Source: Fibrobacter sp. UWB11 | GTDB taxonomy: Bacteria; Fibrobacterota; Fibrobacteria; Fibrobacterales; Fibrobacteraceae | Length of the DNA stretch: 64,000 nt | Assembly: GCF_900143015.1 (NCBI RefSeq) | Contig: NZ_FSRT01000002.1 | Location: 744,001-808,000, forward strand | Direction of reading: 5' to 3' | The notes under the pieces: model-generated | What the model saw: only the letters and a program-made list of their open reading frames with translations | The model's database searches: none | Told to the model about the DNA's origin: nothing | Part shown: positions 1 through 64,000 of the stretch, piece after piece | Position numbering within the stretch: the stretch's first letter is position 1 | Layout: each line of letters opens with the position of its first letter | Program-made: the position numbers and the translations under genes

Positions 1-2
1 GC

Positions 3-641
3 GTGCTCATCGCCACAAGCGGCGGCAAGGATTCTAGCGTTCTCTTGATGGAACTCGCCGCAAGACTCGGCAAATTCGGGCCCAAGTGCGAACTTGCCGC
101 CATCCACATCCAAAGCGATTTTGCAGACAAGGCGCCCCGCGAATTTTTGCAGCGCATGGCAGAAGAATATCCGCAAGTGCCGTTCTACTTTAAGGATGTC
201 GCCGTAGAAGCACGCCTCAAAGAAGGCCGCAAGCTCAACTGTTATTGGTGCAGCACGCAGCGCCGCACGGAACTCATCAAATTCGCAAGCGAAAACAACT
301 TCAACAAGATTGCGCTCGGCCACCACATGGATGACATCGTCGAGACGCTTTTGATGAACATGCTGTACAAAGGCGAATTCAGCGGCATGCCGCCAATGGT
401 GCCGTACGAGAAGTATCCGTGCAGCATTATCCGCCCGCTCTGCTACTGCGAAGAAAGCGAAATCATCGCCTACGCCGAAGACGCGGACATTCGCAAGTTT
501 ACCTGCAACTGCGAATTCTCGAAAGCAAGCCACCGCAAAACCATCCGCGAAGAAATCAAAAGCCTAACGAAAGGAAGTTCCACGCTCAAAGCAAACTTGT
601 TCGAAAGCATGAGAAATATCAGAATGGATTATTTGCTGTAA
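3..641 (+). CDS. TtcA-like tRNA 2-thiocytidine synthetase, 5' end outside window
   Basis: PP-loop ATPase of the TtcA family, which adenylates C32 of certain tRNAs and replaces its 2-oxygen with sulfur. Visible: the PP-loop SGGKDSS at the very start, a CxxC pair (NCYWCS, about residue 80), the family hallmark GHHMDDIVETLLMNM followed by GMPP, and two further cysteines (TCNC) near residue 165. In the family the CxxC pair and a further Cys hold an Fe-S cluster. The frame is open to the window edge and the PP-loop normally lies about 30-60 residues in, so the gene is cut by the window rather than broken. TtcA against a closely related PP-loop protein cannot be fully separated here. Confidence 0.82.
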   Translation: MLIATSGGKDSSVLLMELAARLGKFGPKCELAAIHIQSDFADKAPREFLQRMAEEYPQVPFYFKDVAVEARLKEGRKLNCYWCSTQRRTELIKFASENNFNKIALGHHMDDIVETLLMNMLYKGEFSGMPPMVPYEKYPCSIIRPLCYCEESEIIAYAEDADIRKFTCNCEFSKASHRKTIREEIKSLTKGSSTLKANLFESMRNIRMDYLL

Positions 642-726
642 GACTGCAGGAAACGCAAAAGGAACCGCGCCGGGAATGTGAATGCTTTGAGAACTGCGCG
701 AGAAATGCGCGCGCCCGACATTGTCA

Positions 727-746
727 TGCCCGCCTCCGAGCGGGCA
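727..746. repeat. GC-rich hairpin, REP-like
   Basis: Perfect 7-bp arms TGCCCGC / GCGGGCA around the loop CTCCGA, preceded by GTCA. It lies between two convergent genes. It has no T-run long enough to call an intrinsic terminator with confidence, but its position would suit one. Confidence 0.4.
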
Positions 747-752
747 CCTCCT

Positions 753-1391
753 TTATGGCGTTACACATCTTACGGATCGATAGTCCGCCTTCGCGAACGC
801 GTTCAAGCTCGCCGCATCACTGCTGAACGACAAGAACAAGTAATATGCATTCGATTCAGGATTTTCAGCATCTTCCGTCGCACTCCAAAAGTACGCATAC
901 CCACCAATACCATCGAACTTGCCTCCAGTAACTGTACCATCATCCGTTTTCAAAACTGCGCCGCGATAACCCGCCGGAAGCGCGTTGAATCCGAATTCAT
1001 CCGTGCCGTTTCCTTTCTTGAACCAACCATCTTTAGCCTTCAAAGCCGCGCCCGCATCGCCTTTGGACGACGCCACGCCATCCTTGAACATCTCCGCAAT
1101 AAGTTTTTCGAAATCCACTTTCGTCGGGAGGCGCCAACCCTCAGGGCAAACCGTTTTCGCCTCCGCCCATGTATAGAGCCTCCCCAGGCGCTTGCAATTT
1201 CGCGAGTCCCCATCCGGACAAACACTCGCCTCCGTTTTGTAATTCAGATTCTCCGCCATCCATGTGAGATCGCCAATCTTCACAACATCATAGCTCTGCC
1301 CGTCACGCGGATCCGTGAAAGACTCGGAACAAGCCGAGAGGAAGAAAGAAAGAGCGGCGATAGTGAAAGAGGTGTGGAATGGGATGCGCAT
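753..1391 (-). CDS. FISUMP-domain lipoprotein
   Basis: Exported lipoprotein of 212 residues. The N-terminus is a lipoprotein signal with lipobox LSAC, Cys21 being the lipidation site. The rest is one FISUMP domain (Fibrobacter succinogenes major paralogous domain, TIGR02145): it opens with DPRDGQSYDVVKIGDLTWM, continues with AENLNY, the Cys-containing CPEGWRLPT block and the YFWSATE block, and ends at RSVRCV. The family is greatly expanded in Fibrobacter and its function is unknown; the fold is probably related to sulfatase-modifying/C-type-lectin-like modules. It is monocistronic and convergent with the TtcA-like gene. This is the main taxonomic marker in the window. Confidence 0.9.
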   Translation of the reverse strand: MRIPFHTSFTIAALSFFLSACSESFTDPRDGQSYDVVKIGDLTWMAENLNYKTEASVCPDGDSRNCKRLGRLYTWAEAKTVCPEGWRLPTKVDFEKLIAEMFKDGVASSKGDAGAALKAKDGWFKKGNGTDEFGFNALPAGYRGAVLKTDDGTVTGGKFDGIGGYAYFWSATEDAENPESNAYYLFLSFSSDAASLNAFAKADYRSVRCVTP

Positions 1392-1514
1392 AGGGAGAAT
1401 TTAAAATATTTTAATTCACTATTTTTCTATCACCATATATTTTTGATTACTTGTAAAGTAGAATCCACCACCATTGGGATATGGATAAAAGAGAACATAG
1501 ATTACATCAATAAG

Positions 1515-2264
1515 CTATTTCTTCTTCAACGCACAAATTTGTTTGACAATATTTTTTACAACTTCCATATCTGTATCTTCATTGAAACGAAGCGCGTATT
1601 GAGCAGACGGCCATTGTCTATTGGATATGTCATACACCAAGCCCGATTCGTCTTTGATAGAACCCAATTTAACATTCAAAACCATTTCAATCCACCCGCT
1701 TTTAGGCCAAAGGCAAACAATATTGCAATGTTTTCCTTCACCCTTTTTAAATGCAACATACCTTTGCAAGGGTTTCGGTTTAATGGCATTATCAATAGAA
1801 AGAATTACATTGCTTATTTTATTGAATAACAAAGCAATCTCTGTTTTAGGCGGGAATAAAGATTCAACAGAATATTCTTCATCAGCAGGCTCTGGTTTAT
1901 CGGATTCGTTTACCTCATAGAGTTTTAGTTTGTCACTCCGACCATGCATTTGCGCTATTGCAGAAAGCATGTCATAGGCATCCCAAGGATCAATCTCAAA
2001 AAACTCCCTATTTGGAGAAATCCTTAAACCAGGGTTAAGCAACTGAATGAGATTATGAACCAACTTATCAGGATCTTTTGTTCCATTTATTCTGGGGATT
2101 TCATAGGTACAATAAACCTTGTACGGAAGAGGAACAGATGTTCCGGATAAATCCCTAACACGCCTTTCGACATCTTCGGCATACCCTATCTTTATCCAGT
2201 TTGCCTTATGGAAACTTTCATTGGTAAGGACATAAATAAAGCCAGTCTTTTCTTTCTGTTCCAT
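1515..2264 (-). CDS. GIY-YIG nuclease-like protein (T5orf172 type)
   Basis: Protein of 249 residues. The first about 100 residues match the T5orf172/MUG113 branch of the GIY-YIG fold: FIYVLTN (the GIY strand), WIKIGYA (the YIG strand) and the downstream arginine region (VERRVRDLS), then a conserved histidine-containing segment and a glutamate (NREFFEID). The C-terminal half is unassigned. Members occur as nuclease-like modules in phage and defence loci. It diverges from the RloA-like gene across a 176-base gap. Nuclease activity is inferred from the fold and is unproven; substrate unknown. Confidence 0.65.
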   Translation of the reverse strand: MEQKEKTGFIYVLTNESFHKANWIKIGYAEDVERRVRDLSGTSVPLPYKVYCTYEIPRINGTKDPDKLVHNLIQLLNPGLRISPNREFFEIDPWDAYDMLSAIAQMHGRSDKLKLYEVNESDKPEPADEEYSVESLFPPKTEIALLFNKISNVILSIDNAIKPKPLQRYVAFKKGEGKHCNIVCLWPKSGWIEMVLNVKLGSIKDESGLVYDISNRQWPSAQYALRFNEDTDMEVVKNIVKQICALKKK

Positions 2265-2370
2265 TATTCACCTCTCTACAGAAACATAATATAATTCAGT
2301 GCAATTTTTTGCGTTTGCGCCCCCAAATTATTAAATTTTGATACTTTTTCTCATTTTTAAGTAATAAAAC

Positions 2371-2399
2371 TTGCTCTTCACGCAAAAACAATGTAAATT
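2371..2399 (+). promoter_or_regulatory. Candidate sigma-70 promoter of the RloAB genes
   Basis: TTGCTC (2371-2376), 17-base spacer, TAAATT (2394-2399), in an A+T-rich intergenic region 42 bases ahead of the RloA-like start codon. A purine-rich AAAGGCAG Shine-Dalgarno follows before the ATG at 2441. Confidence 0.4.
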
Positions 2400-2440
2400 T
2401 TGAGAAAATCTCTCAAAAAAAACATTCAAAGGCAGCAAAT

Positions 2441-3709
2441 ATGCTTGTATCGTTTACTGTAGGAAATTTCCGTTCGTTCAAAGAGAACAAGACCTTTTCC
2501 ATGAAGGCCACCTCCATTCAGGAACTCAAGGAATTCATACGCGAAGATAACAACTTCAAACTGCTACCATCTATAGCCATTTACGGAGCGAATTCCAGCG
2601 GCAAAAGCAATTTGCTTTCGGCTATAGGAATGATGAAAAAGATTCTGCTTTCTTCCGTTAAGACAAATCCAACAGAAGAACTGAAAACAGACCCTTTTAA
2701 ATTAGACGAACTTTATCCGCAAAAACCGACTTTTTTCGAAGTCGTATTCACATCGAGCGATGACACCTATAAGTATGGCTTTGAATATAGTCCAAGAAAA
2801 ATTAATAGAGAATGGCTGTATACAATCAAAAACGATAAGGAAAAGCGTCTTTTTATTCGAAACAACGATGGTATAGGCGTTAGCAAAGATTTTCCTGAAG
2901 GAAAAGACAAAGAAGAATCTACAGCAGACAACCGCTTATTTTTGTCTCTTGTAGCACAGTTGAACGGGAAAACATCAAAATCTATAATGGGATGGTTTGA
3001 AGATTTGAGAGTCACTTCCGGCGTAAAGGACGACGATTTTAAGACCTTCTCAATCAAATATTTGTTTGCAGCCAATGAAAAATCGGAAAAAGCAAAAAGT
3101 TTTCTTAATGGAATGGATTTAGGATTTTCTAATATCAGAGAATCCGAAACAGGATTAAAAAAGTATGCCCGCGACAATATTACAGGGTTAGAAGCATTAT
3201 TAAACTTCATTCCCGATGAACTAAACAATGCTCTAAAATTTCCAACACTCGAAACAGGGCACATTGTTCGAAAAAAAGATGGCTCATCAAGCGAAGCCTT
3301 CTTTTCCAATGATGAAATGGAATCTGAAGGAACGAAAAAAATCATCAATATGTCAGGGCCGATTATAGACACACTTGAAAAGGGCGGAATAATCGTTATT
3401 GATGAATTTGACGCCAAGCTCCACCCCCTACTCACCAAGAAAATCATTGAATTATTTAATTCTCCCGAGACAAATGCAAACAAGGCTCAACTGATATTCG
3501 CGACACATGACACAAACTTGCTCAGCAACAAGATTTTCCGCAGGGATCAAATCTGGTTTGCAGAAAAGAACCGCGAAGACGAATCGACCGACATCTATCC
3601 GCTTAGCGAAATCAAAGAACAAAACGGGGAAAAGATAAGATACGATCGAGTTTACGAGAAAGACTACATCAATGGCAGATATGGCGCAATTCCTTACTTG
3701 AGAGGTTAA
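2441..3709 (+). CDS. RloA/AbiLi-like AAA15 family ATPase
   Basis: ABC/SMC-type ATPase of 422 residues. The N-terminal FTVGNFRSFKE is the typical start of the RecF/OLD-like AAA15 family. Walker A is GANSSGKSN (49-57), Walker B IIVIDEFD (317-324) and the H-loop ATHDT lies near 353. The family pairs with RloB proteins; the same pairing is found in lactococcal AbiL abortive infection (AbiLi/AbiLii) and in rlo genes placed inside type I restriction loci. The stop codon is followed after one base by the RloB start, so the two are co-translated. The likely role is the phage-sensing or switching ATPase that controls the RloB effector; this is inferred from the family. Confidence 0.8.
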   Translation: MLVSFTVGNFRSFKENKTFSMKATSIQELKEFIREDNNFKLLPSIAIYGANSSGKSNLLSAIGMMKKILLSSVKTNPTEELKTDPFKLDELYPQKPTFFEVVFTSSDDTYKYGFEYSPRKINREWLYTIKNDKEKRLFIRNNDGIGVSKDFPEGKDKEESTADNRLFLSLVAQLNGKTSKSIMGWFEDLRVTSGVKDDDFKTFSIKYLFAANEKSEKAKSFLNGMDLGFSNIRESETGLKKYARDNITGLEALLNFIPDELNNALKFPTLETGHIVRKKDGSSSEAFFSNDEMESEGTKKIINMSGPIIDTLEKGGIIVIDEFDAKLHPLLTKKIIELFNSPETNANKAQLIFATHDTNLLSNKIFRRDQIWFAEKNREDESTDIYPLSEIKEQNGEKIRYDRVYEKDYINGRYGAIPYLRG

Positions 3710-3710
3710 T

Positions 3711-4454
3711 ATGAAAAAACTCTCGTTAGAAGAAATTGCACAAGAAGAAAAAATACACGCACAACGAATTGAGCAGGAATCGCAAGCCAAAGAGCGATTT
3801 GTAAAGCTCACATTTTTGATTGCAACCGAAGGCACACAGACTGAGCCGAATTATTTCAATGCACTCAAAGCGGAGCTCGAAAAATCGAACAGATTCAACA
3901 TCGACATTTCCGTGCAAGGCAAAGGGAAATCGACAACAGCACTTGTCAGCAAAGTTCATCGCCAGATAAAATACAACCACCAAGAATACGACCGCGTCTG
4001 GGTCGTATTTGACCGGGATGAATTTCCCGATTTTGACGAAGCCATCCAACAAGCCGCAGAACACAAAATCAATTGCGCTTGGTCAAACGAAAGTTTTGAA
4101 CTTTGGCTACTACTGCATTTCAAAGATGTTTCTGAACGCACAAGTCGCAAAGACCTTTGTGATTTGCTAGAAGAAGCCATCCGTAACGAATTGCATAAAA
4201 CCGACCCGAACGCCCTCTACGACTACACCAAAGGCAACATCAAAATCTACGAGCATGCAACAACTCTCGGCAACGAAGCAAAAGCTTTCGCAAGAGCTGA
4301 AGCCCTTAGGAATAATTTTAAGGGTTCAGCAAATGCTCCAAGCATGCAAAATCCTTGCACACATGTAGATGAACTTGTATTTGAACTGAGAAATCCAGAA
4401 CTGACGGCTGAGAAAGTTAGGGAAGAAGAAAAGAACGAAAACTCAAGCTACTAA
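3711..4454 (+). CDS. RloB/AbiLii-like putative TOPRIM effector
   Basis: RloB-family protein (PF13707) of 247 residues. After a charged N-terminal helix come LIATEGTQTEPNYF (Glu40 in the EGxxTE motif), a strand ending VVFDRDEF (Asp101, Asp103) and NESFELWLLLHF (about 127-138). A glutamate followed by DxD after a hydrophobic strand is the TOPRIM pattern, so a metal-dependent nuclease effector is likely. That reading is inference from motifs; the family assignment is firmer. It is translationally coupled to the RloA-like ATPase and followed 12 bases later by an unknown gene. Confidence 0.78.
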   Translation: MKKLSLEEIAQEEKIHAQRIEQESQAKERFVKLTFLIATEGTQTEPNYFNALKAELEKSNRFNIDISVQGKGKSTTALVSKVHRQIKYNHQEYDRVWVVFDRDEFPDFDEAIQQAAEHKINCAWSNESFELWLLLHFKDVSERTSRKDLCDLLEEAIRNELHKTDPNALYDYTKGNIKIYEHATTLGNEAKAFARAEALRNNFKGSANAPSMQNPCTHVDELVFELRNPELTAEKVREEEKNENSSY

Positions 4455-4466
4455 AGGTTATTCCAA

Positions 4467-5141
4467 ATGATTCTCGATAACGATCCACTCGGTTTATACA
4501 GCATCGACATCAAATATGAAGGTTCAACAAGTGCGACCCAATACTGTATTGATGACTTTATGAAGCATCTCTATGGAAGTCGCAAAATTGTGGACATGAC
4601 AATCCTGACCTGCGAAAATTACCACGCGCTCATGTTATGCTTTGAAAATCAGGATTACATTGTCTTTATCAAAAGCGGATTGACTTCAGGTTATCTAGGC
4701 ACAGGCCCCAATGGAACATCTCTTATTATCCGCCTTGCCGAAGAAGCAGGAATTACTATTAAAGAACTGAACGCAGCACCTTCGCTATTCAAGAGAATCA
4801 ATTCTTCTCTCGCTACAGTAAAAGATGTAGAATTCATAAAAAAGAACAGCAAGGAAAGTCTTGATTACGACCGTCTTTGCCTAAAGAATGTCAATAAAGA
4901 ATATGTCCAACAAGCAAAGGACTCCTTCAAGAAAAACAAGGACATCATTTTCGTTAGGGCTGAAGATGAAAAGACAAAAGACTCTGTTGAGATTAATCTA
5001 GAGAAAATAAACAAAAAAATAGACTTACTCATAAAGAAATTGGACAAAATCGAAATTAATACCAATAATTCCAGTCTTTCATCAACACTAAAAGAAATTC
5101 TGTCAATTGTATCGTCTATAAAAACAGTTTTCGGACAATAG
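4467..5141 (+). CDS. Unknown protein with C-terminal coiled coil, downstream of RloB
   Basis: Protein of 224 residues that I do not recognise. The N-terminal half is mixed alpha/beta with a glycine-rich stretch (SGYLGTGPNG). The last about 70 residues are a charged coiled-coil-like segment with repeated I/L-K-K-I/L spacing (for example INKKIDLLIKKL). There is no signal peptide or membrane segment. It starts 12 bases after the RloB-like stop and ends convergent with the three-Cys gene, with 11 bases between stops, so it is probably the third cistron of the RloAB operon. Its position suggests an accessory or oligomerisation partner; this is inference. Confidence 0.6.
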   Translation: MILDNDPLGLYSIDIKYEGSTSATQYCIDDFMKHLYGSRKIVDMTILTCENYHALMLCFENQDYIVFIKSGLTSGYLGTGPNGTSLIIRLAEEAGITIKELNAAPSLFKRINSSLATVKDVEFIKKNSKESLDYDRLCLKNVNKEYVQQAKDSFKKNKDIIFVRAEDEKTKDSVEINLEKINKKIDLLIKKLDKIEINTNNSSLSSTLKEILSIVSSIKTVFGQ

Positions 5142-5152
5142 AAAGAAAACAT

Positions 5153-5881
5153 CTACCCCTTCGGCATCGCTTGGTAAATTTTCCCATTTAACAACTTTCC
5201 GTTTGCCTTTTTAGAACGGCGGACTCCGTCAGCACCCCATGTTCCCCACTGTTTAAAAAAGAAAGCGACTTTCTGTTCCGAAGCTTGCTTCTGGATTTTT
5301 TCCACCCATGCTTTTTGCATTGGCCTTGCCTTAGGGCCGCTTTCACCACCAACAATGACCCAATGTATTCCGTCAAGATTAGTCTTACCAAGATCACTTA
5401 GCAAAGGTTCACATGAGAGAAAGCGAACTTTAGCATCGATTTTACGCAATACTGCTATACGGTTTTTACGAGCAGAGTTCTCAACGGTTACTCCAATCCA
5501 AGCATTATCCGGCACGCTTCGCGTTCTGAAATATTCCTCCATTCGTTCCGCTCTTTTCGTGAGAATTTGAAAGCGATGATTCGTGGCCTTTTTGATTGTT
5601 TTGAAAACCTTATCAATAAAAGTAAAAGGAACTTTTTCATTGAACAGGTCACTCATGGAACATACAAAGATGTTGCTGGGAGATCGCCAATGAAGAGGTT
5701 CATCTAAAGATTCTTCATGTATTGTAACATCAAAGCCGTTTTTATATTTCACCAGCCCCATATTCTGCAAACGCAAAGACATGGTTGCCGCATAACAATT
5801 TGCACAACCTTCAGATAAGCGGTCACATCCAGTAACCGGATTCCAAGTCTGATCGGTCCATTCAATCTTTGTAGTTTTCAT
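5153..5881 (-). CDS. Three-Cys (Gp37/Gp68, DUF5131) radical-SAM-like protein
   Basis: Protein of 242 residues from the phage Gp37/Gp68 family (PF07505). It starts with WTDQTWNPVTGC and has a CX6CX2C cluster (Cys19, Cys26, Cys29), the three-Cys motif that suggests a radical-SAM-like Fe-S site. Other conserved blocks are FVCSMSDLF, RFQILTKR, WIGVTVEN and GGESGPKARPM. It is encoded directly after the TcmP-like gene with no intergenic base, and that partnership is the known genomic habit of both families. Chemistry and substrate are unknown. It is the last gene of the minus-strand defence block. Confidence 0.82.
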   Translation of the reverse strand: MKTTKIEWTDQTWNPVTGCDRLSEGCANCYAATMSLRLQNMGLVKYKNGFDVTIHEESLDEPLHWRSPSNIFVCSMSDLFNEKVPFTFIDKVFKTIKKATNHRFQILTKRAERMEEYFRTRSVPDNAWIGVTVENSARKNRIAVLRKIDAKVRFLSCEPLLSDLGKTNLDGIHWVIVGGESGPKARPMQKAWVEKIQKQASEQKVAFFFKQWGTWGADGVRRSKKANGKLLNGKIYQAMPKG

Positions 5882-6982
5882 TTAAACAGCCTTAATATAA
5901 ATTCTTTCGGTTTTATCATCATCAAGATAGAACGCGTTCTTTCTAGGTTGTTTCGTTTCATCGCATAAACGAACCTGAATTTTTCCCTGCTCACTAAATT
6001 TTTTCAATGCAGCATTACCATGCTTAGGCAAGGAACCATGTTCATAACAAAAATTGCGAACTTCTATATTCGTCTTATGCCCTGTTTCCAAAAAAGTCAT
6101 TAACTTTTCTTCTAGAGACTCATAAAAAAAAGATTCAAGGAATGAAACCTGGTCGCCTTGGTTCTTGTTATATCCTGAACCTTCTTCCTTATCTATGTTC
6201 CATTTCGTTTCAACGAATTTTTCCAATCCTTTACGATTGCTGGAAAAATAAATCAAACAATTATGTCCTTTACCAGAATTGTCTTGAATGATAAAACTAT
6301 CAACAAACAAGCCCAACTTTTCTCGAAGCGTATCAAGAATACTGCGAACAAACGCAACATCACTTCCTATCGTAGATGGATCTGGTACAGATATAAAATC
6401 ATCTAAAAACATTCTTATAGCTTTATAATCTTCGTCCTTACTCTTAAAACGATAAATAAAGGATACTGGCAAAAAGAGCAAGAGTTCTGTATTTCCATCA
6501 TTCAAAATGGCCTTTATGTCATCCAAATGAATACCTTTATAACCGAAGGGATCTATAAAGAAAAATCTCTTGAAATAATTATGATTTTTGTGTTTTGCTA
6601 TTATTTTAGGAAGTATCTCCGAATAATCCTGATTTTGGACATTCACTTCTACCCAGGATTGTCTGGGAGCCTTATGTTCAGACACAAGCTGTTTGAGTTT
6701 TTGAAAATTTTCAGGATTCATTTCATTGAAGCATATCTTTACCTGCAAGTCATCCAAATATGTTTGGGAAAGATAGTCCAATAATATCAAGGGACTTCCG
6801 GGATTGCCCAATTCATCTTGTCCAGGACCAGCGAATAAATCTGCTATATAGACGGAATTCTTTGTATTCCACGATTGCTTATACGCCTTACTTAATACCT
6901 TAAGGTATTTTGTTATATAGGCCTTATAGATGCCAAGTTTAGCCTTGGTAGAATCGTTAAATTTGTCAAAGAATTCGGGCAT
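5882..6982 (-). CDS. tcmP: TcmP-like three-Cys-motif partner protein
   Basis: Protein of 366 residues of the TcmP family (TIGR04474). The N-terminal part looks like a Rossmann methyltransferase: YIADLFAGPG (45-54) resembles SAM-binding motif I and FFIDPFG (141-147) resembles the catalytic DPPY-type motif IV. The family is defined by its neighbour, a three-Cys Gp37/Gp68 protein, which is exactly what follows. Six bases separate it from the HNH gene upstream. The pair could modify nucleic acid or a small molecule; no substrate can be read from the sequence. The family call is firm, the function unknown. Confidence 0.8.
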   Translation of the reverse strand: MPEFFDKFNDSTKAKLGIYKAYITKYLKVLSKAYKQSWNTKNSVYIADLFAGPGQDELGNPGSPLILLDYLSQTYLDDLQVKICFNEMNPENFQKLKQLVSEHKAPRQSWVEVNVQNQDYSEILPKIIAKHKNHNYFKRFFFIDPFGYKGIHLDDIKAILNDGNTELLLFLPVSFIYRFKSKDEDYKAIRMFLDDFISVPDPSTIGSDVAFVRSILDTLREKLGLFVDSFIIQDNSGKGHNCLIYFSSNRKGLEKFVETKWNIDKEEGSGYNKNQGDQVSFLESFFYESLEEKLMTFLETGHKTNIEVRNFCYEHGSLPKHGNAALKKFSEQGKIQVRLCDETKQPRKNAFYLDDDKTERIYIKAV

Positions 6983-6988
6983 ATAAAT

Positions 6989-8011
6989 CTATTTATGAAA
7001 TTTCTTCCAAAAATCCTCTTTTAACTTTTTAAAAAGATAGTTTTTCATTTCTGCACCTAATGGAATACCTAAAATCAGACTTTTAAATTCCTTTTCTGTT
7101 CCTAATATTTTGCGATTATTTTGCACTTTGATTTTGTTATTCTTTTGAATTCTTTTTATCAAATCAATCAACTCAATTTGATAGCAGTTGTAAGAATCTT
7201 CCAATTTAAAAATCATTTTTGAATTTTTCACTTGATTTTTTATAGATGAGCTTTCTTTTGCTTTTAAACAAATTTCAATATCTTTATTTAAATCAACTTT
7301 TTCAACGTTAGATAATGTACGACTTCCCATCTTAATACCAAAAGTAGCATCATCATAAAAACCACGAACATAAGGACTTAAAATACTTTTTTCTTTATCG
7401 CTTTTTGTATGATTACAATTATAACAAGAAGGAACCATATTATAGATTGAGCATGAAAAAATAGGGTACTCGGCTTTAGGGAAAAAATGATCTATTTGCG
7501 GTTTAATTCCATCATCTCCTGAGGAGACATATATATATTGAGCATTACAATATGGGCAAACAGATTCGTGAAGCTTTAATAAAAATCGTCTTGCCCCCCA
7601 ATTAGTTTCTTCCGATTTATTAAAGGTATCGTAGTCTAAGAATTTTCTAATTCTAACACCAAGGTCATACAAATCTTTTTCATATTTATTAAGATTACGT
7701 ACTTTTTCATCTTTGTGAATGATTTGATATTTAATATGCAAACAAGAGTATTTTCTTTTCATTTTTAAAAGATCTGTAAATTCCCCACATGTAATAATTT
7801 CCAAATCATCAAAGAATGATTTTCCCAAATTTTTAGGAATCCGATATTGAGAGCTATATTGTTTTTCAAAAGCATCCAAATGATTAATTAAACATTGTTT
7901 TCTATTTTGTTTTCGTCCTCGTTCAATAGATGAACATCTATTTTGAATATAATTCCAATGGAGAGCTTTAATATCAACTTTAGTTTTTTGAGGAATGTCT
8001 ATGTACATCAT
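6989..8011 (-). CDS. HNH endonuclease, PtuB-like (Septu-type)
   Basis: Protein of 340 residues with a zinc-stabilised HNH fold: CPYC (Cys152, Cys155), QIDHFFPK with Asp174-His175, and CYNCN (Cys196, Cys199, Asn200) followed by HTKSD. This is the arrangement of PtuB, the nuclease of Septu anti-phage systems. The gene begins 4 bases after the stop of an overcoming-lysogenisation/RecF-like ATPase, as ptuA-ptuB pairs do. The N-terminal 150 residues are helical and the C-terminus lysine-rich. The coding sequence is strongly A+T-rich. Septu membership is inferred from motif plus pairing. Confidence 0.78.
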   Translation of the reverse strand: MMYIDIPQKTKVDIKALHWNYIQNRCSSIERGRKQNRKQCLINHLDAFEKQYSSQYRIPKNLGKSFFDDLEIITCGEFTDLLKMKRKYSCLHIKYQIIHKDEKVRNLNKYEKDLYDLGVRIRKFLDYDTFNKSEETNWGARRFLLKLHESVCPYCNAQYIYVSSGDDGIKPQIDHFFPKAEYPIFSCSIYNMVPSCYNCNHTKSDKEKSILSPYVRGFYDDATFGIKMGSRTLSNVEKVDLNKDIEICLKAKESSSIKNQVKNSKMIFKLEDSYNCYQIELIDLIKRIQKNNKIKVQNNRKILGTEKEFKSLILGIPLGAEMKNYLFKKLKEDFWKKFHK

Positions 8012-8015
8012 ATCA

Positions 8016-9854
8016 TTAATCTCTAAGATTGGAAACCAATTCTTTCAAAATAGGATCGCCAATTTGTGATATCAACATTTCTGCATATTCGCTATTTTTG
8101 TTCTCTTTTATCAAATCAATACATTCCTTTATTTTATTTTCAGCAAAATTTCCTATTGTATTTTCTACAAAAAAACCAGAATTTAATATATCAAACATAT
8201 TGCCAGCAAAGAATGTTGATGGTTTATCTTCTACCAAATAATCCCTAACTTCCACATTTTGCCAAAAACCATTCTCTTCGTTATACACCCTTTTCAAAAA
8301 GACAACGTTATCACGCAGTAACTCCGTAAGAACAAATGGAGAATGTGTTGTCAGGAATATTTGACAATGCAGACCATTCGAAATATATCCATTCTCTCTA
8401 AGAGAGTCGCTTATCATTTTTAGTCCCGAAACAAATCTTTCAACCCAATGATATTGCCAGTCTGGATGTAAACAAGTGTCTGCTTCATCAATAAACAGGT
8501 ATACATTTCCACAACAATCTTTTTTCAGCGCAGAATACAAACGGTAATAAAACTTCACCAAATATCTTTCTCCAGAACTAAACGGTCTAGATAAAGAAAA
8601 CTCAAAAAATGGTGTATCCAGCAATAGGCTGTTGTAAAGCCTATTAATAATTTTCAACGAATCCTTGCTTCGAGCAACATTAAATTCATAGCCATCTTTT
8701 TGCGCCTTCCCAACTTTTTTACATTCATTAAGGATTTTTTTCATTTTATCACGTACTTCAAAAAATGAATCCCGATTCCATAATTTTAGATTGGATACAT
8801 CGTCAAAATAAATCAATTCATTTAAATCCTCGTCCGATTCAAATTTTTCATGACAGCAGTAATTCAGCAACAATGAGTAACGAAATTTATCATCTAAACT
8901 TAAAGTTTCAAATTTGCTTGCAAAATCTGTTCTTGATTGTTCTAATATTTTTTGTTTTGAAATATGGTCTAAGGACTGATATCCTTTTGTTTCACCCTTA
9001 TTTTGTAATTCAAAAATAAAATGCTGATTTATAAAAGCTTTTTCATTGCGCGACACAAGAATATTTATACATGCCAAAACATTTTCCAACATTGGTTTAA
9101 AGAACAACCTATTTGGAATATTAAAAAATTTTGAAATATATTCACCATTTTCAATTAAAAAATCATTCAATCTTTGATGTTCCATTTGAAGATATGCACT
9201 AAGTCGATCAAAGTCTTTGTACTTTTTATCCATCTCTTCACGGAGCATTGTTAAAGCACTCAAATCATAAGCCAATAAAGCATCTGTTGAAATGTTTTTC
9301 AAATTCAATGTCATAGGTGCATAAGACTTCGTTTCCCATCTATAATCCACATCATTGAAAATAGGCGAATAATACAGATATAATCCTTCAAGTAATGATT
9401 CTTCAGAAACATCCGCTAGATCATAACGTTTTTCGTTATATTCAACAAATGTATTTTCGGCTATGGAACATTTTATTTCAGATTCAACATTTGTAATATA
9501 ACCATACTCTTTTTTCTCATCATCAACACATAACAACACATACTTCTCTTCACATTTATTATATCCAGCAGTAATCTTTGCTATTTTTTTTAAAAGTTGC
9601 GTTTTACCAGCACCATTATCACCGATAAATACTTTCAAATCAGAAATATTTTCCGAAAAGAATGATGAAGGATTATATCCTCCCTTTTTGCAAATACTTT
9701 TATTTATTGTAAATACAAGTTGTTGTTCATCTTTTTGAACACAATATTCAGATGAGAGATTAACAAAAAAATTTTCAAATAAACAGGAGCCACTAGAATC
9801 AAACTCGTCTAATGGAATATATTTATCAATCCAAAATGCAATATATTTTTTCAT
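8016..9854 (-). CDS. AAA ATPase, PtuA-like (Septu-type)
   Basis: ABC-type ATPase of 612 residues: Walker A GDNGAGKT (78-85), signature SSGE (426-429), Walker B YLFIDEAD (452-459) and H-loop LTTHS (His504). The long insertion between Walker A and the signature is typical of RecF/SMC-like defence ATPases. With the HNH gene 4 bases downstream it forms a PtuAB-like pair, in which the ATPase is thought to hold the nuclease in check until infection. It starts 17 bases after the STAND NTPase stop, which suggests these three genes are made together. Strongly A+T-rich. Confidence 0.78.
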   Translation of the reverse strand: MKKYIAFWIDKYIPLDEFDSSGSCLFENFFVNLSSEYCVQKDEQQLVFTINKSICKKGGYNPSSFFSENISDLKVFIGDNGAGKTQLLKKIAKITAGYNKCEEKYVLLCVDDEKKEYGYITNVESEIKCSIAENTFVEYNEKRYDLADVSEESLLEGLYLYYSPIFNDVDYRWETKSYAPMTLNLKNISTDALLAYDLSALTMLREEMDKKYKDFDRLSAYLQMEHQRLNDFLIENGEYISKFFNIPNRLFFKPMLENVLACINILVSRNEKAFINQHFIFELQNKGETKGYQSLDHISKQKILEQSRTDFASKFETLSLDDKFRYSLLLNYCCHEKFESDEDLNELIYFDDVSNLKLWNRDSFFEVRDKMKKILNECKKVGKAQKDGYEFNVARSKDSLKIINRLYNSLLLDTPFFEFSLSRPFSSGERYLVKFYYRLYSALKKDCCGNVYLFIDEADTCLHPDWQYHWVERFVSGLKMISDSLRENGYISNGLHCQIFLTTHSPFVLTELLRDNVVFLKRVYNEENGFWQNVEVRDYLVEDKPSTFFAGNMFDILNSGFFVENTIGNFAENKIKECIDLIKENKNSEYAEMLISQIGDPILKELVSNLRD

Positions 9855-9871
9855 AATTACCGCTCTTTCTC

Positions 9872-12800
9872 TTATTGATTCATAAAATGGTTCATTTTAA
9901 CATAAGGTTTCCCTGACCTCATATATCCAACTCCAGACAATGTCATCCAGTCATCACTTTCTTCTTCTTTTAAAGAAGAAACAGCAATCCTTTTTTCTCC
10001 AAGAATCGTCCATGCAATTTTAAGTCCACGTTTTTTTAACGCAATTAAAAATTCATTTTTTCTAACCATCAAACATGAGGGATGGTTTTCATTAACAGAA
10101 GGATCTTTACAAACAACATGACCTGTTTCATCAGCAAACTCACCATCTTTGATTCCCTGATGTAAACCCATTAATTCGCATAATTCTTTTGAGGGTTTCA
10201 TAAATGAAAAAAGATCTTTTTTAGAATGATCATACTCATTTTCCCAATAATAACAGTAGGTTGTCAACGCAACTGATGCTACGTTTTTCTCATTCAAGTC
10301 ACCAATCGTATCCCAATCATAATCATTACCATATTCAGCTTCATAAGCTCTAGACCAACAATACTCTCTAGAATAAGTCCTATAACATTGCTGTTTTTCA
10401 GGCAATTGCATTCCATAAAAATTACTTCCTTTTGACCAGTGCAAAAAAGAATTGAAATCGCGATCAGTCATAATGTAACTTTTTATCTCACACTCAAACT
10501 GTTTTCCGATATTAAATGTTTTACGCAATTGATTAGGCTGAATCAAAATTATTGATTGCTCTAAAATAATCCAATCATTATTGTTAGCATCTTTCTCTAA
10601 AAGAAAGTTTTCTATAGAAGGATAGTTATTTTTCTTTGAAATCCATTTTTTATTTTTTTGGTTCCAACGCCATTCTTTCTTGAACCGAGAATAAAATACG
10701 TCATCTGCATTATAAATAGATTTTGTTATAGTTGTCGGATCAAAATCTCTTACAAAGGGTTCAAAGCTCCCCTTATACGAACCTTTTTTCATTTGGCAAT
10801 TATCAGACACTCTTGCAAGCAAATCATAGAAAGCAATCCACTGATATTTTTTTCCTATCCGTTCACATATATTTCCAAAACGTTCGCCATGAGACACACT
10901 CATATCAAATTCACCGTGAATATTATAGTCATACCCACTATCTTTTAGAATCCACATTATGGCGTAATTACTCAATAAATTGGTATCAATATTCCAATCA
11001 TCAAAAGCACTATCCCAAACATATCTTCCAAAATCTCCATAATGCGATGTTCCTCGACCATATTCTGTTGTCATGGAATGTAGAATTATATTTATTGCAT
11101 ATTCTGGAGAACTAACAACCTTTTTTCCATAAGGAATCAAGTTTGCATCAACATCACTATTTGTGGGGAAATGCGTCGGCATTACACTTCTATATGGTGG
11201 ATAAATTTTCCTTATGTCAAAATCAAATTTTATACCTAAATATTTCCCATATTCAATTGTATTCATTGCATAATCACGTAATAAAATATCAGGAATAACA
11301 TTTACAGGCTCAAAAATATTTTTATACACGCATTCGCACAATCTTTTTATACAATCTCTATCAAAATTGTTTGTCACACATCCAAAAGCAACTGCGTACA
11401 TTCTCTGCAAAACATATGGATCATTCACATTCTTAAACTTATCTAACAAGAAAATCAAAACATCTATTTTATTTTTCAGCAAATTTACAAGAGCTGCTGA
11501 TGATTCATCTCGTACTTCTCTATTCATTGATGTCAAAAACCAAATCAACATTTGGCCTAATAACCGAGTTGATTCATCAGATAATAATTCTAAATCATCG
11601 TTATGCCAAGTCCAATCAATTATTCGTTTAACATTATTTATATCAGAGTCATCTTGTGTACTTATAAAAATAGACCATTCAGCATCCCGGTTTCCCATAC
11701 TTAATGGGAATAAATATTCATGAAGATAATCGCTATTTAATGCACATTCAGGCTTTGAGCACAAAAGTAGAAGCGTGTCTAGCCATTTATTTTTATAATA
11801 TTTTTCTGGCAAAATATATGTAATTATGTAATTATGAATTTTTCTTATATCTATTTTCTTACGCCACAACAGCCCTTCAATAAAAGGCTCTTGCGTTGCT
11901 ATGATATCTTCATCCGCAATTATTTCGAAAAGTTCCAAATCATAATTATCTGGTAAAAGAATTGCCCACGCATTCAAAAGCCCAACATAATTGAAAAAAC
12001 CAAATTCAGATGTAACATACTCATGCAATGAACCACCATCTTTAAACATTAATTTAATATTTTCAGGATTATGTTCTGTTCCGAGCAAAGCTTTCGCGAC
12101 CAATAAATCATAATATCTTTCATAAGCAAACAATATACTTACTTTTTTTTCTTTATCATAAGATTTTATTAGAATTCCCTCAGACACTAATTCACTAAAA
12201 ATATCTACAGCTCTAATTCCTGAACTACAGAATGATTCATCTAGTGATTTGAGAGCGCATTCGCTAGATATCAGTTCTTTTTTTTGTTTCAACATTTCTA
12301 AAGCAATATTTTCTATAGATGTTCTTATTAAATACAGTGAAGGATCTATATTATATTTTCTTGAAATTCTTTCATTAACATCTTCAATATAGTTTTTGAA
12401 AATATCAAGAAGACTATTGAACCCACTAGGAATTTCGTGCAATCCTCTTTTTTTTAACAATTCACAAAAAAGTTTTAAAAATAAAGGGTTAGAAAATTCA
12501 GGATTCAGCATGGGCGTATTTGGAAGATTTATTTCATAATATTCAAAAAAGTGTTTAACAGCCTCAAAAGAAGCCATGTTAAATCCTTTATGCGTAACAA
12601 GGCAAAGTAAAGATTGTACCCGCTCAGATATAACATAATCTTTATATTCTGAACGAACACTTAAAACAACCCCAACATTGGGATATTTGCGAATATCGTT
12701 CAGAAACATTTCCAAATTTTGCGCCCAGAAATTCGGAACATCACATTCATTTAACGCGTCTATAAAAATCAAACATCGACAACGCTTTAACCAACCATAT

Positions 12801-13573
12801 AGATTAAGGCAACGCAAAAAGATTATCTCATCCCATTTTACCGACATCTTTTCTAAAAATTGTTTCCAAAGACTTCCCCTTTCAAAGGTATTCCCCAAAA
12901 AAAGACAAGTCCATTTTTTACACTGAAGTCTTTTCGTAGCTATATCAGCAAGCAAATGCGATTTGCCAGAACCAGCTTTACCTACAATTAACATTATTTG
13001 ATTTTGTATGAAACGCCCTGATTCATTAAAAAATTTCTGCAGTTTCCTTAATTCGTTTCCAGCATCATTTATTTTTACTTCATTATATTGTATCTGATTT
13101 TTGATTTCTTTTGGTACCGTTTGTTTTTTTAGGTTCAATCCACACATATAAATATTCACCAACATTTTGTTGGCTTTTTCGATTTCGTTTTTTAAAGAAT
13201 CAAGATCAACAGGCTTTCTTCTATTTTTTTCAAAAGAAAAATAAAAATTCGCTATAAAATCTACACTTTGTTTAAAATTATCAACTAAGTTATCGTATTG
13301 AGAATTTCCAACCAATCCTACACCATTGCTTTTTTCACTAAATCCCTTAAAATAGGGAAACATACAGCTAAGGCTATCTTCATCTTTAGCTAACATTTTA
13401 AAATTTTCTTCAATTGGCAAATTCACATGCAATTCAGGCGTATAACGAGGGCCTAACTTGAAAATACTATCATCAAGTTTTCTTTTTAAAACATCTAATG
13501 AAAAAATTTTCCGAAAATCCAATATTATAGGTATAATTTTTGGTATTGAATTCAGTATAGTTAAAATAGACAT
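9872..13573 (-). CDS. Large STAND/NACHT-like NTPase, candidate Avs-type phage sensor
   Basis: Protein of 1233 residues when started at the ATG at 13573, which has AAAAAGG seven to eight bases upstream; a TTG 18 bases earlier would overlap hsdS and is less likely. After a hydrophobic N-terminal helix comes a conserved-looking block RYTPELHVNLPI (about 43-54), then Walker A GKAGSGKS (198-205), Walker B LIFIDALNE (268-276) and a sensor strand VVLSVRSEY. The remaining 900 residues look helical, as in STAND signal-transducing ATPases. No Mrr, PLD, Cap4, TIR or SIR2 effector is visible, so the effector may be encoded nearby. Strongly A+T-rich. The fold is well supported; the defence role is inferred from context. 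Confidence 0.7.
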   Translation of the reverse strand: MSILTILNSIPKIIPIILDFRKIFSLDVLKRKLDDSIFKLGPRYTPELHVNLPIEENFKMLAKDEDSLSCMFPYFKGFSEKSNGVGLVGNSQYDNLVDNFKQSVDFIANFYFSFEKNRRKPVDLDSLKNEIEKANKMLVNIYMCGLNLKKQTVPKEIKNQIQYNEVKINDAGNELRKLQKFFNESGRFIQNQIMLIVGKAGSGKSHLLADIATKRLQCKKWTCLFLGNTFERGSLWKQFLEKMSVKWDEIIFLRCLNLYGWLKRCRCLIFIDALNECDVPNFWAQNLEMFLNDIRKYPNVGVVLSVRSEYKDYVISERVQSLLCLVTHKGFNMASFEAVKHFFEYYEINLPNTPMLNPEFSNPLFLKLFCELLKKRGLHEIPSGFNSLLDIFKNYIEDVNERISRKYNIDPSLYLIRTSIENIALEMLKQKKELISSECALKSLDESFCSSGIRAVDIFSELVSEGILIKSYDKEKKVSILFAYERYYDLLVAKALLGTEHNPENIKLMFKDGGSLHEYVTSEFGFFNYVGLLNAWAILLPDNYDLELFEIIADEDIIATQEPFIEGLLWRKKIDIRKIHNYIITYILPEKYYKNKWLDTLLLLCSKPECALNSDYLHEYLFPLSMGNRDAEWSIFISTQDDSDINNVKRIIDWTWHNDDLELLSDESTRLLGQMLIWFLTSMNREVRDESSAALVNLLKNKIDVLIFLLDKFKNVNDPYVLQRMYAVAFGCVTNNFDRDCIKRLCECVYKNIFEPVNVIPDILLRDYAMNTIEYGKYLGIKFDFDIRKIYPPYRSVMPTHFPTNSDVDANLIPYGKKVVSSPEYAINIILHSMTTEYGRGTSHYGDFGRYVWDSAFDDWNIDTNLLSNYAIMWILKDSGYDYNIHGEFDMSVSHGERFGNICERIGKKYQWIAFYDLLARVSDNCQMKKGSYKGSFEPFVRDFDPTTITKSIYNADDVFYSRFKKEWRWNQKNKKWISKKNNYPSIENFLLEKDANNNDWIILEQSIILIQPNQLRKTFNIGKQFECEIKSYIMTDRDFNSFLHWSKGSNFYGMQLPEKQQCYRTYSREYCWSRAYEAEYGNDYDWDTIGDLNEKNVASVALTTYCYYWENEYDHSKKDLFSFMKPSKELCELMGLHQGIKDGEFADETGHVVCKDPSVNENHPSCLMVRKNEFLIALKKRGLKIAWTILGEKRIAVSSLKEEESDDWMTLSGVGYMRSGKPYVKMNHFMNQ

Positions 13574-13587
13574 ATATTGTACCTTTT

Positions 13588-14778
13588 TCAATGTACCACT
13601 ACTTGGCCGTTCATGAGGAGTGGGAGGAGTTTGTCGCGGAGGGTGGTGAGTTTTTGATTTTCAGCAATCAACCTTTCTTTCTTTTTCATGAATGATTGAT
13701 ACATTTCATCAAATTTATACATCAACTCTTTTGGTGGATGAGCCCAAGGGGTTGCTATAAAAGAGTCTGTCTGAAAATTCTTTATACCACTTGTCTTTCC
13801 TTCAAAGTTGAAGAAAATATCACTTGCATAGAATTTCTGCCACATTTCAAAGAAATAAGAAGCGCATTTGGCATCTTTCAATCGAATAATTTGACAGAAA
13901 TTTGAGCACGTCATGGGAGAATCAAAACGATTTAATGTATTCCGCGTTACAAAAGTGGCTCTTCCCGTAGATTGCGTTGGGCTACCTCCAGATATTTCAA
14001 CAATGATGTCATTCGGATTCAGAATACGATCTTTCTTTTTTGTTGAAATATAACGGACGGGCATATCTACCATATCAACGATATCAGCTCCACGAACACA
14101 GTGTACACGAATGTCATCTTCGGAAGCCTCTTCTTTTCCCCATTCTCCATTAAAATTTTTCTCAATAAATTCAGATATAGGAGCAACATCCCACCCCACT
14201 GGTATTTCGCGTTTGAGGGTTGAGTTGTAGGTCATGGGGCCGCCGGTGGTTTTGTAGGGGTGGCCGTTTTTGTCGGGGAAGTCGTATTGAACGAACCAGT
14301 AGTCGTATAGGCGTTTTGCCATTGCTTCGAGTTTCTGGTTCATCTTTTTGTTCAGGGCGATTTTATCATCTAATGCGGAAAGGACGGAAGCAATTTTCTT
14401 TTGGTCATCATATTTAGGCAAATAAACGACTAAATTTGAGATTATTTCTTGAGTTAGTAGAGGCTGAGCAGCCCCTACATGCTTTTTATTCAAATCAAGA
14501 AGTTTTAATAAATAATAAACGCAATCCTTACTGAATCCATCTTTAACAGTAACAGATATCGCATTATCAGAGACCCAACACTTACCATCATATTTTTGAA
14601 CACTTCCACAATTAGCACCAACACGACCAACGATGATGTTGTTTTCATAATTATATTCAGCAACATAATCTATAATCCCATTTCCACCAAAAACAGGAAA
14701 GGGACCTTTAGAATTCGGTCTTAATCTACCATTATAAAAGTTTAAAACATCACCCAATTTGTATTTCGTCATTTCCAT
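13588..14778 (-). CDS. hsdS: Type I restriction-modification specificity subunit
   Basis: HsdS sets the DNA target of the type I enzyme. Two target-recognition domains are visible: TRD1 begins KYKLGDVLNF and ends in a coiled-coil spacer (KKIASVLSALDDKIALN...KRLYDYWF); TRD2 begins VGWDVAPISEF and ends with a second helix and LRDKLLPLLMNG. The ATG at 14778 is preferred; an in-frame ATG at 14817 lacks a ribosome binding site, and 14772 is another option. Base composition is mosaic: the spacer (about 14215-14350) and the extreme 3' end are G+C-rich like hsdM, while both TRDs are A+T-rich, which fits TRD exchange. Confidence 0.9.
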   Translation of the reverse strand: MEMTKYKLGDVLNFYNGRLRPNSKGPFPVFGGNGIIDYVAEYNYENNIIVGRVGANCGSVQKYDGKCWVSDNAISVTVKDGFSKDCVYYLLKLLDLNKKHVGAAQPLLTQEIISNLVVYLPKYDDQKKIASVLSALDDKIALNKKMNQKLEAMAKRLYDYWFVQYDFPDKNGHPYKTTGGPMTYNSTLKREIPVGWDVAPISEFIEKNFNGEWGKEEASEDDIRVHCVRGADIVDMVDMPVRYISTKKKDRILNPNDIIVEISGGSPTQSTGRATFVTRNTLNRFDSPMTCSNFCQIIRLKDAKCASYFFEMWQKFYASDIFFNFEGKTSGIKNFQTDSFIATPWAHPPKELMYKFDEMYQSFMKKKERLIAENQKLTTLRDKLLPLLMNGQVVVH

Positions 14779-14873
14779 ATTCGTTTTTCTCAAACTCTCA
14801 TTTAGATTGCTTCCCATTCGCTACGCTCAGGGCTGGCTTGCTATCGCTCCTCGCAACGACTTTCTCTCGAATA

Positions 14874-15185
14874 CTAATTTCTCCCGCGAAGAATTCTTTC
14901 CGAGCGTATCTTTCTGAACTCTTCTTCTATACGATCTTTCATAGTTCCTTCAATTATGGGAAACCGAGAATTACGAGCTCTTCTTTCCGCTTCCTGCCAA
15001 TCAAGCTGTTCTTGGCGTTTTTCGCTTTTGCGCTTTCCTTCTGCTAACCGTTCTTTTTCTTCTCTTCTTTTTTCTGCATTTTCCTCATATTCCAATTGCA
15101 TCTTAGCAATATCTTTTGAAACTCTAATAGCCCTTATCGCAACAATAAGAGACGCTAAACTAATAACTATTGCGATTATTTCCAT
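14874..15185 (-). CDS. Small membrane-anchored coiled-coil protein between hsdM and hsdS
   Basis: Protein of 103 residues, not recognised. One hydrophobic N-terminal helix (about residues 2-22, EIIAIVISLASLIVAI) is followed by about 60 residues of very charged helix rich in E, K and R (EKRREEKERLAEGKRKSEKR), then a short tail. The likely topology is membrane anchor plus cytoplasmic coiled coil. It sits 56-95 bases ahead of hsdS, depending on the hsdS start, and 62 bases after another small protein of the same design. It may tether or regulate the restriction complex, or be an independent toxin; neither can be shown here. Confidence 0.55.
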   Translation of the reverse strand: MEIIAIVISLASLIVAIRAIRVSKDIAKMQLEYEENAEKRREEKERLAEGKRKSEKRQEQLDWQEAERRARNSRFPIIEGTMKDRIEEEFRKIRSERILRGRN

Positions 15186-15247
15186 AAAAACATTCCTTAG
15201 ATTCTTAAACTACGATTACGATCTACCCAGAAAGACACAATCCAAAG

Positions 15248-15481
15248 CTAATCTTTTCCTAACTGTTTTTGTAAATAGTTGATTTTTGCATGTTTTGCAC
15301 GCATGCCATCACTCATTGGAAATGGTGTAGAGTCCATCTCTTTGATAGCATCAAGTTCATCTTGCATCGATCGCATTTCATCTTTTCGTTGCTTTTTATA
15401 AATGACAATAGGAACTATGACAGATGCAACTACTGCCAAAAGTGAAAACAATCCAGAATTTTGATTTATCCATTCCAACAT
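15248..15481 (-). CDS. Small single-helix membrane protein between hsdM and hsdS
   Basis: Protein of 77 residues, not recognised. A hydrophobic helix (about 10-28, GLFSLLAVVASVIVPIVIY) is followed by a basic stretch KKQRKDEM and a charged helix. It begins 21 bases after hsdM ends. The same plan as the next gene (membrane helix, then charged helix) suggests the two act together or are distant duplicates, although their sequences are not clearly alike. Confidence 0.5.
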   Translation of the reverse strand: MLEWINQNSGLFSLLAVVASVIVPIVIYKKQRKDEMRSMQDELDAIKEMDSTPFPMSDGMRAKHAKINYLQKQLGKD

Positions 15482-15502
15482 TTCTTTATTCCTTTACTAG
15501 AC

Positions 15503-17152
15503 CTAATTGAATTTCAAGTTGCTCAGTTGTTTCTGTATTTCCTTCTCGAGTTTGTGGCTTTCGGCGAACATGGCGGCGAGTTCTTCGGTGTCGGCTTTCA
15601 TCTGGGCGTTGAATTCGTCCTCGGTAATATCCACGTAGTCTATCTTGATGTCGAAATACTGGCCGGCGCTCAGGCTGTAGCCTTTTTCCTTGACTTCGCC
15701 GTAGGTCACGACTACGCTGAAGTCTTCGACGGCTTTGGCCTTGCGAAAGGTGGTCACGATTTTCTCGATTTCGTCGTCTTCGAGGCGGACTTTCTTGAGG
15801 CCGTTCGCGTCCTTGTATTCCTTGCCGAGTTTGCTTGCGTCAACGAGGGTGACTTTGTCGTTGTCGGTCTTTTTGCGGGTCTTGTCGAAGAAGAGCACGC
15901 TCACGTTGGTGCCGGTGTTCGCGAACACGTTGCTCGGCATGCTGACCACGCCATAGACGATGTGTTCGTCAACGATGCGTTCGAGGATTTTGTGCTCGAT
16001 GCCGGATTTCGCGGTGATGAACCCGGTGGGGATAACGATGGCGCCCTTGCCGCCTGCCTTGATGCTGTTTACCACGTGCTGGATAAAGCAGGTGTAGATG
16101 GCCATGCTTTCCTTTTTCTTGTTCGGGACTTTCGGCACGCCTGCCCAGAAGCGGGCGTTCCATTTCTTTTCGATGTCGTCGCGGGTGTCGCTGAAGTCCA
16201 TCTTGAAGGGCGGATTACTCACTACGTAATCGAACTGCTTGAGGCTCTTGCCGTCGTCGCTCTTGTGGTAGGGTTCCAGGAGGGTGTCGCCCTGCACGGC
16301 GTGATCGAGGCTCGAAACGAGTCCGTTCAAGAGCAGGTTCAGCTTGAGCATTTTGTTACTGCGCTGCGAGATGTCTTGCGCAAAGATGGTGCAGCGGTCT
16401 TCGCCAATCTGGTGGCTGAGCGCCATGAGCAAGGTGCCGGTGCCTGCGCTGGGGTCGTAGCATTCTACGTTGTGCAGGTCGGCGTTATCGCCCACCAAGA
16501 GGCGGGCCATGATTTTCGCGATGGCCTTGGGGGTGTAATATTCGGCGTACTTGCCGCCGCCTGCGGTGTTGTAGTCCTTGAGCAGGTATTCGAAGATGTC
16601 AGAGAAAAAGTCGTAGTGTTCGGCGAAGGCGTCTTCGAAGCTGAAGTTCACGAGTTTATCGACAAGGGCGCGGGCGAAGTTTGCACGCTGGGCGTCGTCG
16701 GTCACGAAGATGGTGAGCTTTTCAAAGATGGGGATTTTCGTTTCTTGTGCGGTCTTGGTGTAGAATACGTCCAGGTTGTCCTTCGCGATGGCGACCATGG
16801 TCTCGTCAAAAATGACGTCGAAGTCGCCCTTGGCCTGCTTGTTCCAGAGGTTTGCAATCAGGTAGTCGGGCTTGAACACCGGGACTTCGGGCGGCAAGAA
16901 GAGGCTCACCTTTTCGCGGTCGGCCTTGGAGAGTTTCGCGTATTCCTCTTCCCACTTGTCAGATTTTTTGAGTGCCTTCAGGCAAGGGTCATTAATTTTC
17001 TTGAGTTCGTAGCCGAACTTGTCGGCCATAAACTTATACAAAAACACCTGGGTGATAATCTTGTATTCGTTGCCGTCATTGCCCATGCCGTACGTTTGGC
17101 AAGTGGCCTTGAGAGAGTCGATAAGGGCAATGGTCTTGTCTTTGATGTTCAT
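15503..17152 (-). CDS. hsdM: Type I restriction-modification methyltransferase subunit
   Basis: HsdM of 549 residues, the N6-adenine methyltransferase of the type I complex. Visible: an N-terminal HsdM helical domain, YYTPKAIAKIMARLL ahead of the SAM-binding motif DPSAGTGTLLMAL, and the catalytic motif IV NPPF in YVVSNPPFKMDF. The start codon follows the hsdR stop without an intervening base. Codon use is G+C-richer than in the distal genes of the same block. Confidence 0.95.
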   Translation of the reverse strand: MNIKDKTIALIDSLKATCQTYGMGNDGNEYKIITQVFLYKFMADKFGYELKKINDPCLKALKKSDKWEEEYAKLSKADREKVSLFLPPEVPVFKPDYLIANLWNKQAKGDFDVIFDETMVAIAKDNLDVFYTKTAQETKIPIFEKLTIFVTDDAQRANFARALVDKLVNFSFEDAFAEHYDFFSDIFEYLLKDYNTAGGGKYAEYYTPKAIAKIMARLLVGDNADLHNVECYDPSAGTGTLLMALSHQIGEDRCTIFAQDISQRSNKMLKLNLLLNGLVSSLDHAVQGDTLLEPYHKSDDGKSLKQFDYVVSNPPFKMDFSDTRDDIEKKWNARFWAGVPKVPNKKKESMAIYTCFIQHVVNSIKAGGKGAIVIPTGFITAKSGIEHKILERIVDEHIVYGVVSMPSNVFANTGTNVSVLFFDKTRKKTDNDKVTLVDASKLGKEYKDANGLKKVRLEDDEIEKIVTTFRKAKAVEDFSVVVTYGEVKEKGYSLSAGQYFDIKIDYVDITEDEFNAQMKADTEELAAMFAESHKLEKEIQKQLSNLKFN

Positions 17153-20100
17153 TTAATTTCCGTAGTAGGCGTTATACTGGTTAATATACTGCTTGGCGAC
17201 GCGCTGCTGGATAAACAGGTAATCGGGCATTTCGGGCTTGATTTGCGGGAAGTGCGCAAGTCCGTCTGCAATTTCTTTCATCACGGTCTTGCCGAAGTAA
17301 GCGTCCTGCTTGAGGATGTCGTTGCGATCGAAAACTTTCGCGTCAATCGTTCCCTTGATGGTCAAGAGAGCCTGCACGATATCTTCGTCGAACTTCGAGA
17401 TAATCGGTGCTTGGCGCTTGGGTTCGCGTGCCTTGTTCTCTTCGCGAATGCGCTTGTGAACGTAGGCGAATTTCGTGTCGCCGTTGTACTTGCGCAAGAG
17501 GGCGTCGTTTGATTTGCGGAGTTCTTCAAGGCGTTTCAGAATGTCGTTCATCGCCTGGTTCTGCTCGTTATAAACGGCAAGGTTTTCCGGGGTAAAGCCG
17601 TGCTTGTCAAAAATGCGTTTGAACTCCTGTTCCAATTCAACAAACACAGGGTCTTCGTGGTCGAAGTTATCCAGAAATCCGCGAAGAGCACGTTTATACT
17701 TTTCACGCAGTTCCGTGCCGTTGTCGATGATTTTCAGTTCTTCCGTGCCAATGCAGCTAAAGTTGAACTCGATGTTCATCATAGCTTCGTTCACGGCAAA
17801 CTGCGTCGCCTCGCTGTTGGTCCACGTCTCTTTCTGGTTAATCATCGCAATGCGGTGGTTCACTTCCGAAAGCATGAGCGGCAACTTTTCGATGTTCAGC
17901 TTTTCAAAGTCCTTTTTAAGGGCCTCGTCACCGAAAGTACGCACAAGGTTCATCGCATCCTTGGCGAGTTCCAAGGCCTTACGGAGTTCAATCAAAACCT
18001 TCTTGTCTTCAAGGCTAGAAATCTCGGTAGAGAAAACTTCCGCGTTGTCGGTGGTATAACTGAACAGAGCCTGACGTGCCACCTTCATGTGATTGATAAG
18101 GGCGTCCTTATCTTCCATGACTTGATTGTACATGTCGGGCAAGTTATCGTCTGGGTCAGTATCGGCATCATTATAGCGGTTCAGTTCCTGCAAATATGCG
18201 GCATTGGTCTCGTCAAAATTCTTCTTGATGTTGGCAAAGTCAATCAGGAACCCGCGTTTCATATTCTTGTACGGGCGATTCACGCGTGTAATCGCCTGCA
18301 ACAAATTATGATCTTCGATTTTGCGACCGAAATACAATCGCTTAAGACGCGGTGCATCAAAGCCCGTCAGCAACATGTTGTAAACAATCAGAATATCAAT
18401 CGTGTAGTTCTTCTTGAAATCGTTGATAATCTGCTTGCGGGTTTCCTTGTCGTCGCTATCGAAGAGAATTAGGCCCGCTTTCAAGTTGATTTTCTGGATG
18501 CGGCTTTCATTGAGTTCGTCCTGAATCTCGTTGAAGAACTTGTACAAGTTTCGCGCCTGTTCCGAAGATTCAGCAATAATCATGCCGCCAAGGTCGTTGT
18601 CGCCCTGCATGGCACGGAACTTCGCCAAATCGTTGATGATGTAGCGGAGCAACGCCTTAACGTATGTGGGGTGCCGAATAATCATATCCTTCGAGACAGA
18701 ACCCTTCTCCACCAGTTTCTGCACGCTTTCGTAAGCATCGTTCAGTTTTTTGCGGTAACTTGTTTCGATATCTTCGCGGATAATCTTTAACGTATAGCCG
18801 TCTTGAATGGAACGGTCGTAATAATACGTGTGGAAGTAATCGCCAAAGACCTTGCAACTCGCCTTTTCACTCCCAATGAGCGGTGTGCCGGTAAGTGCAA
18901 TCTTGATGGCGTTCTTATCGGCATTGAAAAGGTTCGAAAGGAAACATCCGCCCGGTTTGTAGCCGCGATGCGCTTCGTCCATAATGAACACGCGTTGCAA
19001 ATTCGTGGCGTAATTCGGGATTTCCACTTTCTCGGTATCGTTTTCAAATTTTTGGATGTTCACCACGGTAATTTCATCGACACCGGCGTTGCCCTGCAAG
19101 GCCTGCTGCGTGCGGAACTGCTCCATGAGTTCCGTGCGGGAATTTGCCGTTGTCACCTTGAGGCCGCGATTGCTCAATTCTTCGGTTGCCTGCTCCAGCA
19201 AATCCAGGCGGTCCACAATAAAGTAGAATTTCGCGACTTTGTTCTGCTTGGCGTAATAGTCCTTGAGGACTTTGCTCAAGTGGAAAGAAAGTGCTGTCTT
19301 GCCCGAACCCTGCGTATGCCACACAATGCCGGATGTCGCACCCGCTGCCAGTTTTTCACGGATAATCATGGCCGCAAAAAATTGCTGGTACCGCATGATG
19401 TGCTTTTCGTGGCGGCTCTCGATTTGACCGTCCTTCTCTTTTTCGACATGCAAGTAAGCGATGCCGTACTTGAGCAAAAAGAGCAAGCGCTCCGGGCTCA
19501 CCATAGAAGTAAGCACGCGATTCGTGGGCGTGTTGATATCGAGATTCGTCTTGTATTCCGGATTCTCTTTCAAGACCGGAACATTGAAATCCATCAGGAC
19601 TCTCTTTTCGAGATCCGCAGGAATCGGCAAATAAGGATAATTGGCGTGGAACGGCGCGATTGCCGCACGCTTGGGGTTCTCTTCCCTGAAGCAGTTGAAA
19701 CGCGCTTCGTTTTTCGCAGCTGTGCAATAGAATACGCCTTCAATCGGGACAACGCCGCCCTTGGCATCGTACTCCATGTTGTTGGAGAAAATCATCAACT
19801 GCGTGATGTTGATAAAACGGCGGAACTTTTTCTTCGGAAAGCGCTCATCGTTCATCCGCTTGCTTTCGGCCACCATGCCGCCTACGTTATTCGGCTTCTT
19901 GACCTCGATAAACACGAGCGGAAGCCCGTTGACGAACAACGTAATGTCGGGGCGAAAACTTTCATCGCCATTCTTGCAAGTAAATTCCGCCGTGCAATGG
20001 TACGTGTTGTTTTCCGGGTGTTCAAAATCGACTAGGCGAAGTGGAGAATAGCTAGTAAGGCGCTTGTAGAACTGCTGGCCCAAATCGTCGTCATCCAGTT

Positions 20101-20332
20101 CCTTCTGGATATCCGATAGCACGCTCTGTGCAGAAACAGTCGCAGCCGGATTCAGCTTCTTGAACTGCTCCGCAAAAATGTCCACAAGGATGTTCGTTTC
20201 CGGGTCAAACGCGATGTTCGCCGGTGTTGCGCCAGACTCTGAAATTTTGCCCAAATACGTATAGCCGATGCGAGCCAAATGCTGAATCGCAGTCAGTTGA
20301 ACGCGCGTCGCTTCCGTAAAAAGATTAGGCAT
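17153..20332 (-). CDS. hsdR: Type I restriction endonuclease subunit
   Basis: HsdR of 1059 residues, the DNA translocase and nuclease of the type I complex. The N-terminal PD-(D/E)XK nuclease is seen in PDITLFVNGLPLVFIEVKK. It is followed by the SF2 motor: Walker A TQGSGKTALSF, DEAH box FIMDEAHRGY, motif III ALTGTPL, and motifs V/VI LLTGFDAP and QAITRVNRPY. It is the first gene of the minus-strand block and diverges from the 54-residue gene. The order hsdR-hsdM-hsdS is common; what is unusual is the two small genes between hsdM and hsdS and the long tail of other defence genes. Confidence 0.95.
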   Translation of the reverse strand: MPNLFTEATRVQLTAIQHLARIGYTYLGKISESGATPANIAFDPETNILVDIFAEQFKKLNPAATVSAQSVLSDIQKELDDDDLGQQFYKRLTSYSPLRLVDFEHPENNTYHCTAEFTCKNGDESFRPDITLFVNGLPLVFIEVKKPNNVGGMVAESKRMNDERFPKKKFRRFINITQLMIFSNNMEYDAKGGVVPIEGVFYCTAAKNEARFNCFREENPKRAAIAPFHANYPYLPIPADLEKRVLMDFNVPVLKENPEYKTNLDINTPTNRVLTSMVSPERLLFLLKYGIAYLHVEKEKDGQIESRHEKHIMRYQQFFAAMIIREKLAAGATSGIVWHTQGSGKTALSFHLSKVLKDYYAKQNKVAKFYFIVDRLDLLEQATEELSNRGLKVTTANSRTELMEQFRTQQALQGNAGVDEITVVNIQKFENDTEKVEIPNYATNLQRVFIMDEAHRGYKPGGCFLSNLFNADKNAIKIALTGTPLIGSEKASCKVFGDYFHTYYYDRSIQDGYTLKIIREDIETSYRKKLNDAYESVQKLVEKGSVSKDMIIRHPTYVKALLRYIINDLAKFRAMQGDNDLGGMIIAESSEQARNLYKFFNEIQDELNESRIQKINLKAGLILFDSDDKETRKQIINDFKKNYTIDILIVYNMLLTGFDAPRLKRLYFGRKIEDHNLLQAITRVNRPYKNMKRGFLIDFANIKKNFDETNAAYLQELNRYNDADTDPDDNLPDMYNQVMEDKDALINHMKVARQALFSYTTDNAEVFSTEISSLEDKKVLIELRKALELAKDAMNLVRTFGDEALKKDFEKLNIEKLPLMLSEVNHRIAMINQKETWTNSEATQFAVNEAMMNIEFNFSCIGTEELKIIDNGTELREKYKRALRGFLDNFDHEDPVFVELEQEFKRIFDKHGFTPENLAVYNEQNQAMNDILKRLEELRKSNDALLRKYNGDTKFAYVHKRIREENKAREPKRQAPIISKFDEDIVQALLTIKGTIDAKVFDRNDILKQDAYFGKTVMKEIADGLAHFPQIKPEMPDYLFIQQRVAKQYINQYNAYYGN

Positions 20333-20456
20333 AAAAACAATATCGCTTGTGTGTATAAAACGCTCTTCGTGAATATAAGTTTTTAAGCTGTCAGTAAAGT
20401 GTCACGGCAAAAAAATTATTGACTTTCGGCGCATTTGAAAAATTCAATTTCACCTC

Positions 20457-20485
20457 TTGACAAATACTGCACAAAAGTGTAGTTT
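20457..20485 (+). promoter_or_regulatory. Candidate sigma-70 promoter of the 54-residue gene
   Basis: TTGACA (20457-20462), 17-base spacer, TAGTTT (20480-20485). It is followed 60 bases later by GAAAGGAG and the ATG at 20545. Confidence 0.5.
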
Positions 20486-20544
20486 TAGATAGTCGTTTAA
20501 AAACATCTGCGTTTATAAAGCTTGTACGCAGAAAGGAGAAAATA

Positions 20545-20709
20545 ATGTACAATACCGCCAATGGCACCGTCACCGACGCCGAAGCCGCCGAAATCGATTC
20601 CCTCAACAACGAAATCTGGAAAAACTTCTGGAACATCCCCCGCGAAAAGCGCACCAAAGCAGACTGGGAAAAGCTGCTCGATATTCAAATTTTGGTGAAA
20701 AAGGGGTGA
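20545..20709 (+). CDS. Unknown 54-residue protein
   Basis: A small open frame of 54 codons with a strong ribosome binding site (AAAGGAG, 7 bases before the ATG) and a promoter-like sequence upstream. The protein starts MYNTANGTVTDAEAAEID, contains an aromatic segment EIWKNFWNIPREKR and ends ILVKKG. It has no membrane segment and is probably a helical soluble protein. I do not recognise it. It lies between hsdR (divergent) and the HicAB pair, with 38 bases between its stop and the HicAB promoter. Confidence 0.55.
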   Translation: MYNTANGTVTDAEAAEIDSLNNEIWKNFWNIPREKRTKADWEKLLDIQILVKKG

Positions 20710-20740
20710 AAATAAGGCGACATCCTCTATTTTTATAAAT

Positions 20741-20782
20741 AAATATATTGACAATTAAACAAATATATTGTATTTTAAACAA
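20741..20782 (+). promoter_or_regulatory. HicAB promoter with tandem 22-base operator repeats
   Basis: TTGACA (20748-20753), 17-base spacer and TATTTT (20771-20776) form a near-consensus sigma-70 promoter. Two direct repeats overlap it: AAATATATTG-ACAA-TTAAACAA at 20741-20762 and AAATATATTG-TATT-TTAAACAA at 20761-20782, identical except for the middle four bases. The -10 element ends only five bases before the hicA ATG, so the message is probably leaderless. The repeats are the obvious binding site for the HTH domain of HicB. Confidence 0.6.
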
Positions 20783-20958
20783 TGAAGTTTAAAGATATCT
20801 GCGACTATGCACGTAAAAAAGGCTGGGAGCTAGGGCGAATCAACGGTGACCACCACATATTCGTGAAGCAAGGCAAGCGCCCCGTTCCAATACAACGAAA
20901 CAAGCACGAGATAGAAGGCGTCTATCTCAAGCGCATCTTGAAACAATTTGACCAGTAG
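20782..20958 (+). CDS. hicA: HicA-family mRNA interferase toxin
   Basis: Toxin of 58 residues with the HicA dsRBD-like fold. It starts MKFKDICDYARKKGWEL, and the catalytic histidine is in GDHHIFVKQG; the end is EGVYLKRILKQFD, typical of the family. HicA cleaves mRNA on ribosomes and is neutralised by HicB, whose gene starts 8 bases downstream. No Shine-Dalgarno precedes the ATG, and the promoter -10 is almost adjacent, which points to leaderless translation. Confidence 0.88.
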   Translation: MKFKDICDYARKKGWELGRINGDHHIFVKQGKRPVPIQRNKHEIEGVYLKRILKQFDQ

Positions 20959-20966
20959 AGGCATCC

Positions 20967-21386
20967 ATGAATTACGCAGCAAAAATAGAGAAAGACAAGG
21001 ACATGGGCTTCGTGGTTTCGTTCCCTGACCTGCCCAACGTGAACGCGTTCGGCGACACGCAGGAGGAAGCACTCAAGCAGGCGAAGGACGCGCTCGACGG
21101 TGCGATGGAATGCGACTTGGATCTCGGCAACACAATGATTCTTCCTAAGACGATGCCTGATTCCGACAAGGGGCTCTACCCGGTCGAACTCTCCCCGCGA
21201 ATCGAAATCGCATACAAACTTTTTGAAGCGCGCAGGGGTCAAAAGAAAAGCGATGTGGCACGACGCGCAAACATCACCCCGCAAGCATACCAACGTTTCG
21301 AAACTCCGAAAGGATCACCTTCCATCGAGACGCTCTACAAGCTGGCACATGCCCTCGGCAAACAACTTGTAATTGAGTTCGTGTAA
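20967..21386 (+). CDS. hicB: HicB-family antitoxin with XRE-type HTH
   Basis: Antitoxin of 139 residues. The N-terminal 60 residues are the HicB partial RNase H-like fold (YAAKIEKDKDMGFVVSFPDLP, GDTQEEALKQAKDAL). The C-terminal 50 residues are a helix-turn-helix (KSDVARRANITPQAYQRFE). It should neutralise HicA directly and repress the operon, and the repeats at 20741-20782 are the likely operator. HicB types with an HTH rather than a ribbon-helix-helix are common. Confidence 0.9.
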   Translation: MNYAAKIEKDKDMGFVVSFPDLPNVNAFGDTQEEALKQAKDALDGAMECDLDLGNTMILPKTMPDSDKGLYPVELSPRIEIAYKLFEARRGQKKSDVARRANITPQAYQRFETPKGSPSIETLYKLAHALGKQLVIEFV

Positions 21387-21418
21387 TATCGGGCTTTGCC
21401 CTCCAGGAAGACAGCCCC

Positions 21419-22324
21419 CTACCGACAATGTTTCTTTAACGCTGCGATGTACGCTTCGGCATATCTTGATTTCGTGATGCCTTTGCGCATAACATAACCG
21501 ACGGTCATTTTGTCGTGGACATCGAGGCGTTTTGCGATGATGTTCTTGCCGTTGAGTTTGTGGCTAATGACGCCGGAGCAAATGGTGTAGCCGTCAAGGC
21601 CGATGAGCAAGTTGAAAAGTGTAGCGCGGTCACGGACTTTGATGTTTCGCGGACAGTCGAAATCGATGGCAGTGAGCGGTTCTTCGGCAAAGTAGAACGA
21701 GTTGAAATCGCCCTGTTCGTAAGTCAAGTACGGAAACGGTTTGAGATCCGCAAGTGTGATTTTTTCTTTTTTCGCAAGCGGATTCTTCGATGACATGAAC
21801 ACGTGAAGCGGTGTTGCAAAAAGCGGTTCAAACACAAGATTGTTCTTTTGAATGAGCTTGGTGATGACCTTTTCGTTTTTATCGCTGAGGTAAAGCACGC
21901 CCATTTCACTTTTCATTTTGGCTACATCGTCAATGATTTCGTTTGTTTGCGTTTCACGGAGCGTAAAATCGTAGCTCGGGCCGCCGAACTTGCGAATAAC
22001 ATCGACAAACGCATTCACGGCAAAAGAATAGTGCTGGCAGCTGACGGAGAAAATCATATTGCCGCCCTTGCCACCTTTATAGCGGTCTTCCAAAAGCGTC
22101 GCCTGTTCCAGAACCTGCCTTGCGTACGAAAGGAATTCATCGCCTTCGTTTGTGATGGTCACGCCTTTGTTGGAGCGGTTGAAAATCGTGACACCCATTT
22201 CTTCTTCAAGTTCGTGGATAGCAGCGGTAAGGCTCGGTTGCGAGATAAAAACGCGCTTGGAGGCTTCAGTAATGTTTCGCGTGTCCGCAATAGCAATGGC
22301 GTATTTAAGTTGTTGTAGAGTCAT
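21419..22324 (-). CDS. LysR-type regulator, probable methionine regulator
   Basis: LysR family protein of 301 residues: winged HTH in the first 60 residues (LQQLKYAIAIADTRNITEAS, ISQPSLTAAIHELEEEMG) and a periplasmic-binding-like effector domain after residue 90. It diverges from metE across 140 bases that contain a perfect ATAG-N7-CTAT palindrome with T-N11-A spacing, the usual LysR box. The arrangement is that of MetR/MtaR-type regulators. The same site recurs before the permease operon at 25.2 kb. A metE regulator is strongly suggested by context; the effector is unknown (homocysteine in E. coli MetR). Confidence 0.8.
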   Translation of the reverse strand: MTLQQLKYAIAIADTRNITEASKRVFISQPSLTAAIHELEEEMGVTIFNRSNKGVTITNEGDEFLSYARQVLEQATLLEDRYKGGKGGNMIFSVSCQHYSFAVNAFVDVIRKFGGPSYDFTLRETQTNEIIDDVAKMKSEMGVLYLSDKNEKVITKLIQKNNLVFEPLFATPLHVFMSSKNPLAKKEKITLADLKPFPYLTYEQGDFNSFYFAEEPLTAIDFDCPRNIKVRDRATLFNLLIGLDGYTICSGVISHKLNGKNIIAKRLDVHDKMTVGYVMRKGITKSRYAEAYIAALKKHCR

Positions 22325-22350
22325 AAGTTTTCCTTATCGCTAGTTATAAA

Positions 22351-22375
22351 TCACCATAGGAAAAATCTATGGTGA
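22351..22375. promoter_or_regulatory. LysR operator between the regulator and metE
   Basis: Perfect inverted repeat: TCACCATAG (22351-22359), 7-base spacer GAAAAAT, CTATGGTGA (22367-22375). The core ATAG-N7-CTAT contains a T-N11-A box. It lies 27 bases before the regulator ATG on the minus strand and 90 bases before metE. Downstream at 22380-22393 is an A-rich block ending TAGTAT that is also conserved at the second site. Confidence 0.75.
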
Positions 22376-22393
22376 ACGTATAAAAAATAGTAT

Positions 22394-22422
22394 TTTACCG
22401 ATGATAAAAAGTGAGGTATATT
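22394..22422 (+). promoter_or_regulatory. Possible metE promoter
   Basis: TTTACC (22394-22399), 17-base spacer, TATATT (22417-22422), downstream of the LysR operator, with the AAAAAGGTAGG ribosome binding site and ATG (22465) following. The conserved TAGTAT at 22388-22393 is an alternative -10 that would place the operator just upstream of a weak -35. Confidence 0.35.
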
Positions 22423-22464
22423 TGGAGCGTTCAAAAAACAAAGTAAAAAGGTAGGTAAAACACT

Positions 22465-24732
22465 ATGAGCATTAAAACATCTGTAATTGGTTTCCCGCGT
22501 ATCGGTAAGAATCGTGAACTTAAGTTTGCAAGCGAAAAGTTCTTCAAGGGCGAAATCTCTGAAGCAGAACTCCAGAAGGTCGCCGCAGAAATCCGCCAGT
22601 ACGGTTGGCAGAAGCAGAAGGCCGCAGGTATCGACTTCATCCCGTCCAACGACTTCTCGTTCTACGATAATGTTCTCGACACTGCATTTTTGCTGAACGT
22701 CATTCCGGAACGCTACAGCAGCCTCGAATTGAGCACGCTCGAAAAGTATTTCGCCGCCGCCCACGGTTACCAGGGTGCAAAGGGCGATGTGAAGGCCCTC
22801 CCGATGAAGAAATGGTTCAATACGAACTATCATTACATTGTTCCTGAAATTGACGATGCCACCGAACTCAAGCTCGTCGGCAAGAAGCCGGTTGAAGAAT
22901 TCAACGAAGCCAAATCGGCCGGAATTGAATCCGTTCCGACGCTCATCGGCGCATACACATTCCTCCGCCTCGCCCGCTACAACGGCAACAAGAAGGCCAA
23001 GGACTTCGCCGCAGCAGCTGTCAACGCTTACGCAGAACTCGCTGAAAAGCTCGCCGCAGCAGGCGCCAAGTGGATTTCTTTCGCAGAACCGGCTCTCGTA
23101 TTCGACGTAACTGCAGAAGAACGCGAACTCTTCAAGACGATTTACGCTGAACTCTTGAGAAAGATCGGCGAAAAGAAGAACCTCAAGATTGCATTGCAGA
23201 CTTACTTCGGCGACATCCGCGATGTTTATCAGGATGTGGCCGCACTCGGCTTTGACGCTATCGGTTTGGATTTCGTCGAAGGGCTTAAGTCTCTTGAACT
23301 TTTGAAGACGGGTTTCCCAAAGAACACGCTCCTCTTAGCAGGCGTTGTAAACGGCAAGAACATCTGGCGCGCCGATTACGCACAGAAGAATGCAATTCTC
23401 GACGAAATCAAGAAGTATGTCGCTGCAGAAAACGTTGTGGTTGGCACTTCTTGCTCTCTCTTGCACGTGCCCTACACGGTTGCCGCAGAACAGAAGCTCT
23501 CGGCTGACATTCTCAAGCACTTCGCATTCGCCGAAGAAAAGCTCGTGGAAATTGCAGAACTCGCAAGCGCTGACGCAGATGCACTCGCCAAGAACAAGGC
23601 TTTGTTCGCAACTGCTCGCGTGCAGGCAAACGCAAAGGTTCAGGCTGAGCTCGCCGCCCTCGGCGCTGCTGATTTCGAACGCAAGCCGAGCCGCCTCGAA
23701 CGTCGCGAAGTGCAGAAGGCAGAATTCAAGTTGCCGGCATTCCCGACAACGACAATCGGCTCCTTCCCGCAGACTGCCGAAGTTCGCGCCAACCGCGCTG
23801 CATTCCGCAAGGGTGAAATTTCCAAGGAACAGTACGTCGCATTCAACCAGAAGAAGATTGCCGAATGCATCAAGTTGCAGGAAGAAATTGGCCTCGACGT
23901 GATTGTCCACGGTGAATTTGAACGCAATGACATGGTGGAATATTTCGGTTCCAAGATTGACGGTTTTGTGTTCACGCAGAACGCCTGGGTGCAGAGCTAC
24001 GGTACCCGTTGCGTGAAGCCGCCTGTCGTTTGGGGTGACGTGAGCCGCAGCGCTCCGATTACGGTTGAATGGTCCGTTTTCGCACAAAGTTGCACCAAGA
24101 AGCCGGTGAAGGGCATGCTTACGGGCCCTGTCACGATTCTCAACTGGTCCTTCCCGCGTGAAGATGTTTCCTTGAAGACGCAGGCTCAGGAAATCGGCCT
24201 TGCCATCCGTGATGAAGTTTTGGACCTCGAAAAGAACGGCATCAGAATCATCCAGATTGACGAAGCCGCACTCCGCGAAAAGCTGCCGCTCCGCAAGAGC
24301 GACTGGCACAAGGAATACCTCGACTGGGCAATCCCAGCATTCCGCTTGGTGCATGCCAAGGTCAAGCCCGAAACGCAAATCCACACGCACATGTGCTATA
24401 GCGAATTCAACGACATCGTCCGCGACATCGACAACATGGACGCCGACGTGATTACGTTCGAAGCTAGCCGTTCCGACCTCAAGCTGCTCGACGCCTTGAA
24501 CGACGCCAAGTTCGAAACGCAGGTGGGCCCGGGTGTTTACGACATCCACTCTCCGCGCGTTCCGTCCGAACAGGAAATCGTTGACGCCCTCCACAAGATC
24601 ATCGCGAAGGTCCCGCAGCAAAACGTGTGGGTGAACCCGGATTGCGGCCTCAAGACTCGTGGCGAAACCGAAACGACGGCAAGCCTCAAGAACCTCGTCG
24701 CCGCCGCCAAGAAACTCCGCGAAGAAAAGTAA
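22465..24732 (+). CDS. metE: Cobalamin-independent methionine synthase
   Basis: MetE of 755 residues transfers the methyl group of 5-methyltetrahydrofolate (polyglutamate) to homocysteine. N-terminal domain starts [17 protein letters not shown]. The C-terminal catalytic barrel begins about residue 430 ([12 protein letters not shown]) and carries the zinc ligands: His and Cys in HTHMCYSEF and the final Cys in [10 protein letters not shown]. Full length for the family. It diverges from the LysR gene and stands alone as a transcript; highly adapted codon use suggests strong expression. Confidence 0.97.
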
Positions 24733-24742
24733 AGCAAGAACG

Positions 24743-24782
24743 CACTGGATCCTATCGGCCTATGGCCTCCAGGATGACAGTG
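24743..24782. repeat. REP-like interrupted palindrome, copy 1
   Basis: CACTGGATCCTATCGGCC, then TAT, then GGCCTCCAGGATGACAGTG: outer arms CACTG/CAGTG, middle TCCT/AGGA, inner GGCC/GGCC. The core GGATCCTATCG...CAGGATGAC recurs at 25125 and, inverted, at 37442. Confidence 0.6.
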
Positions 24783-24997
24783 CGCCATTCGCAAAAAACT
24801 TACACCTCTACTGTCGTTGCAAGGAACACCTCTCTTTACTGATAGACAGATTCTAAGTTCGCTCTAGTCTATCGCTCATCCCCTTGCGATGGCGGTAAAC
24901 GAACTAATCCCCGTGTGCGTAATGCCGCGGGGATTTCCATTTATACACAAATTTCATCAAAAACAATTTCTAACCAAATTCTATCACCACAGCGTTT

Positions 24998-25016
24998 CTA
25001 TAGCAAAAATCTATAA
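24998..25016. promoter_or_regulatory. Second LysR operator, before the CytX-like operon
   Basis: CTATAG (24998-25003), CAAAAAT, CTATAA (25011-25016): the same ATAG-N7-CTAT core as the metE operator, with the same central AAAAAT. From the core to the following ATAAAAAA...TAGTAT block (25023-25037) the spacing equals that in the metE region, 29 bases from the G of ATAG to the T of TAGTAT. TATAAT overlaps at 25039-25044. Confidence 0.65.
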
Positions 25017-25124
25017 CAAAGCATAAAAAAGTAGTATATATAATAGGTCTTGCGACCACCCCACCCCATTGCTATCTTTGTGCCGCATTTGAAAGAAGCA
25101 TCAAAAAACAAATGCAAGAAATAA

Positions 25125-25155
25125 TGGATCCTATCGCCTTCGGCTTCAGGATGAC
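25125..25155. repeat. REP-like element, copy 2
   Basis: TGGATCCTATCGCC, TTCGGC, TTCAGGATGAC, nearly the same as copy 1 but with a shorter inner stem (GCC-TTC-GGC). It lies between the operator and the permease start, in the 5' leader. Confidence 0.6.
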
Positions 25156-25197
25156 GAAAGCGAAGCGACAAGCGAAAGAGACAACAGGAGGTGCAAC

Positions 25198-26397
25198 ATG
25201 GAAAAACGCACAGGACTTTTTGCAAATGGAATTATATGGTTTGGCGTTGCCATCTCCGTTTCTGAAATTGAAGCGGGTATAGAAATTGGCGCTGCCGCAG
25301 CCAGGGATTCGCTCTGGCTCCCGCTCGTGCTCGGACACATTCTGGGCGGCATCTTGCTCTTTTTCGTAGGCCTCATCGGCGCGCGCGTTCGCCTGAACGC
25401 CATGGAAACGACCAAAACCTCATTCGGCAAATACGGTTCCAAGTTTTTCGCCGCGCTGAACACATTCCAGTTGCTCGCCTGGGTCGCCGTCTTGAACGCT
25501 CAGGGCGCTTCGGCCTTGGCAGGGCTCAACTTGCCGATTTCATTCCCCTTGACTTGCGTGATTCTCGCAGCTCTCATTGGAGCTTGGGTCTATGTGGGCA
25601 TCCGCCGTTCTGCAAACGTGACGACCGTCGTGATGGCCGCTCTTACTATTTTGCTCGCAATTTTATCCGTTAAGTTATTCGGTCTCGGCAGCAGTTCAAG
25701 TGCCGCCGCTAATGTTGCAGGTGCCGCCGGAAACGCTGCAACCGCGCTCAAGTTCTGGAACATTTTCGAGATTTCTATCGCCATGCCGATTTCATGGTTG
25801 CCCGTAATTTCGGACTACACGAAGGATGCCGAAAAACCTGTAAAGGCAACATCAATTTCTGCAATCGCTTACACATTTGCAAGCCTCTGGATGTACATTA
25901 TCGGTATCGAAATTTCGGGCATTGGCGCAAGCAACAACATCGCGCAAGCCATTCTACTTGCAGGCCTCGGCATCCCGGGAATCATCATCGTGGTACTTTC
26001 GACAGTAACAACAAACTTCCTTGCAGCAAACTCCGCAGGCGAATCTTCCAAAGCAATTTACAGTAAAATAAATCCCAAAATTGCAGGTGTCGTCGTGAGT
26101 TTCTTGAGCGCCGCTCTCGCCATTTCGGGAATCATGGAACACTATATCAGCTTCCTTTACCTGATCGCCTCCGTGTTTGCCCCGATGGCCGCTGTTCTTT
26201 TGGTTTCGTTCTACTTCTCCAAGGATCGCACCGAATCGCTCGGCGTTTGGCTCTGGAATATTTTCGCTTGGCTCGCGGGCTTCATCGCCTACCAGGTGGC
26301 AGAACGTTTCGACTCTGTTTTCCTCGGCCCCACACTCCTTGCAGTTATCGTTTCGGCAGCATTCGCATCCGTGCGCGTACTCTCCGAAAGAAAATAA
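25198..26397 (+). CDS. CytX/CodB-type nucleobase-cation symporter (NCS1)
   Basis: Inner membrane permease of 399 residues with about ten to twelve hydrophobic helices. The start FANGIIWFGVAISVSEIEAG and the general layout fit the CytX branch (proposed hydroxymethylpyrimidine transporters) of the cytosine permease family. It has a strong ribosome binding site (AGGAGG). It is the first gene of an operon with a pyridoxal-kinase-like enzyme and a radical SAM protein, under the second LysR box. The substrate could be a thiamine pyrimidine or a vitamin B6 form; the kinase neighbour leans towards either, because ThiD and PdxK kinases are related. No TPP riboswitch is visible in the leader. Confidence 0.75.
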   Translation: MEKRTGLFANGIIWFGVAISVSEIEAGIEIGAAAARDSLWLPLVLGHILGGILLFFVGLIGARVRLNAMETTKTSFGKYGSKFFAALNTFQLLAWVAVLNAQGASALAGLNLPISFPLTCVILAALIGAWVYVGIRRSANVTTVVMAALTILLAILSVKLFGLGSSSSAAANVAGAAGNAATALKFWNIFEISIAMPISWLPVISDYTKDAEKPVKATSISAIAYTFASLWMYIIGIEISGIGASNNIAQAILLAGLGIPGIIIVVLSTVTTNFLAANSAGESSKAIYSKINPKIAGVVVSFLSAALAISGIMEHYISFLYLIASVFAPMAAVLLVSFYFSKDRTESLGVWLWNIFAWLAGFIAYQVAERFDSVFLGPTLLAVIVSAAFASVRVLSERK

Positions 26398-26435
26398 CGC
26401 GCTAACGTTTGTCTTTTTCTATTTTTTCAATCGCC

Positions 26436-27266
26436 ATGTCACAGAAGAAAATCGCGTTAATTAATGATGTTACAGGATTTGGTCGGTGCTCCATCGCTGT
26501 CATGGCACCGATTGTTTCCGCAATGAAAATTCAAGCGGTAACAGTACCAACCGCAGTTCTTTCGGCGCACACGCAATTCCCCGAATATTACTTCGATGAT
26601 TACACTTCAAAAATGCGCGATTACATTCAAACCTACAAGGATTTGAATTTATCATTCGACGCCATTGCTTCCGGATTCCTCGGCTCCGAAGAGCAAGTCG
26701 ATATCGTGATTGACTTTTTCAAGACATTCAAGAAAAACGGCACATTCACATTGGTAGACCCGGTGATGGGCGACTACGGCAGGCTTTACGAAACATACAC
26801 GCCTAGTTTGTGCGAAAAGATGAAAGCACTTGTTCATTATGCCGATATCTTGACGCCTAACCTCACCGAACTTTGCACCTTGACGGATGTCAAGTACCGC
26901 ACCGAAGGATTCAGCGACGTAGAACTTGCCGACATGTGCCGCAAGCTTGCAGAACAGGGCCCCGAACACATCGTAGTCACCGGAATTCCCTACAATTCCA
27001 AGCAAATCATGAACTTTGTTTACAGCAAAGGCGAAGAACCGCGTATTGTCATGGTCGACCGCATCGGTGGTGACCGCAGCGGAACCGGCGATGTCATCAG
27101 TTCAATTATCGCAGGCATGTACATGAACGGCCACGACTTTTACGAGTCAGTCAAAAAGGCCGCTGACTTTGTCTCTAAATGCCTACGCTATTGCGAAGAC
27201 AACAATGTTCCCACGCATTGGGGGCTCTGCTTTGAAATGTACCTTCGCGACTTGATGGAGGATTAA
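26436..27266 (+). CDS. Pyridoxal/pyridoxamine kinase-like (PdxY/ThiD superfamily)
   Basis: Ribokinase-superfamily kinase of 276 residues. It starts KKIALINDVTGFGRCSIAV, has VDPVMGD and TPNLTEL, and the anion-hole/catalytic GDRSGTGDVISS near the C-terminus (Asp of GTGD is the base). The pattern is closest to pyridoxamine/pyridoxal kinase PdxY. The ATG at 26436 is chosen; a TTG 27 bases upstream would add a nonconserved extension. It lies 38 bases after the permease, so uptake and phosphorylation of the same vitamin is the natural reading. Confidence 0.8.
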   Translation: MSQKKIALINDVTGFGRCSIAVMAPIVSAMKIQAVTVPTAVLSAHTQFPEYYFDDYTSKMRDYIQTYKDLNLSFDAIASGFLGSEEQVDIVIDFFKTFKKNGTFTLVDPVMGDYGRLYETYTPSLCEKMKALVHYADILTPNLTELCTLTDVKYRTEGFSDVELADMCRKLAEQGPEHIVVTGIPYNSKQIMNFVYSKGEEPRIVMVDRIGGDRSGTGDVISSIIAGMYMNGHDFYESVKKAADFVSKCLRYCEDNNVPTHWGLCFEMYLRDLMED

Positions 27267-27267
27267 A

Positions 27268-27927
27268 ATGGTTGTATATACAGTGACAGGAAATGTCGGC
27301 GAAGCCGGCTATTTGGACATTGCAAACAGCGGCGATATCACAGGCAAGAACATTTATGTGAACATGACTAACCGCTGCCCTTGCAGCTGCGTTTTTTGCT
27401 TGCGCCAGACAAAGAAAATGATGGAAGGCAATTCGCTTTGGCTCAAAGGTGGCGAGCCGAGCGTTGAAACCGTCTTGGACATTTTCGCAAAGTACGATCT
27501 TTCCGTCATTAACGAACTCGTGTTTTGCGGCTACGGTGAACCGCTCGAACGCTTGCACGATGTATGCAAAGTTATCGATGAATTAAAAACAAAGTACCCG
27601 AAATTAAAAGTCCGCCTCAACACAAACGGACTTGCCAACTTGATTCACGGCGAAGACATCACACCGCAACTTGAAGGACGTTTCGATACCGTTTCCATCT
27701 CGATGAACGCCCCGGACGCCGAAGAATTCCTCGAACTCACAAGATCAAGATTCGGCATCAAGTCTTTTGACGCCATGAAGGAATTTGCAGCACTCGCAAA
27801 ATTCCATGTGCCAAACGTCGTGATGACCGTTGTCGAAAAAGTCATGCCCGAAGAAAAAATCGAGCAGTGCCGCAAGATCTGCAACGAACTCGGCGTCACG
27901 CTGAGAGTCCGACCGTTCGAAAATTAA
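27268..27927 (+). CDS. TatD-associated-type radical SAM protein
   Basis: Radical SAM enzyme of 219 residues. The Fe-S motif CX3CX2C is Cys37, Cys41 and Cys44 in NRCPCSCVFCLR, with a GYGEP SAM-contact motif near residue 92. The pattern fits the family usually found beside TatD nucleases (TIGR04038), but no tatD gene is present in this window. It starts one base after the kinase stop with the ribosome binding site GGAGG. Reaction unknown. The operon ends at the terminator that follows. Confidence 0.75.
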   Translation: MVVYTVTGNVGEAGYLDIANSGDITGKNIYVNMTNRCPCSCVFCLRQTKKMMEGNSLWLKGGEPSVETVLDIFAKYDLSVINELVFCGYGEPLERLHDVCKVIDELKTKYPKLKVRLNTNGLANLIHGEDITPQLEGRFDTVSISMNAPDAEEFLELTRSRFGIKSFDAMKEFAALAKFHVPNVVMTVVEKVMPEEKIEQCRKICNELGVTLRVRPFEN

Positions 27928-27947
27928 GGAATAAAGCTAAGAAATGC

Positions 27948-27976
27948 TGCCGCCGACAAAATCGGCGGCATTTTTT
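27948..27976. terminator. Intrinsic terminator between convergent operons
   Basis: TGCCGCCGA (27948-27956), loop CAAAA, TCGGCGGCA (27962-27970), then TTTTTT. It ends the permease operon; it could also serve the minus-strand membrane genes. Confidence 0.85.
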
Positions 27977-27985
27977 CGTAACTCC

Positions 27986-28807
27986 CTACGTCATCTCTTT
28001 CCACTTGATAAACAAACTTTTCACTTTCTGGAAATAGGCGCGGGTTTTCTCAGGTTCGATAAAGAATGTCGCTACACAAACAACAAGGAATGTGCTGAAT
28101 ATCAGTCCAATAAAAACGCCAGCCACATAATAGCCGCCATACATGTTTTCGCGCATATACCCTAGCGAGCCCCATAACATTTGGACAAACGCTATCACGG
28201 CATAAATTTTCAATACCAAAGAATTTCTTTTTACGATGGCGAACACGCCTACTGCAATAGGTAATAAAATCAACGCCGCATTCATAATGGAAAATGATTC
28301 TACAAAATTTTCCGGACCTTTACTAAACAAACTCATAACAGATTTAATGACGTCATTTGCCCCATCGACCATGAAAAATGCCGCGCAAAATTGAAGCAAA
28401 CCAAATTGCGTAGCCGTTTTAGGTTTAATGAAAAATACAGCAGCAACAAAAACTGTCAGGGGGGTCACAATGCGTTCAAGCAGACGATTAAAGAGATAAG
28501 CATTATCAACACCAAGTGGCAAATAAATGCGGTTAAAATTCACAATATCTACTATTATTCCGCTCAAAATGGAAATAATTATAAACACGGCGTAGATTTT
28601 CAGAATCAACACATTCTTTTTAACAAGCGCAACTATTCCTAACGCAAAAACAACCACATACAAAAGAACTGTTACAATATAAAATCCTATAGGGTTGACA
28701 TCCCCCGTCATTTCTGCGGTAAACTTATTGAAAAGCAGACTCGCAATGTTATATAGCGAGTTCATAATCATGATAGCCGCACAAATTCTAAACAATTGCA
28801 AATTCAT
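27986..28807 (-). CDS. Polytopic membrane protein with internal duplication
   Basis: Protein of 273 residues with about eight hydrophobic helices, unknown function. It consists of two similar four-helix halves: each has a helix ending in a basic turn and a hydrophobic restart (GIVALVKKNVLILKIYAV in the first, VFAIVKRNSLVLKIYAV in the second), and a final helix ending FFIKPKT or FFIEPEK. The next gene upstream has the same plan, 3 bases away, so both descend from one four-helix unit. Third gene of a three-gene minus-strand operon. Confidence 0.6.
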   Translation of the reverse strand: MNLQLFRICAAIMIMNSLYNIASLLFNKFTAEMTGDVNPIGFYIVTVLLYVVVFALGIVALVKKNVLILKIYAVFIIISILSGIIVDIVNFNRIYLPLGVDNAYLFNRLLERIVTPLTVFVAAVFFIKPKTATQFGLLQFCAAFFMVDGANDVIKSVMSLFSKGPENFVESFSIMNAALILLPIAVGVFAIVKRNSLVLKIYAVIAFVQMLWGSLGYMRENMYGGYYVAGVFIGLIFSTFLVVCVATFFIEPEKTRAYFQKVKSLFIKWKEMT

Positions 28808-28810
28808 AAA

Positions 28811-29671
28811 TTATCCTTTAATTTTCTGTAAGCAAGTTTTCACCCACTCGGGCTTAATGAAGAATACCGCAATAGCAATCACAGTAGATGTATTAAAAAT
28901 GGCATAGGAAACAAGCGAGGTCACAATATAAGGGTCAAATCCAGAGGTACGAATAGAACTGAGTAAATTCAACAAAATTTGAACAAATGTCATTAAAGAC
29001 CCTACTACCAAAACAGGCACATTTTTTTTAACAAGGGCAAATATACCGACCGCCAAACAAACAACACCAAAGAAAGCAAGTTGAAAAACGGGAGGTTGCG
29101 TAAAAACAAAATGTATCAAGCCATTTAATCCACTTACAACAAAACAAATGGCACAAAGTCGGAAGAGACCTAAATTAAAGTTTTCATTCACAATAGCAAT
29201 CTCGTTTTCTTCGACACGCTTTTTGGATGCAACAAAGAACGCGGCCACAGCAACGACTACGTTCACGTTAAAAATCAAGCTAACGAATTTCTGGCCAAGA
29301 TGCTCTTTTACCATTTCATTCCCTAACAAGGCGCTTATAAAATTAACAGCAAATGCTCCCAACACAATCCAGATGAGGAACAGCACAGCCGATATTTTTA
29401 AGGCCGTTACATTATTTTTGACAAGCGTAATTATCCCCAGCGTTAAAAAAACGACGACGGTCAAAACACCTAATACAAATGGGAAGAAAACCCCTGACGC
29501 AATCAACAGTCCGACCGTTCCAAGCAAATCTTCAAATGACGAATTCGTAAGCGCGCTCCACAGCGAACTGAAAAATCCACCATGCCTAGCCATAACAGAC
29601 AAATTGGCAACTAGGTTCAACAAGTTCACAATGAACACAATAGCGCAAACCCTGAGTAAAGCCAGATTCAT
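28811..29671 (-). CDS. Polytopic membrane protein, paralogue of the next gene
   Basis: Protein of 286 residues with about eight membrane helices, also in two halves: IITLVKNNVTALKISAV and IFALVKKNVPVLVVGS mark the equivalent turns, and FFVASKK and FFIKPEW the end of each half. Function unknown. It lies between a short membrane protein (10 bases upstream) and its paralogue (3 bases downstream). Confidence 0.6.
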   Translation of the reverse strand: MNLALLRVCAIVFIVNLLNLVANLSVMARHGGFFSSLWSALTNSSFEDLLGTVGLLIASGVFFPFVLGVLTVVVFLTLGIITLVKNNVTALKISAVLFLIWIVLGAFAVNFISALLGNEMVKEHLGQKFVSLIFNVNVVVAVAAFFVASKKRVEENEIAIVNENFNLGLFRLCAICFVVSGLNGLIHFVFTQPPVFQLAFFGVVCLAVGIFALVKKNVPVLVVGSLMTFVQILLNLLSSIRTSGFDPYIVTSLVSYAIFNTSTVIAIAVFFIKPEWVKTCLQKIKG

Positions 29672-29681
29672 AACCCCTCTA

Positions 29682-30089
29682 TTATTGGATTAAATACTTT
29701 TCCAGTTCCGGGAACGCATCGGAAGTAAAGAACATCCAGCGTCCCTTAGCCATCAACCAGCCAGCCCATCCATTTTTAGGATTTCTCTGTTGGGTTAATT
29801 TAAAAACATCCTGTTTTATCGTAATGCTATTACCAAGCAAAAAGGTAATCCGCACAAGTTCATTTTCAAGGAATTCGACTTTCTGCGGAGCTATATGTAG
29901 GGCAACAAAGCAATAATAAAGCAAGAACAATTCCTTGAAAACCCACATAAAATTTATAGTATCATACGCTCCGGTATTTACCATAACAACAATGGATTTC
30001 ACAAGCCAAAAAGCACCGAAAAAGAACAACGCCACCGATCCCCAAGTCATGCTTTTGCTTTTAGAAACATATACTTTATTTTCTTCCAT
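29682..30089 (-). CDS. Small membrane protein, PH-like tail
   Basis: Protein of 135 residues: two hydrophobic helices in the first 65 residues (SVALFFFGAFWLVKSIVVMV and ELFLLYYCFVALHI), then a beta-rich cytoplasmic tail (KVEFLENELVRITF, SITIKQDVFKL). The helix pair plus beta tail is reminiscent of bacterial PH-domain membrane proteins, but this is only a structural impression. First gene of the operon with the two duplicated membrane proteins. Confidence 0.5.
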   Translation of the reverse strand: MEENKVYVSKSKSMTWGSVALFFFGAFWLVKSIVVMVNTGAYDTINFMWVFKELFLLYYCFVALHIAPQKVEFLENELVRITFLLGNSITIKQDVFKLTQQRNPKNGWAGWLMAKGRWMFFTSDAFPELEKYLIQ

Positions 30090-30218
30090 TCTATTACCTC
30101 GTTCTAAAAATAAAAAACGGCCCAGATTTCATTCCGAGTCGTCTTTAATTTCTAGTTCCTTCGACGTGACACCTCGCGGCATCTTGCTCAGGATGACGCC
30201 GTTAGCGAGTTTAATGAT

Positions 30219-30240
30219 TTGCGCGGTATTACCCGCGCAA
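30219..30240 (-). terminator. Hairpin after lysC, possible terminator
   Basis: TTGCGCGG / CCGCGCAA arms around a six-base loop, just after the lysC stop on the minus strand. The 3' flank is ATCATTAAA without a T-run, so termination activity is uncertain. Confidence 0.35.
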
Positions 30241-30244
30241 CATT

Positions 30245-31564
30245 TTACTTCACGAAGGCGGCGTAGATGGCCTTGATAGCCTTTTCAGTATCGGCTTCGT
30301 CAACACCAGTGATGATGTTAATCTGGGAAGAACCCTGGTCGATAATGCGGACGTTCACCTTGCTTTCTGCGAGAGCCGTAAAGAGCTTTGCAGCAACACC
30401 GATCTTGTTCGTCATGCCGTGACCCACGGTAGCGATAAGAGCGATGCCCGGGAAAATCTTGATACGGTCCGGACGCATCTGCTGCGTGATGTCTTCAAGA
30501 ACAACGTCCTGAACGGCGTCGAGAGCCTTGGAATCCACGACGATGCTCATGGAGTCAATTGCACTCGGGCAAAGTTCGTAGGAGAGTCCTTCGCTTTCGA
30601 GAACGGCGAGCACGCGGCGGCCAAAGCCAACTTCCTTGTTCATCATGGACTTTTCGATGTAGATCATCGAGAAGCCCTTGCGGCCTGCAACACCCGTAAT
30701 CGGGAGCTTTGCGCTTTCCGGAGTCGGGCCAATGATGGTGCCGGCGTCTTCCGGGCGGTTCGTGTTGCGGATGTTGATAGGAATCTTCTTGGCGCGGCAC
30801 GGAGCGATGGATTCGTCGTGGAGTACGCTTGCACCGGAGTAAGCGAGTTCGCGGATTTCGCGGTAGCTCACGTATTCGATCGGGAGCGGATTTTCGACGA
30901 TGCGCGGGTCAGCCATGAGCATGCCCGAAACGTCGGTCCAGTTTTCGTACTTGGCAGCGTCAATGCCGTTGGCAAGGATTGCGCCAGTGATGTCGGAACC
31001 GCCACGGCTGAAGGTCTTTACTTCGCCACGGAGGTTAGAGCCATAGAAGCCCGGCAATACGTACAACTGATTTTCGTCACCGAGAGCCTTTGCAATTTCT
31101 TCGTAGGTCTTCGGAGCAATGCGGTACTTGTCATCGAAAGTGATGAGCGGGTAGCTATCGACGAAGTTTGCACCGAGATACTTTGCCATGAGGCGAGCGC
31201 AGAGGAATTCGCCACGGCTCACGAGGAAGTCCGTGCTCACGGATTCCGGATGGTTCTTGAGCTTGTCTTCGAGACTGTCGAGGTCTTCGGTAAGCTTGTC
31301 TTCAAGACCCAGGTCCTTGCAGATTTCATCATAGCGCTGGCGGATGAGGTTCCACGGCGTGGAGAAATCGAGGCCTTTGGAGGCGAGATCATAGGTGCTG
31401 TAGAGGAGGTCGGTCAGTTTGGTTTCTTTCGGGTTACGCTTGCCCGGAGCAGAAACGACGATGACTTTGCGGTTCTTGTCGCTTTCGACAATGGCCTTGA
31501 TTTTCTTAAACTGACCTGCATCGGCAACGGAAGAGCCGCCGAACTTACAAACGATTCTAGACAT
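30245..31564 (-). CDS. lysC: Aspartate kinase
   Basis: Aspartokinase of 439 residues, first step of the Lys/Thr/Met/diaminopimelate pathway. N-terminal kinase motif VCKFGGSSVAD, central SRGGSDITGA and WTDVSGMLMADPRIV, then two C-terminal ACT domains (from about residue 285: GRKGFSMIYIEKS and VGHGMTNKIGVAAKLF), which usually bind lysine or threonine. The ATG at 31564 with AAAGGAA upstream is chosen over an upstream in-frame start. It has no homoserine dehydrogenase fusion. A 130-base structured leader and two tandem promoters lie upstream. Confidence 0.95.
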   Translation of the reverse strand: MSRIVCKFGGSSVADAGQFKKIKAIVESDKNRKVIVVSAPGKRNPKETKLTDLLYSTYDLASKGLDFSTPWNLIRQRYDEICKDLGLEDKLTEDLDSLEDKLKNHPESVSTDFLVSRGEFLCARLMAKYLGANFVDSYPLITFDDKYRIAPKTYEEIAKALGDENQLYVLPGFYGSNLRGEVKTFSRGGSDITGAILANGIDAAKYENWTDVSGMLMADPRIVENPLPIEYVSYREIRELAYSGASVLHDESIAPCRAKKIPINIRNTNRPEDAGTIIGPTPESAKLPITGVAGRKGFSMIYIEKSMMNKEVGFGRRVLAVLESEGLSYELCPSAIDSMSIVVDSKALDAVQDVVLEDITQQMRPDRIKIFPGIALIATVGHGMTNKIGVAAKLFTALAESKVNVRIIDQGSSQINIITGVDEADTEKAIKAIYAAFVK

Positions 31565-31703
31565 TTTGTTCCTTTGGGCCACCAAACCTCTCAGCTTCGA
31601 GCGCAACCGCTTTCCTCGCGATTGTCGTGCCCAAGCCTACCCATCTGGCCAGCCACTTGGTTTTTGTGCAATGTAGCAGCGGCACTTTACCGCCGCGCGG
31701 GCA

Positions 31704-31732
31704 AATATAGTTAAAGACGAGTGTCGCGGCAA
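31704..31732 (-). promoter_or_regulatory. lysC promoter P1 (proximal)
   Basis: Minus strand: TTGCCG (31732-31727), 17-base spacer, TATATT (31709-31704). Predicted start of transcription near 31697, leaving a leader of about 130 bases with possible hairpins (for example GCGGC...GCCGC close to the 5' end and CCAAG...CTTGG further on). Confidence 0.55.
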
Positions 31733-31789
31733 TGGGGCTTGCACCAATTGACATGACCGAGCCGACTATATTCGCTCCGAAGGAGCGCC

Positions 31790-31818
31790 AATATAGCTAA
31801 AGGAGGACACAGCTGCAA
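31790..31818 (-). promoter_or_regulatory. lysC promoter P2 (distal), duplicate of P1
   Basis: Minus strand: TTGCAG (31818-31813), 17-base spacer, TATATT (31795-31790). The flanks resemble those of P1 (CCATTGC at the -35, CTTTA..TATATT at the -10), 86 bases apart, so the promoter region seems to be duplicated. Between them is a UUCG-type hairpin CGCTCC/GGAGCG. Confidence 0.5.
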
Positions 31819-31917
31819 TGGTGCACACTCAAATAATTAACAAAAATTTACAGGACAAACGGGCGAAAAAAGCGTGTTTATATAGTAGAGCCACCTCAAA
31901 TAAAATTTTGAAGGTCT

Positions 31918-32862
31918 ATGAAAAAACACGAACAATTGATGATCATCGCAGCAAAATCAAACATACCCGTACTGCTGCAAGGGGAATCCGGGGTCGGTAA
32001 AGAAATCGCCGCACGATTTATTCACGAACACAGCCCACGAAACGCGGGGCCTTTCATCGCGCTCAACTGCGGCGCCATCGCCAGGAACCTCGCCGAAAGC
32101 CTACTGGAAGGAGCCAAGAAAGGTTCTTACACCGGAGCCGCAAGCGACCACCAAGGTATTGTGCAGGCGGCCAACGGAGGCACACTTTTTCTCGACGAAA
32201 TCGGGGAAATGCCGTTCGACATGCAAAGCAAACTTTTGCGTATTCTTCAGGAACATTCCGTACTTCCACTGGGAGCAACGCAAAACGAGCCTGTCGACTT
32301 CAGACTGGTATGCGCAACAAACAGGGACTTGCAAAACGAAATACGGGACGGAAATTTCCGCAAGGACTTGTACTTTAGGCTAAGCGCCTTCCCCATCGTA
32401 ATTCCGCCACTCCGCAACAGGGAGGACTTTCCCGAAATTGCAGCAACACTATGGAACGAAATCACCGCTAAAACTTTCGCAGAACAATTCCCTCTCCGCA
32501 ACCGAGAAATCAAGGCTCTATCCAAATACAAGTGGCCGGGCAATATCCGCCAGCTGAAAAACGTTCTCCAGCGCTACGCGCTTCTGATGCAGCACAACAT
32601 TTCGCTCGAAGAAATCCTCGCCGAAGAATTTTCGCGCAAGACAATAAACGATATTGACGACCGTTTCGCATACCAAACAGCGCGGGCATCGGCACCGCAA
32701 TGGTCATTTATTCAAAAAGCGCTCTACGAAAATGACGGAAACAAGAGCAGGGCCGCCAAGTCCCTAAAAATCAGCCGCGGATGTCTCTGCTACCAAATAA
32801 AAAAACACAAGCTCCAACAATGGAGCTCGTGCAAAAATCTAGCGGAATGTGCGTCAGCCTAG
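31918..32862 (+). CDS. Sigma-54-dependent activator without sensor domain
   Basis: Enhancer-binding AAA+ protein of 314 residues that begins directly with the AAA+ domain, as PspF does: Walker A GESGVGKE (22-29), the sigma-54 loop reads GSYTGA instead of the usual GAFTGA, Walker B GGTLFLDEIGE, and the arginine-finger region FRKDLYFRL. The C-terminal Fis-type HTH is NKSRAAKSLKISRGCLCYQI. It would open sigma-54 promoters bound upstream, constitutively or under a partner protein, as no receiver or GAF domain is present. It ends tail-to-tail with the PorV-like gene, overlapping four bases (CTAG). Confidence 0.88.
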   Translation: MKKHEQLMIIAAKSNIPVLLQGESGVGKEIAARFIHEHSPRNAGPFIALNCGAIARNLAESLLEGAKKGSYTGAASDHQGIVQAANGGTLFLDEIGEMPFDMQSKLLRILQEHSVLPLGATQNEPVDFRLVCATNRDLQNEIRDGNFRKDLYFRLSAFPIVIPPLRNREDFPEIAATLWNEITAKTFAEQFPLRNREIKALSKYKWPGNIRQLKNVLQRYALLMQHNISLEEILAEEFSRKTINDIDDRFAYQTARASAPQWSFIQKALYENDGNKSRAAKSLKISRGCLCYQIKKHKLQQWSSCKNLAECASA

Positions 32863-33773
32863 AACTTCACGCCGACAGCAATGTAATGGTTGCCGCCTTC
32901 GAAAGCAGGGCGCGGGCTATAAGCGTAATCGAACACGATCATGCCAAACTTAACACCGAGACCGCCACTGACAGCATCTTCGGTATCCGGGCGGAACGCA
33001 TAGCCCATGCGGAACGAAAGCATGTCAAAGTAAACGACTTCACCGCCAATCAAAAGTTGCGCCTTTGTATCGGCACGGCGATATCCATCTACAGACAAAT
33101 GAATCATCCAGCGATCCAGAACCGGGATAAATCCCGATACGCCTGCCTGAAGCGCAAGCGGAGCCGCTTCTTTTTCGGACTCGTACTTACTTGCAAAACC
33201 AAGATTCGTAAAGTTCGCGCCAAAGGCAAAATACTGGTTCACACGGAAAGAACCGCCAGCATCGACCGAGAACAAGAAACCTGTTTCGTCATCGATGGTC
33301 TGCGTTGCAAAACGTGCCGAAGCTGCCCAATTGAAAATCTTGGAATGGCTACCGAAACCGGCCAAAAGCGACCAGGCATAAGAGCCATATTCCGAAGTCT
33401 TGAGACCATTCTCGTCACGACCTTCGATGTCATCGTAACCTAAAAAGTCCACCGCGAATGCAAGAGTAAACTTGTCCGCAATAGGAAGTCCGTAATAAGC
33501 AGAAACGAAATTATCCGCACCGCCCGTGCCAAAAATCACCTGACTCAAGCCAAATTCCGCTTCGTTTGCGACACTCATCGCGAGCGGATTGCGCGAAACT
33601 TCCGAAACACGGCCAGGGTCAGCAACACCGGCACCCGAAAGTGCGGCTGCACGCGGCGAGACCTGCATCGAAAGGAACTTCATCGTCACGCCACCCGGGT
33701 CCAAATGCCAATACTCCCCGGCAAACGCGAGAGAACCTACGGTAAGCGCAAACGAAAGTAACTTTTTGAACAT
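32859..33773 (-). CDS. PorV/PorQ-like outer membrane beta-barrel protein
   Basis: Exported protein of 304 residues. Signal peptide MFKKLLSFALTVGSLAFA; the ATG at 33773 is chosen because it puts the signal at the N-terminus. The mature start GGVTMKFLSMQVSPRAAAL and SRNPLAM are like PorV/PorQ, accessory proteins of type IX secretion, and the rest consists of amphipathic strands ending in VGVKF, a typical barrel end. Fibrobacter exports enzymes by type IX secretion, so a role there is plausible, but general UPF0164-like barrels cannot be excluded. Confidence 0.65.
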   Translation of the reverse strand: MFKKLLSFALTVGSLAFAGEYWHLDPGGVTMKFLSMQVSPRAAALSGAGVADPGRVSEVSRNPLAMSVANEAEFGLSQVIFGTGGADNFVSAYYGLPIADKFTLAFAVDFLGYDDIEGRDENGLKTSEYGSYAWSLLAGFGSHSKIFNWAASARFATQTIDDETGFLFSVDAGGSFRVNQYFAFGANFTNLGFASKYESEKEAAPLALQAGVSGFIPVLDRWMIHLSVDGYRRADTKAQLLIGGEVVYFDMLSFRMGYAFRPDTEDAVSGGLGVKFGMIVFDYAYSPRPAFEGGNHYIAVGVKF

Positions 33774-33814
33774 ACGATTAATAAGATACAAAAAAGTAGG
33801 AAGCCAGAGTTCGT

Positions 33815-35347
33815 CTAAACGCGCCAGCCTTCCATAATCTTGAGGCAGTCCGCGAGGAGTTCTGCACTGCGGTCCTTGCCTTCGGTTTCCACGTAGCAGC
33901 GGAATTCCGGGGCGTTTCCGCTCGGGCGCAAGTGAATGATATCGCCAGAATCAAATTCCATGCGATAGCCATCGACTTCGTTCAAGGAAACAATCTTGCC
34001 CTGGAATGTCTTGTCCTTTGCAAACTTGGAGGGCTTTGCAGCAAGAGCGCCGAACAACTTTTCGCCGAGATTCTTTTCGCGGATTTCGGCAAGCTTAGCC
34101 TTGGACTTTTCAGTCGGAAATTCCTTGAGGCGGTCGCTCACGGTAAAGCGCTTGGGCAACTTGCGGAGAATGTCCACAACGCACATGCGTTCTTCGCGAA
34201 CCATCACCATCACGGCAATCATCGGGAGGAGCGCGTCACGCGTCGGGAGAGCCTTGAGCGTACGAGATTCACGCTTGTCGCCCTTCACAAATTCACGAGT
34301 TAAATCCGTTTCAAGCAAAAAGCCGCCGTTTGCTTCGTAACCGGCAACGCTTACGTTCTTGTCGTTTGCATCGACCAAGCTTTCCATGCCCGCAATTACA
34401 TAAGGGCTACCAATGCGGGTGCGGCAAATCTTTTCGAAACTGCCAGATTTTTCGAGCGACGTATTGCAACTCACCGGAGTTGCAATGCGCTTGATACCAA
34501 GCGCCTGGGCAGCGAGGATGCCCAGCACGTCGCCACGCAGCCACATGCCCACATCGTCTGCCAAAAGCGGACGGTCTGAATCACCATCCGTGCTGAACAC
34601 GGCATCCACGTAATACTTGTGCGTAAATTCGCGAGCAAGTTCTTCGTCTTCCTTGCGGATTGCTTCGGTATCGACCGGAACAAACACATCGCTACGGCCA
34701 AACGGCTTGACCGTCGCACCGAGGCTTTCGAGAACCTTCACCACGATGTCACGGCCCACAGCGGAATGCTGGTAAACGCCAATCGTGAGTCCGTGCAGAG
34801 CATCGCTACCGAAAAAGTCCGGATAGCGCTTGCAGTAATTTGCTTCGGCTTCCGCCTCGACCGCCGGGAGTTCCGGCGCAGCCTTCAGCATGCCCTTGTC
34901 GTCAAAAAGCGCTTCGTCGAAATCCACCGACTGCGAAACAATTCCCTGTTCGTCAGCCTTCGTGATTTCGCCATTCGGGTGGTTAAACTTGATACCGTTA
35001 CGGTCTGCCGGGATGTGGCTGCCCGTCACCATGATAGTCGGCAAATGCTTGTCGATACCGTACATCGCAATAGCCGGGCTCGGAATGCGGCCGCAGTAAA
35101 TGACCTTCCAATTTGCATCGACGCCAGCCTGCACGAGCGACTTCAAGATACGTTCCGTGCTCGGACGCAAATCACCCGCAATCGCAATCGTATGTTCGCA
35201 CTTGTAAGACGTTTCGCAATACTTGATAAAAGAACGTGCATACACATAGCACACACGGTCGGTCATAGCGCTCACGAGACCGCGGGCACCGCTCGTACCA
35301 AACGCCACCCCGGACTGTTTCATAACATCTTGCATAGCAACGGACAT
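33815..35347 (-). CDS. Phosphomannomutase/phosphoglucomutase
   Basis: Alpha-D-phosphohexomutase of 510 residues, interconverting hexose 6- and 1-phosphates. The phosphoserine loop is TGSHIPADRNGIKF, the metal site DGDSDR (in FSTDGDSDRPLLAD), the sugar-binding loop GYEANGGF and the phosphate-binding SGNAPEFRCYVE. The start at 35347 has AGAGG seven bases upstream. ManB/RfbK-type mannose activity is likely but PGM activity cannot be excluded. It may supply sugar nucleotides for surface polysaccharide. Confidence 0.88.
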   Translation of the reverse strand: MSVAMQDVMKQSGVAFGTSGARGLVSAMTDRVCYVYARSFIKYCETSYKCEHTIAIAGDLRPSTERILKSLVQAGVDANWKVIYCGRIPSPAIAMYGIDKHLPTIMVTGSHIPADRNGIKFNHPNGEITKADEQGIVSQSVDFDEALFDDKGMLKAAPELPAVEAEAEANYCKRYPDFFGSDALHGLTIGVYQHSAVGRDIVVKVLESLGATVKPFGRSDVFVPVDTEAIRKEDEELAREFTHKYYVDAVFSTDGDSDRPLLADDVGMWLRGDVLGILAAQALGIKRIATPVSCNTSLEKSGSFEKICRTRIGSPYVIAGMESLVDANDKNVSVAGYEANGGFLLETDLTREFVKGDKRESRTLKALPTRDALLPMIAVMVMVREERMCVVDILRKLPKRFTVSDRLKEFPTEKSKAKLAEIREKNLGEKLFGALAAKPSKFAKDKTFQGKIVSLNEVDGYRMEFDSGDIIHLRPSGNAPEFRCYVETEGKDRSAELLADCLKIMEGWRV

Positions 35348-35475
35348 AGAAAACCTCTGTTTAATAGACGGCAAAAAGTAGACAGTAAAAATCCACTAAA
35401 ACCGCCAAATGATTTTACAAAACACAAGATAGAAAAAGCAAGGAGATGCCTAGAGGCGTTCTACCGATAATTGCA

Positions 35476-36543
35476 TTACCTAGCGGCTTTACCCGTCACG
35501 CGATAGCGAACAACTTTTCCTTTGCGTTCCGTGCGGATAAACAGAGACTGTTCTTTCGCATCAAAATACAATTGCGGTTCGTGGGAATGTATAGCTCGCA
35601 CAGCCGGCAGCGATCTAATCGCGTTCGTCGAATCGCTTGGCACCGAATCTTTCACGGTAGAATCGCTCACCACCACGGAATCTTTTTTCGTTGTATCCGG
35701 AGCCGGTTCCGACGCCTTTAAAAGTTCCAACATCTTTTCGGCATAGCGCTTGCCAAACGTTTCGTAACCATCACGCGTAAAATGCAACGTGTAATTAGGT
35801 TCCTTGAGTGCAGGGCACCCCGCCGCCGAAATCAAGTGGCCATTCGGAATCAAGTCCGCGGCTTCCTTCACGGCGGTATTTCTCCAGCCGAGATCGCCGC
35901 CAGCAGCTGTTGTCGCAAGTTCGCCGATTAAAATCGGAGTTTTTTCTGGGTCAAGTTCCAAAGCCGCAATCAAGTCCTCATAAACTTTTTTCACACGCTT
36001 GGGCCAATCATTCATCTGGTAGTCCGCTTCGCCCTGATGGAATAGGAACCCCTTGATAACGCCCTTCTGCTTTGCAATTTTTCCCATCTCTACAATTCGT
36101 TTGTACAAATCACCGCCATATTCATCGTAATACTTTAACCACCAAGTATCACCTTTATTTTTTGCACTTTGTACATAAGCCTTATTGCGATCTTTATCAA
36201 AAAGGTCAATACTTTGTCCGCCAATGGCAACATTTGCAACCGCCACCGTGATGCTATCAGGGAGGTTTTCAATCATGGTGCGTCCAAAAATATCGACGAT
36301 ACCGACCTTGGATTCGCTATGGCCCATCGGAGGCGCCGCTGGATAAAACTCGCCCACTTTTTGATTTGAATGGTTTGCCGCTCGCAACACAAGGAATCTA
36401 GGATTCGTCTCCTTATCCTTGCTAGTGACCGTAGCCTGTCCTGACATATTGGATTGCCCGTAAGCTAAATAGATGTGCAAATTAGGGTCTTGCGCAAAGC
36501 AAATCGAAGACGCAAGCATAGTCAAAAAAAAGAATTTCCGCAT
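35476..36543 (-). CDS. Secreted CE6-type acetyl (xylan) esterase
   Basis: Exported SGNH-fold esterase of 355 residues with signal peptide MRKFFFLTMLASSICFAQ. Catalytic blocks of carbohydrate esterase family 6: AYGQSNMSG (nucleophile Ser in GQSNM), FLFHQGEAD, and LHFTRDGYETFG with the catalytic His. After about residue 275 comes a Ser/Thr/Asp-rich linker (KKDSVVVSDSTVKDS) and a short basic C-terminal segment (RTERKGKVVRYRVTG), resembling the basic terminal domain of Fibrobacter cellulases and xylanases. Likely removes acetyl groups from hemicellulose outside the cell. Confidence 0.82.
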   Translation of the reverse strand: MRKFFFLTMLASSICFAQDPNLHIYLAYGQSNMSGQATVTSKDKETNPRFLVLRAANHSNQKVGEFYPAAPPMGHSESKVGIVDIFGRTMIENLPDSITVAVANVAIGGQSIDLFDKDRNKAYVQSAKNKGDTWWLKYYDEYGGDLYKRIVEMGKIAKQKGVIKGFLFHQGEADYQMNDWPKRVKKVYEDLIAALELDPEKTPILIGELATTAAGGDLGWRNTAVKEAADLIPNGHLISAAGCPALKEPNYTLHFTRDGYETFGKRYAEKMLELLKASEPAPDTTKKDSVVVSDSTVKDSVPSDSTNAIRSLPAVRAIHSHEPQLYFDAKEQSLFIRTERKGKVVRYRVTGKAAR

Positions 36544-36636
36544 GGGAGTTCTCCAAAAAATACCAACCGCTATTTAAAATAAAATCTTTATCAACAAGCA
36601 AATGTCAAAAAGTGTAAAAAAACTATTTTTTACCCC

Positions 36637-37419
36637 ATGGATAGAGCACGCCGCCGTAAATTCGGACAAAATTTTTTGGATGTCGAAACCGCCACCGCCA
36701 TCGCAGGCGATTTACCCGCCGATGCTGGTGAATTCGTTCTTGAAATCGGGCCAGGTCACGGCGCGCTCACGGAACACCTGCTCAACCGCGGGCTGGAACT
36801 TACCGCTGTCGAAATTGACGAGCAGTGCGTCGAAGTCTTGAAAGAAAAATTCAAGGACTACAAGAACTTCAACATTGTCAACATTGACTTTTTGAAATTC
36901 GACTTGCAAGCATTCTTGGATGCTCACGAAAAGCCGTGGGTTACCGGCAACTTGCCGTACAACGTAAGTACAGCAATTATCGCAGGACTTATGCCGCGAT
37001 TGCATTTGACCAAAGGCTTTATGGGAATGGTCCAGCTCGAAGTCGCCGAACGCATTTGCGCTGAGCCCTGCTCCAGCAATTACGGGAGTCTTTCCGTACT
37101 CGTTTCCGCATTCGCAAACACGCAAATTTTGCGCAAGATCGGTCCAGAACATTTTACGCCAAAGCCGAATGTCGATAGCGCCACGATGCTTTTGACACCG
37201 CGCGAAGATGCGCTCCAGGCACCCGACGGATTCTTTGACTTTGTCCGTACTGCATTCACGCAAAAACGCAAAACGCTCGCCAATTCCTTCGGACGTAATT
37301 ACGACAAGAAGAAAATCCAGGCGACAATTGAACTTTTGGACTGGCCCACGACCATCCGCGCCGAAGAACTCAGCCCTGAGCAATTCCTGAATTTCTATAA
37401 GGCGTTTAAAGGTGAATAA
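36637..37419 (+). CDS. rsmA: 16S rRNA dimethyladenosine transferase
   Basis: RsmA (KsgA) of 260 residues dimethylates two adjacent adenines near the 3' end of 16S rRNA (A1518 and A1519 in E. coli). Motifs: RRRKFGQNFLD at the N-terminus, SAM motif I LEIGPGHGALT, the catalytic NLPYNVS, and a C-terminal helical domain. No clear Shine-Dalgarno precedes the ATG at 36637. It diverges from the esterase. Confidence 0.95.
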   Translation: MDRARRRKFGQNFLDVETATAIAGDLPADAGEFVLEIGPGHGALTEHLLNRGLELTAVEIDEQCVEVLKEKFKDYKNFNIVNIDFLKFDLQAFLDAHEKPWVTGNLPYNVSTAIIAGLMPRLHLTKGFMGMVQLEVAERICAEPCSSNYGSLSVLVSAFANTQILRKIGPEHFTPKPNVDSATMLLTPREDALQAPDGFFDFVRTAFTQKRKTLANSFGRNYDKKKIQATIELLDWPTTIRAEELSPEQFLNFYKAFKGE

Positions 37420-37441
37420 GGAGATGCCCGCAAAAGGCATT

Positions 37442-37471
37442 GTCATCCTGGAGCCGAAGGCGATAGGAACC
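37442..37471. repeat. REP-like element, copy 3 (inverted)
   Basis: GTCATCCTGGAGCC, GAA, GGCGATAGGAACC: reverse complement of the copies at 24743 and 25125. It lies between rsmA and the MBL-fold gene, in their 62-base gap. Confidence 0.6.
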
Positions 37472-37481
37472 ATAAGAGAAA

Positions 37482-38360
37482 ATGAAAATTAAGATTCTCA
37501 TAGACAACATCAGCGGTTTTGCAAATAGCAGTTACACTTGTGATTCCTGCACAGCCGAAGCTCCACAAAAACAATTAAAGGGTGAATGGGGGCTTTGCGT
37601 CTACACCGAATTCAACGGCAAACGCATCTTGCTCGATACGGGAGCGTCCACGCAGTTCGCGAAGAACGCCGCACTCATGGGGATTGACATTTCCAAAATC
37701 GATGCAGGCGTCTTGAGCCACGCGCATTATGACCATGCGAACGGCATGCAAGAATTTTTCAACAAGAATAACCACGCCAAATTCTACTTACGCGATGCCG
37801 CTCGCGAAAACTGCTATCACACGCACAAATTCTTAAAGTTTTTCACGTATCAAGAATACATCGGCATCCGCAAAGGCACGATCAAAAAGAACGCTGACCG
37901 AATCGTATTCGCAAAAGGGGATTGCGAAATTTTTCCGGGAGTCACGCTCGTCGGTCACAAGACTCCACACCTCGATGAAATTGGCAAGCGCACCCACATG
38001 AGCGTCAAGGAAAACGGCAAATACCGCCCCGACAGTTTCGACCACGAACAAAGTCTAGTCTTTGACACGCCCAAGGGACTATTCATCATGAATAGTTGCA
38101 GTCACGGTGGTGCAGACAATATCGTCAAAGAAATCGAAGCGACATTCTCCGGCAAACAAATTTATGCCATCCTCGGCGGATTCCATCTATTCCGCACACC
38201 TGACGACCGCGTAAATGCATTCGCTGAACGCCTCCGCGAATTAAACGTCCAAAAAATTTATACAGGGCATTGCACTGGCCAGCGCGCCTACGACATTTTG
38301 CACGATATACTCGGCGATAAAGTCGAACAAATGCACACCGGCATGGAAATCGAAGTGTAA
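37482..38360 (+). CDS. MBL-fold metallohydrolase
   Basis: Metallo-beta-lactamase-fold protein of 292 residues. The metal motif HAHYDHANG is near residue 86, the first strand KRILLDTGAS precedes it, and later ligands are seen in MNSCSHGGADN and YTGHCTGQRAY. The closest group is the one annotated as 7,8-dihydropterin-6-methyl-4-aminobenzene-phosphate synthase-like (archaeal relatives). Substrate unknown. The Cys pair TCDSC at residues 20-24 is unusual. Monocistronic apart from possible co-transcription with rsmA. Confidence 0.75.
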   Translation: MKIKILIDNISGFANSSYTCDSCTAEAPQKQLKGEWGLCVYTEFNGKRILLDTGASTQFAKNAALMGIDISKIDAGVLSHAHYDHANGMQEFFNKNNHAKFYLRDAARENCYHTHKFLKFFTYQEYIGIRKGTIKKNADRIVFAKGDCEIFPGVTLVGHKTPHLDEIGKRTHMSVKENGKYRPDSFDHEQSLVFDTPKGLFIMNSCSHGGADNIVKEIEATFSGKQIYAILGGFHLFRTPDDRVNAFAERLRELNVQKIYTGHCTGQRAYDILHDILGDKVEQMHTGMEIEV

Positions 38361-38441
38361 AACGCAATAAATTACACATACCATCTTTTATTTATTCTAA
38401 TTTATCATTTAAAACAGATTTCTATTAACAAGGTATTACCT

Positions 38442-38933
38442 ATGAAAAAACTATTTGCAGTTTTACTCGTCCTGTTCGCCGCAACACTTTCCTTTGCACA
38501 GGGTCAAGTACACAAACTTACCATGGACAGAGGATTCTTTACAACAGACTACACCATTGATGGTCAAGAAGTCGATAGCGATGCTTTTGAAAGAGAACTC
38601 ACCAATGTTCCAGAAGCTATCAGCAAGTGGAACACAGGTAACACGATGAGATATATTTCATGGGGAGCAGCATTCGGTGGTGGATTTCTCTTAGGCTACG
38701 GAATTGCAGAAGGTTCCGGCTACCAAGCTCCAGAAAGCTATAAAATGAAAGTACTTGCGGGTGGAGTAATCATTGTTGCAGCATTAATTGTCGAACACAT
38801 CGGCAACTGCAAAAAAGACGATGCCGTCGATATCTACAACCAAAAAATCGGCACCATCACAAGCAATAATTCGTTTAGCATGGGAATCATTCCGACTGAA
38901 CAAGGCGGCATCGCTCTAGCATTCAATTTCTAA
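38442..38933 (+). CDS. Small exported protein with two hydrophobic segments
   Basis: Protein of 163 residues, not recognised. Signal peptide MKKLFAVLLVLFAATLSFAQ; then a soluble segment, two hydrophobic stretches (ISWGAAFGGGFLLGYGIA and VLAGGVIIVAALIVEHIG), and a tail ending IALAFNF, which looks like the final strand of an outer membrane protein. It is followed by a terminator. Confidence 0.6.
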   Translation: MKKLFAVLLVLFAATLSFAQGQVHKLTMDRGFFTTDYTIDGQEVDSDAFERELTNVPEAISKWNTGNTMRYISWGAAFGGGFLLGYGIAEGSGYQAPESYKMKVLAGGVIIVAALIVEHIGNCKKDDAVDIYNQKIGTITSNNSFSMGIIPTEQGGIALAFNF

Positions 38934-38986
38934 ATAAAATAACAATTAAAATAATTGCGCAAAAAATTTTGATGCAAAATGACAAG

Positions 38987-39014
38987 CCCTATCGCAACAA
39001 CGATAGGGTTTTAA
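38987..39014. terminator. Bidirectional intrinsic terminator
   Basis: CCCTATCG (38987-38994), loop CAACAA, CGATAGGG (39001-39008), then TTTTAAATTT. It lies between two convergent genes; in the other direction it is followed by a less clean tract. Confidence 0.75.
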
Positions 39015-39035
39015 ATTTGTATTAAAGCAAATAAA

Positions 39036-39827
39036 TTACACTGGATCGTTCACCGGTTTGCTGTAATCGCGTTCGCCAAACAAGGCTGTTCCCACGCGAA
39101 TCATCGTAGAGCCTTCTTCAATTGCAACTTCCAAATCAAGCGTCATGCCCATCGAAAGTTGATCGAACTTTGCAAAGGCGCCACCTTTCGCAAGGAACTT
39201 GTCGCGCAATCCACGCAAGAACGCAAAGCATTCGCGGCTGTCTTCAGGAACGCCCGTATTCTTGCCAATCGTCATGAGACCGCGGAAACGCAAATGCGGG
39301 AAGTTTTCGCTCTTGCCATCGGCAGCTGCGCCTGCGCGCTTTTCTAAATCTTCAAGGAAAGCTTCGGCTTCGTGAACATCCAAGCCGCTCTTCGTTTCTT
39401 CTTCGCCAGCATTCACCTGGAATAAAATATCAAGAACTTTGCCCTGACCATTTGCAGCTGCCGCACAAACCTTCTCCAACTTTTCCACTGCTTCGATACT
39501 TGCAATGGAATGGATGCAGTCGGCCACAAGTGCCGCCTTCTTGAGCTTGTTACTTTGCACCGGGCCAATCACGTGGCAACGCACGCGGCTTCCGTCCTTT
39601 GCCGTGCGCGGTTCAGAAAATTTGAGTTCCGCTTCTTGCACGCGGTTTTCGCCAAAGTCCGTTGCACCCAAAGCAATCGCATTTTCCACAGCTTCTGCCG
39701 GGTGGAACTTGCTCACCCACACAAGCTTAACCGAATCACGGCTGCGGCCCGCAATCTTGCAAGCCTCGCCAATCCTTGCTTCGAGAGCTGCAAGGTGCTC
39801 GCGCATTTCATCAAGAGTAAATTCCAT
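39036..39827 (-). CDS. YggS-family PLP-binding protein (PLPHP)
   Basis: Protein of 263 residues of the YggS/PROSC family, a PLP carrier involved in vitamin B6 and amino acid homeostasis. The PLP lysine is in VWVSKFHP; other blocks are ATDFGENRVQEA, CHVIGPVQSNK, IHSIASIEAVEKLEK, FRGLMTIG and LSMGMTLDLEVAIEEGSTMIRVGTALFG (in pieces). Alone on the minus strand. Confidence 0.92.
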   Translation of the reverse strand: MEFTLDEMREHLAALEARIGEACKIAGRSRDSVKLVWVSKFHPAEAVENAIALGATDFGENRVQEAELKFSEPRTAKDGSRVRCHVIGPVQSNKLKKAALVADCIHSIASIEAVEKLEKVCAAAANGQGKVLDILFQVNAGEEETKSGLDVHEAEAFLEDLEKRAGAAADGKSENFPHLRFRGLMTIGKNTGVPEDSRECFAFLRGLRDKFLAKGGAFAKFDQLSMGMTLDLEVAIEEGSTMIRVGTALFGERDYSKPVNDPV

Positions 39828-39930
39828 AGAGCATTAAGGTCGGCCGCTTGCACGACCTTTGAGTTGCGGGGTCGCACCGGCGGCGCTTTGAGGTTAATTA
39901 TTAAGCAGAAATTAGAAATTTTTCAACCCA

Positions 39931-40458
39931 TCATAAAAACCAAGGCAATGCAATCAACGTACCAATCGCAAATACGACTGTATAACCGACTAGTAAAAAT
40001 TTAGGCGATCTTTTCTTAAGTCCATCACCGCAACAATAAGTCAAAAGTTCCATATTTAAAAATGCGTACGCCACAATTGCCATATTCAATATAATCAAAG
40101 GAATCAGTATAATCCACACTATATTTCCCAATACAGCTGTAACTACTAATGGCCAAAAAGGTGTTGTCGCCAAAAAACATATTATAGATTTACTTTTCTG
40201 ACGCTTCAAACAAAACAAATACAACAATGACAGTGGAATTCCAGCAAGGAATGGAAGATATAAGCTCGCAGCAAACTCGCCTATATAGTTAAAACTATCC
40301 AAATTCTCTCTGCCATAGGCATCATTAATGGCAACTTCCTTTTGATACCAAAACCACGGCAAACTAAACAGAACCATATTCATCAACATACAAATGATGA
40401 CCGGCCATTTCTTTACCACAAATTTTTGTTCAATTTCAGGAGTTTCCGTATCAATCAT
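39931..40458 (-). CDS. Four-helix membrane protein, tandem paralogue
   Basis: Protein of 175 residues with four hydrophobic helices, unknown function. Start chosen at 40458 (GAGG six bases upstream); a start at 40470 would overlap the preceding gene. Its second half resembles that of the upstream gene (hydrophobic pattern PFLAGIPLSLLYLFCLKR against PFLPISFGAPLVLFYRR, then PLVVTAVLGNIVW against PLLLSAVLWIFN), so the pair arose by duplication. Confidence 0.55.
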   Translation of the reverse strand: MIDTETPEIEQKFVVKKWPVIICMLMNMVLFSLPWFWYQKEVAINDAYGRENLDSFNYIGEFAASLYLPFLAGIPLSLLYLFCLKRQKSKSIICFLATTPFWPLVVTAVLGNIVWIILIPLIILNMAIVAYAFLNMELLTYCCGDGLKKRSPKFLLVGYTVVFAIGTLIALPWFL

Positions 40459-40459
40459 T

Positions 40460-40927
40460 TCATTCCTCATTCATCGTTAAATCATCCTTAACTTCAATCG
40501 CGCAATCAGATATTGCATTCATGCTTCCTAAAACAATCACCAACGCCAACGGCCCAAAAATAACTACGATAATATTAAAAATCCACAATACAGCACTTAA
40601 CAATAAAGGAATAGAAGGAATCATCGCCACCATAAGATATTTCATTTTGCTTATTGGACGTTTCCAAAGTCTGCGATAGAAAAGCACCAATGGCGCCCCA
40701 AACGATATCGGTAAAAAAGGACACAATACAATCGCCATCATAAAATCAGGTCCAATATCAGATTGACTCGGATCTTCTAAACCCATAAATCTTATATAAC
40801 TATACGCAAAAGCAACTGCAAAAACAATCGCAGGCAAAAGTAAAAAAAACGCCTCCACAATCATAATGTGAATAACTTTCTTTTTTTCAAAAAAATATAA
40901 AGGCTTAGATTTTTGCATATTTTCCAA
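40460..40927 (-). CDS. Four-helix membrane protein
   Basis: Protein of 155 residues with four predicted membrane helices and a basic N-terminus (KKKVIHIM). Unknown function. Its stop lies one base before the start of the paralogue downstream (TGA-A-ATG), so the two are translationally coupled. Confidence 0.55.
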   Translation of the reverse strand: MENMQKSKPLYFFEKKKVIHIMIVEAFFLLLPAIVFAVAFAYSYIRFMGLEDPSQSDIGPDFMMAIVLCPFLPISFGAPLVLFYRRLWKRPISKMKYLMVAMIPSIPLLLSAVLWIFNIIVVIFGPLALVIVLGSMNAISDCAIEVKDDLTMNEE

Positions 40928-41013
40928 AATACAAAAATTACAACCCCCATTTCATCTAATTTGATTATATTACTTGTATAAATTATAATTGCGTTTTAAG
41001 GAGGATCTCAAAC

Positions 41014-41628
41014 ATGCGAAAAATTTTTTTGCTCCTACTCTTTTTCGCCTCGTTTGCTTCGGCCGGATTTTATTTTGACTTTACATTATCGCCAGTTATT
41101 CGGCATTTAGATGCAATCCACACAACTTCACAATCACAGTACCCAAATTACAACGATGAATACCTTGGATACAATGGCATAGGCGGTCTTGTTTCAACGC
41201 GTTTCGGCGGTTTAATCAAGGGTGTTGTCGCCATTTACGGGAATATCGAACTTGAAATAACAAAAGGTGATGTCAACGGCTGGAACAAGAAAGAACGCAG
41301 CCTTTCCGTGTCTGGCAAGCGTCCTGGTTCTGCTTTCTTCGGAATGGGCCCAGGAGTAACCGTTTATCCATTTTTCAAATCAACTGAAAGTATTCAAAAC
41401 TTTTATATATCAACCTCAATGAATATCGAAATCGGATCTGGCGGCGACATCGGTCTTCTAGGTGGCAACTATAGATTTGAAACGGGCTATTTGTGGCAAT
41501 CATCCGAACTGTTCTATTCAGGTATCGCGATAGGCGCCGATATTCTCACTACAACTGACTTAGATACTCATATAAAAGACGAAAAAGGTTATTCCATCTG
41601 GATTGGTTTTAAATTTATTCGCAAATAG
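41014..41628 (+). CDS. Exported outer-membrane beta-barrel-like protein
   Basis: Protein of 204 residues. Signal peptide MRKIFLLLLFFASFASA, then alternating hydrophobic/polar strands with aromatic residues and a C-terminal IWIGFKFIRK. It has the strong ribosome binding site AAGGAGG. Function unknown; probably a small barrel of about eight strands. Confidence 0.6.
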   Translation: MRKIFLLLLFFASFASAGFYFDFTLSPVIRHLDAIHTTSQSQYPNYNDEYLGYNGIGGLVSTRFGGLIKGVVAIYGNIELEITKGDVNGWNKKERSLSVSGKRPGSAFFGMGPGVTVYPFFKSTESIQNFYISTSMNIEIGSGGDIGLLGGNYRFETGYLWQSSELFYSGIAIGADILTTTDLDTHIKDEKGYSIWIGFKFIRK

Positions 41629-41635
41629 CAAAAAG

Positions 41636-41667
41636 GCCCGCTCACATCTCTGTGGCGGGCTCATTTT
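41636..41667. terminator. Bidirectional terminator between barrel gene and lon
   Basis: GCCCGC-T-CACA, loop TCTC, TGTG-GCGGGC, followed by TCATTTTT on the plus strand; A-rich sequence before the stem (CAAAAAG) gives T-rich sequence for the minus strand too. Confidence 0.8.
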
Positions 41668-41675
41668 TCACTTAA

Positions 41676-44018
41676 TTATGCTTTCTTCGCAGCCTTCGGC
41701 ACTTTGAACAAAATCTTCACGATTTCGTCGATGTGCTTGTGCGGATAAATCTTGAGGCCTTTCTTTGCCGGTTCCGGGAGTTCAGCCACATCCTTCTTGT
41801 TGCCTTCGGGCAAGCGGAGTGTCTTTACGCCAGCAGCAAGTGCAGCAAGCGCCTTCTCGTTAAGGCCGCCAATCGGGAGGCAGGCGCCCGTGAGGCTCAC
41901 TTCACCCGTAAACGCAATGTCCGGTGCAATCGGCTGCTTTGTAAACGCACTGAGCAAGCAGAGCGTAAGCGCGATACCTGCAGAGGGGCCATCCTTCGGC
42001 ACGGCACCTTCCGGCACGTGAATATGGATGTCGGTCTTTTTCACAATCGCGGGATCAATGCCAAAGCGCTGCAAGCGTTCACGGACAAGTGAAACGGCAA
42101 TCTGTGCCGATTCCTTCATCACGTCGCCAAGCTTACCGGTCAAAATCAATTGACCCTTGCCGCTCAAGAGCATACATTCAATAGGCAAAATTTCGCCACC
42201 GACACTTGTCCAGGCAAGGCCAGTCACAACGCCCGGGCGACCCGGTTCCGGCAACTGGTTGTCAAGGAAACGCGGAGCTCCAAGGTAATCGTGGAGAACC
42301 TTTTCCGTCATTTCCGGCTTGAATTTCTTGCCCATCACAATGTCTTTTGCACGATGACGCACCGCATTTTCAAGCACACGTTCAAGCTCGCGAACGCCGG
42401 CTTCGCGCGTCCAGCCGCGCATCACGGAACTAATCATTTCGTCGCTAAAGCTAATTTGTTCATCAAGCTTCACGCCGGTGCGTTCGCAAATGCGCGGGAG
42501 CAAATACTTGCCTGCAATCTGCAACTTTTCATGCGGATAGTAGCCCGGCAAGCGCACAATTTCCAAACGGTCGCGCAAGGCTTCGGGAATTTCGCTTTCA
42601 CTGTTTGCAGTCGCAATGAACAAAACACGACTCAAGTCAAGCCCCACTTCCATAAAGTGGTCCGTAAAATCGTGATTCTGTTCAGGGTCCAAAACTTCGA
42701 GCATGGCACTTGCGGGATCACCTCTAAAGTCACTTGCCATCTTGTCGATTTCGTCAAGCAAAATGACAGGGTTCATGCACTTTGCACGGCGCAACGCATG
42801 AATGAATCGACCCGGCATGGCACCGATATAGGTACGGCGATGTCCGCGAATTTCGGCTTCGTCACGCACGCCACCAAGCGTAATGCGGACAAAGTTACGC
42901 TGCATGGCCGCAGCAATAGATTCCACGAGCGTCGTCTTGCCCACGCCTGGAGGGCCCACAAGGCAAAGAATCGGAGCGCGGCGTTCCGTACCGGTAAGCT
43001 TCAGCACGGCCACGTATTCCATAATGCGTTCCTTGACCTTGTCCAAACCAAAATGCTTGGAGTCGAGTTCCGCCTTTACCTTCTTCATGTTGAGAACGGT
43101 ATCGGTGTAAACGCCATAAGGCATGGAAAGGAACCAGTCCACATAATTGCGGCTCACCGCATATTCCGGTGACGTCGGCTGCATCATGCGCATGCGGCTG
43201 ATTTCGTCTTCGAGCTTTTCTTCAATCGCCTGGCTAAACTTCTTGGCCTTGATTTTCTTGAGCAACTGATCCGGTTCCGAAGAGTTACCGTTTTCGCCAT
43301 CCAGTTCATCTTGCAGCTGGCGGATCTGTTCCGAAATAAACCATTCCTTCTGCTGTTGCGCCATCTTCTGGCGAACATTCTGCTGCACGCGAATCAGTAC
43401 ATTCTCATTTTCTTGAGCCACCTGCATCAAGCTAATCAAACGCTCTGCAAGCGCATCAATCGTTTCCATCTCCAAAAGCGCCTGCTTCTCAGAAAGCGAA
43501 ATCGAGAGGAACGGAATCATCCCGTAAAAAGCGTTGATGTGGCTATCCATCGTAAAGAGCGCTTCGACCATGCCCTCGGCGATATTCCTATGCATCGCGT
43601 ATTCGCGGAACATGTTCAGCACATCTTCAAACTTTTCGCACTTATCTTCGGCCTTAACAAAACGTTCCCTGGCAGAAACAGTCACCTGCAAAAATCCATC
43701 GCGCAAAATAATCGAACGGAGATCCACCACCGCATCGCCTTCCAAGACGACCTTTACACAGCCGTTCGGGAACGGGGTCACATTCGCCACGCGAGCAATC
43801 ACGCCCACCGTATAAAGGTCGAGCATCGGATTGTCGAGCGATTCCTGTTCCACGTTTTTCTGTGCAACCAAGATAATTTCATTGTTATGGTTCTCAGCAA
43901 ATTCCAAGGCGCGAAGAGACATCTCGCGACCTACCAAAATGCGTCTCGTCGTCAGCGGAAAAACAACAGCATCCCTCAGCGGGAGCAACGGATACGTTTT
44001 ATTAAAGTCAAAAGCCAT
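41676..44018 (-). CDS. lon: ATP-dependent protease Lon
   Basis: Lon of 780 residues: N-terminal substrate-binding domain (PLLPLRDAVVFPLTTRRILV), AAA+ domain with Walker A GPPGVGKTTL and Walker B PVILLDEIDK, and the C-terminal S16 peptidase with catalytic Ser in DGPSAGIAL and Lys in GGLNEKALAAL. Degrades damaged and regulatory proteins in the cytoplasm. Last gene of the tig-clpP-clpX-lon series; a hairpin lies between clpX and lon. Confidence 0.97.
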   Translation of the reverse strand: MAFDFNKTYPLLPLRDAVVFPLTTRRILVGREMSLRALEFAENHNNEIILVAQKNVEQESLDNPMLDLYTVGVIARVANVTPFPNGCVKVVLEGDAVVDLRSIILRDGFLQVTVSARERFVKAEDKCEKFEDVLNMFREYAMHRNIAEGMVEALFTMDSHINAFYGMIPFLSISLSEKQALLEMETIDALAERLISLMQVAQENENVLIRVQQNVRQKMAQQQKEWFISEQIRQLQDELDGENGNSSEPDQLLKKIKAKKFSQAIEEKLEDEISRMRMMQPTSPEYAVSRNYVDWFLSMPYGVYTDTVLNMKKVKAELDSKHFGLDKVKERIMEYVAVLKLTGTERRAPILCLVGPPGVGKTTLVESIAAAMQRNFVRITLGGVRDEAEIRGHRRTYIGAMPGRFIHALRRAKCMNPVILLDEIDKMASDFRGDPASAMLEVLDPEQNHDFTDHFMEVGLDLSRVLFIATANSESEIPEALRDRLEIVRLPGYYPHEKLQIAGKYLLPRICERTGVKLDEQISFSDEMISSVMRGWTREAGVRELERVLENAVRHRAKDIVMGKKFKPEMTEKVLHDYLGAPRFLDNQLPEPGRPGVVTGLAWTSVGGEILPIECMLLSGKGQLILTGKLGDVMKESAQIAVSLVRERLQRFGIDPAIVKKTDIHIHVPEGAVPKDGPSAGIALTLCLLSAFTKQPIAPDIAFTGEVSLTGACLPIGGLNEKALAALAAGVKTLRLPEGNKKDVAELPEPAKKGLKIYPHKHIDEIVKILFKVPKAAKKA

Positions 44019-44034
44019 ATTATAAAATTAGTAA

Positions 44035-44054
44035 ACCTCGCAAAGTTGCGAGGT
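44035..44054 (-). terminator. Hairpin between clpX and lon
   Basis: ACCTCGCA / TGCGAGGT arms around AAGT. On the minus strand it is followed by TTACTAATTTTATAAT, a weak T-rich tract, so it may partly terminate clpX transcripts and lon may have its own promoter. Confidence 0.45.
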
Positions 44055-44065
44055 AATGAGGTTGT

Positions 44066-45355
44066 CTAGGCGACGCTAGTCTTTGATTTCTTGGAAGCCC
44101 CGCCACCCGAGGTAGGTTTAGAATAAAGGCTTTCCTTTACCATCTCGACTGTTACGGTAAACGTTTTTTCACCAGAACCCGGCATCTTGAACATAGCCTG
44201 CTGCAATACACGCTCCATCACGGAACGCAGCCCACGGGCACCCGTCTTGCGGGTCATCGTCTCGCGGACAATTTCCTTGAGGGCTTCGTCTTCGAATTCG
44301 AGCTTGATGTTGTCCATAGCGAACAAGCTCTTGTACTGCTTGACAAGCGCATTCTTCGGCTGAGTCAAAATGTTCATGAGAGCATTTTCGTCGAGTTCTT
44401 CGAGCGCAACAGCAATCGGCAAACGACCGACAATTTCCGGGATAAGACCGAACTTGATCAAGTCTTCCGGTTCGAGCTGCTTAAAGAGTTCGCTCAAGCT
44501 GTTTTCGCTAGCCGTGTGGATTTCGGCACCAAAGCCCATACCACCCTGGTTCACGCGCTGGGAAATAATCTTGTCCAAGGTTTCAAAGGCGCCACCGCAA
44601 ATGAACAAGATGTTTCTCGTGTTCACCTGCACAAGCGGCTGTTCCGGATGCTTACGGCCACCCTTCGGCGGCACAGACGCAACTGTACCTTCCAAAAGCT
44701 TCAAGAGACCCTGCTGCACACCTTCACCGCTCACGTCGCGGGTAATAGAAGGGTTAGCAGTCTTACGCGCAATCTTGTCGATTTCATCGATAAAGATAAT
44801 GCCGCGTTCAGCCTTTGCCACATCGTAATCGGCAGCCTGCAACAAGCGCACGATAATGCTATCAACGTCTTCGCCCACATAGCCTGCTTCAGTCAAAACG
44901 GTAGCATCGGCAATCGTGAACGGCACGTCCAAGAAACGGGCCATCGTCTGGGCCAACAAGGTCTTTCCCGAACCGGTCGGGCCAACCAAGAGCAAGTTCG
45001 ACTTTTCAACATCGACATCGTCCTTGGACTTATGAGTCTGCTTGTAGCGAAGACGCTTGTAATGGTTGTAAACGGCAACAGAAAGCGCCATCTTTGCACG
45101 GTCCTGTCCAATGACAAAATCGTCCAGGTGCGCCTTAATTTCGGTCGGGAGCGGAAGCGGCTTCGAGGAAATTTCCTTAGCTTCCTGTTCCTGTTTCGTA
45201 CGTGCAAGGTCTTCTTCCAAGATACGGCTGCACATGCGTATGCAATCGCTGCAAATATACGCACCGGCACCGGTAATCATCTTTTCGACCTGTTCTGCCG
45301 GCTTTCCGCAAAAACTGCAACTCACCGCCGGGTGGTTTTTCCCACTACGATACAT
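44066..45355 (-). CDS. clpX: ClpXP unfoldase subunit ClpX
   Basis: ClpX of 429 residues: N-terminal zinc-binding domain (CSFCGK ... CSDC), Walker [13 protein letters not shown], Walker [10 protein letters not shown], pore loop GYVGEDV, and the IGF-like ClpP-contact region. Unfolds substrates and feeds them to ClpP, whose gene ends exactly where clpX starts; GAGG in the clpP tail serves as ribosome binding site. Confidence 0.97.
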
Positions 45356-45945
45356 TAAATACCCTCTTTACGCGGCACAAAAATTTCGTCGATAACACCA
45401 AAAGCCTTTGCTTCTTCGGGGCCCATGTAAAAGTCGCGGTCCGTCTTTTCGCGGACTTCGTCGACAGCCCTGCCGGTGTGCTTAGCGACAATTTCGGTAA
45501 GGGTATCCTTTGTACGGATAATTTCCTTTGCGGTAATCTGAATATCTGTAGATTGACCGGTAGCAGCACCCGACGGCTGGTGCAACATGATGCGGGAATG
45601 CGGGAGCGCATAACGCTTGCCCTTCGTACCTGCAGCAAGGAGCACGGCGGCCATCGAAGCACAACTACCAATGCAGATGGTCGCGATATTCGGACGAACA
45701 TGCTGCATGGTATCATAAATGGCAAGCCCTGCCGACACGTAACCGCCCGGGCTGTTAATATACAGCGTGATATCCTTTTCCGGATTCTCGTATTCTAGGA
45801 AAATCAACTGGGCCATGACATTATTTGCCACTTCGTCGTTAATCGGAGTGCCCAAAAAAATGATACGTTCCTTGAGAAGTCTGGAATAGATATCGTAAGC
45901 GCGTTCGCCGCGCCCGGTAGTTTCAATGACGGTAGGGATGAGCAT
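45355..45945 (-). CDS. clpP: ClpP serine protease subunit
   Basis: ClpP of 196 residues, the proteolytic barrel for ClpX. Catalytic Ser is in [14 protein letters not shown], His in [10 protein letters not shown] and Asp in the TDRDFYM region. No propeptide is apparent: the N-terminus [19 protein letters not shown] is near the mature end. It starts 12 bases after tig with the ribosome binding site GAGGAA. Confidence 0.97.
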
Positions 45946-45957
45946 TTATTCCTCTTA

Positions 45958-47217
45958 TTACTTTGTTTCTTCAGCAGCCGGACGGATACCGACGATGAAG
46001 TCAGCGGCCATCTGGAAGCGAAGTTCGTCGCGCAGCTGGTTGATACGGCCAGACTGACGGAAGTGGTTCTTCAAGTTTTCGAATTCCACGTGGTAAGCGT
46101 TAGCCATCTGCTGGAGGCGTTCGTCAACGAGAGCCTGCGTCGGCTTGATCTTTTCCTTCGTGGCAACGAATTCGAGAATGCGGTGCTTCTTGATTTCGCG
46201 GACTGCTTCGCCGGAGAGTTCATTTATCTGTTCTTCGGTCGGTTCCACAACGTCCTTTTCGCTCTGGGCATTGCGGTTGAGCGTCCACTTGATGAGGTCG
46301 TAAATACGAGCCTTCGGCACTTCGAACGGGTTAGCTTCGATGAGCTTGTCGATAGCTTCGTTGATGGACTTGTTCTTTGCAGCGTCCTTCTTCTGGGCAG
46401 CGAGGCTTTCAGCGAGGTTGTTTCTCAAATCAGCTTCGTCCTTCACGCCAATCTGCTTGCAGAATTCTTCGTCCAAAGTCGGCGGAACGATTTCGCGAAC
46501 GTCCTTGATTTCGACGTTGAACTGAGCGGTCTTGCCGCGGTAGCGTTCGTCCTTGTGGTCATCCGGATACTTGAAGTTGATTTCCTTCTTGTCGCCGGCC
46601 TTAGAACCCATGAGGCCTTCGTCGAATCCCGGAGAAGCGGATTCACCGAGGAGAGAACGGAATTCCTTGTTTTCCGGAAGTTCCTGCTTTTCACCGTCGA
46701 TAACAACTTCGATATAGTCACCAACAACAACGTCACCCTTCTTGGCTTCGCGGTCAACGTGTTCGTCCTTGCTCCACATCTGCATGAGGCGGTCGAATTC
46801 AGCCTGGACTTCTTCTTCGTGAACGGCAGTAGCCGGAACGGTGATACCCGTGTCTGCGTAACCCTTGATATCGATTTCCGGATCAACTTCGACTTCGACC
46901 TTCAGTGTGATGTCGCTCTTTTCGTCGTCGTTGAATTCCTTCACGACCATCTTGCCAACCGGAATGATATTTGCGCCCTTGAGCGTTTCCTGAACGATAG
47001 AGTTCACGATATCATCGACAGCTTCGTGACGGATGGAAGGTCCGAACTGCTTCAAGATCATGGACTTCGGCACTTGACCCTGGCGGAAGCCCTTCAAGGC
47101 GACCTGCTTCTTGTACTGAGAAAGCTTCTTTTCGAACGGAACCTTGAGATCACCCTGCGGGATTGTAATTTCAAGGGTGCGCACGGTTGCGCTTGTTTCT
47201 TTGATTTCAGCGGACAT
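45958..47217 (-). CDS. tig: Trigger factor
   Basis: Ribosome-associated chaperone of 419 residues. The N-terminal ribosome-binding domain has the signature GFRQGQVPKSM; the middle is an FKBP-type PPIase domain (GDYIEVVIDGE ... GFDEGLMGSKAGD); the C-terminal arm is helical. It heads the chaperone/protease cluster and lies 45 bases downstream of tRNA-Leu on the same strand. Confidence 0.96.
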   Translation of the reverse strand: MSAEIKETSATVRTLEITIPQGDLKVPFEKKLSQYKKQVALKGFRQGQVPKSMILKQFGPSIRHEAVDDIVNSIVQETLKGANIIPVGKMVVKEFNDDEKSDITLKVEVEVDPEIDIKGYADTGITVPATAVHEEEVQAEFDRLMQMWSKDEHVDREAKKGDVVVGDYIEVVIDGEKQELPENKEFRSLLGESASPGFDEGLMGSKAGDKKEINFKYPDDHKDERYRGKTAQFNVEIKDVREIVPPTLDEEFCKQIGVKDEADLRNNLAESLAAQKKDAAKNKSINEAIDKLIEANPFEVPKARIYDLIKWTLNRNAQSEKDVVEPTEEQINELSGEAVREIKKHRILEFVATKEKIKPTQALVDERLQQMANAYHVEFENLKNHFRQSGRINQLRDELRFQMAADFIVGIRPAAEETK

Positions 47218-47262
47218 ATAGACTCCGGTATACGGTTGTTAAAAAGGTGATAAAAAAAGAAC

Positions 47263-47342
47263 TGCGAGGGGTGGGAGTCGAACCCACACACCGAAGTACC
47301 AGATCCTAAGTCTGGCGCGTCTGCCAATTCCGCCACTCTCGC
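47263..47342 (-). tRNA. tRNA-Leu (anticodon UAG)
   Basis: Class II tRNA of 80 bases, CCA not encoded. 5' GCGAGAG acceptor, D-arm GCGGAATTGGCAGACGC, anticodon stem CCAGA/TCTGG with loop CTTAGGA (anticodon TAG), a short variable arm TAC-TTCG-GTG, T-arm GTGGG-TTCGACT-CCCAC, 3' acceptor CCCTCGC plus A73. The sixth acceptor pair is A-C rather than a Watson-Crick pair. It reads CUA and, by wobble, other CUN codons. Confidence 0.95.
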
Positions 47343-47423
47343 GATTTCAAGACCAAAGATACAAAAAATTGCAAAAAGTTATTCTGTTTTTTTCCGTAAA
47401 TAGCCTTTTGCAACAGCCAAGAA

Positions 47424-48113
47424 TCACCTTTTTTCTATAACACCGTAAAAACGGGACGGGTAACGCTTCGGAATAAGGCCCAGCTTGTTGAGCACGCGGA
47501 ACGGGAGCATTAGGAGGAATCCGAGCGGCCCCGTAAAGCAGTTGCGTAAAAGCTTGATGCCCGCCCCCGGGAACAAGTAGTCGCCCATCGTAAGGCTATA
47601 CTCCACACCGAGGCCATCCAAAAGCAGCTTCATTTCATCGTACGAAAAATGCGACAGGTGGTCCGATACTGCGATATGCGCATACGTGAGTCCGCTTTCA
47701 AACAAAGTGTCAAAATCGTTCGTGCACGGGAGCGAAAAAAGCACACGCTTTTTTGCCGCCCCGATTGCAGCCTTCAAGAACTCCACCGGATGCGGAACAT
47801 GTTCCAAAACCTCAATCATCATGACCGTATCGGCCAGATTTTCCTGAAGTGGCTCACCCGGTTCAAGCAATTTTGTCTTGAGCCCATTCTTGTCGGCAAC
47901 AGCAAGCGATTCTTCGTTGATATCGGCAACCGTCGTATCAAAGCCAGCCTTCTTCAATTCGAGCGAGTAAGCGCCTCTGCCACCACCGAGATCGAGCACC
48001 GTTTCCCCGCGAACCTCGCGGAGCAAAAACTCGACCAGCGGCTTGTGAGCCTCCCCCGGCATAGCCGGCGGACCCGGAACGAAGAAAGAACTTTGACCTT
48101 GCAATTTACCCAT
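47424..48113 (-). CDS. Class I SAM-dependent methyltransferase
   Basis: Methyltransferase of 229 residues (UbiE/Methyltransf_11 type): motif I VLDLGGGRGAYSLEL, acidic loop VADIN, motif IV MMIEVLEHVPHP. The C-terminus has hydrophobic stretches (GPLGFLLMLPFRVLNKL) that may touch the membrane. Its ATG overlaps the ATG of a divergent frame (CATG, 48111-48114); a TATATT at 48128-48123 on this strand suggests an almost leaderless message. Substrate unknown; polysaccharide genes nearby make a sugar or lipid substrate possible. Confidence 0.75.
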   Translation of the reverse strand: MGKLQGQSSFFVPGPPAMPGEAHKPLVEFLLREVRGETVLDLGGGRGAYSLELKKAGFDTTVADINEESLAVADKNGLKTKLLEPGEPLQENLADTVMMIEVLEHVPHPVEFLKAAIGAAKKRVLFSLPCTNDFDTLFESGLTYAHIAVSDHLSHFSYDEMKLLLDGLGVEYSLTMGDYLFPGAGIKLLRNCFTGPLGFLLMLPFRVLNKLGLIPKRYPSRFYGVIEKR

Positions 48114-48156
48114 GGCTGGAAATATAGTAACTAAGTTCTTTTTTATCTTTACATCA

Positions 48157-49392
48157 ATGTTTCAGGCGTTCCGCAATATCAAAATCGGCGTATTTATCGC
48201 GTTCGTGAATCTCCTTATCCAAGGAATTTCATTTTTTGTACAGAATTTCATTGCACGGAACCTCGGAACCGCCTCCTACGGGCACTTTGGACTCCTCCAG
48301 ACCGACTATTCGATTTTCTGCGCCATCGCCGACTTCGGCATGACCACCCTCATCCTCGCTTTTTTTGCAGGACGCGCCACAAAAGGGACGCTTTTCAGGA
48401 GCATCCTGCAACTGCGGCTTTTTTCAGCCGTGGCAGCAGCTCTCCTCATGATCGCATTCGCGTTCTCGTTCCGCTACAACCATCCGATTTTTTACGGCGA
48501 ACTGATTTTCACATTTGGGCTCGTGTTCCAGCATGCATTTTTCGACTGGTACTTCATCTGCGGAAAATTCTGGAAACGCCTCTTTGTCTCGAAACTCCTG
48601 CACACGATTTCGTATTCCGTGGTCATGGGCATCACACTGCTCTACTTCAAAGCAGAACGCATTGAACTGATTGCGCTTGCAATGGTCCTTGCCGCCCTCC
48701 CCGCATTCTTCTACGGCGTCACGCAGGCGTTCCACGCGCACCTCCTGAAAATCACGCGCCGTACGTTCCGCTTTATCGCACTCATGGTCAAAGCGGGCAT
48801 TCCGTATGCCATTTCGAGTTTTGCCGCATTCGCCTACTTGCCCATCGGGCTTTATGTCGCCGACAAGTTCGCCAGTGCCGAATTCCTCGGCTGCTACAAT
48901 TTCGGGCACAAGATTCTCGTGCTCTGCTCGGGCATCATGGTGCACTTCATCTCGTCAAACCTCATCACACTCCACGCCTCGCACGACAAAGACCTTCACC
49001 TCAAAGACATCGCGGTATTCACGCTGTTCATCGCAATTTGCTCTTCGCCCCTGTGGCTACTTCCATCGTGGATTTTAAAGATTCTCTTCTTTGCCGCCCC
49101 GTGGACCGAAACTACGCTACAAACAAGCGCAAGTATTTTACAGATACTTTCGTTCTCGCTCATTTTCCAGGCTGCACGTACCACGCTCATCTCGACACTC
49201 CTCAAGGAACATGCCACACGCGCCTACGCCATCATGGTGAGCATCGGCGGAGCTTCGAACGTCATCGCCTGCGGCCTTGCCGGAATGTATCTCGAAAATG
49301 CAATGATTCCGCTATTCGCCCTCACAGGCGATCTTGTGATTACCGCAATCTTGTTCGGGTATTTTATCCGCAACAGCAGAATCCGCTGGTAA
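48157..49392 (+). CDS. Polysaccharide flippase (Wzx-like, MOP superfamily)
   Basis: Membrane protein of 411 residues with about twelve helices. N-terminus MFQAFRNIKIGVFIAF and NFIARNLGTASYGHFGLLQ are typical of RfbX/Wzx flippases that move lipid-linked sugar units across the inner membrane. Start chosen at 48157, as TATAGT (48123-48128) would place transcription start after the earlier ATG at 48112. It faces the polymerase-chain length-export operon, convergent with it. Confidence 0.8.
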   Translation: MFQAFRNIKIGVFIAFVNLLIQGISFFVQNFIARNLGTASYGHFGLLQTDYSIFCAIADFGMTTLILAFFAGRATKGTLFRSILQLRLFSAVAAALLMIAFAFSFRYNHPIFYGELIFTFGLVFQHAFFDWYFICGKFWKRLFVSKLLHTISYSVVMGITLLYFKAERIELIALAMVLAALPAFFYGVTQAFHAHLLKITRRTFRFIALMVKAGIPYAISSFAAFAYLPIGLYVADKFASAEFLGCYNFGHKILVLCSGIMVHFISSNLITLHASHDKDLHLKDIAVFTLFIAICSSPLWLLPSWILKILFFAAPWTETTLQTSASILQILSFSLIFQAARTTLISTLLKEHATRAYAIMVSIGGASNVIACGLAGMYLENAMIPLFALTGDLVITAILFGYFIRNSRIRW

Positions 49393-49406
49393 GGCAAGCA
49401 TCAGGC

Positions 49407-49538
49407 CTAGCCAAACAACGGCAACAAAAATTCATAAATACAGTAGCCTAAAGCAACGATAAATAACAATATCACAAAATGCCGCCAATTGAGCAGCATA
49501 GACAATAGGTCTGTCAAAACATCTATAAAAAAGCTCAT
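49407..49538 (-). CDS. 43-residue single-helix membrane protein
   Basis: A small frame starting MSFFIDVLTDLLSMLLNW, with one membrane helix (HFVILLFIVALGYCIYEFLL) and ending PLFG. The ATG at 49538 lies 5 bases after the polymerase stop with AGAG just upstream, so it is probably the last cistron of the polysaccharide operon. Not recognised. The reading rests on position, start context and hydrophobicity only. Confidence 0.5.
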   Translation of the reverse strand: MSFFIDVLTDLLSMLLNWRHFVILLFIVALGYCIYEFLLPLFG

Positions 49539-49543
49539 AAGCT

Positions 49544-50905
49544 CTACGTTCTGCTTACCGCTACTTCACATTCAGTGCTTGTCGATTTTGTGTCTACCTC
49601 GTTACCCACAACATCAGGGTCTGCCGGCAAAATAGTGCGGCCGCTGCTGACAGTACAGACAAAGAAAAAGAACGACATCCACACCCAATACATACTTTGT
49701 TTATAACCGGTCGTAAAGTTCCACAGGATAATCCACATCATGAACGTTGCCGAGAGCAACAGCATAAACGGATTTTTCGCCACAGCCATCTTGTGGTAAC
49801 AGAACGTAAAGAGCACGCCAAAGAAGAACGGCAACAAGAATATTCCGGGCAGCCCAAAATCCTTGTAGGCGTCCCACAAATAAGGAATCGTGTTGAGGCC
49901 CGGGTATTTCACGATACTCTCGTTAAACGGAGTATCCCATCCAAAGCTCTGCTGCAAGCCATCGCCAATGTGCATCAAGTGTGTCACGCCAAAGAACGCA
50001 TCGATACCGTACGTCCAATCATGTTCAGGGATATCGCTCATGCGGTTGAACGCGTAATCCAGATTCCAGTAGTTGTTCGCCACATACTTGTACGGGAGCA
50101 GCGCCACTTCCTTTGCAATCTTGCTATCGGTAATGTCGGAGTTCCCATATTGCCCCTTGAGCGATGCAACCCCCACAAAAAAGATGACAACAAATACAGT
50201 CACCACCGCAAGCGAGCGCCACGAAAACCGCCCGCGCAAGTAGTTGAACAAAATCATGAACATGCCAAGGCAGAGCATGTTGATACCGCGGCTCGGGTAC
50301 GTCGCAAACGAAAGAAGAATTGTGAACAGCACCATAAAGCGCGACGCGTAGCGTACCCAGCGCACCGGGTTCATGGACTTGAACGACGCCACTGCAAAAA
50401 GCCCGACCACCATCGCACCCGACGTAAAGAAGTCTGCGTACTTGAGCACGTCGTTATCCTTACCCGTGAGCCACTGCGACGGATTATCCGTCAATAGCAC
50501 AAGGTTCCCGGTCACAGAAATCACGCCAAGCACACCCACAAAGAAATATGCGAACGCCGAAAAACTCAAGAAGAAATGACAGACCCAATTGTACTCGCCG
50601 TGAACTTCAAGCTTTTTCTGCAACGGAGGTCCACCAGCCGATTTCCACGCGAAATCCGTCACATAGCAACCGACCAAAAAGCAGAACATGCCGCCGCCCC
50701 ACACGAGCCACGTCGAATAATAGAAATCCGACATCATCGGCAGGAACTGTAAATACGAGACGCCAAGCATCACCATCTGCACCAAGAAGTACAGAGTCGA
50801 CGGACGGAAAAAATCTTCCTTGAAAATGGAGATAAGCACCAGGGCAACGATGGCAAGCGCAAACATCACGCTCGACTCTGGATAAGCAAACAGCATCTCC
50901 ATCAT
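49544..50905 (-). CDS. O-antigen/capsule polymerase-like membrane protein (Wzy-like)
   Basis: Membrane protein of 453 residues with ten or more helices and a large polar loop around residues 270-320 (NYWNLDYAFNRMSDIPEHDW), as in oligosaccharide repeat-unit polymerases. ATG at 50905 with GGAG upstream; a TTG at 50920 is the alternative start. It lies 18 bases after the chain-length regulator, the standard Wzx/Wzy set being completed by the flippase at 48.2-49.4 kb. Confidence 0.75.
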   Translation of the reverse strand: MMEMLFAYPESSVMFALAIVALVLISIFKEDFFRPSTLYFLVQMVMLGVSYLQFLPMMSDFYYSTWLVWGGGMFCFLVGCYVTDFAWKSAGGPPLQKKLEVHGEYNWVCHFFLSFSAFAYFFVGVLGVISVTGNLVLLTDNPSQWLTGKDNDVLKYADFFTSGAMVVGLFAVASFKSMNPVRWVRYASRFMVLFTILLSFATYPSRGINMLCLGMFMILFNYLRGRFSWRSLAVVTVFVVIFFVGVASLKGQYGNSDITDSKIAKEVALLPYKYVANNYWNLDYAFNRMSDIPEHDWTYGIDAFFGVTHLMHIGDGLQQSFGWDTPFNESIVKYPGLNTIPYLWDAYKDFGLPGIFLLPFFFGVLFTFCYHKMAVAKNPFMLLLSATFMMWIILWNFTTGYKQSMYWVWMSFFFFVCTVSSGRTILPADPDVVGNEVDTKSTSTECEVAVSRT

Positions 50906-50923
50906 GCCCAGACGCTCCAAAAA

Positions 50924-52123
50924 CTATTTATGCCAAAAGCAGACTTTCTTGACGAAAAAATCCCACTCGGCTGCAGTACGGCCATTCGTGCGACTTTCCG
51001 AACGCATGTATTCGACAAAGTTACAGAGAAGCGTTGCCAAGAAAAACGAGAAGAACACCGTGAACACAAGGATAAGCCCGCGCTTCGGAGAAATCTTCTT
51101 GTCGTTTTCCCAAGGCGGTTCAAGCACATGCAAGTTCGTGAGCATCTTTGCTTCTTCCAAGCGCATCTGCTCGCTCTGCTGGCGCAGCACCTTGTACATT
51201 GCTTCCTGAATGCGAATTTCCGCTTCGCGTCTCAGGTATTCCGAATAAAGTTCCGGAGATCTCTTGAGTTCCAAAAGACCGATGTTGCTGTGCTTACCCT
51301 TGAGCGCTCCGCCAAGAGCAGAATTCACACCCTTGGAACGCTTCAAAAGTTCCTGGTAACGCTTGCTGTTTTCGCCGCGGTCGAGCTTTTCAAAATTCAT
51401 CTCAATGCCGACTTCTTCGCGCATGGCCTGCAATTCGCTCAAGTACTTGATCGTAGCCTCGAGTTGCACACTCGGTTCATAAACATTGTTCTTCACCTGG
51501 AAATCGACAAAATTGGCAATTAAGGAGTCAAGCACGTGTTCGCAAGAATCCAACCTTGACTGGAAATATTCCCTAGACTGGCGGGCCTGCTTCGTCTTGA
51601 ACGCATTGAATGCCGAATCAGCCTTTACGAGCATAAAGTTCACGACATCGACCGCAAGCTTTGCATCCGTGTCCTTAAAATAGATGGAAAGCATGTCTTC
51701 CTTGTTCATCTCAAGGCCAAAGTTCTTGCGGAACTCCTTCAGCAAGTCAGCATGGAACTTACTCTTGAACTTGTAGTGTTTCGCAAGGTCATACTTCGCA
51801 ATCACCTGGTCGTGCAATTCCCATGAATTGAGAATCGTCCACACGGCGTTCACATCTTCGTTATCCATAGATAAACCGAGAAGCGAACTCATACCCGAAC
51901 CACCCATAAGCCCGCTAAGCGCACCCGCCATAGGCTGCGTCGATGCAGGAGGCGTCACAATTGCCGAAGCAGCATACTTAGGTTTCACGACCCACATGAC
52001 CATGACAAAAGCGACAATGGTCGGGATAAGTACAAACGCAGCAACAAACTTGAAATGCTTCAAGTCGTTATTCAGAATCCGCAAGCAGATTTCAACAAAA
52101 CCGATAGAATCTTGCTTTTCCAT
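50924..52123 (-). CDS. Polysaccharide chain-length regulator (Wzz family)
   Basis: Inner membrane protein of 399 residues with two helices that frame a periplasmic coiled-coil domain: TM1 FVAAFVLIPTIVAFVMVMWVV and TM2 GLILVFTVFFSFFLATLL, preceded by the PPWENDKKISPKRG proline motif typical of Wzz. Sets the length of the polymer. No tyrosine kinase domain is attached. It starts 3 bases after the export gene. Confidence 0.85.
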   Translation of the reverse strand: MEKQDSIGFVEICLRILNNDLKHFKFVAAFVLIPTIVAFVMVMWVVKPKYAASAIVTPPASTQPMAGALSGLMGGSGMSSLLGLSMDNEDVNAVWTILNSWELHDQVIAKYDLAKHYKFKSKFHADLLKEFRKNFGLEMNKEDMLSIYFKDTDAKLAVDVVNFMLVKADSAFNAFKTKQARQSREYFQSRLDSCEHVLDSLIANFVDFQVKNNVYEPSVQLEATIKYLSELQAMREEVGIEMNFEKLDRGENSKRYQELLKRSKGVNSALGGALKGKHSNIGLLELKRSPELYSEYLRREAEIRIQEAMYKVLRQQSEQMRLEEAKMLTNLHVLEPPWENDKKISPKRGLILVFTVFFSFFLATLLCNFVEYMRSESRTNGRTAAEWDFFVKKVCFWHK

Positions 52124-52126
52124 AAA

Positions 52127-53308
52127 TTACTTGTTGTAGGTGACGTAAATGATGAATGCAGACGAAATCACGCTCAAGAGAGATGCCATGAACAACGTAA
52201 AGTCCTTGAACGATTCGTAATGGCTCTTGGGAATTTCGATATAGTCTCCCGGCAAAATCGGGTCAGTCGCTACGTTAACCGAAATAGCCTTGGGCTTTTC
52301 ACCACGCCAAACCTTGACCTGGTCCCACGAACCTGTATTTGTATTGACACCGCCCGAAGCAATGTAATCAATCGCATGCCATGTCGGGTTGTAAGCGTAA
52401 CGCCCGATATAGTTCACGGCACCACCGATATACACGAAAAGTTCCTTCACAAAAAACTCGACTTCCGTATTCGGCGCGACCGTAGTCGTCTTCATGTCGG
52501 CAAGCGTAATCCAGCGCGGTTCCTTATCCGGTTCACGCACGCACACTGCCTTGTAGCCGTAATTATGCATCCTGTTTGCACCGGCAAGGTCAAAGTAATC
52601 CGCAAGGGTCCTTTCCGGGCTATAAGCAACACTAGTCCTGTACCCAGGGAACATCAAGCTCACGTTATCGCCCATCGGAACAAAAGGAATAAACACCTTG
52701 TCGCCCTGTTCCAGCATAATGTCATTGTTAAAGTCGCCATTCGTGGTCATCGCGGTATAATCCACATGAATCGTATCCTTGCCGCGAATCACCTGGACAT
52801 CCTGGGTATTTGCATTCGGGAGCGGATTTCCGATAGAGCGGATGAACAAACTAAGCCTTGTCTGGGGTTCCACAATATGCTGGCCAACAAGCCCTACAGC
52901 GCCCATAGCGTTCACGCGGAACTTCTTGAGGGCTGCAAGCTGGACAAAGCAATATTCGCGCTTGTAGCGCTTGGAAACAAGGTCCAAAATAAGCTTCTGC
53001 GCCTCGCCGAATGTCTTTCCGCCCACATTGACGGCACCACATTCTTCGATAGCCACGCTTCCATCCGGGTATATCTGGATAGAAAGATACTTGTCCTCGA
53101 GCATCAGGTCCAGAAAGTCGCCAGGACCAAGCACATAGCTAGAGTCCACCGCCATTTCGGCGTACATCGGAGTCAGGGATGCTGCACCACGTGTAGATGA
53201 ACCTTCACCAAGAACGAGACTTCTTGCAGACGCAGAATTTCCGAACATGGAATCAGAAGCGAATGCACACACACACGCCAAAAACAGATAGACAAAAAAA
53301 GAACGCAT
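52127..53308 (-). CDS. Polysaccharide export outer membrane protein (Wza-like, SLBB)
   Basis: Exported protein of 393 residues; signal peptide MRSFFVYLFLACVCAFAS from the ATG at 53308 (a start 39 bases upstream would bury it). The Poly_export domain begins YVLGPGDFLDLML and is followed by SLBB-type domains. The C-terminus is hydrophobic (TLFMASLLSVISSAFIIYV), perhaps anchoring the protein. Forms the outer gate for polysaccharide export. First gene of the operon. Confidence 0.82.
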   Translation of the reverse strand: MRSFFVYLFLACVCAFASDSMFGNSASARSLVLGEGSSTRGAASLTPMYAEMAVDSSYVLGPGDFLDLMLEDKYLSIQIYPDGSVAIEECGAVNVGGKTFGEAQKLILDLVSKRYKREYCFVQLAALKKFRVNAMGAVGLVGQHIVEPQTRLSLFIRSIGNPLPNANTQDVQVIRGKDTIHVDYTAMTTNGDFNNDIMLEQGDKVFIPFVPMGDNVSLMFPGYRTSVAYSPERTLADYFDLAGANRMHNYGYKAVCVREPDKEPRWITLADMKTTTVAPNTEVEFFVKELFVYIGGAVNYIGRYAYNPTWHAIDYIASGGVNTNTGSWDQVKVWRGEKPKAISVNVATDPILPGDYIEIPKSHYESFKDFTLFMASLLSVISSAFIIYVTYNK

Positions 53309-53330
53309 AGGTAGTATAATAATACAAAAA

Positions 53331-53366
53331 AAAAGGGCACTCAGCATTAACCGAGTCCCTTTTTAA
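53331..53366. terminator. Terminator after the ribosomal cluster
   Basis: On the minus strand GGGACTCGG, loop TTAATG, CTGAGTGCCC, followed by nine T residues. It ends the rplB-rplQ transcript before the polysaccharide operon. Confidence 0.8.
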
Positions 53367-53388
53367 AAGCGGTTGACCGTTTTTGATC

Positions 53389-53862
53389 TTAGTTAGCGGA
53401 CTTGCCTTCGCCTTCGACCATGTCAACAGCAGCGTCAGCCTTAGCAGCCGGAGCAGCCTTCTTGGCCTTTGCAACGATTTCGTCTTCGACGAGACCGATC
53501 AAAGCCATTTCAGCAGCGTCACCAGCGCGGTTCGGGCCGAGCTTCAGCACGCGAGTGTAACCACCGTTGCGGTTAGCATAACGCGGACCGATCGTGTTGA
53601 ACAAATCCTGGAGAACCTTCGGGTCCATAATGAAGCGAGCAGCTTCACGACGTGCAGAAAGGTCACCCTTCTTTGCGTAGGTAATCATGCGTTCGACAGC
53701 ACCACGGACAAGCTTAGCCTTGTGGAGAGTGGTACGCACATAGCGCTTGTTCTGATCCGATTCCATGCCCTTACCGATGATGGAAGTAGTGAGGGCGCGG
53801 AGGATGGCACGCTTGTGTTGGGCGTTAACACCCAGTTTCTTGTTTTTTACACCGTGTCTCAT
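53389..53862 (-). CDS. rplQ: 50S ribosomal protein L17
   Basis: L17, 157 residues. N-terminus GVKNKKLGVNAQHKRAIL is characteristic. A C-terminal extension of about 30 residues rich in Ala, Lys and Glu (AKKAAPAAKADAAVD) goes beyond the usual length. Last gene of the ribosomal cluster, 2 bases after rpoA. Confidence 0.96.
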   Translation of the reverse strand: MRHGVKNKKLGVNAQHKRAILRALTTSIIGKGMESDQNKRYVRTTLHKAKLVRGAVERMITYAKKGDLSARREAARFIMDPKVLQDLFNTIGPRYANRNGGYTRVLKLGPNRAGDAAEMALIGLVEDEIVAKAKKAAPAAKADAAVDMVEGEGKSAN

Positions 53863-53864
53863 GT

Positions 53865-54839
53865 TTAATCCTTCAAGTAATCATCGACGTCCATGCCAAA
53901 CGAAAGGCCCATCGACGTCAACACCTCGTTAAGTTCAACCAAGGACTTCCTACCGAAGTTCTTGTATTTGAGCATATCGTTTTCCTTGTTGCGAACAAGC
54001 TCGCCAATAGTATGGATATTTGCCATACGGAGGCAGTTGCTGGAGCGAACGGAAAGTTCCAGATCGTCCACGCGCATACGGAGGAGGTTAGCGATACGCT
54101 GACGTTCTTCATCCATTTCGAGTTCTTCAGGAGATTCGAGATCGCCTTCGAAGTTGATGAAGATTTCCAAGTGATCCACAAGAAGCTTTGCAGCATATGC
54201 AAGAGCGTCTTCCGGGTCAATGGAACCGTCTGTTGTAATTTCAAGTTCCAGACGGTTGTAGTCCGTCTTCTGACCAACGCGGGTATCGCTGATGTGCATT
54301 GCGACTTTCTGAACCGGGTTGAAGTTCGCATCCATGGCGATAACGCCAATCGGAGCGTCCTTATCCTTGAGTTCGTCGGCAACAACATAACCACGACCGC
54401 AGGAGATCTTCACGTCCATCGACAACGAAGCGTTACCGTTCAATGTCGCAATGTGAACATCCGGAGTCAGGATAGTGACATTTGGATTGTCCATAAAGTC
54501 CTTGGCCGTGACTTCGCCATCACCGGACATGTCCAGGTGAAGGGTTTCGTCGTGATCAGACAGGAGCTTTACACGGATGCTCTTGAGGTTGAGGATAATG
54601 TCAGTGACATCTTCCTTCACACCCGGAATCGTCGAAAATTCCTTGTCAACGCCTTCGATTTTCACGGAGACAATAGCCGCACCCTGCAGAGAGGAGAGGA
54701 GAACGCGACGGAGAGCGTTACCGAGGGTGATACCCCAGCCACGTTCCAAGGCTTCTACGACAAACTTGGCGTAGCGGCCATCTTCGCCGGTTTCCACTTT
54801 CTGGAAGCTGCGCGGCATCTGAAGTGATTTCCACATCAT
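53865..54839 (-). CDS. rpoA: RNA polymerase alpha subunit
   Basis: Alpha subunit of 324 residues: N-terminal dimerisation domain (ERGWGITLGNALRRVLLSS) and C-terminal alpha-CTD (LELSVRSSNCLRMANIHTIGEL). AGAGG precedes the first of two adjacent ATGs. It directly follows rpsK; rpsD, which usually lies between them, is absent. Confidence 0.97.
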   Translation of the reverse strand: MMWKSLQMPRSFQKVETGEDGRYAKFVVEALERGWGITLGNALRRVLLSSLQGAAIVSVKIEGVDKEFSTIPGVKEDVTDIILNLKSIRVKLLSDHDETLHLDMSGDGEVTAKDFMDNPNVTILTPDVHIATLNGNASLSMDVKISCGRGYVVADELKDKDAPIGVIAMDANFNPVQKVAMHISDTRVGQKTDYNRLELEITTDGSIDPEDALAYAAKLLVDHLEIFINFEGDLESPEELEMDEERQRIANLLRMRVDDLELSVRSSNCLRMANIHTIGELVRNKENDMLKYKNFGRKSLVELNEVLTSMGLSFGMDVDDYLKD

Positions 54840-54857
54840 TGGCGATACCTCTTTGGA

Positions 54858-55298
54858 TTAAATTCTTCTCTTCTTTTTAGGACGGCAACCATTGTGCGGG
54901 ATGCCCGTCACGTCTCGAATAGAGAGAACTTCGAGGCCCGCATTCTTGAGAGCGCGGACGGCAGATTCACGGCCGCCACCAGCACCCTTAACGCGAACGT
55001 CCACCTTGCGCATGCCGAGATCGAATGCCTTGTGGGCAGCGGTTTCAGCGGCAAGCTGGGCTGCAAACGGCGTGCTCTTGCGGGAGCCCTTGAAACCGGA
55101 GTTACCCGGAGAACCCCAAGCGACCACGTTGCCGCGAGCGTCGGTGATAGAAACGATTGTATTGTTGAAGGAAGCGAACACGCAGGCGATACCCTGGATG
55201 TCAATGCGCTTCTTGCCCTTCTTAACCTTGACTTCTTCAGCAGCAGCCGGAGCTTCAGCAGCGGCAGCAGCAGTTTCCTTGATTTCTTCTTCAGCCAC
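54858..55298 (-). CDS. rpsK: 30S ribosomal protein S11
   Basis: S11, 146 residues. The conserved core starts at [21 protein letters not shown] and ends [10 protein letters not shown]. An N-terminal extension of about 30 residues is rich in Ala and Glu. GTG start with AAGGAG eight bases upstream. Confidence 0.96.
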
Positions 55299-55309
55299 GA
55301 TGATACTCC

Positions 55310-55678
55310 TTACTTCTTCTTGTTAGCCACAGTCTTCTTGGGGCCCTTACGTGTGCGGGCGTTGGTGCGGGAACGCTGACCGCGGACCGGGAGGCCCTTG
55401 CGGTGGCGGATGCCGCGATAGCAGCCAATATCCTGCAAACGCTTGATGTTCAAGGTAACTTCTGCGCGGAGCTGACCTTCCACAGAGTATTCATCTTCCA
55501 AAAGATGACGAATCTTACCTTGTTCTTCTTCAGTCAGGTCGTCACACTTCTTGTTCTTGTCAATGCCCAGCTGAGCACAGACCTTGTTAGCGGTGAACAG
55601 ACCGACACCATAGATTGCCGTCAGACCGTATTCAACAGTCTTGTTTTTCGGTAAATCGACACCAGCGATACGTGCCAT
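55310..55678 (-). CDS. rpsM: 30S ribosomal protein S13
   Basis: S13, 122 residues: [19 protein letters not shown] at the start, the [20 protein letters not shown] block near the C-terminus. Small-subunit head protein, contacts S19 and the P-site tRNA. Between rpmJ and rpsK. Confidence 0.97.
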
Positions 55679-55687
55679 ACGATCTCC

Positions 55688-55804
55688 TTATCCCTGCTTC
55701 TGCTTGTGACGGGGGTTCTTCGAACAGATGATGCGCAATACACCCTTGCGACGGATGATCTTGCAGTTTTCACATCTGGGTTTGATGGAGGCTTTGATTT
55801 TCAT
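55688..55804 (-). CDS. rpmJ: 50S ribosomal protein L36
   Basis: A frame of 38 codons: [19 protein letters not shown], then [19 protein letters not shown]. The zinc ligands Cys11, Cys14, Cys27 and His32 are all present, so this is the zinc-binding (C+) form. It lies between infA and rpsM, its usual place. Confidence 0.95.
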
Positions 55805-55831
55805 AGGTTTGACCTTCTTTTGTAATACCTA

Positions 55832-56050
55832 TTACTTGTAACGGTAAGTAATTCGCCCGCGATTTAAATCGTACGGGGAAATCTCGACCAACACTTTGTC
55901 GTCCGGCAAAATTCTAATAAAATGCCGGCGCATTTTTCCTGAAACATGGGCCAGGATTTCGTGACCATTTCCAAGTTGAACACGGAAGAAAGCGTTGGGA
56001 AGAGCTTCCAACACAACGCCTTCTACTTGTATACCTTCTTCTTTAGCCAC
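55832..56050 (-). CDS. infA: Translation initiation factor IF-1
   Basis: IF-1, 72 residues, OB fold: [33 protein letters not shown] and [18 protein letters not shown] start that overlaps the secY stop by one base. Binds the A site of the 30S subunit in initiation. Confidence 0.97.
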
Positions 56051-57411
56051 TAGGATGCCATCCTGCCGCGAATGCGGCCACGTTTCAAGAAACCTTCATA
56101 GTTTTTGGTATGCAACTGGGCTTCGAGCTGACGAAGAGTATCCAGAGCAACACCTACCACGATTAGGACCGAGGTACCCCCAATATAGAAACTCATATTG
56201 AGAGCGTCTTTCAAGTGCAGGGGAACAACGCTGATTAAAGCGAGGTAGAGGGACCCTGGCAATGAAATTCTGGTCAAAACATGGTCAATGTATTCTGCTG
56301 TCTGCTTACCCGGACGGACTCCCGGAATAAACCCACCAGACCTCTTGAGATTTTCGGCAATGTCGTTCGGGTTGTACTGGATTGCCGTGTAGAAGTAGGT
56401 GAAGAATATGATGAGGAGTGCATCTACTACGCTGTAGGAGATGTGACCCGGAATAAATGCAGAAGCAAAAGCCTGCATCGCAGATACGTTCGGGAACCAA
56501 GATGCAACCATTGCTGGAATGAACATGATGCAGCTTGCGAAGATCACGGGAATCACGTTAGCGGTGTTCACCTTGAAAGGCAAATAGCTAGCCTGACCAC
56601 CCAAGACCTTGTTTCCGACGGTCCTGCGAGGACTTTGGAGTGGAATGCGACGGGTCGCCTGCTCGACGAAAACGATAAACCCGACAATCACAACCACGAT
56701 GGCCAAGATAAAGACCTCGATCGCAAGGGGCTGGATGCCTTCGCTAAACATTTCCCATTCGGCTAAGATGGCTCTCGGAAGGCCACCGACGATACCGGCG
56801 AAAATTATAAGAGAAATACCGTTACCCACACCGTGCGAGGTAATCTGCTCGCCAAGGTACATCAAGAAGATGGTACCTACGGTGAAGGTTAACGTAGCAA
56901 GGAGACGAAAGCCGAAATTACCGAGTCCGGACGAGAAGTTATCGGAGAGAACCGAGATTCCCGTACCAGCGGCTGTCGTCACCTTGAGGTTAGAAAGCCA
57001 CATAGAAATGCCCCATCCCTGCAAGGCAGAAAGAACTACCGTGAAGTATCGGGTATACTGATTCAGCTTTGCGCGACCTTCCTGACCCTCTTTCTGGAGC
57101 ATCTGGATGGCAGGAATCACCGAACCCATTAACTGGATGATGATGCTTGCGCTGATGTACGGCATGATACCGAGGGCAAATACAGTTGCTTTCGCAAATG
57201 CACCGCCGGTAAACGAGTCGTACAGGCCAAACAAGTTATTCGAATTTTTGAAGTATTCTGCGAGAACCGCAGCGTTTACTCCGGGGATGGAGATGTGAGC
57301 GCCAATACGGTAGACGATCAGGAGACCGAGCGTGAAGAGAATCTTCTTGCGCAGATCCGGAATCTTAAACGCATTGACGAACGCATCGATGGCTTTCTTG
57401 AGTGCTTCCAT
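56050..57411 (-). CDS. secY: Preprotein translocase subunit SecY
   Basis: SecY of 453 residues, ten membrane helices. N-terminal [20 protein letters not shown], plug region after [22 protein letters not shown], and [16 protein letters not shown] before helix 9. Forms the protein-conducting channel with SecE and SecG. Directly followed by infA; adk and map, often placed between them, are absent. Confidence 0.97.
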
Positions 57412-57851
57412 TAGATGATCTCAACTTTGCCGCCAGCAGCTTCAATAGCAGACTTTGCCTTTTCGCTGATAGCGTTAACCTTTACGTTGATAGCCTTGTC
57501 GATAGAACCAAAAGCGAGGACCTTGACCGGCAGTTCGACGCTCTTGATGAAGCCGAGGTCGAAAAGGACCTTGGCGTCAAATTCAACAGCGCTGACAGCG
57601 GCGAGCTTCTTCAGGTTCACGATCTGGAATTCAACACCAGCGTGCTTGAAGCCGCGCTTCGGGATACGACGGTGAATCGGCATCTGGCCGCCTTCGAAAG
57701 CGACGCGACCGGCCTTAGCGCTCTTACGAGCACCAGCACCCTTCTGACCACGACCGGCAGTAGTGCCCCAGCCAGAGCCCGGACCACGACCAATGCGCTT
57801 GCGGCTCTTGCCCTTGGCAGCCTTGCCAGGATTGAGAGTATTGAGTTCCAT
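57411..57851 (-). CDS. rplO: 50S ribosomal protein L15
   Basis: L15, 146 residues: the Gly/Lys-rich N-terminus with RIGRGPGSGWGTTAGRGQKG and the C-terminal VNLKKL... domain. Its stop overlaps the secY start (TAATG). Confidence 0.97.
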   Translation of the reverse strand: MELNTLNPGKAAKGKSRKRIGRGPGSGWGTTAGRGQKGAGARKSAKAGRVAFEGGQMPIHRRIPKRGFKHAGVEFQIVNLKKLAAVSAVEFDAKVLFDLGFIKSVELPVKVLAFGSIDKAINVKVNAISEKAKSAIEAAGGKVEII

Positions 57852-57852
57852 C

Positions 57853-58032
57853 TTAGATCTCCTCGACCTTGACCATGTCCTTCACGGCATTGATCATGCC
57901 AGCGATGGACGGAGTCAGATTGTGTTCAACAGTTTGTCCGATCTTGCGGAGGCCGAGTGCAGCCACGTTAGCGCGGTGCACCGGAAGGCGACGGACGATA
58001 CCCTTGATCAAAGTAATACGAACTTTCTTCAT
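57853..58032 (-). CDS. rpmD: 50S ribosomal protein L30
   Basis: A frame of 59 codons: MKKVRITLIKGIVRRLPVHR, then NVAALGLRKIGQTVEH and the C-terminal IAGMINAVKDMVKVEEI. Standard bacterial L30 length, in its usual place between rpsE and rplO. Confidence 0.95.
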   Translation of the reverse strand: MKKVRITLIKGIVRRLPVHRANVAALGLRKIGQTVEHNLTPSIAGMINAVKDMVKVEEI

Positions 58033-58045
58033 TAGGTATTACTCC

Positions 58046-58540
58046 TTAGGCTTCAAAACCACGCAACTTGGCGCAGTCCTGTTTGTTCTTCTGAGAAAGC
58101 AGGCCTTCCAAGCAAGCACTTACGACAGTGCTCGGATTAGAAGAACCGTGAATCTTCGTGAGGATGTTGCGGACACCGGCGAGTTCGAGAACAGCACGGG
58201 CAGCAGCACCGGCGATAACACCAGTACCCGGAGCAGCCGGCATGAGGAGGATGCGGGTAGAACCGCTCTTCACTTCGATGTCGTGCGGGATAGTGCCATC
58301 AAGGAGCTGGACTTCCACGATGTTTCTCTGAGCGGCTTCGGTACCCTTACGGATAGCTTCGGAAACTTCCTTAGCCTTGCCGAGACCGACACCGACCTTG
58401 CCGTTCTTGTTGCCAACGACAACGAGAGCGGAGAAGGACATGCGACGGCCGCCCTTAACGGTCTTAGCGCAACGGTTGATGTGTACAACCTTGTCTTCAA
58501 ATTCAGAAACTTGAGCTTCGCGTTCCAAAGTGTACCTCAC
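58046..58540 (-). CDS. rpsE: 30S ribosomal protein S5
   Basis: S5, 164 residues: [19 protein letters not shown] at the start, [19 protein letters not shown] and the C-terminal [19 protein letters not shown]. Helicase and fidelity role at the mRNA entry. The start overlaps the rplR stop. Confidence 0.97.
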
Positions 58541-58911
58541 TAGAATTTGAGTCCGCCTTCACGAGCTCCCTCAGCGAGAGCCTGAACGCGACCGTGATAG
58601 ATGTAACCGCCGCGGTCAAAGACCACGGATTCAACGCCCTTGGACTTGGCGACTTCAGCAATCTGGAGACCGAGCTGCTTAGCCTGTTCGGTCTTCGTCA
58701 TTTCACCAAACTTGCCCTGGAATTCCTTGGAAGCTGTAGTGACCTGAGCGACAGACTTGTTGTTTTCGTCATCAAAAATCTGGGCGACCATGTGAGACAA
58801 GGAACGGCGAACAGCCAAACGAGGGCATTCTGCAGTTCCGACAACAGACTTACGTACGCGTTCGTGGCGTGCGATTCTGGACTGGATTCTTTTTTTAGCA
58901 ATTGCAGTCAT
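58540..58911 (-). CDS. rplR: 50S ribosomal protein L18
   Basis: L18, 123 residues: RHERVRKSVVGTAECPRLAV, SLSHMVAQIFDDE, and the C-terminal FDRGGYIYHGRVQALAEGAREGG (in parts). Binds 5S rRNA. Confidence 0.97.
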   Translation of the reverse strand: MTAIAKKRIQSRIARHERVRKSVVGTAECPRLAVRRSLSHMVAQIFDDENNKSVAQVTTASKEFQGKFGEMTKTEQAKQLGLQIAEVAKSKGVESVVFDRGGYIYHGRVQALAEGAREGGLKF

Positions 58912-58920
58912 AGTTTACCC

Positions 58921-59460
58921 TTATTTACCTGTCTTCTTACCTTGCTTGCGACGGACAATTTCGCCAGCGTACTTGATGCCCTTGCCCTTATACGGTTCAG
59001 GCTTGCGGTACTTGCGAATTTCTGCTGCAGCTTGGCCGACCTTCTGCTTGTCGATGCCGGAGATCGTAATCTTCAGCGGATCAACAGCCTTCAGTTCAAC
59101 GCCTTCCGGAGCCTTGAAGATCACCGGATGAGAGAAACCGAGGACGAGGTTCAAATCCTTACCCTTCTGTTCTACGCGGTAGCCCACGCCAACGATTTCG
59201 AGAGTCTTCTGGAAACCCTTGGTGACGCCTTCGACCATGTTATTGACGAGAGCGCGAGTGGTGCCGTGCATAGCGCGGGTGAACTTTTCATCGTTCGGGC
59301 GGGTGAAGGAGAGCTTATCGCCATCGAGATTGATGGAAATGAGTTCGTGAACGTTAGTTTCGAGCTTACCCTTCGGGCCTTCAACCTTGATGTTCTGACC
59401 ATTGACGGCGACTTTAACGCCAGCCGGGATAGTGATAATAGCTTTACCGATACGGGACAT
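58921..59460 (-). CDS. rplF: 50S ribosomal protein L6
   Basis: L6, 179 residues: SRIGKAIITIPAGVKV at the N-terminus, and the C-terminal KPEPYKGKGIKYAGE. The start at 59460 matches the family N-terminus; a start three codons upstream would overlap rpsH. Confidence 0.96.
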   Translation of the reverse strand: MSRIGKAIITIPAGVKVAVNGQNIKVEGPKGKLETNVHELISINLDGDKLSFTRPNDEKFTRAMHGTTRALVNNMVEGVTKGFQKTLEIVGVGYRVEQKGKDLNLVLGFSHPVIFKAPEGVELKAVDPLKITISGIDKQKVGQAAAEIRKYRKPEPYKGKGIKYAGEIVRRKQGKKTGK

Positions 59461-59462
59461 CT

Positions 59463-59858
59463 TTACCATACCTTTGCGATGACTTCGCCACCCACCTTCT
59501 GTTCGCGGGCTTCGTGGTCAGTCATGACACCTTTAGATGTGGAGATGATTGCATAGCCGAGGCCATTGCGAACGCGCGGAAGCTTGGCCACGTCAACGTA
59601 GTGACGAAGACCCGGCGTAGAAACGCGCTGGAGGCCCTGGATAGCGGATTCGCCCTTCGTGTAACGGAGGAGGACCTTGAGGATGCCCTGCTTACCGTCA
59701 TCAACGACGACGAACTTTTTAATGAAACCTTTTTCCTGCAACACACGTGCAATATCACGCTTCAGATTGCTGGCAGGAATGTCCACCACGGGGAGCTTTG
59801 CCGTAGAGGCATTGCGGATACGGGTGAGCATATCGGCGATAGGATCTGTCATTGCCAT
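59463..59858 (-). CDS. rpsH: 30S ribosomal protein S8
   Basis: S8, 131 residues: TDPIADMLTRIRNASTAK at the start and STSKGVMTDHEAREQKVGGE at the end (broken here). AAGGAGAG precedes the ATG at 59858. The frame stays open far upstream through rpsN, but that part is not S8. Confidence 0.96.
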   Translation of the reverse strand: MAMTDPIADMLTRIRNASTAKLPVVDIPASNLKRDIARVLQEKGFIKKFVVVDDGKQGILKVLLRYTKGESAIQGLQRVSTPGLRHYVDVAKLPRVRNGLGYAIISTSKGVMTDHEAREQKVGGEVIAKVW

Positions 59859-59871
59859 GAGTATACTCTCC

Positions 59872-60057
59872 TTACCAAGACGACTTTGTGATACCGGGGA
59901 TTTCGCCGGCGAGTGCCATTTCGCGGAAGCAAATACGGCAAAGGCCAAAGCGGCGCATAAAGGCGTGCGGCCTACCGCAACGCTTGCAACGGTTGTACCC
60001 ACGAACGGTATACTTCGGAGTACGCTTGCATTTTTCAATCATTCTTCTGCTTGCCAT
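59872..60057 (-). CDS. rpsN: 30S ribosomal protein S14, zinc type
   Basis: S14 of 61 residues, the short zinc-ribbon (C+) type: CKRC and CRIC in [21 protein letters not shown]. Between rplE and rpsH. Confidence 0.96.
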
Positions 60058-60066
60058 GGTATTACC

Positions 60067-60606
60067 TTACTTCCTGAAGGGGAGTCCAAGTTCTTCGAGA
60101 AGGGCGCGACCTTCATCGTCCGTCTTAGCGGAGGTGACGAAGGAGATGTCCATACCGAAAGTACGGGAAATCTTGTCGATATCGATTTCAACGAAGATCG
60201 TCTGTTCCTTGATGCCGAGGGTGAAGTTACCCATGCCATCAAAGCCACGGCGTGCGAGACCACGGAAGTCACGGACACGCGGAAGGTCGATGTTGATGAA
60301 ACGATAGAGGAAGTCCCACATGTTGTCGCCATGAAGGGTGACCTTAGCACCGATGCCGATACCTTCACGGAGGTGGAAGTTAGCGACAGCCTTCTTAGCG
60401 TTAGTGACAATAGCCTTCTGACCGGTGATAGCAGTGAGAGTGTCAGCAGCTTCGTCGAGAATCTTGCGGTTCTGGGAAGCGGCGCCCACGCCCATGTTGA
60501 GCACGATCTTTTCGAGACGCGGAATCTGCATCACGTTCTTGTAGGCAAACTTTTGCTGCAAGGCCGGAACGACCTTTTCGAGATAGAATTGCTTCATCTG
60601 GTTCAT
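60067..60606 (-). CDS. rplE: 50S ribosomal protein L5
   Basis: L5, 179 residues: the region [19 protein letters not shown], then [19 protein letters not shown] and the C-terminal [20 protein letters not shown]. Binds 5S rRNA and contacts S13. Confidence 0.97.
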
Positions 60607-60615
60607 TACGTTACC

Positions 60616-60912
60616 TTACACAGCCTTTCCAGTTTTAACACTGGTACGAACGCCCTTCTTACCCTTTTCGCGAACGATGCGGGTACGAACGGGAGTGTTG
60701 CCTTCGAGAAGCATCACGTTGGAAATGTGAATCGGCATTTCCTTTTCAACGATGCCACCAGTCTGATTGGTCTGGGACGGCTTTTCGTGACGCTTGCGGA
60801 CGTTAACACCCGAAACGGTCACCTTGTCGCCCTTGACACTGATCACGGTGCCGGTCTTTTTATTAGCACCGGAAATCACCTTGACGATATCATTCTTCTT
60901 GATGTTAGCCAT
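60616..60912 (-). CDS. rplX: 50S ribosomal protein L24
   Basis: L24, 98 residues, KOW motif at the N-terminus ([18 protein letters not shown]), then [14 protein letters not shown]. Early assembly protein of the large subunit. Confidence 0.96.
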
Positions 60913-61280
60913 TAGAGAACCTCAGGTGCGAGGGAGATGATCTTCATGTACTTCTTGTCACGGAGCTCACGAGCCACCGGTCCAAAAATACGGGTTCCAC
61001 GCGGTTCGCCATCCTTGTTGATGAGAACCACTGCGTTGTCGGAGAAACGAATGAACGTTCCGTCCGGACGTGCGATTTCTTTTGCTGTGCGGACGACAAC
61101 GGCGTCGGCCACGGAACCCTTCTTCACCTTGCTCTGGGGGATAGCGTCCTTAACGGCTACCTTGATGACATCACCGATGCTAGCATAGCGACGGTTTGTG
61201 CCACCCAAAACACGGATGCAGGCGACTTCCTTGGCACCACTGTTATCGGCCACGACGAGTCTGGTTTCTTCTTGAATCAT
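60912..61280 (-). CDS. rplN: 50S ribosomal protein L14
   Basis: L14, 122 residues: [40 protein letters not shown] and the C-terminal [18 protein letters not shown]. Its stop overlaps the rplX start by one base. Confidence 0.97.
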
Positions 61281-61300
61281 ATTCGCCTTACTCCAGGAGT

Positions 61301-61555
61301 TTACTTCTTCTTTTCCACAATGCGGACGAGGCGCCAGCGCTTCGTTGCAGAGAGGGGACGAGTTTCCATGATTTCAACCAAGTCGCCTTCTTCGGCTTCA
61401 TTCTTTTCATCGTGAGCCTTGAGCTTGCTGGTCGTAGTCATGATCTTGTTGTACATCGGGTGACGCTTGCGGTTTTCGACCACAACCGTAATCGTCTTGT
61501 CCATCTTGTCGGAAGAGACGATACCCTGCTTGACTTTACGAAGGTTTCTTTCCAT
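61301..61555 (-). CDS. rpsQ: 30S ribosomal protein S17
   Basis: S17, 84 residues: [20 protein letters not shown], then [22 protein letters not shown]-fold protein binding the 5' domain of 16S rRNA. Confidence 0.96.
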
Positions 61556-61572
61556 TTCCTGCTCCTGCCGGC

Positions 61573-61764
61573 TTATGCCTTGGCCTTTTCGCTGAGGATG
61601 GTCTTGATTCTGGCGATGTCCTTGCGGGCAGCTTGAATCACAGAGGGTTTTTCCAAATTACCGAGCTTCGCAGTCATGCGGTAATTGAACAAATCGAGAT
61701 TCAACTGAGCCAGTTTTTCCTTGAGCTGGTCAACGCCCAGTTCTTTCAATTCACGTGCTTTCAT
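61573..61764 (-). CDS. rpmC: 50S ribosomal protein L29
   Basis: L29, 63 residues: [20 protein letters not shown] and the [14 protein letters not shown] end. The start at 61764 overlaps the rplP stop by one base (TAATG); an upstream in-frame start falls inside rplP. Confidence 0.94.
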
Positions 61765-62177
61765 TAGATCTCCGATTCTTCGATGATTTTGCACTTAAGG
61801 GGGAGCTTCTGAATTGCGACATGGAGAGCTTCCATGGCAAGTTCACGTTCAACACCACCCATTTCAAAAAGGATGCGACCCGGGAGGATTACGGCTGCCC
61901 AGAATTCGACTGCGCCCTTACCCTTACCCATACGGGCTTCTGCAGGGTGACGGGTAATCGGCTTATCGGGGAAGACGCGGATCCAAACGCGGCCACCACG
62001 CTTGATCTTACGAGTCATGGCGATACGAGCAGCTTCGATCTGACGAGCGGTGAGCCAGCACTTTTCAAGAGCCTGGATACCGAATTCGCCAAAGGCGATA
62101 TAGTTGCCACGAGAGGCGACGCCCTTCATGCGCCCTTTCATTTGCTTACGATGCAATGTTCTTTTCGGACTCAGCAT
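61764..62177 (-). CDS. rplP: 50S ribosomal protein L16
   Basis: L16, 137 residues: [39 protein letters not shown] and [11 protein letters not shown]. Near the A-site tRNA. 2 bases after rpsC. Confidence 0.97.
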
Positions 62178-62179
62178 AA

Positions 62180-62839
62180 TTACTTCTCTCTCTTGTTGTC
62201 GTTCATGACGTCCTTACCAATCTTTTCACCGTGCATGATCCACACCTTGATACCGATGGCACCATAAACGGTCTTAGCGATGGCAGTTGCGTAGTCGATG
62301 TCAGCACGAAGAGTGTGCAGAGGCACGCGGCCTTCAGCATACTTTTCAACGCGTGCAATTTCAGCACCGCCGAGACGGCCACCGCACTGCACCTTGATTC
62401 CTTCAACGCCCATGCGCATAGCGGACTGGATAGCGCGCTTCATGGCACGGCGGAAAGAAATACGCTTTTCGAGCTGGCGAGCAATGTTTTCAGCCACGAG
62501 CTTGGCATCAGTTTCCGGACGCTTGATTTCGTGGACTGCAATATAGATTTCTTTACCGGTGAGGAACTGGAGTTCGCCCTTCAAACGTTCCAATTCTTCG
62601 CCCTTTTTACCGATAACGATACCCGGGCGAGCGGTATAGAGGTTAACGTTCACCTTCTTGACGGTACGTTCGATGCCGACCTTGGAAAGGGAGGCATGTT
62701 CGAAACGCTTCATCAAGTAGCGACGGAGCACGATATCTTCATAGAGAAGATCGGCAAACTTGTCTTCGGCATACCACTTGGATTCCCAACCGCGGATAAC
62801 GCCAAGACGAAGACCATTAGGATGAGTTTTGTGACCCAT
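62180..62839 (-). CDS. rpsC: 30S ribosomal protein S3
   Basis: S3, 219 residues: [22 protein letters not shown] domain [18 protein letters not shown], and the C-terminal [10 protein letters not shown]. Part of the mRNA entry helicase with S4 and S5. Confidence 0.97.
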
Positions 62840-62841
62840 TA

Positions 62842-63192
62842 TTAATTCTCCTTGTCTGCGACAACGACGGTGATGTGGGAGAGCGGCTTTTCGATACGGA
62901 AAGCACGGCCCTGGGAACGCGGGTGAATACGCTTCATGATCGTACCACCATCAGCGGTGATGGTCTTGATCACGATTTCTTCGGCGGAAACCGGAGCGGC
63001 GGACTTCTGCTTCAAGTTAGCGACAGCGGACTTGAGAGCATTTTCAACCAGCGGAGCACCCTTGGTCTGCGTACGGAGGATGGAGAGCATCGCGAAGGCT
63101 TCGCTGACGGACTTGCCACGAACGAGGTCAACTACGCGACGGAGCTTGCGAACGCCGTAACGGACGTTTTTAACTTTAGCAACAGCTTGCAT
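62842..63192 (-). CDS. rplV: 50S ribosomal protein L22
   Basis: L22, 116 residues: [17 protein letters not shown], and the hairpin/loop region [18 protein letters not shown] that reaches the exit tunnel. Confidence 0.96.
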
Positions 63193-63473
63193 TATTTCTT
63201 GCCTCCAGCAGTTTCAGTCTTGCGGTGACCGCGGAAAGTACGGGTCAGAGCGAATTCGCCGAGCTTATGGCCAACCATGTTTTCGGTGACATAAACCGGA
63301 AGGAACTGCTTGCCGTTATAGACGGAGAAAGTGAGTCCGACCATATCCGGGACGATTGTGGAACGACGGGACCAGGTCTTGATAGCCTGTTTCTTGTCGG
63401 AACCGGCCATCGCCTGGGCCTTGCTGAGAACGTGGGAATCCACGAACGCACCTTTCTTAAGGGATCTAGACAT
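63192..63473 (-). CDS. rpsS: 30S ribosomal protein S19
   Basis: S19, 93 residues: [38 protein letters not shown] and [15 protein letters not shown]. Stop overlaps the rplV start. Confidence 0.97.
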
Positions 63474-63476
63474 GAA

Positions 63477-64000
63477 TTAGGCCCTCTTCTGACGATGACG
63501 TACGATGAACTTATCAGTACGCTTGTTGTTACGAGTTTTAGCACCCTTAGAGTTCTTACCCCAAGGAGAGCACGGATGACGACCACCAGAGGTACGACCT
63601 TCACCACCACCAAGGGGGTGGTCGACCGGGTTCATAACGACACCACGGACGGCCGGGCGCTTGCCGAGCCAGCGAGAGCGGCCTGCAGAACCCGAGGATT
63701 CATTCATGTGATCGATATTGGAAACCTGACCAACGGTAGCGAGGCATTCTTCCGGGATGTAGCGAACTTCGCCACTCGGAAGCTTGACCTGGCAGAGCTT
63801 GCCGTCCTTGGCAACCAGTTCTGCACCGGCACCAGCGGAACGAGCAATCTGAGCACCCTTGCCCGGCTTCATTTCGATGTTGTGGATAATGGTGTTGAGC
63901 GGAATGTCGCGGAGAGGAATTGCGTTACCTACGCGGAATTCAGCACCTTCACCAGCTTTCAGCACATCGCCAACCTTGATTTCGGCCGGAGCGATGATGT
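63477..64000 (-). CDS. rplB: 50S ribosomal protein L2, 5' end outside window
   Basis: C-terminal 174 residues of L2; the frame runs through the window edge ([18 protein letters not shown]). Visible: [19 protein letters not shown] and the peptidyl-transferase-associated block [20 protein letters not shown], which holds the conserved histidine. The gene is cut by the window, not broken. Confidence 0.96.

Follow-up and report, generated by a model that had tools for sequence, protein, structure and literature searches.

What do TcmP and DUF5131, two proteins encoded side by side at the end of an operon in Fibrobacter sp. UWB11, do together? Both are widespread, yet they have no assigned function, and DUF5131 alone was found in 159/50,697 phage records and 404/72,556 plasmid records. 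PADLOC already catalogues the pair as the phage-defence candidate PDC-M30, so a defence role had been suggested before. According to an excerpt of one report, PDC-M30 occurs in 32/100 P. aeruginosa strains, and 68.8% of the 32 were phage-resistant, which is a correlation (PMC10855318). Another paper tabulates among its upregulated genes the TcmP gene SMa2243, a neighbour of hna, which is a defence gene (PMC12445080), and a third gives TcmP as prophage cargo (PMC12429752). The literature searched, a library without most subscription journals, yielded PADLOC counts and annotation tables and no direct test of the pair. Two things added here were found nowhere in that library, namely the predicted folds and the finding that tcmP is exchanged while the adjoining duf5131 stays constant.

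Organization of the locus

The window is the whole 64,000-nucleotide stretch of DNA that was analysed. In it, tcmP and duf5131 are transcribed in the same direction and abut, the duf5131 ATG following directly after the TcmP stop codon (Table 1). An earlier note on this DNA had described a TcmP/CX6CX2C-protein pair with no intervening base, and the two ORFs confirm it. TcmP exceeds the curated cut-off of TIGR04474 (53 bits). DUF5131 exceeds the gathering cut-off of PF07505 (28.9 bits) over profile positions 1-243 of 243. The PDC-M30A and PDC-M30B models of PADLOC-DB 2.0.0 match the adjoining genes over near full length. The genome has a single copy of each gene.

Table 1. Features of the defence island in the window.
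Feature	Position	Strand	Evidence and remarks
AAA_21 ATPase (AbiLi-like)	2441..3709	+	PADLOC AbiLi E 3.2e-94; other side of the island
RloB (AbiLii-like)	3711..4454	+	PF13707 151 bits; AbiLii E 1.9e-27
224-aa protein, family-less	4467..5141	+	convergent with duf5131
DUF5131 (phage Gp37/Gp68 family; PDC-M30B)	5153..5881	-	PF07505 352.7 bits; PDC-M30B E 8.8e-116; 242 aa; CX6CX2C at residues 19-29; predicted radical-SAM-like fold
TcmP (PDC-M30A)	5882..6982	-	TIGR04474 141 bits; PDC-M30A E 3.7e-119; 366 aa; predicted class I methyltransferase fold plus C-terminal winged-helix-like region
HNH protein, PDC-M62B (Septu PtuB-like)	6989..8011	-	PADLOC E 1.7e-41; 6 bases upstream of tcmP
AAA ATPase, PDC-M62A (Septu PtuA-like)	8016..9854	-	PADLOC E 4.1e-48; PF13175 51.5 bits
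Avs2 (AVAST type 2, STAND/NACHT ATPase)	9872..13591	-	PADLOC Avs2 1022 bits; NF041813 980.5 bits, slightly below cut-off 1000
HsdS	13588..14817	-	PF01420 over cut-off at window 14323-14775 (G000:C2:758323-758775)
HsdM	15503..17152	-	PF02384 over cut-off at window 15650-16615
HsdR	17153..20332	-	PF04313 over cut-off at window 19769-20320

The pair closes a minus-strand run of ten ORFs comprising hsdR, hsdM, two small ORFs, hsdS, avs2, the PDC-M62 AAA/HNH pair, tcmP and duf5131, in which successive ORFs overlap by as much as 4 bases or stand up to 62 bases apart. From the opposite side, the AbiLi-like, RloB/AbiLii-like and 224-aa genes converge on the pair. The earlier note had placed the pair at the end of a defence block; it is last in the operon, but the island continues beyond it with the AbiLi and RloB/AbiLii genes. 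The neighbours had also been read as restriction-modification, Septu and STAND genes. hsdRMS and Avs2 are indeed present, but the putative Septu genes are better described as PDC-M62A and PDC-M62B, and they fall under the curated NCBIfam cut-offs for PtuA (37.5 bits vs 500) and PtuB (18.2 vs 150). Searches of Pfam, NCBIfam and PADLOC at E 0.01 found nothing for the 224-aa protein; its gene accompanies the AbiL-like pair in three loci of relatives (L182, L200 and L205). At window positions 753-1391 lies a protein that we take, from its motif, to be FISUMP-like.

Association of TcmP with DUF5131

The phylum was examined for TcmP, which generated matches in 17/167 genomes, 15 over cut-off. DUF5131 was adjacent, in the same order, at 16/16 full-length TcmP loci (window included), and the adjacency is therefore not chance. 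Of the other two TcmP matches, one was a fragment of 56 aa and one was both weak and partial. In Burkholderiaceae TcmP was over cut-off in 21/299 genomes; DUF5131 was present in 18/21 loci read, while the other three, which are short, showed a second TcmP in its place.

The association was then viewed from the side of DUF5131, using the best 80 of 573 relatives in GTDB genomes. TcmP lay within 150 bp in 64 of these 80 loci (partial ORFs counted) and within 1 kb in two; ten were TcmP-less though both flanks were long enough, and four were cut off. TcmP came first in 39 of the 64 close pairs, DUF5131 in 13, and 12 were convergent. The ORFs overlapped by 4 bp in 17/40 same-strand tcmP-first pairs. 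Two TcmP-like ORFs were present in 10/80 loci, mostly one long and one short. No third family was comparably recurrent around the pair, TcmP occurring in 72 loci and the next family in nine. Among 58 viral DUF5131 loci, TcmP was adjacent in 15 and lacking in 34, eight were cut off and one had no DUF5131 ORF. Viral contigs scanned with the window TcmP alone yielded nothing. Because DUF5131 is TcmP-less in 10/80 genome loci and 34/58 viral loci, counting loci with flanks long enough to judge, TcmP is not obligatory for DUF5131 and constant pairing is ruled out.

Predicted fold and motifs of TcmP

TcmP was aligned in 51 rows, including the window protein, taken from 77 candidates plus the window; most short forms were omitted. 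The AF2 model made with the 50 relatives had a pLDDT of 85.5 and a pTM of 0.86. In the VIA comparison the first ten rows were RlmJ or its homolog 2oo3 (Z 14.8-16.9). The best match was 6qe5 (RlmJ), with Z 16.9, rmsd 3.2 and 212 aligned residues, and the tRNA methyltransferase Trm1 came after the RlmJ rows (Z 13.8). The AdoMet motifs are intact, with D48 in 51/51, F50 in 50/51, G52 in 51/51 and G54 in 49/51 proteins. An acid at residue 87 and the motif-IV residue D144 are each found in 51/51. A Rossmann-like fold, a glycine-rich motif I and an acid after strand 2, as seen in the model and alignment, are those of a class I AdoMet methyltransferase. TcmP is predicted to be such an enzyme, closest to RlmJ.

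RlmJ, the 23S rRNA A2030 N6-methyltransferase, shares with TcmP the predicted fold and the D-x-x-A-G-x-G and G-S-P motifs, and the TcmP profile TIGR04474 picks it up below cut-off. They differ at the catalytic motif. RlmJ has DPPYE, whereas motif IV of TcmP is D-[QP]-x-G at residues 144-147, which is not of the DPPY type. Unlike RlmJ, the long form of TcmP adds a C-terminal winged helix, and TcmP is mobile and patchy. The Pfam family GMT-wHTH matched 39/51 aligned TcmP proteins with E values no higher than 1 (1.9e-16 at best, 0.084 for the window TcmP). At the sequence level the link to RlmJ was weak by hhalign against three RlmJ sequences (probability 11.6%, E 0.0026), and a profile search of PDB sequences with TcmP did not return RlmJ.

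An independent tie to RlmJ comes from the TcmP profile. TIGR04474 matched 214/299 Burkholderiaceae genomes, and only the 21 given above were over cut-off. Three of the sub-cut-off proteins were read: one hits RlmJ in the PDB (E 1.6e-70), and the other two can be aligned with RlmJ, at 42% and 58%; the remaining sub-cut-off matches, which cover the same profile span, are presumably RlmJ as well. A sub-cut-off match that would give E. coli a TcmP is, judging by these three proteins of other genomes, most likely RlmJ.

Predicted fold and cysteines of DUF5131

For DUF5131, 61 rows were taken from 116 candidates plus the window. The AF2 model made with the 60 relatives had a pLDDT of 95.5 and a pTM of 0.91. 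Spore photoproduct lyase filled the top six rows of a Foldseek search of the PDB (E 3.1e-4 to 2.6e-3) and was also best in VIA, with Z 13.6, rmsd 2.9 and 195 aligned residues. Viperin-like enzymes were second (Z 11.0 and 10.7), followed by lysine aminomutase, RlmN and lipoyl synthase, and 28/28 best rows were radical-SAM proteins. The predicted model has the partial TIM-barrel of the radical-SAM fold.

Cysteines C19, C26 and C29 form a CX6CX2C motif that is conserved in 61/61 aligned proteins and departs from the canonical cluster motif CX3CX2C. Other spacings exist in the radical SAM superfamily. Like spore photoproduct lyase, DUF5131 has three clustered cysteines near the N-terminus; the lyase spacing is CX3CX2C, and DUF5131 differs from it further in having no detectable sequence similarity and no known link to thymine dimers. 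Residue 1 of the model aligns in VIA with lyase residue 72. By this offset C19 would fall near lyase residue 90, which we take to be a cluster cysteine. A profile search of PDB sequences with DUF5131 returned no lyase at E up to 10 and no radical-SAM match, and phmmer with both window proteins found no PDB sequence up to E 1. DUF5131 does match TIGR04471 (Radical SAM mobile pair protein A) with 90 bits and E 1.5e-25, the match covering most of DUF5131. That family is likewise named for a mobile gene with a partner, but the score is far under the cut-off of 355. The predicted structure points to a radical-SAM-like enzyme, closest to spore photoproduct lyase.

Exchange of whole tcmP ORFs next to a conserved duf5131

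DUF5131 proteins are 91-95% identical among five congeneric genomes, those of the window, G077, G105, G073 and G133. TcmP identity is 73-90% within the window, G077 and G105, and 83% between G073 and G133, vs 24-28% between these two classes. The change falls at ORF ends. Blastn of the window against G133 or G073 aligned 726-736 bp, from 4 bases before the duf5131 ATG to at most 7 bases from its stop. When G105 and G073 were compared in blocks of 30 nt, identity was 80-93% in the 5' flank up to the tcmP ATG vs 20-53% inside tcmP, then 83-100% from the duf5131 ATG to its stop vs 20-40% beyond. Therefore the whole tcmP ORF differs between loci that have the preceding and following gene in common.

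Trees were built from 24 of 86 TcmP-DUF5131 pairs. Six DUF5131 proteins grouped in a single clade (100/100), within which G073 and G133 were interspersed with the rest. In the TcmP tree G073 and G133 grouped with Bacteroidota proteins (100/99). A single clade for the six TcmP proteins was rejected (AU p 9.2e-5), while a DUF5131 tree constrained to the TcmP grouping was disfavoured with p 0.085, which does not reject it at the 0.05 level. The alternatives are replacement of tcmP and spread of duf5131, and under each of them the two genes are recombining independently, as units of their own. Weaker discordance was seen elsewhere, with DUF5131 vs TcmP identities of 82% vs 24% (L106/L107), 80% vs 27% (L208/L227) and 79% vs 28% (L220/L222), part of which faster TcmP evolution may explain. 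Since the HNH gene of G077 is 52% identical to that of the window and its neighbours are 79-95% identical, ORF-level divergence is not special to tcmP, and ORF-level exchange may be general in the island. The replacement of TcmP as a whole beside a nearly constant DUF5131 suggests that TcmP chooses the target.

Defence genes around the pair

The proteins around 12 of the 80 loci, all of them situated on long contigs, were compared with those of control regions on the same contigs (12 of 20 used), whose coordinates were fixed before their content was seen. Proteins of at least 130 aa within 6 kb on either side of the pair (rather than 10 kb) were used, TcmP and DUF5131 excluded. At E 1e-15, 128 PADLOC families were matched from 89 pair-neighbour proteins vs 6 from 104 control proteins; these are families and not proteins, and several models match one protein. 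The best 25 of the 128 include type I and III restriction/modification, Kiwa A and B, dGTPase and PDC-S15. The six control families were AbiU and mad3, with two members each, and four more with one. The enrichment is over genome background, not over other mobile DNA, as the case loci are accessory and the controls include core genes. The outcome that the earlier note had named as contrary to its view, no enrichment near defence genes beyond background, did not occur in this small-scale check.

Within the order, a further five loci were read at a scale of 20 kb. G077 carries the same island as the window. In G105 the pair stands with a DrmMI/type IIG-like methylase, three ThsB-like TIR genes and an HNH gene, and in G073 with a methylase and HNH gene almost identical to those of G105 (translations compared by eye). 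G133 has two HEC-06/SspE/Orf5-like genes there, and G041 only weak HsdM- and HsdR-like matches. The other systems beside the pair in G105, G073 and G133 rule out that it belongs to the Avs2/RM system. Within the genus the pair occurs in varied defence settings. Five further genomes (G064, G116, G113, G128 and G068) have hsd genes and parts of the AbiL/RloB/224-aa block with other cargo, and tcmP is absent from them.

The nearest catalogued systems are PDC-M30 and PDC-M41, phage-defence candidates of PADLOC-DB 2.0.0, which gives a name without a mechanism. Both window proteins match the PDC-M30 models. In the loci studied here, long- and short-form TcmP adjoin one DUF5131 family and are mutually replaceable.

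DUF5131 without TcmP

The genes around TcmP-less DUF5131 were divided into a near set, two genes either side (49 loci, 121 proteins), and a far set at positions 4-6 (45 loci, 148 proteins). The near set excludes the near-duplicates L033, L057 and L067, three loci with DUF5131 outside the greedy gene set (L048, L053 and L071), ORFs <130 aa and ORFs touching locus ends. DNA methyltransferase families were matched by 12/121 near proteins (six N6/N4, four C5, one MmeI and one D12) vs 3/148 far proteins, the latter counted from the best 25 of 68 Pfam families plus a local profile scan (Fisher p 0.0065; p 0.025 with motif-only matches added). In L123 an N6/N4 methylase overlaps the DUF5131 start. 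A tendency of TcmP-less DUF5131 to adjoin DNA methyltransferases is suggestive; the test was post hoc, the clusters having been seen first, and some of the phages are related.

Discussion

The pair is real, and it is probably a defence-associated modification module. Given two AdoMet-type folds, of which one stays constant while the other is exchanged, the simplest reading is a modification module with the methyltransferase choosing the target and the radical enzyme working on its product. Our favoured version, held tentatively and at somewhat less than even confidence, is a mobile nucleic-acid modification module in which the exchangeable TcmP sets the target and the constant DUF5131 carries out a radical step. 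The two enzymes would travel together with anti-phage systems. TcmP would bind S-adenosylmethionine in its class I (RlmJ/Trm1-like) methyltransferase domain, recognise a nucleic-acid target, with help from the winged-helix domain in the long form, and probably methylate an exocyclic amino group. DUF5131 would hold a 4Fe-4S cluster on its three cysteines, make a 5'-deoxyadenosyl radical and perform the second step on the substrate of TcmP. TYW1, which acts radically on the methylguanine made by Trm5, offers an analogy. The division into a constant enzyme and an exchangeable part that sets the target would resemble HsdS beside HsdM. As for the anti-phage role through nucleic acid or nucleotide modification suggested earlier, the enriched neighbourhood agrees with the role, which we likewise infer, and nucleic-acid modification would fit the predicted folds.

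Modification need not be aimed at phages. The pair may instead modify the DNA of its own carrier, be it a mobile element or a phage, and shield this DNA from restriction. The frequency of DUF5131 in phages and plasmids, a module with no nuclease of its own and the DNA methyltransferases near TcmP-less DUF5131, many of them in phages, all speak for such self-protection. We think it unlikely, given that the window and its relatives carry the pair in chromosomal islands beside restriction and Avs2 genes and that PADLOC lists it as a defence candidate. The ribosome or tRNA could also be the substrate, so that the pair blocks phage translation or resists an effector that targets either one. TcmP is nearest to RlmJ, an enzyme of 23S rRNA, and then to Trm1, an enzyme of tRNA, but the catalytic motif of RlmJ is changed in TcmP and no neighbourhood gene identified points to ribosomes, which makes this reading improbable.

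The fold of DUF5131 raises two other possibilities. With a DNA repair lyase as its best match, and nucleases and Avs2 among its neighbours, DUF5131 might reverse a DNA or RNA lesion in the manner of spore photoproduct lyase while TcmP caps or marks the repaired site, healing damage from phage or from neighbouring effectors. Wholesale exchange of its partner is not something a repair enzyme would require, the cysteine spacing is unlike that of the lyase, and the recurrent neighbours that were examined included no identified repair family; we regard repair as quite unlikely. If the viperin-like enzymes, the second fold family, were the better guide, DUF5131 might make a modified nucleotide that TcmP methylates or senses. 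The lyase scores about 2.5 Z higher, however, and TcmP resembles rRNA and tRNA methyltransferases and has a winged-helix match in most aligned members, so an antiviral small molecule seems a poor prospect.

Returning to the modification module with TcmP as the part that sets the target, the TcmP-less loci allow a bolder form, which we offer as speculation and think rather unlikely to hold as a whole. DUF5131 would be a constant radical-SAM core served by exchangeable methyltransferase 'specificity' subunits, namely long or short TcmP in most bacteria and DNA methyltransferases in some phages. Together they would carry out a methyl-then-radical hypermodification of nucleic acid for immunity or counter-immunity, free of nucleases, and its target would be renewed by whole-gene replacement of tcmP.

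The predicted folds turn an 'unknown pair' into testable chemistry, a methyltransferase and a radical-SAM enzyme, and the exchanged tcmP alleles, next to a duf5131 that stays constant, form a natural series for asking which part picks the target. Should nucleic-acid modification by the pair prove to serve defence, the known modes of phage defence would be extended by radical chemistry on nucleic acid.

DUF5131 and the genes upstream of it

In an alignment of DUF5131 proteins that includes that of the window, 53/61 were weakly matched by the Pfam family GP88 (phage gene product 88), at E 4.9e-9 for the strongest match. This suggests that the two belong to a single, wider phage family. The 362-aa protein encoded immediately upstream of a TcmP-less DUF5131 gene in locus L131 was unmatched to any family here and is a possible further DUF5131 partner. 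In three other loci, all carrying two TcmP genes, the S24-peptidase gene ahead of DUF5131 is perhaps a regulator.

Features of the window and of loci in relatives
Feature	Location	Remark
362-aa protein	L131:8842-9930
S24-peptidase (LexA/CI-like) gene	L101:9327-9992; L110:9281-9973; L115:9354-9995
T5orf172 protein	window 1515-2264	matches candidate PDC-S57; at island's edge
224-aa protein	window 4467-5141	no family match
AAA/HNH pair	window 6989-9854	beside tcmP
hsd genes	window 13588-20332

The surrounding defence island

The AAA/HNH pair was fitted far better by PDC-M62 (PADLOC) than by Septu PtuA/PtuB. Its HNH gene is only 52% identical between the window and G077, a related genome carrying the same island, compared with 79-95% for its neighbours. 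The T5orf172 protein is of the GIY-YIG type. The 224-aa protein, possibly a third member alongside AbiLi and RloB, accompanies the pair in several related loci: L182, L200 and L205, and, with RloB missing, L198 and L206. In the window and five related genomes (G064, G116, G113, G128 and G068), hsd genes lie on one side and the AbiL/RloB/224-aa genes on the other; together they flank a variable defence hotspot of this genus.
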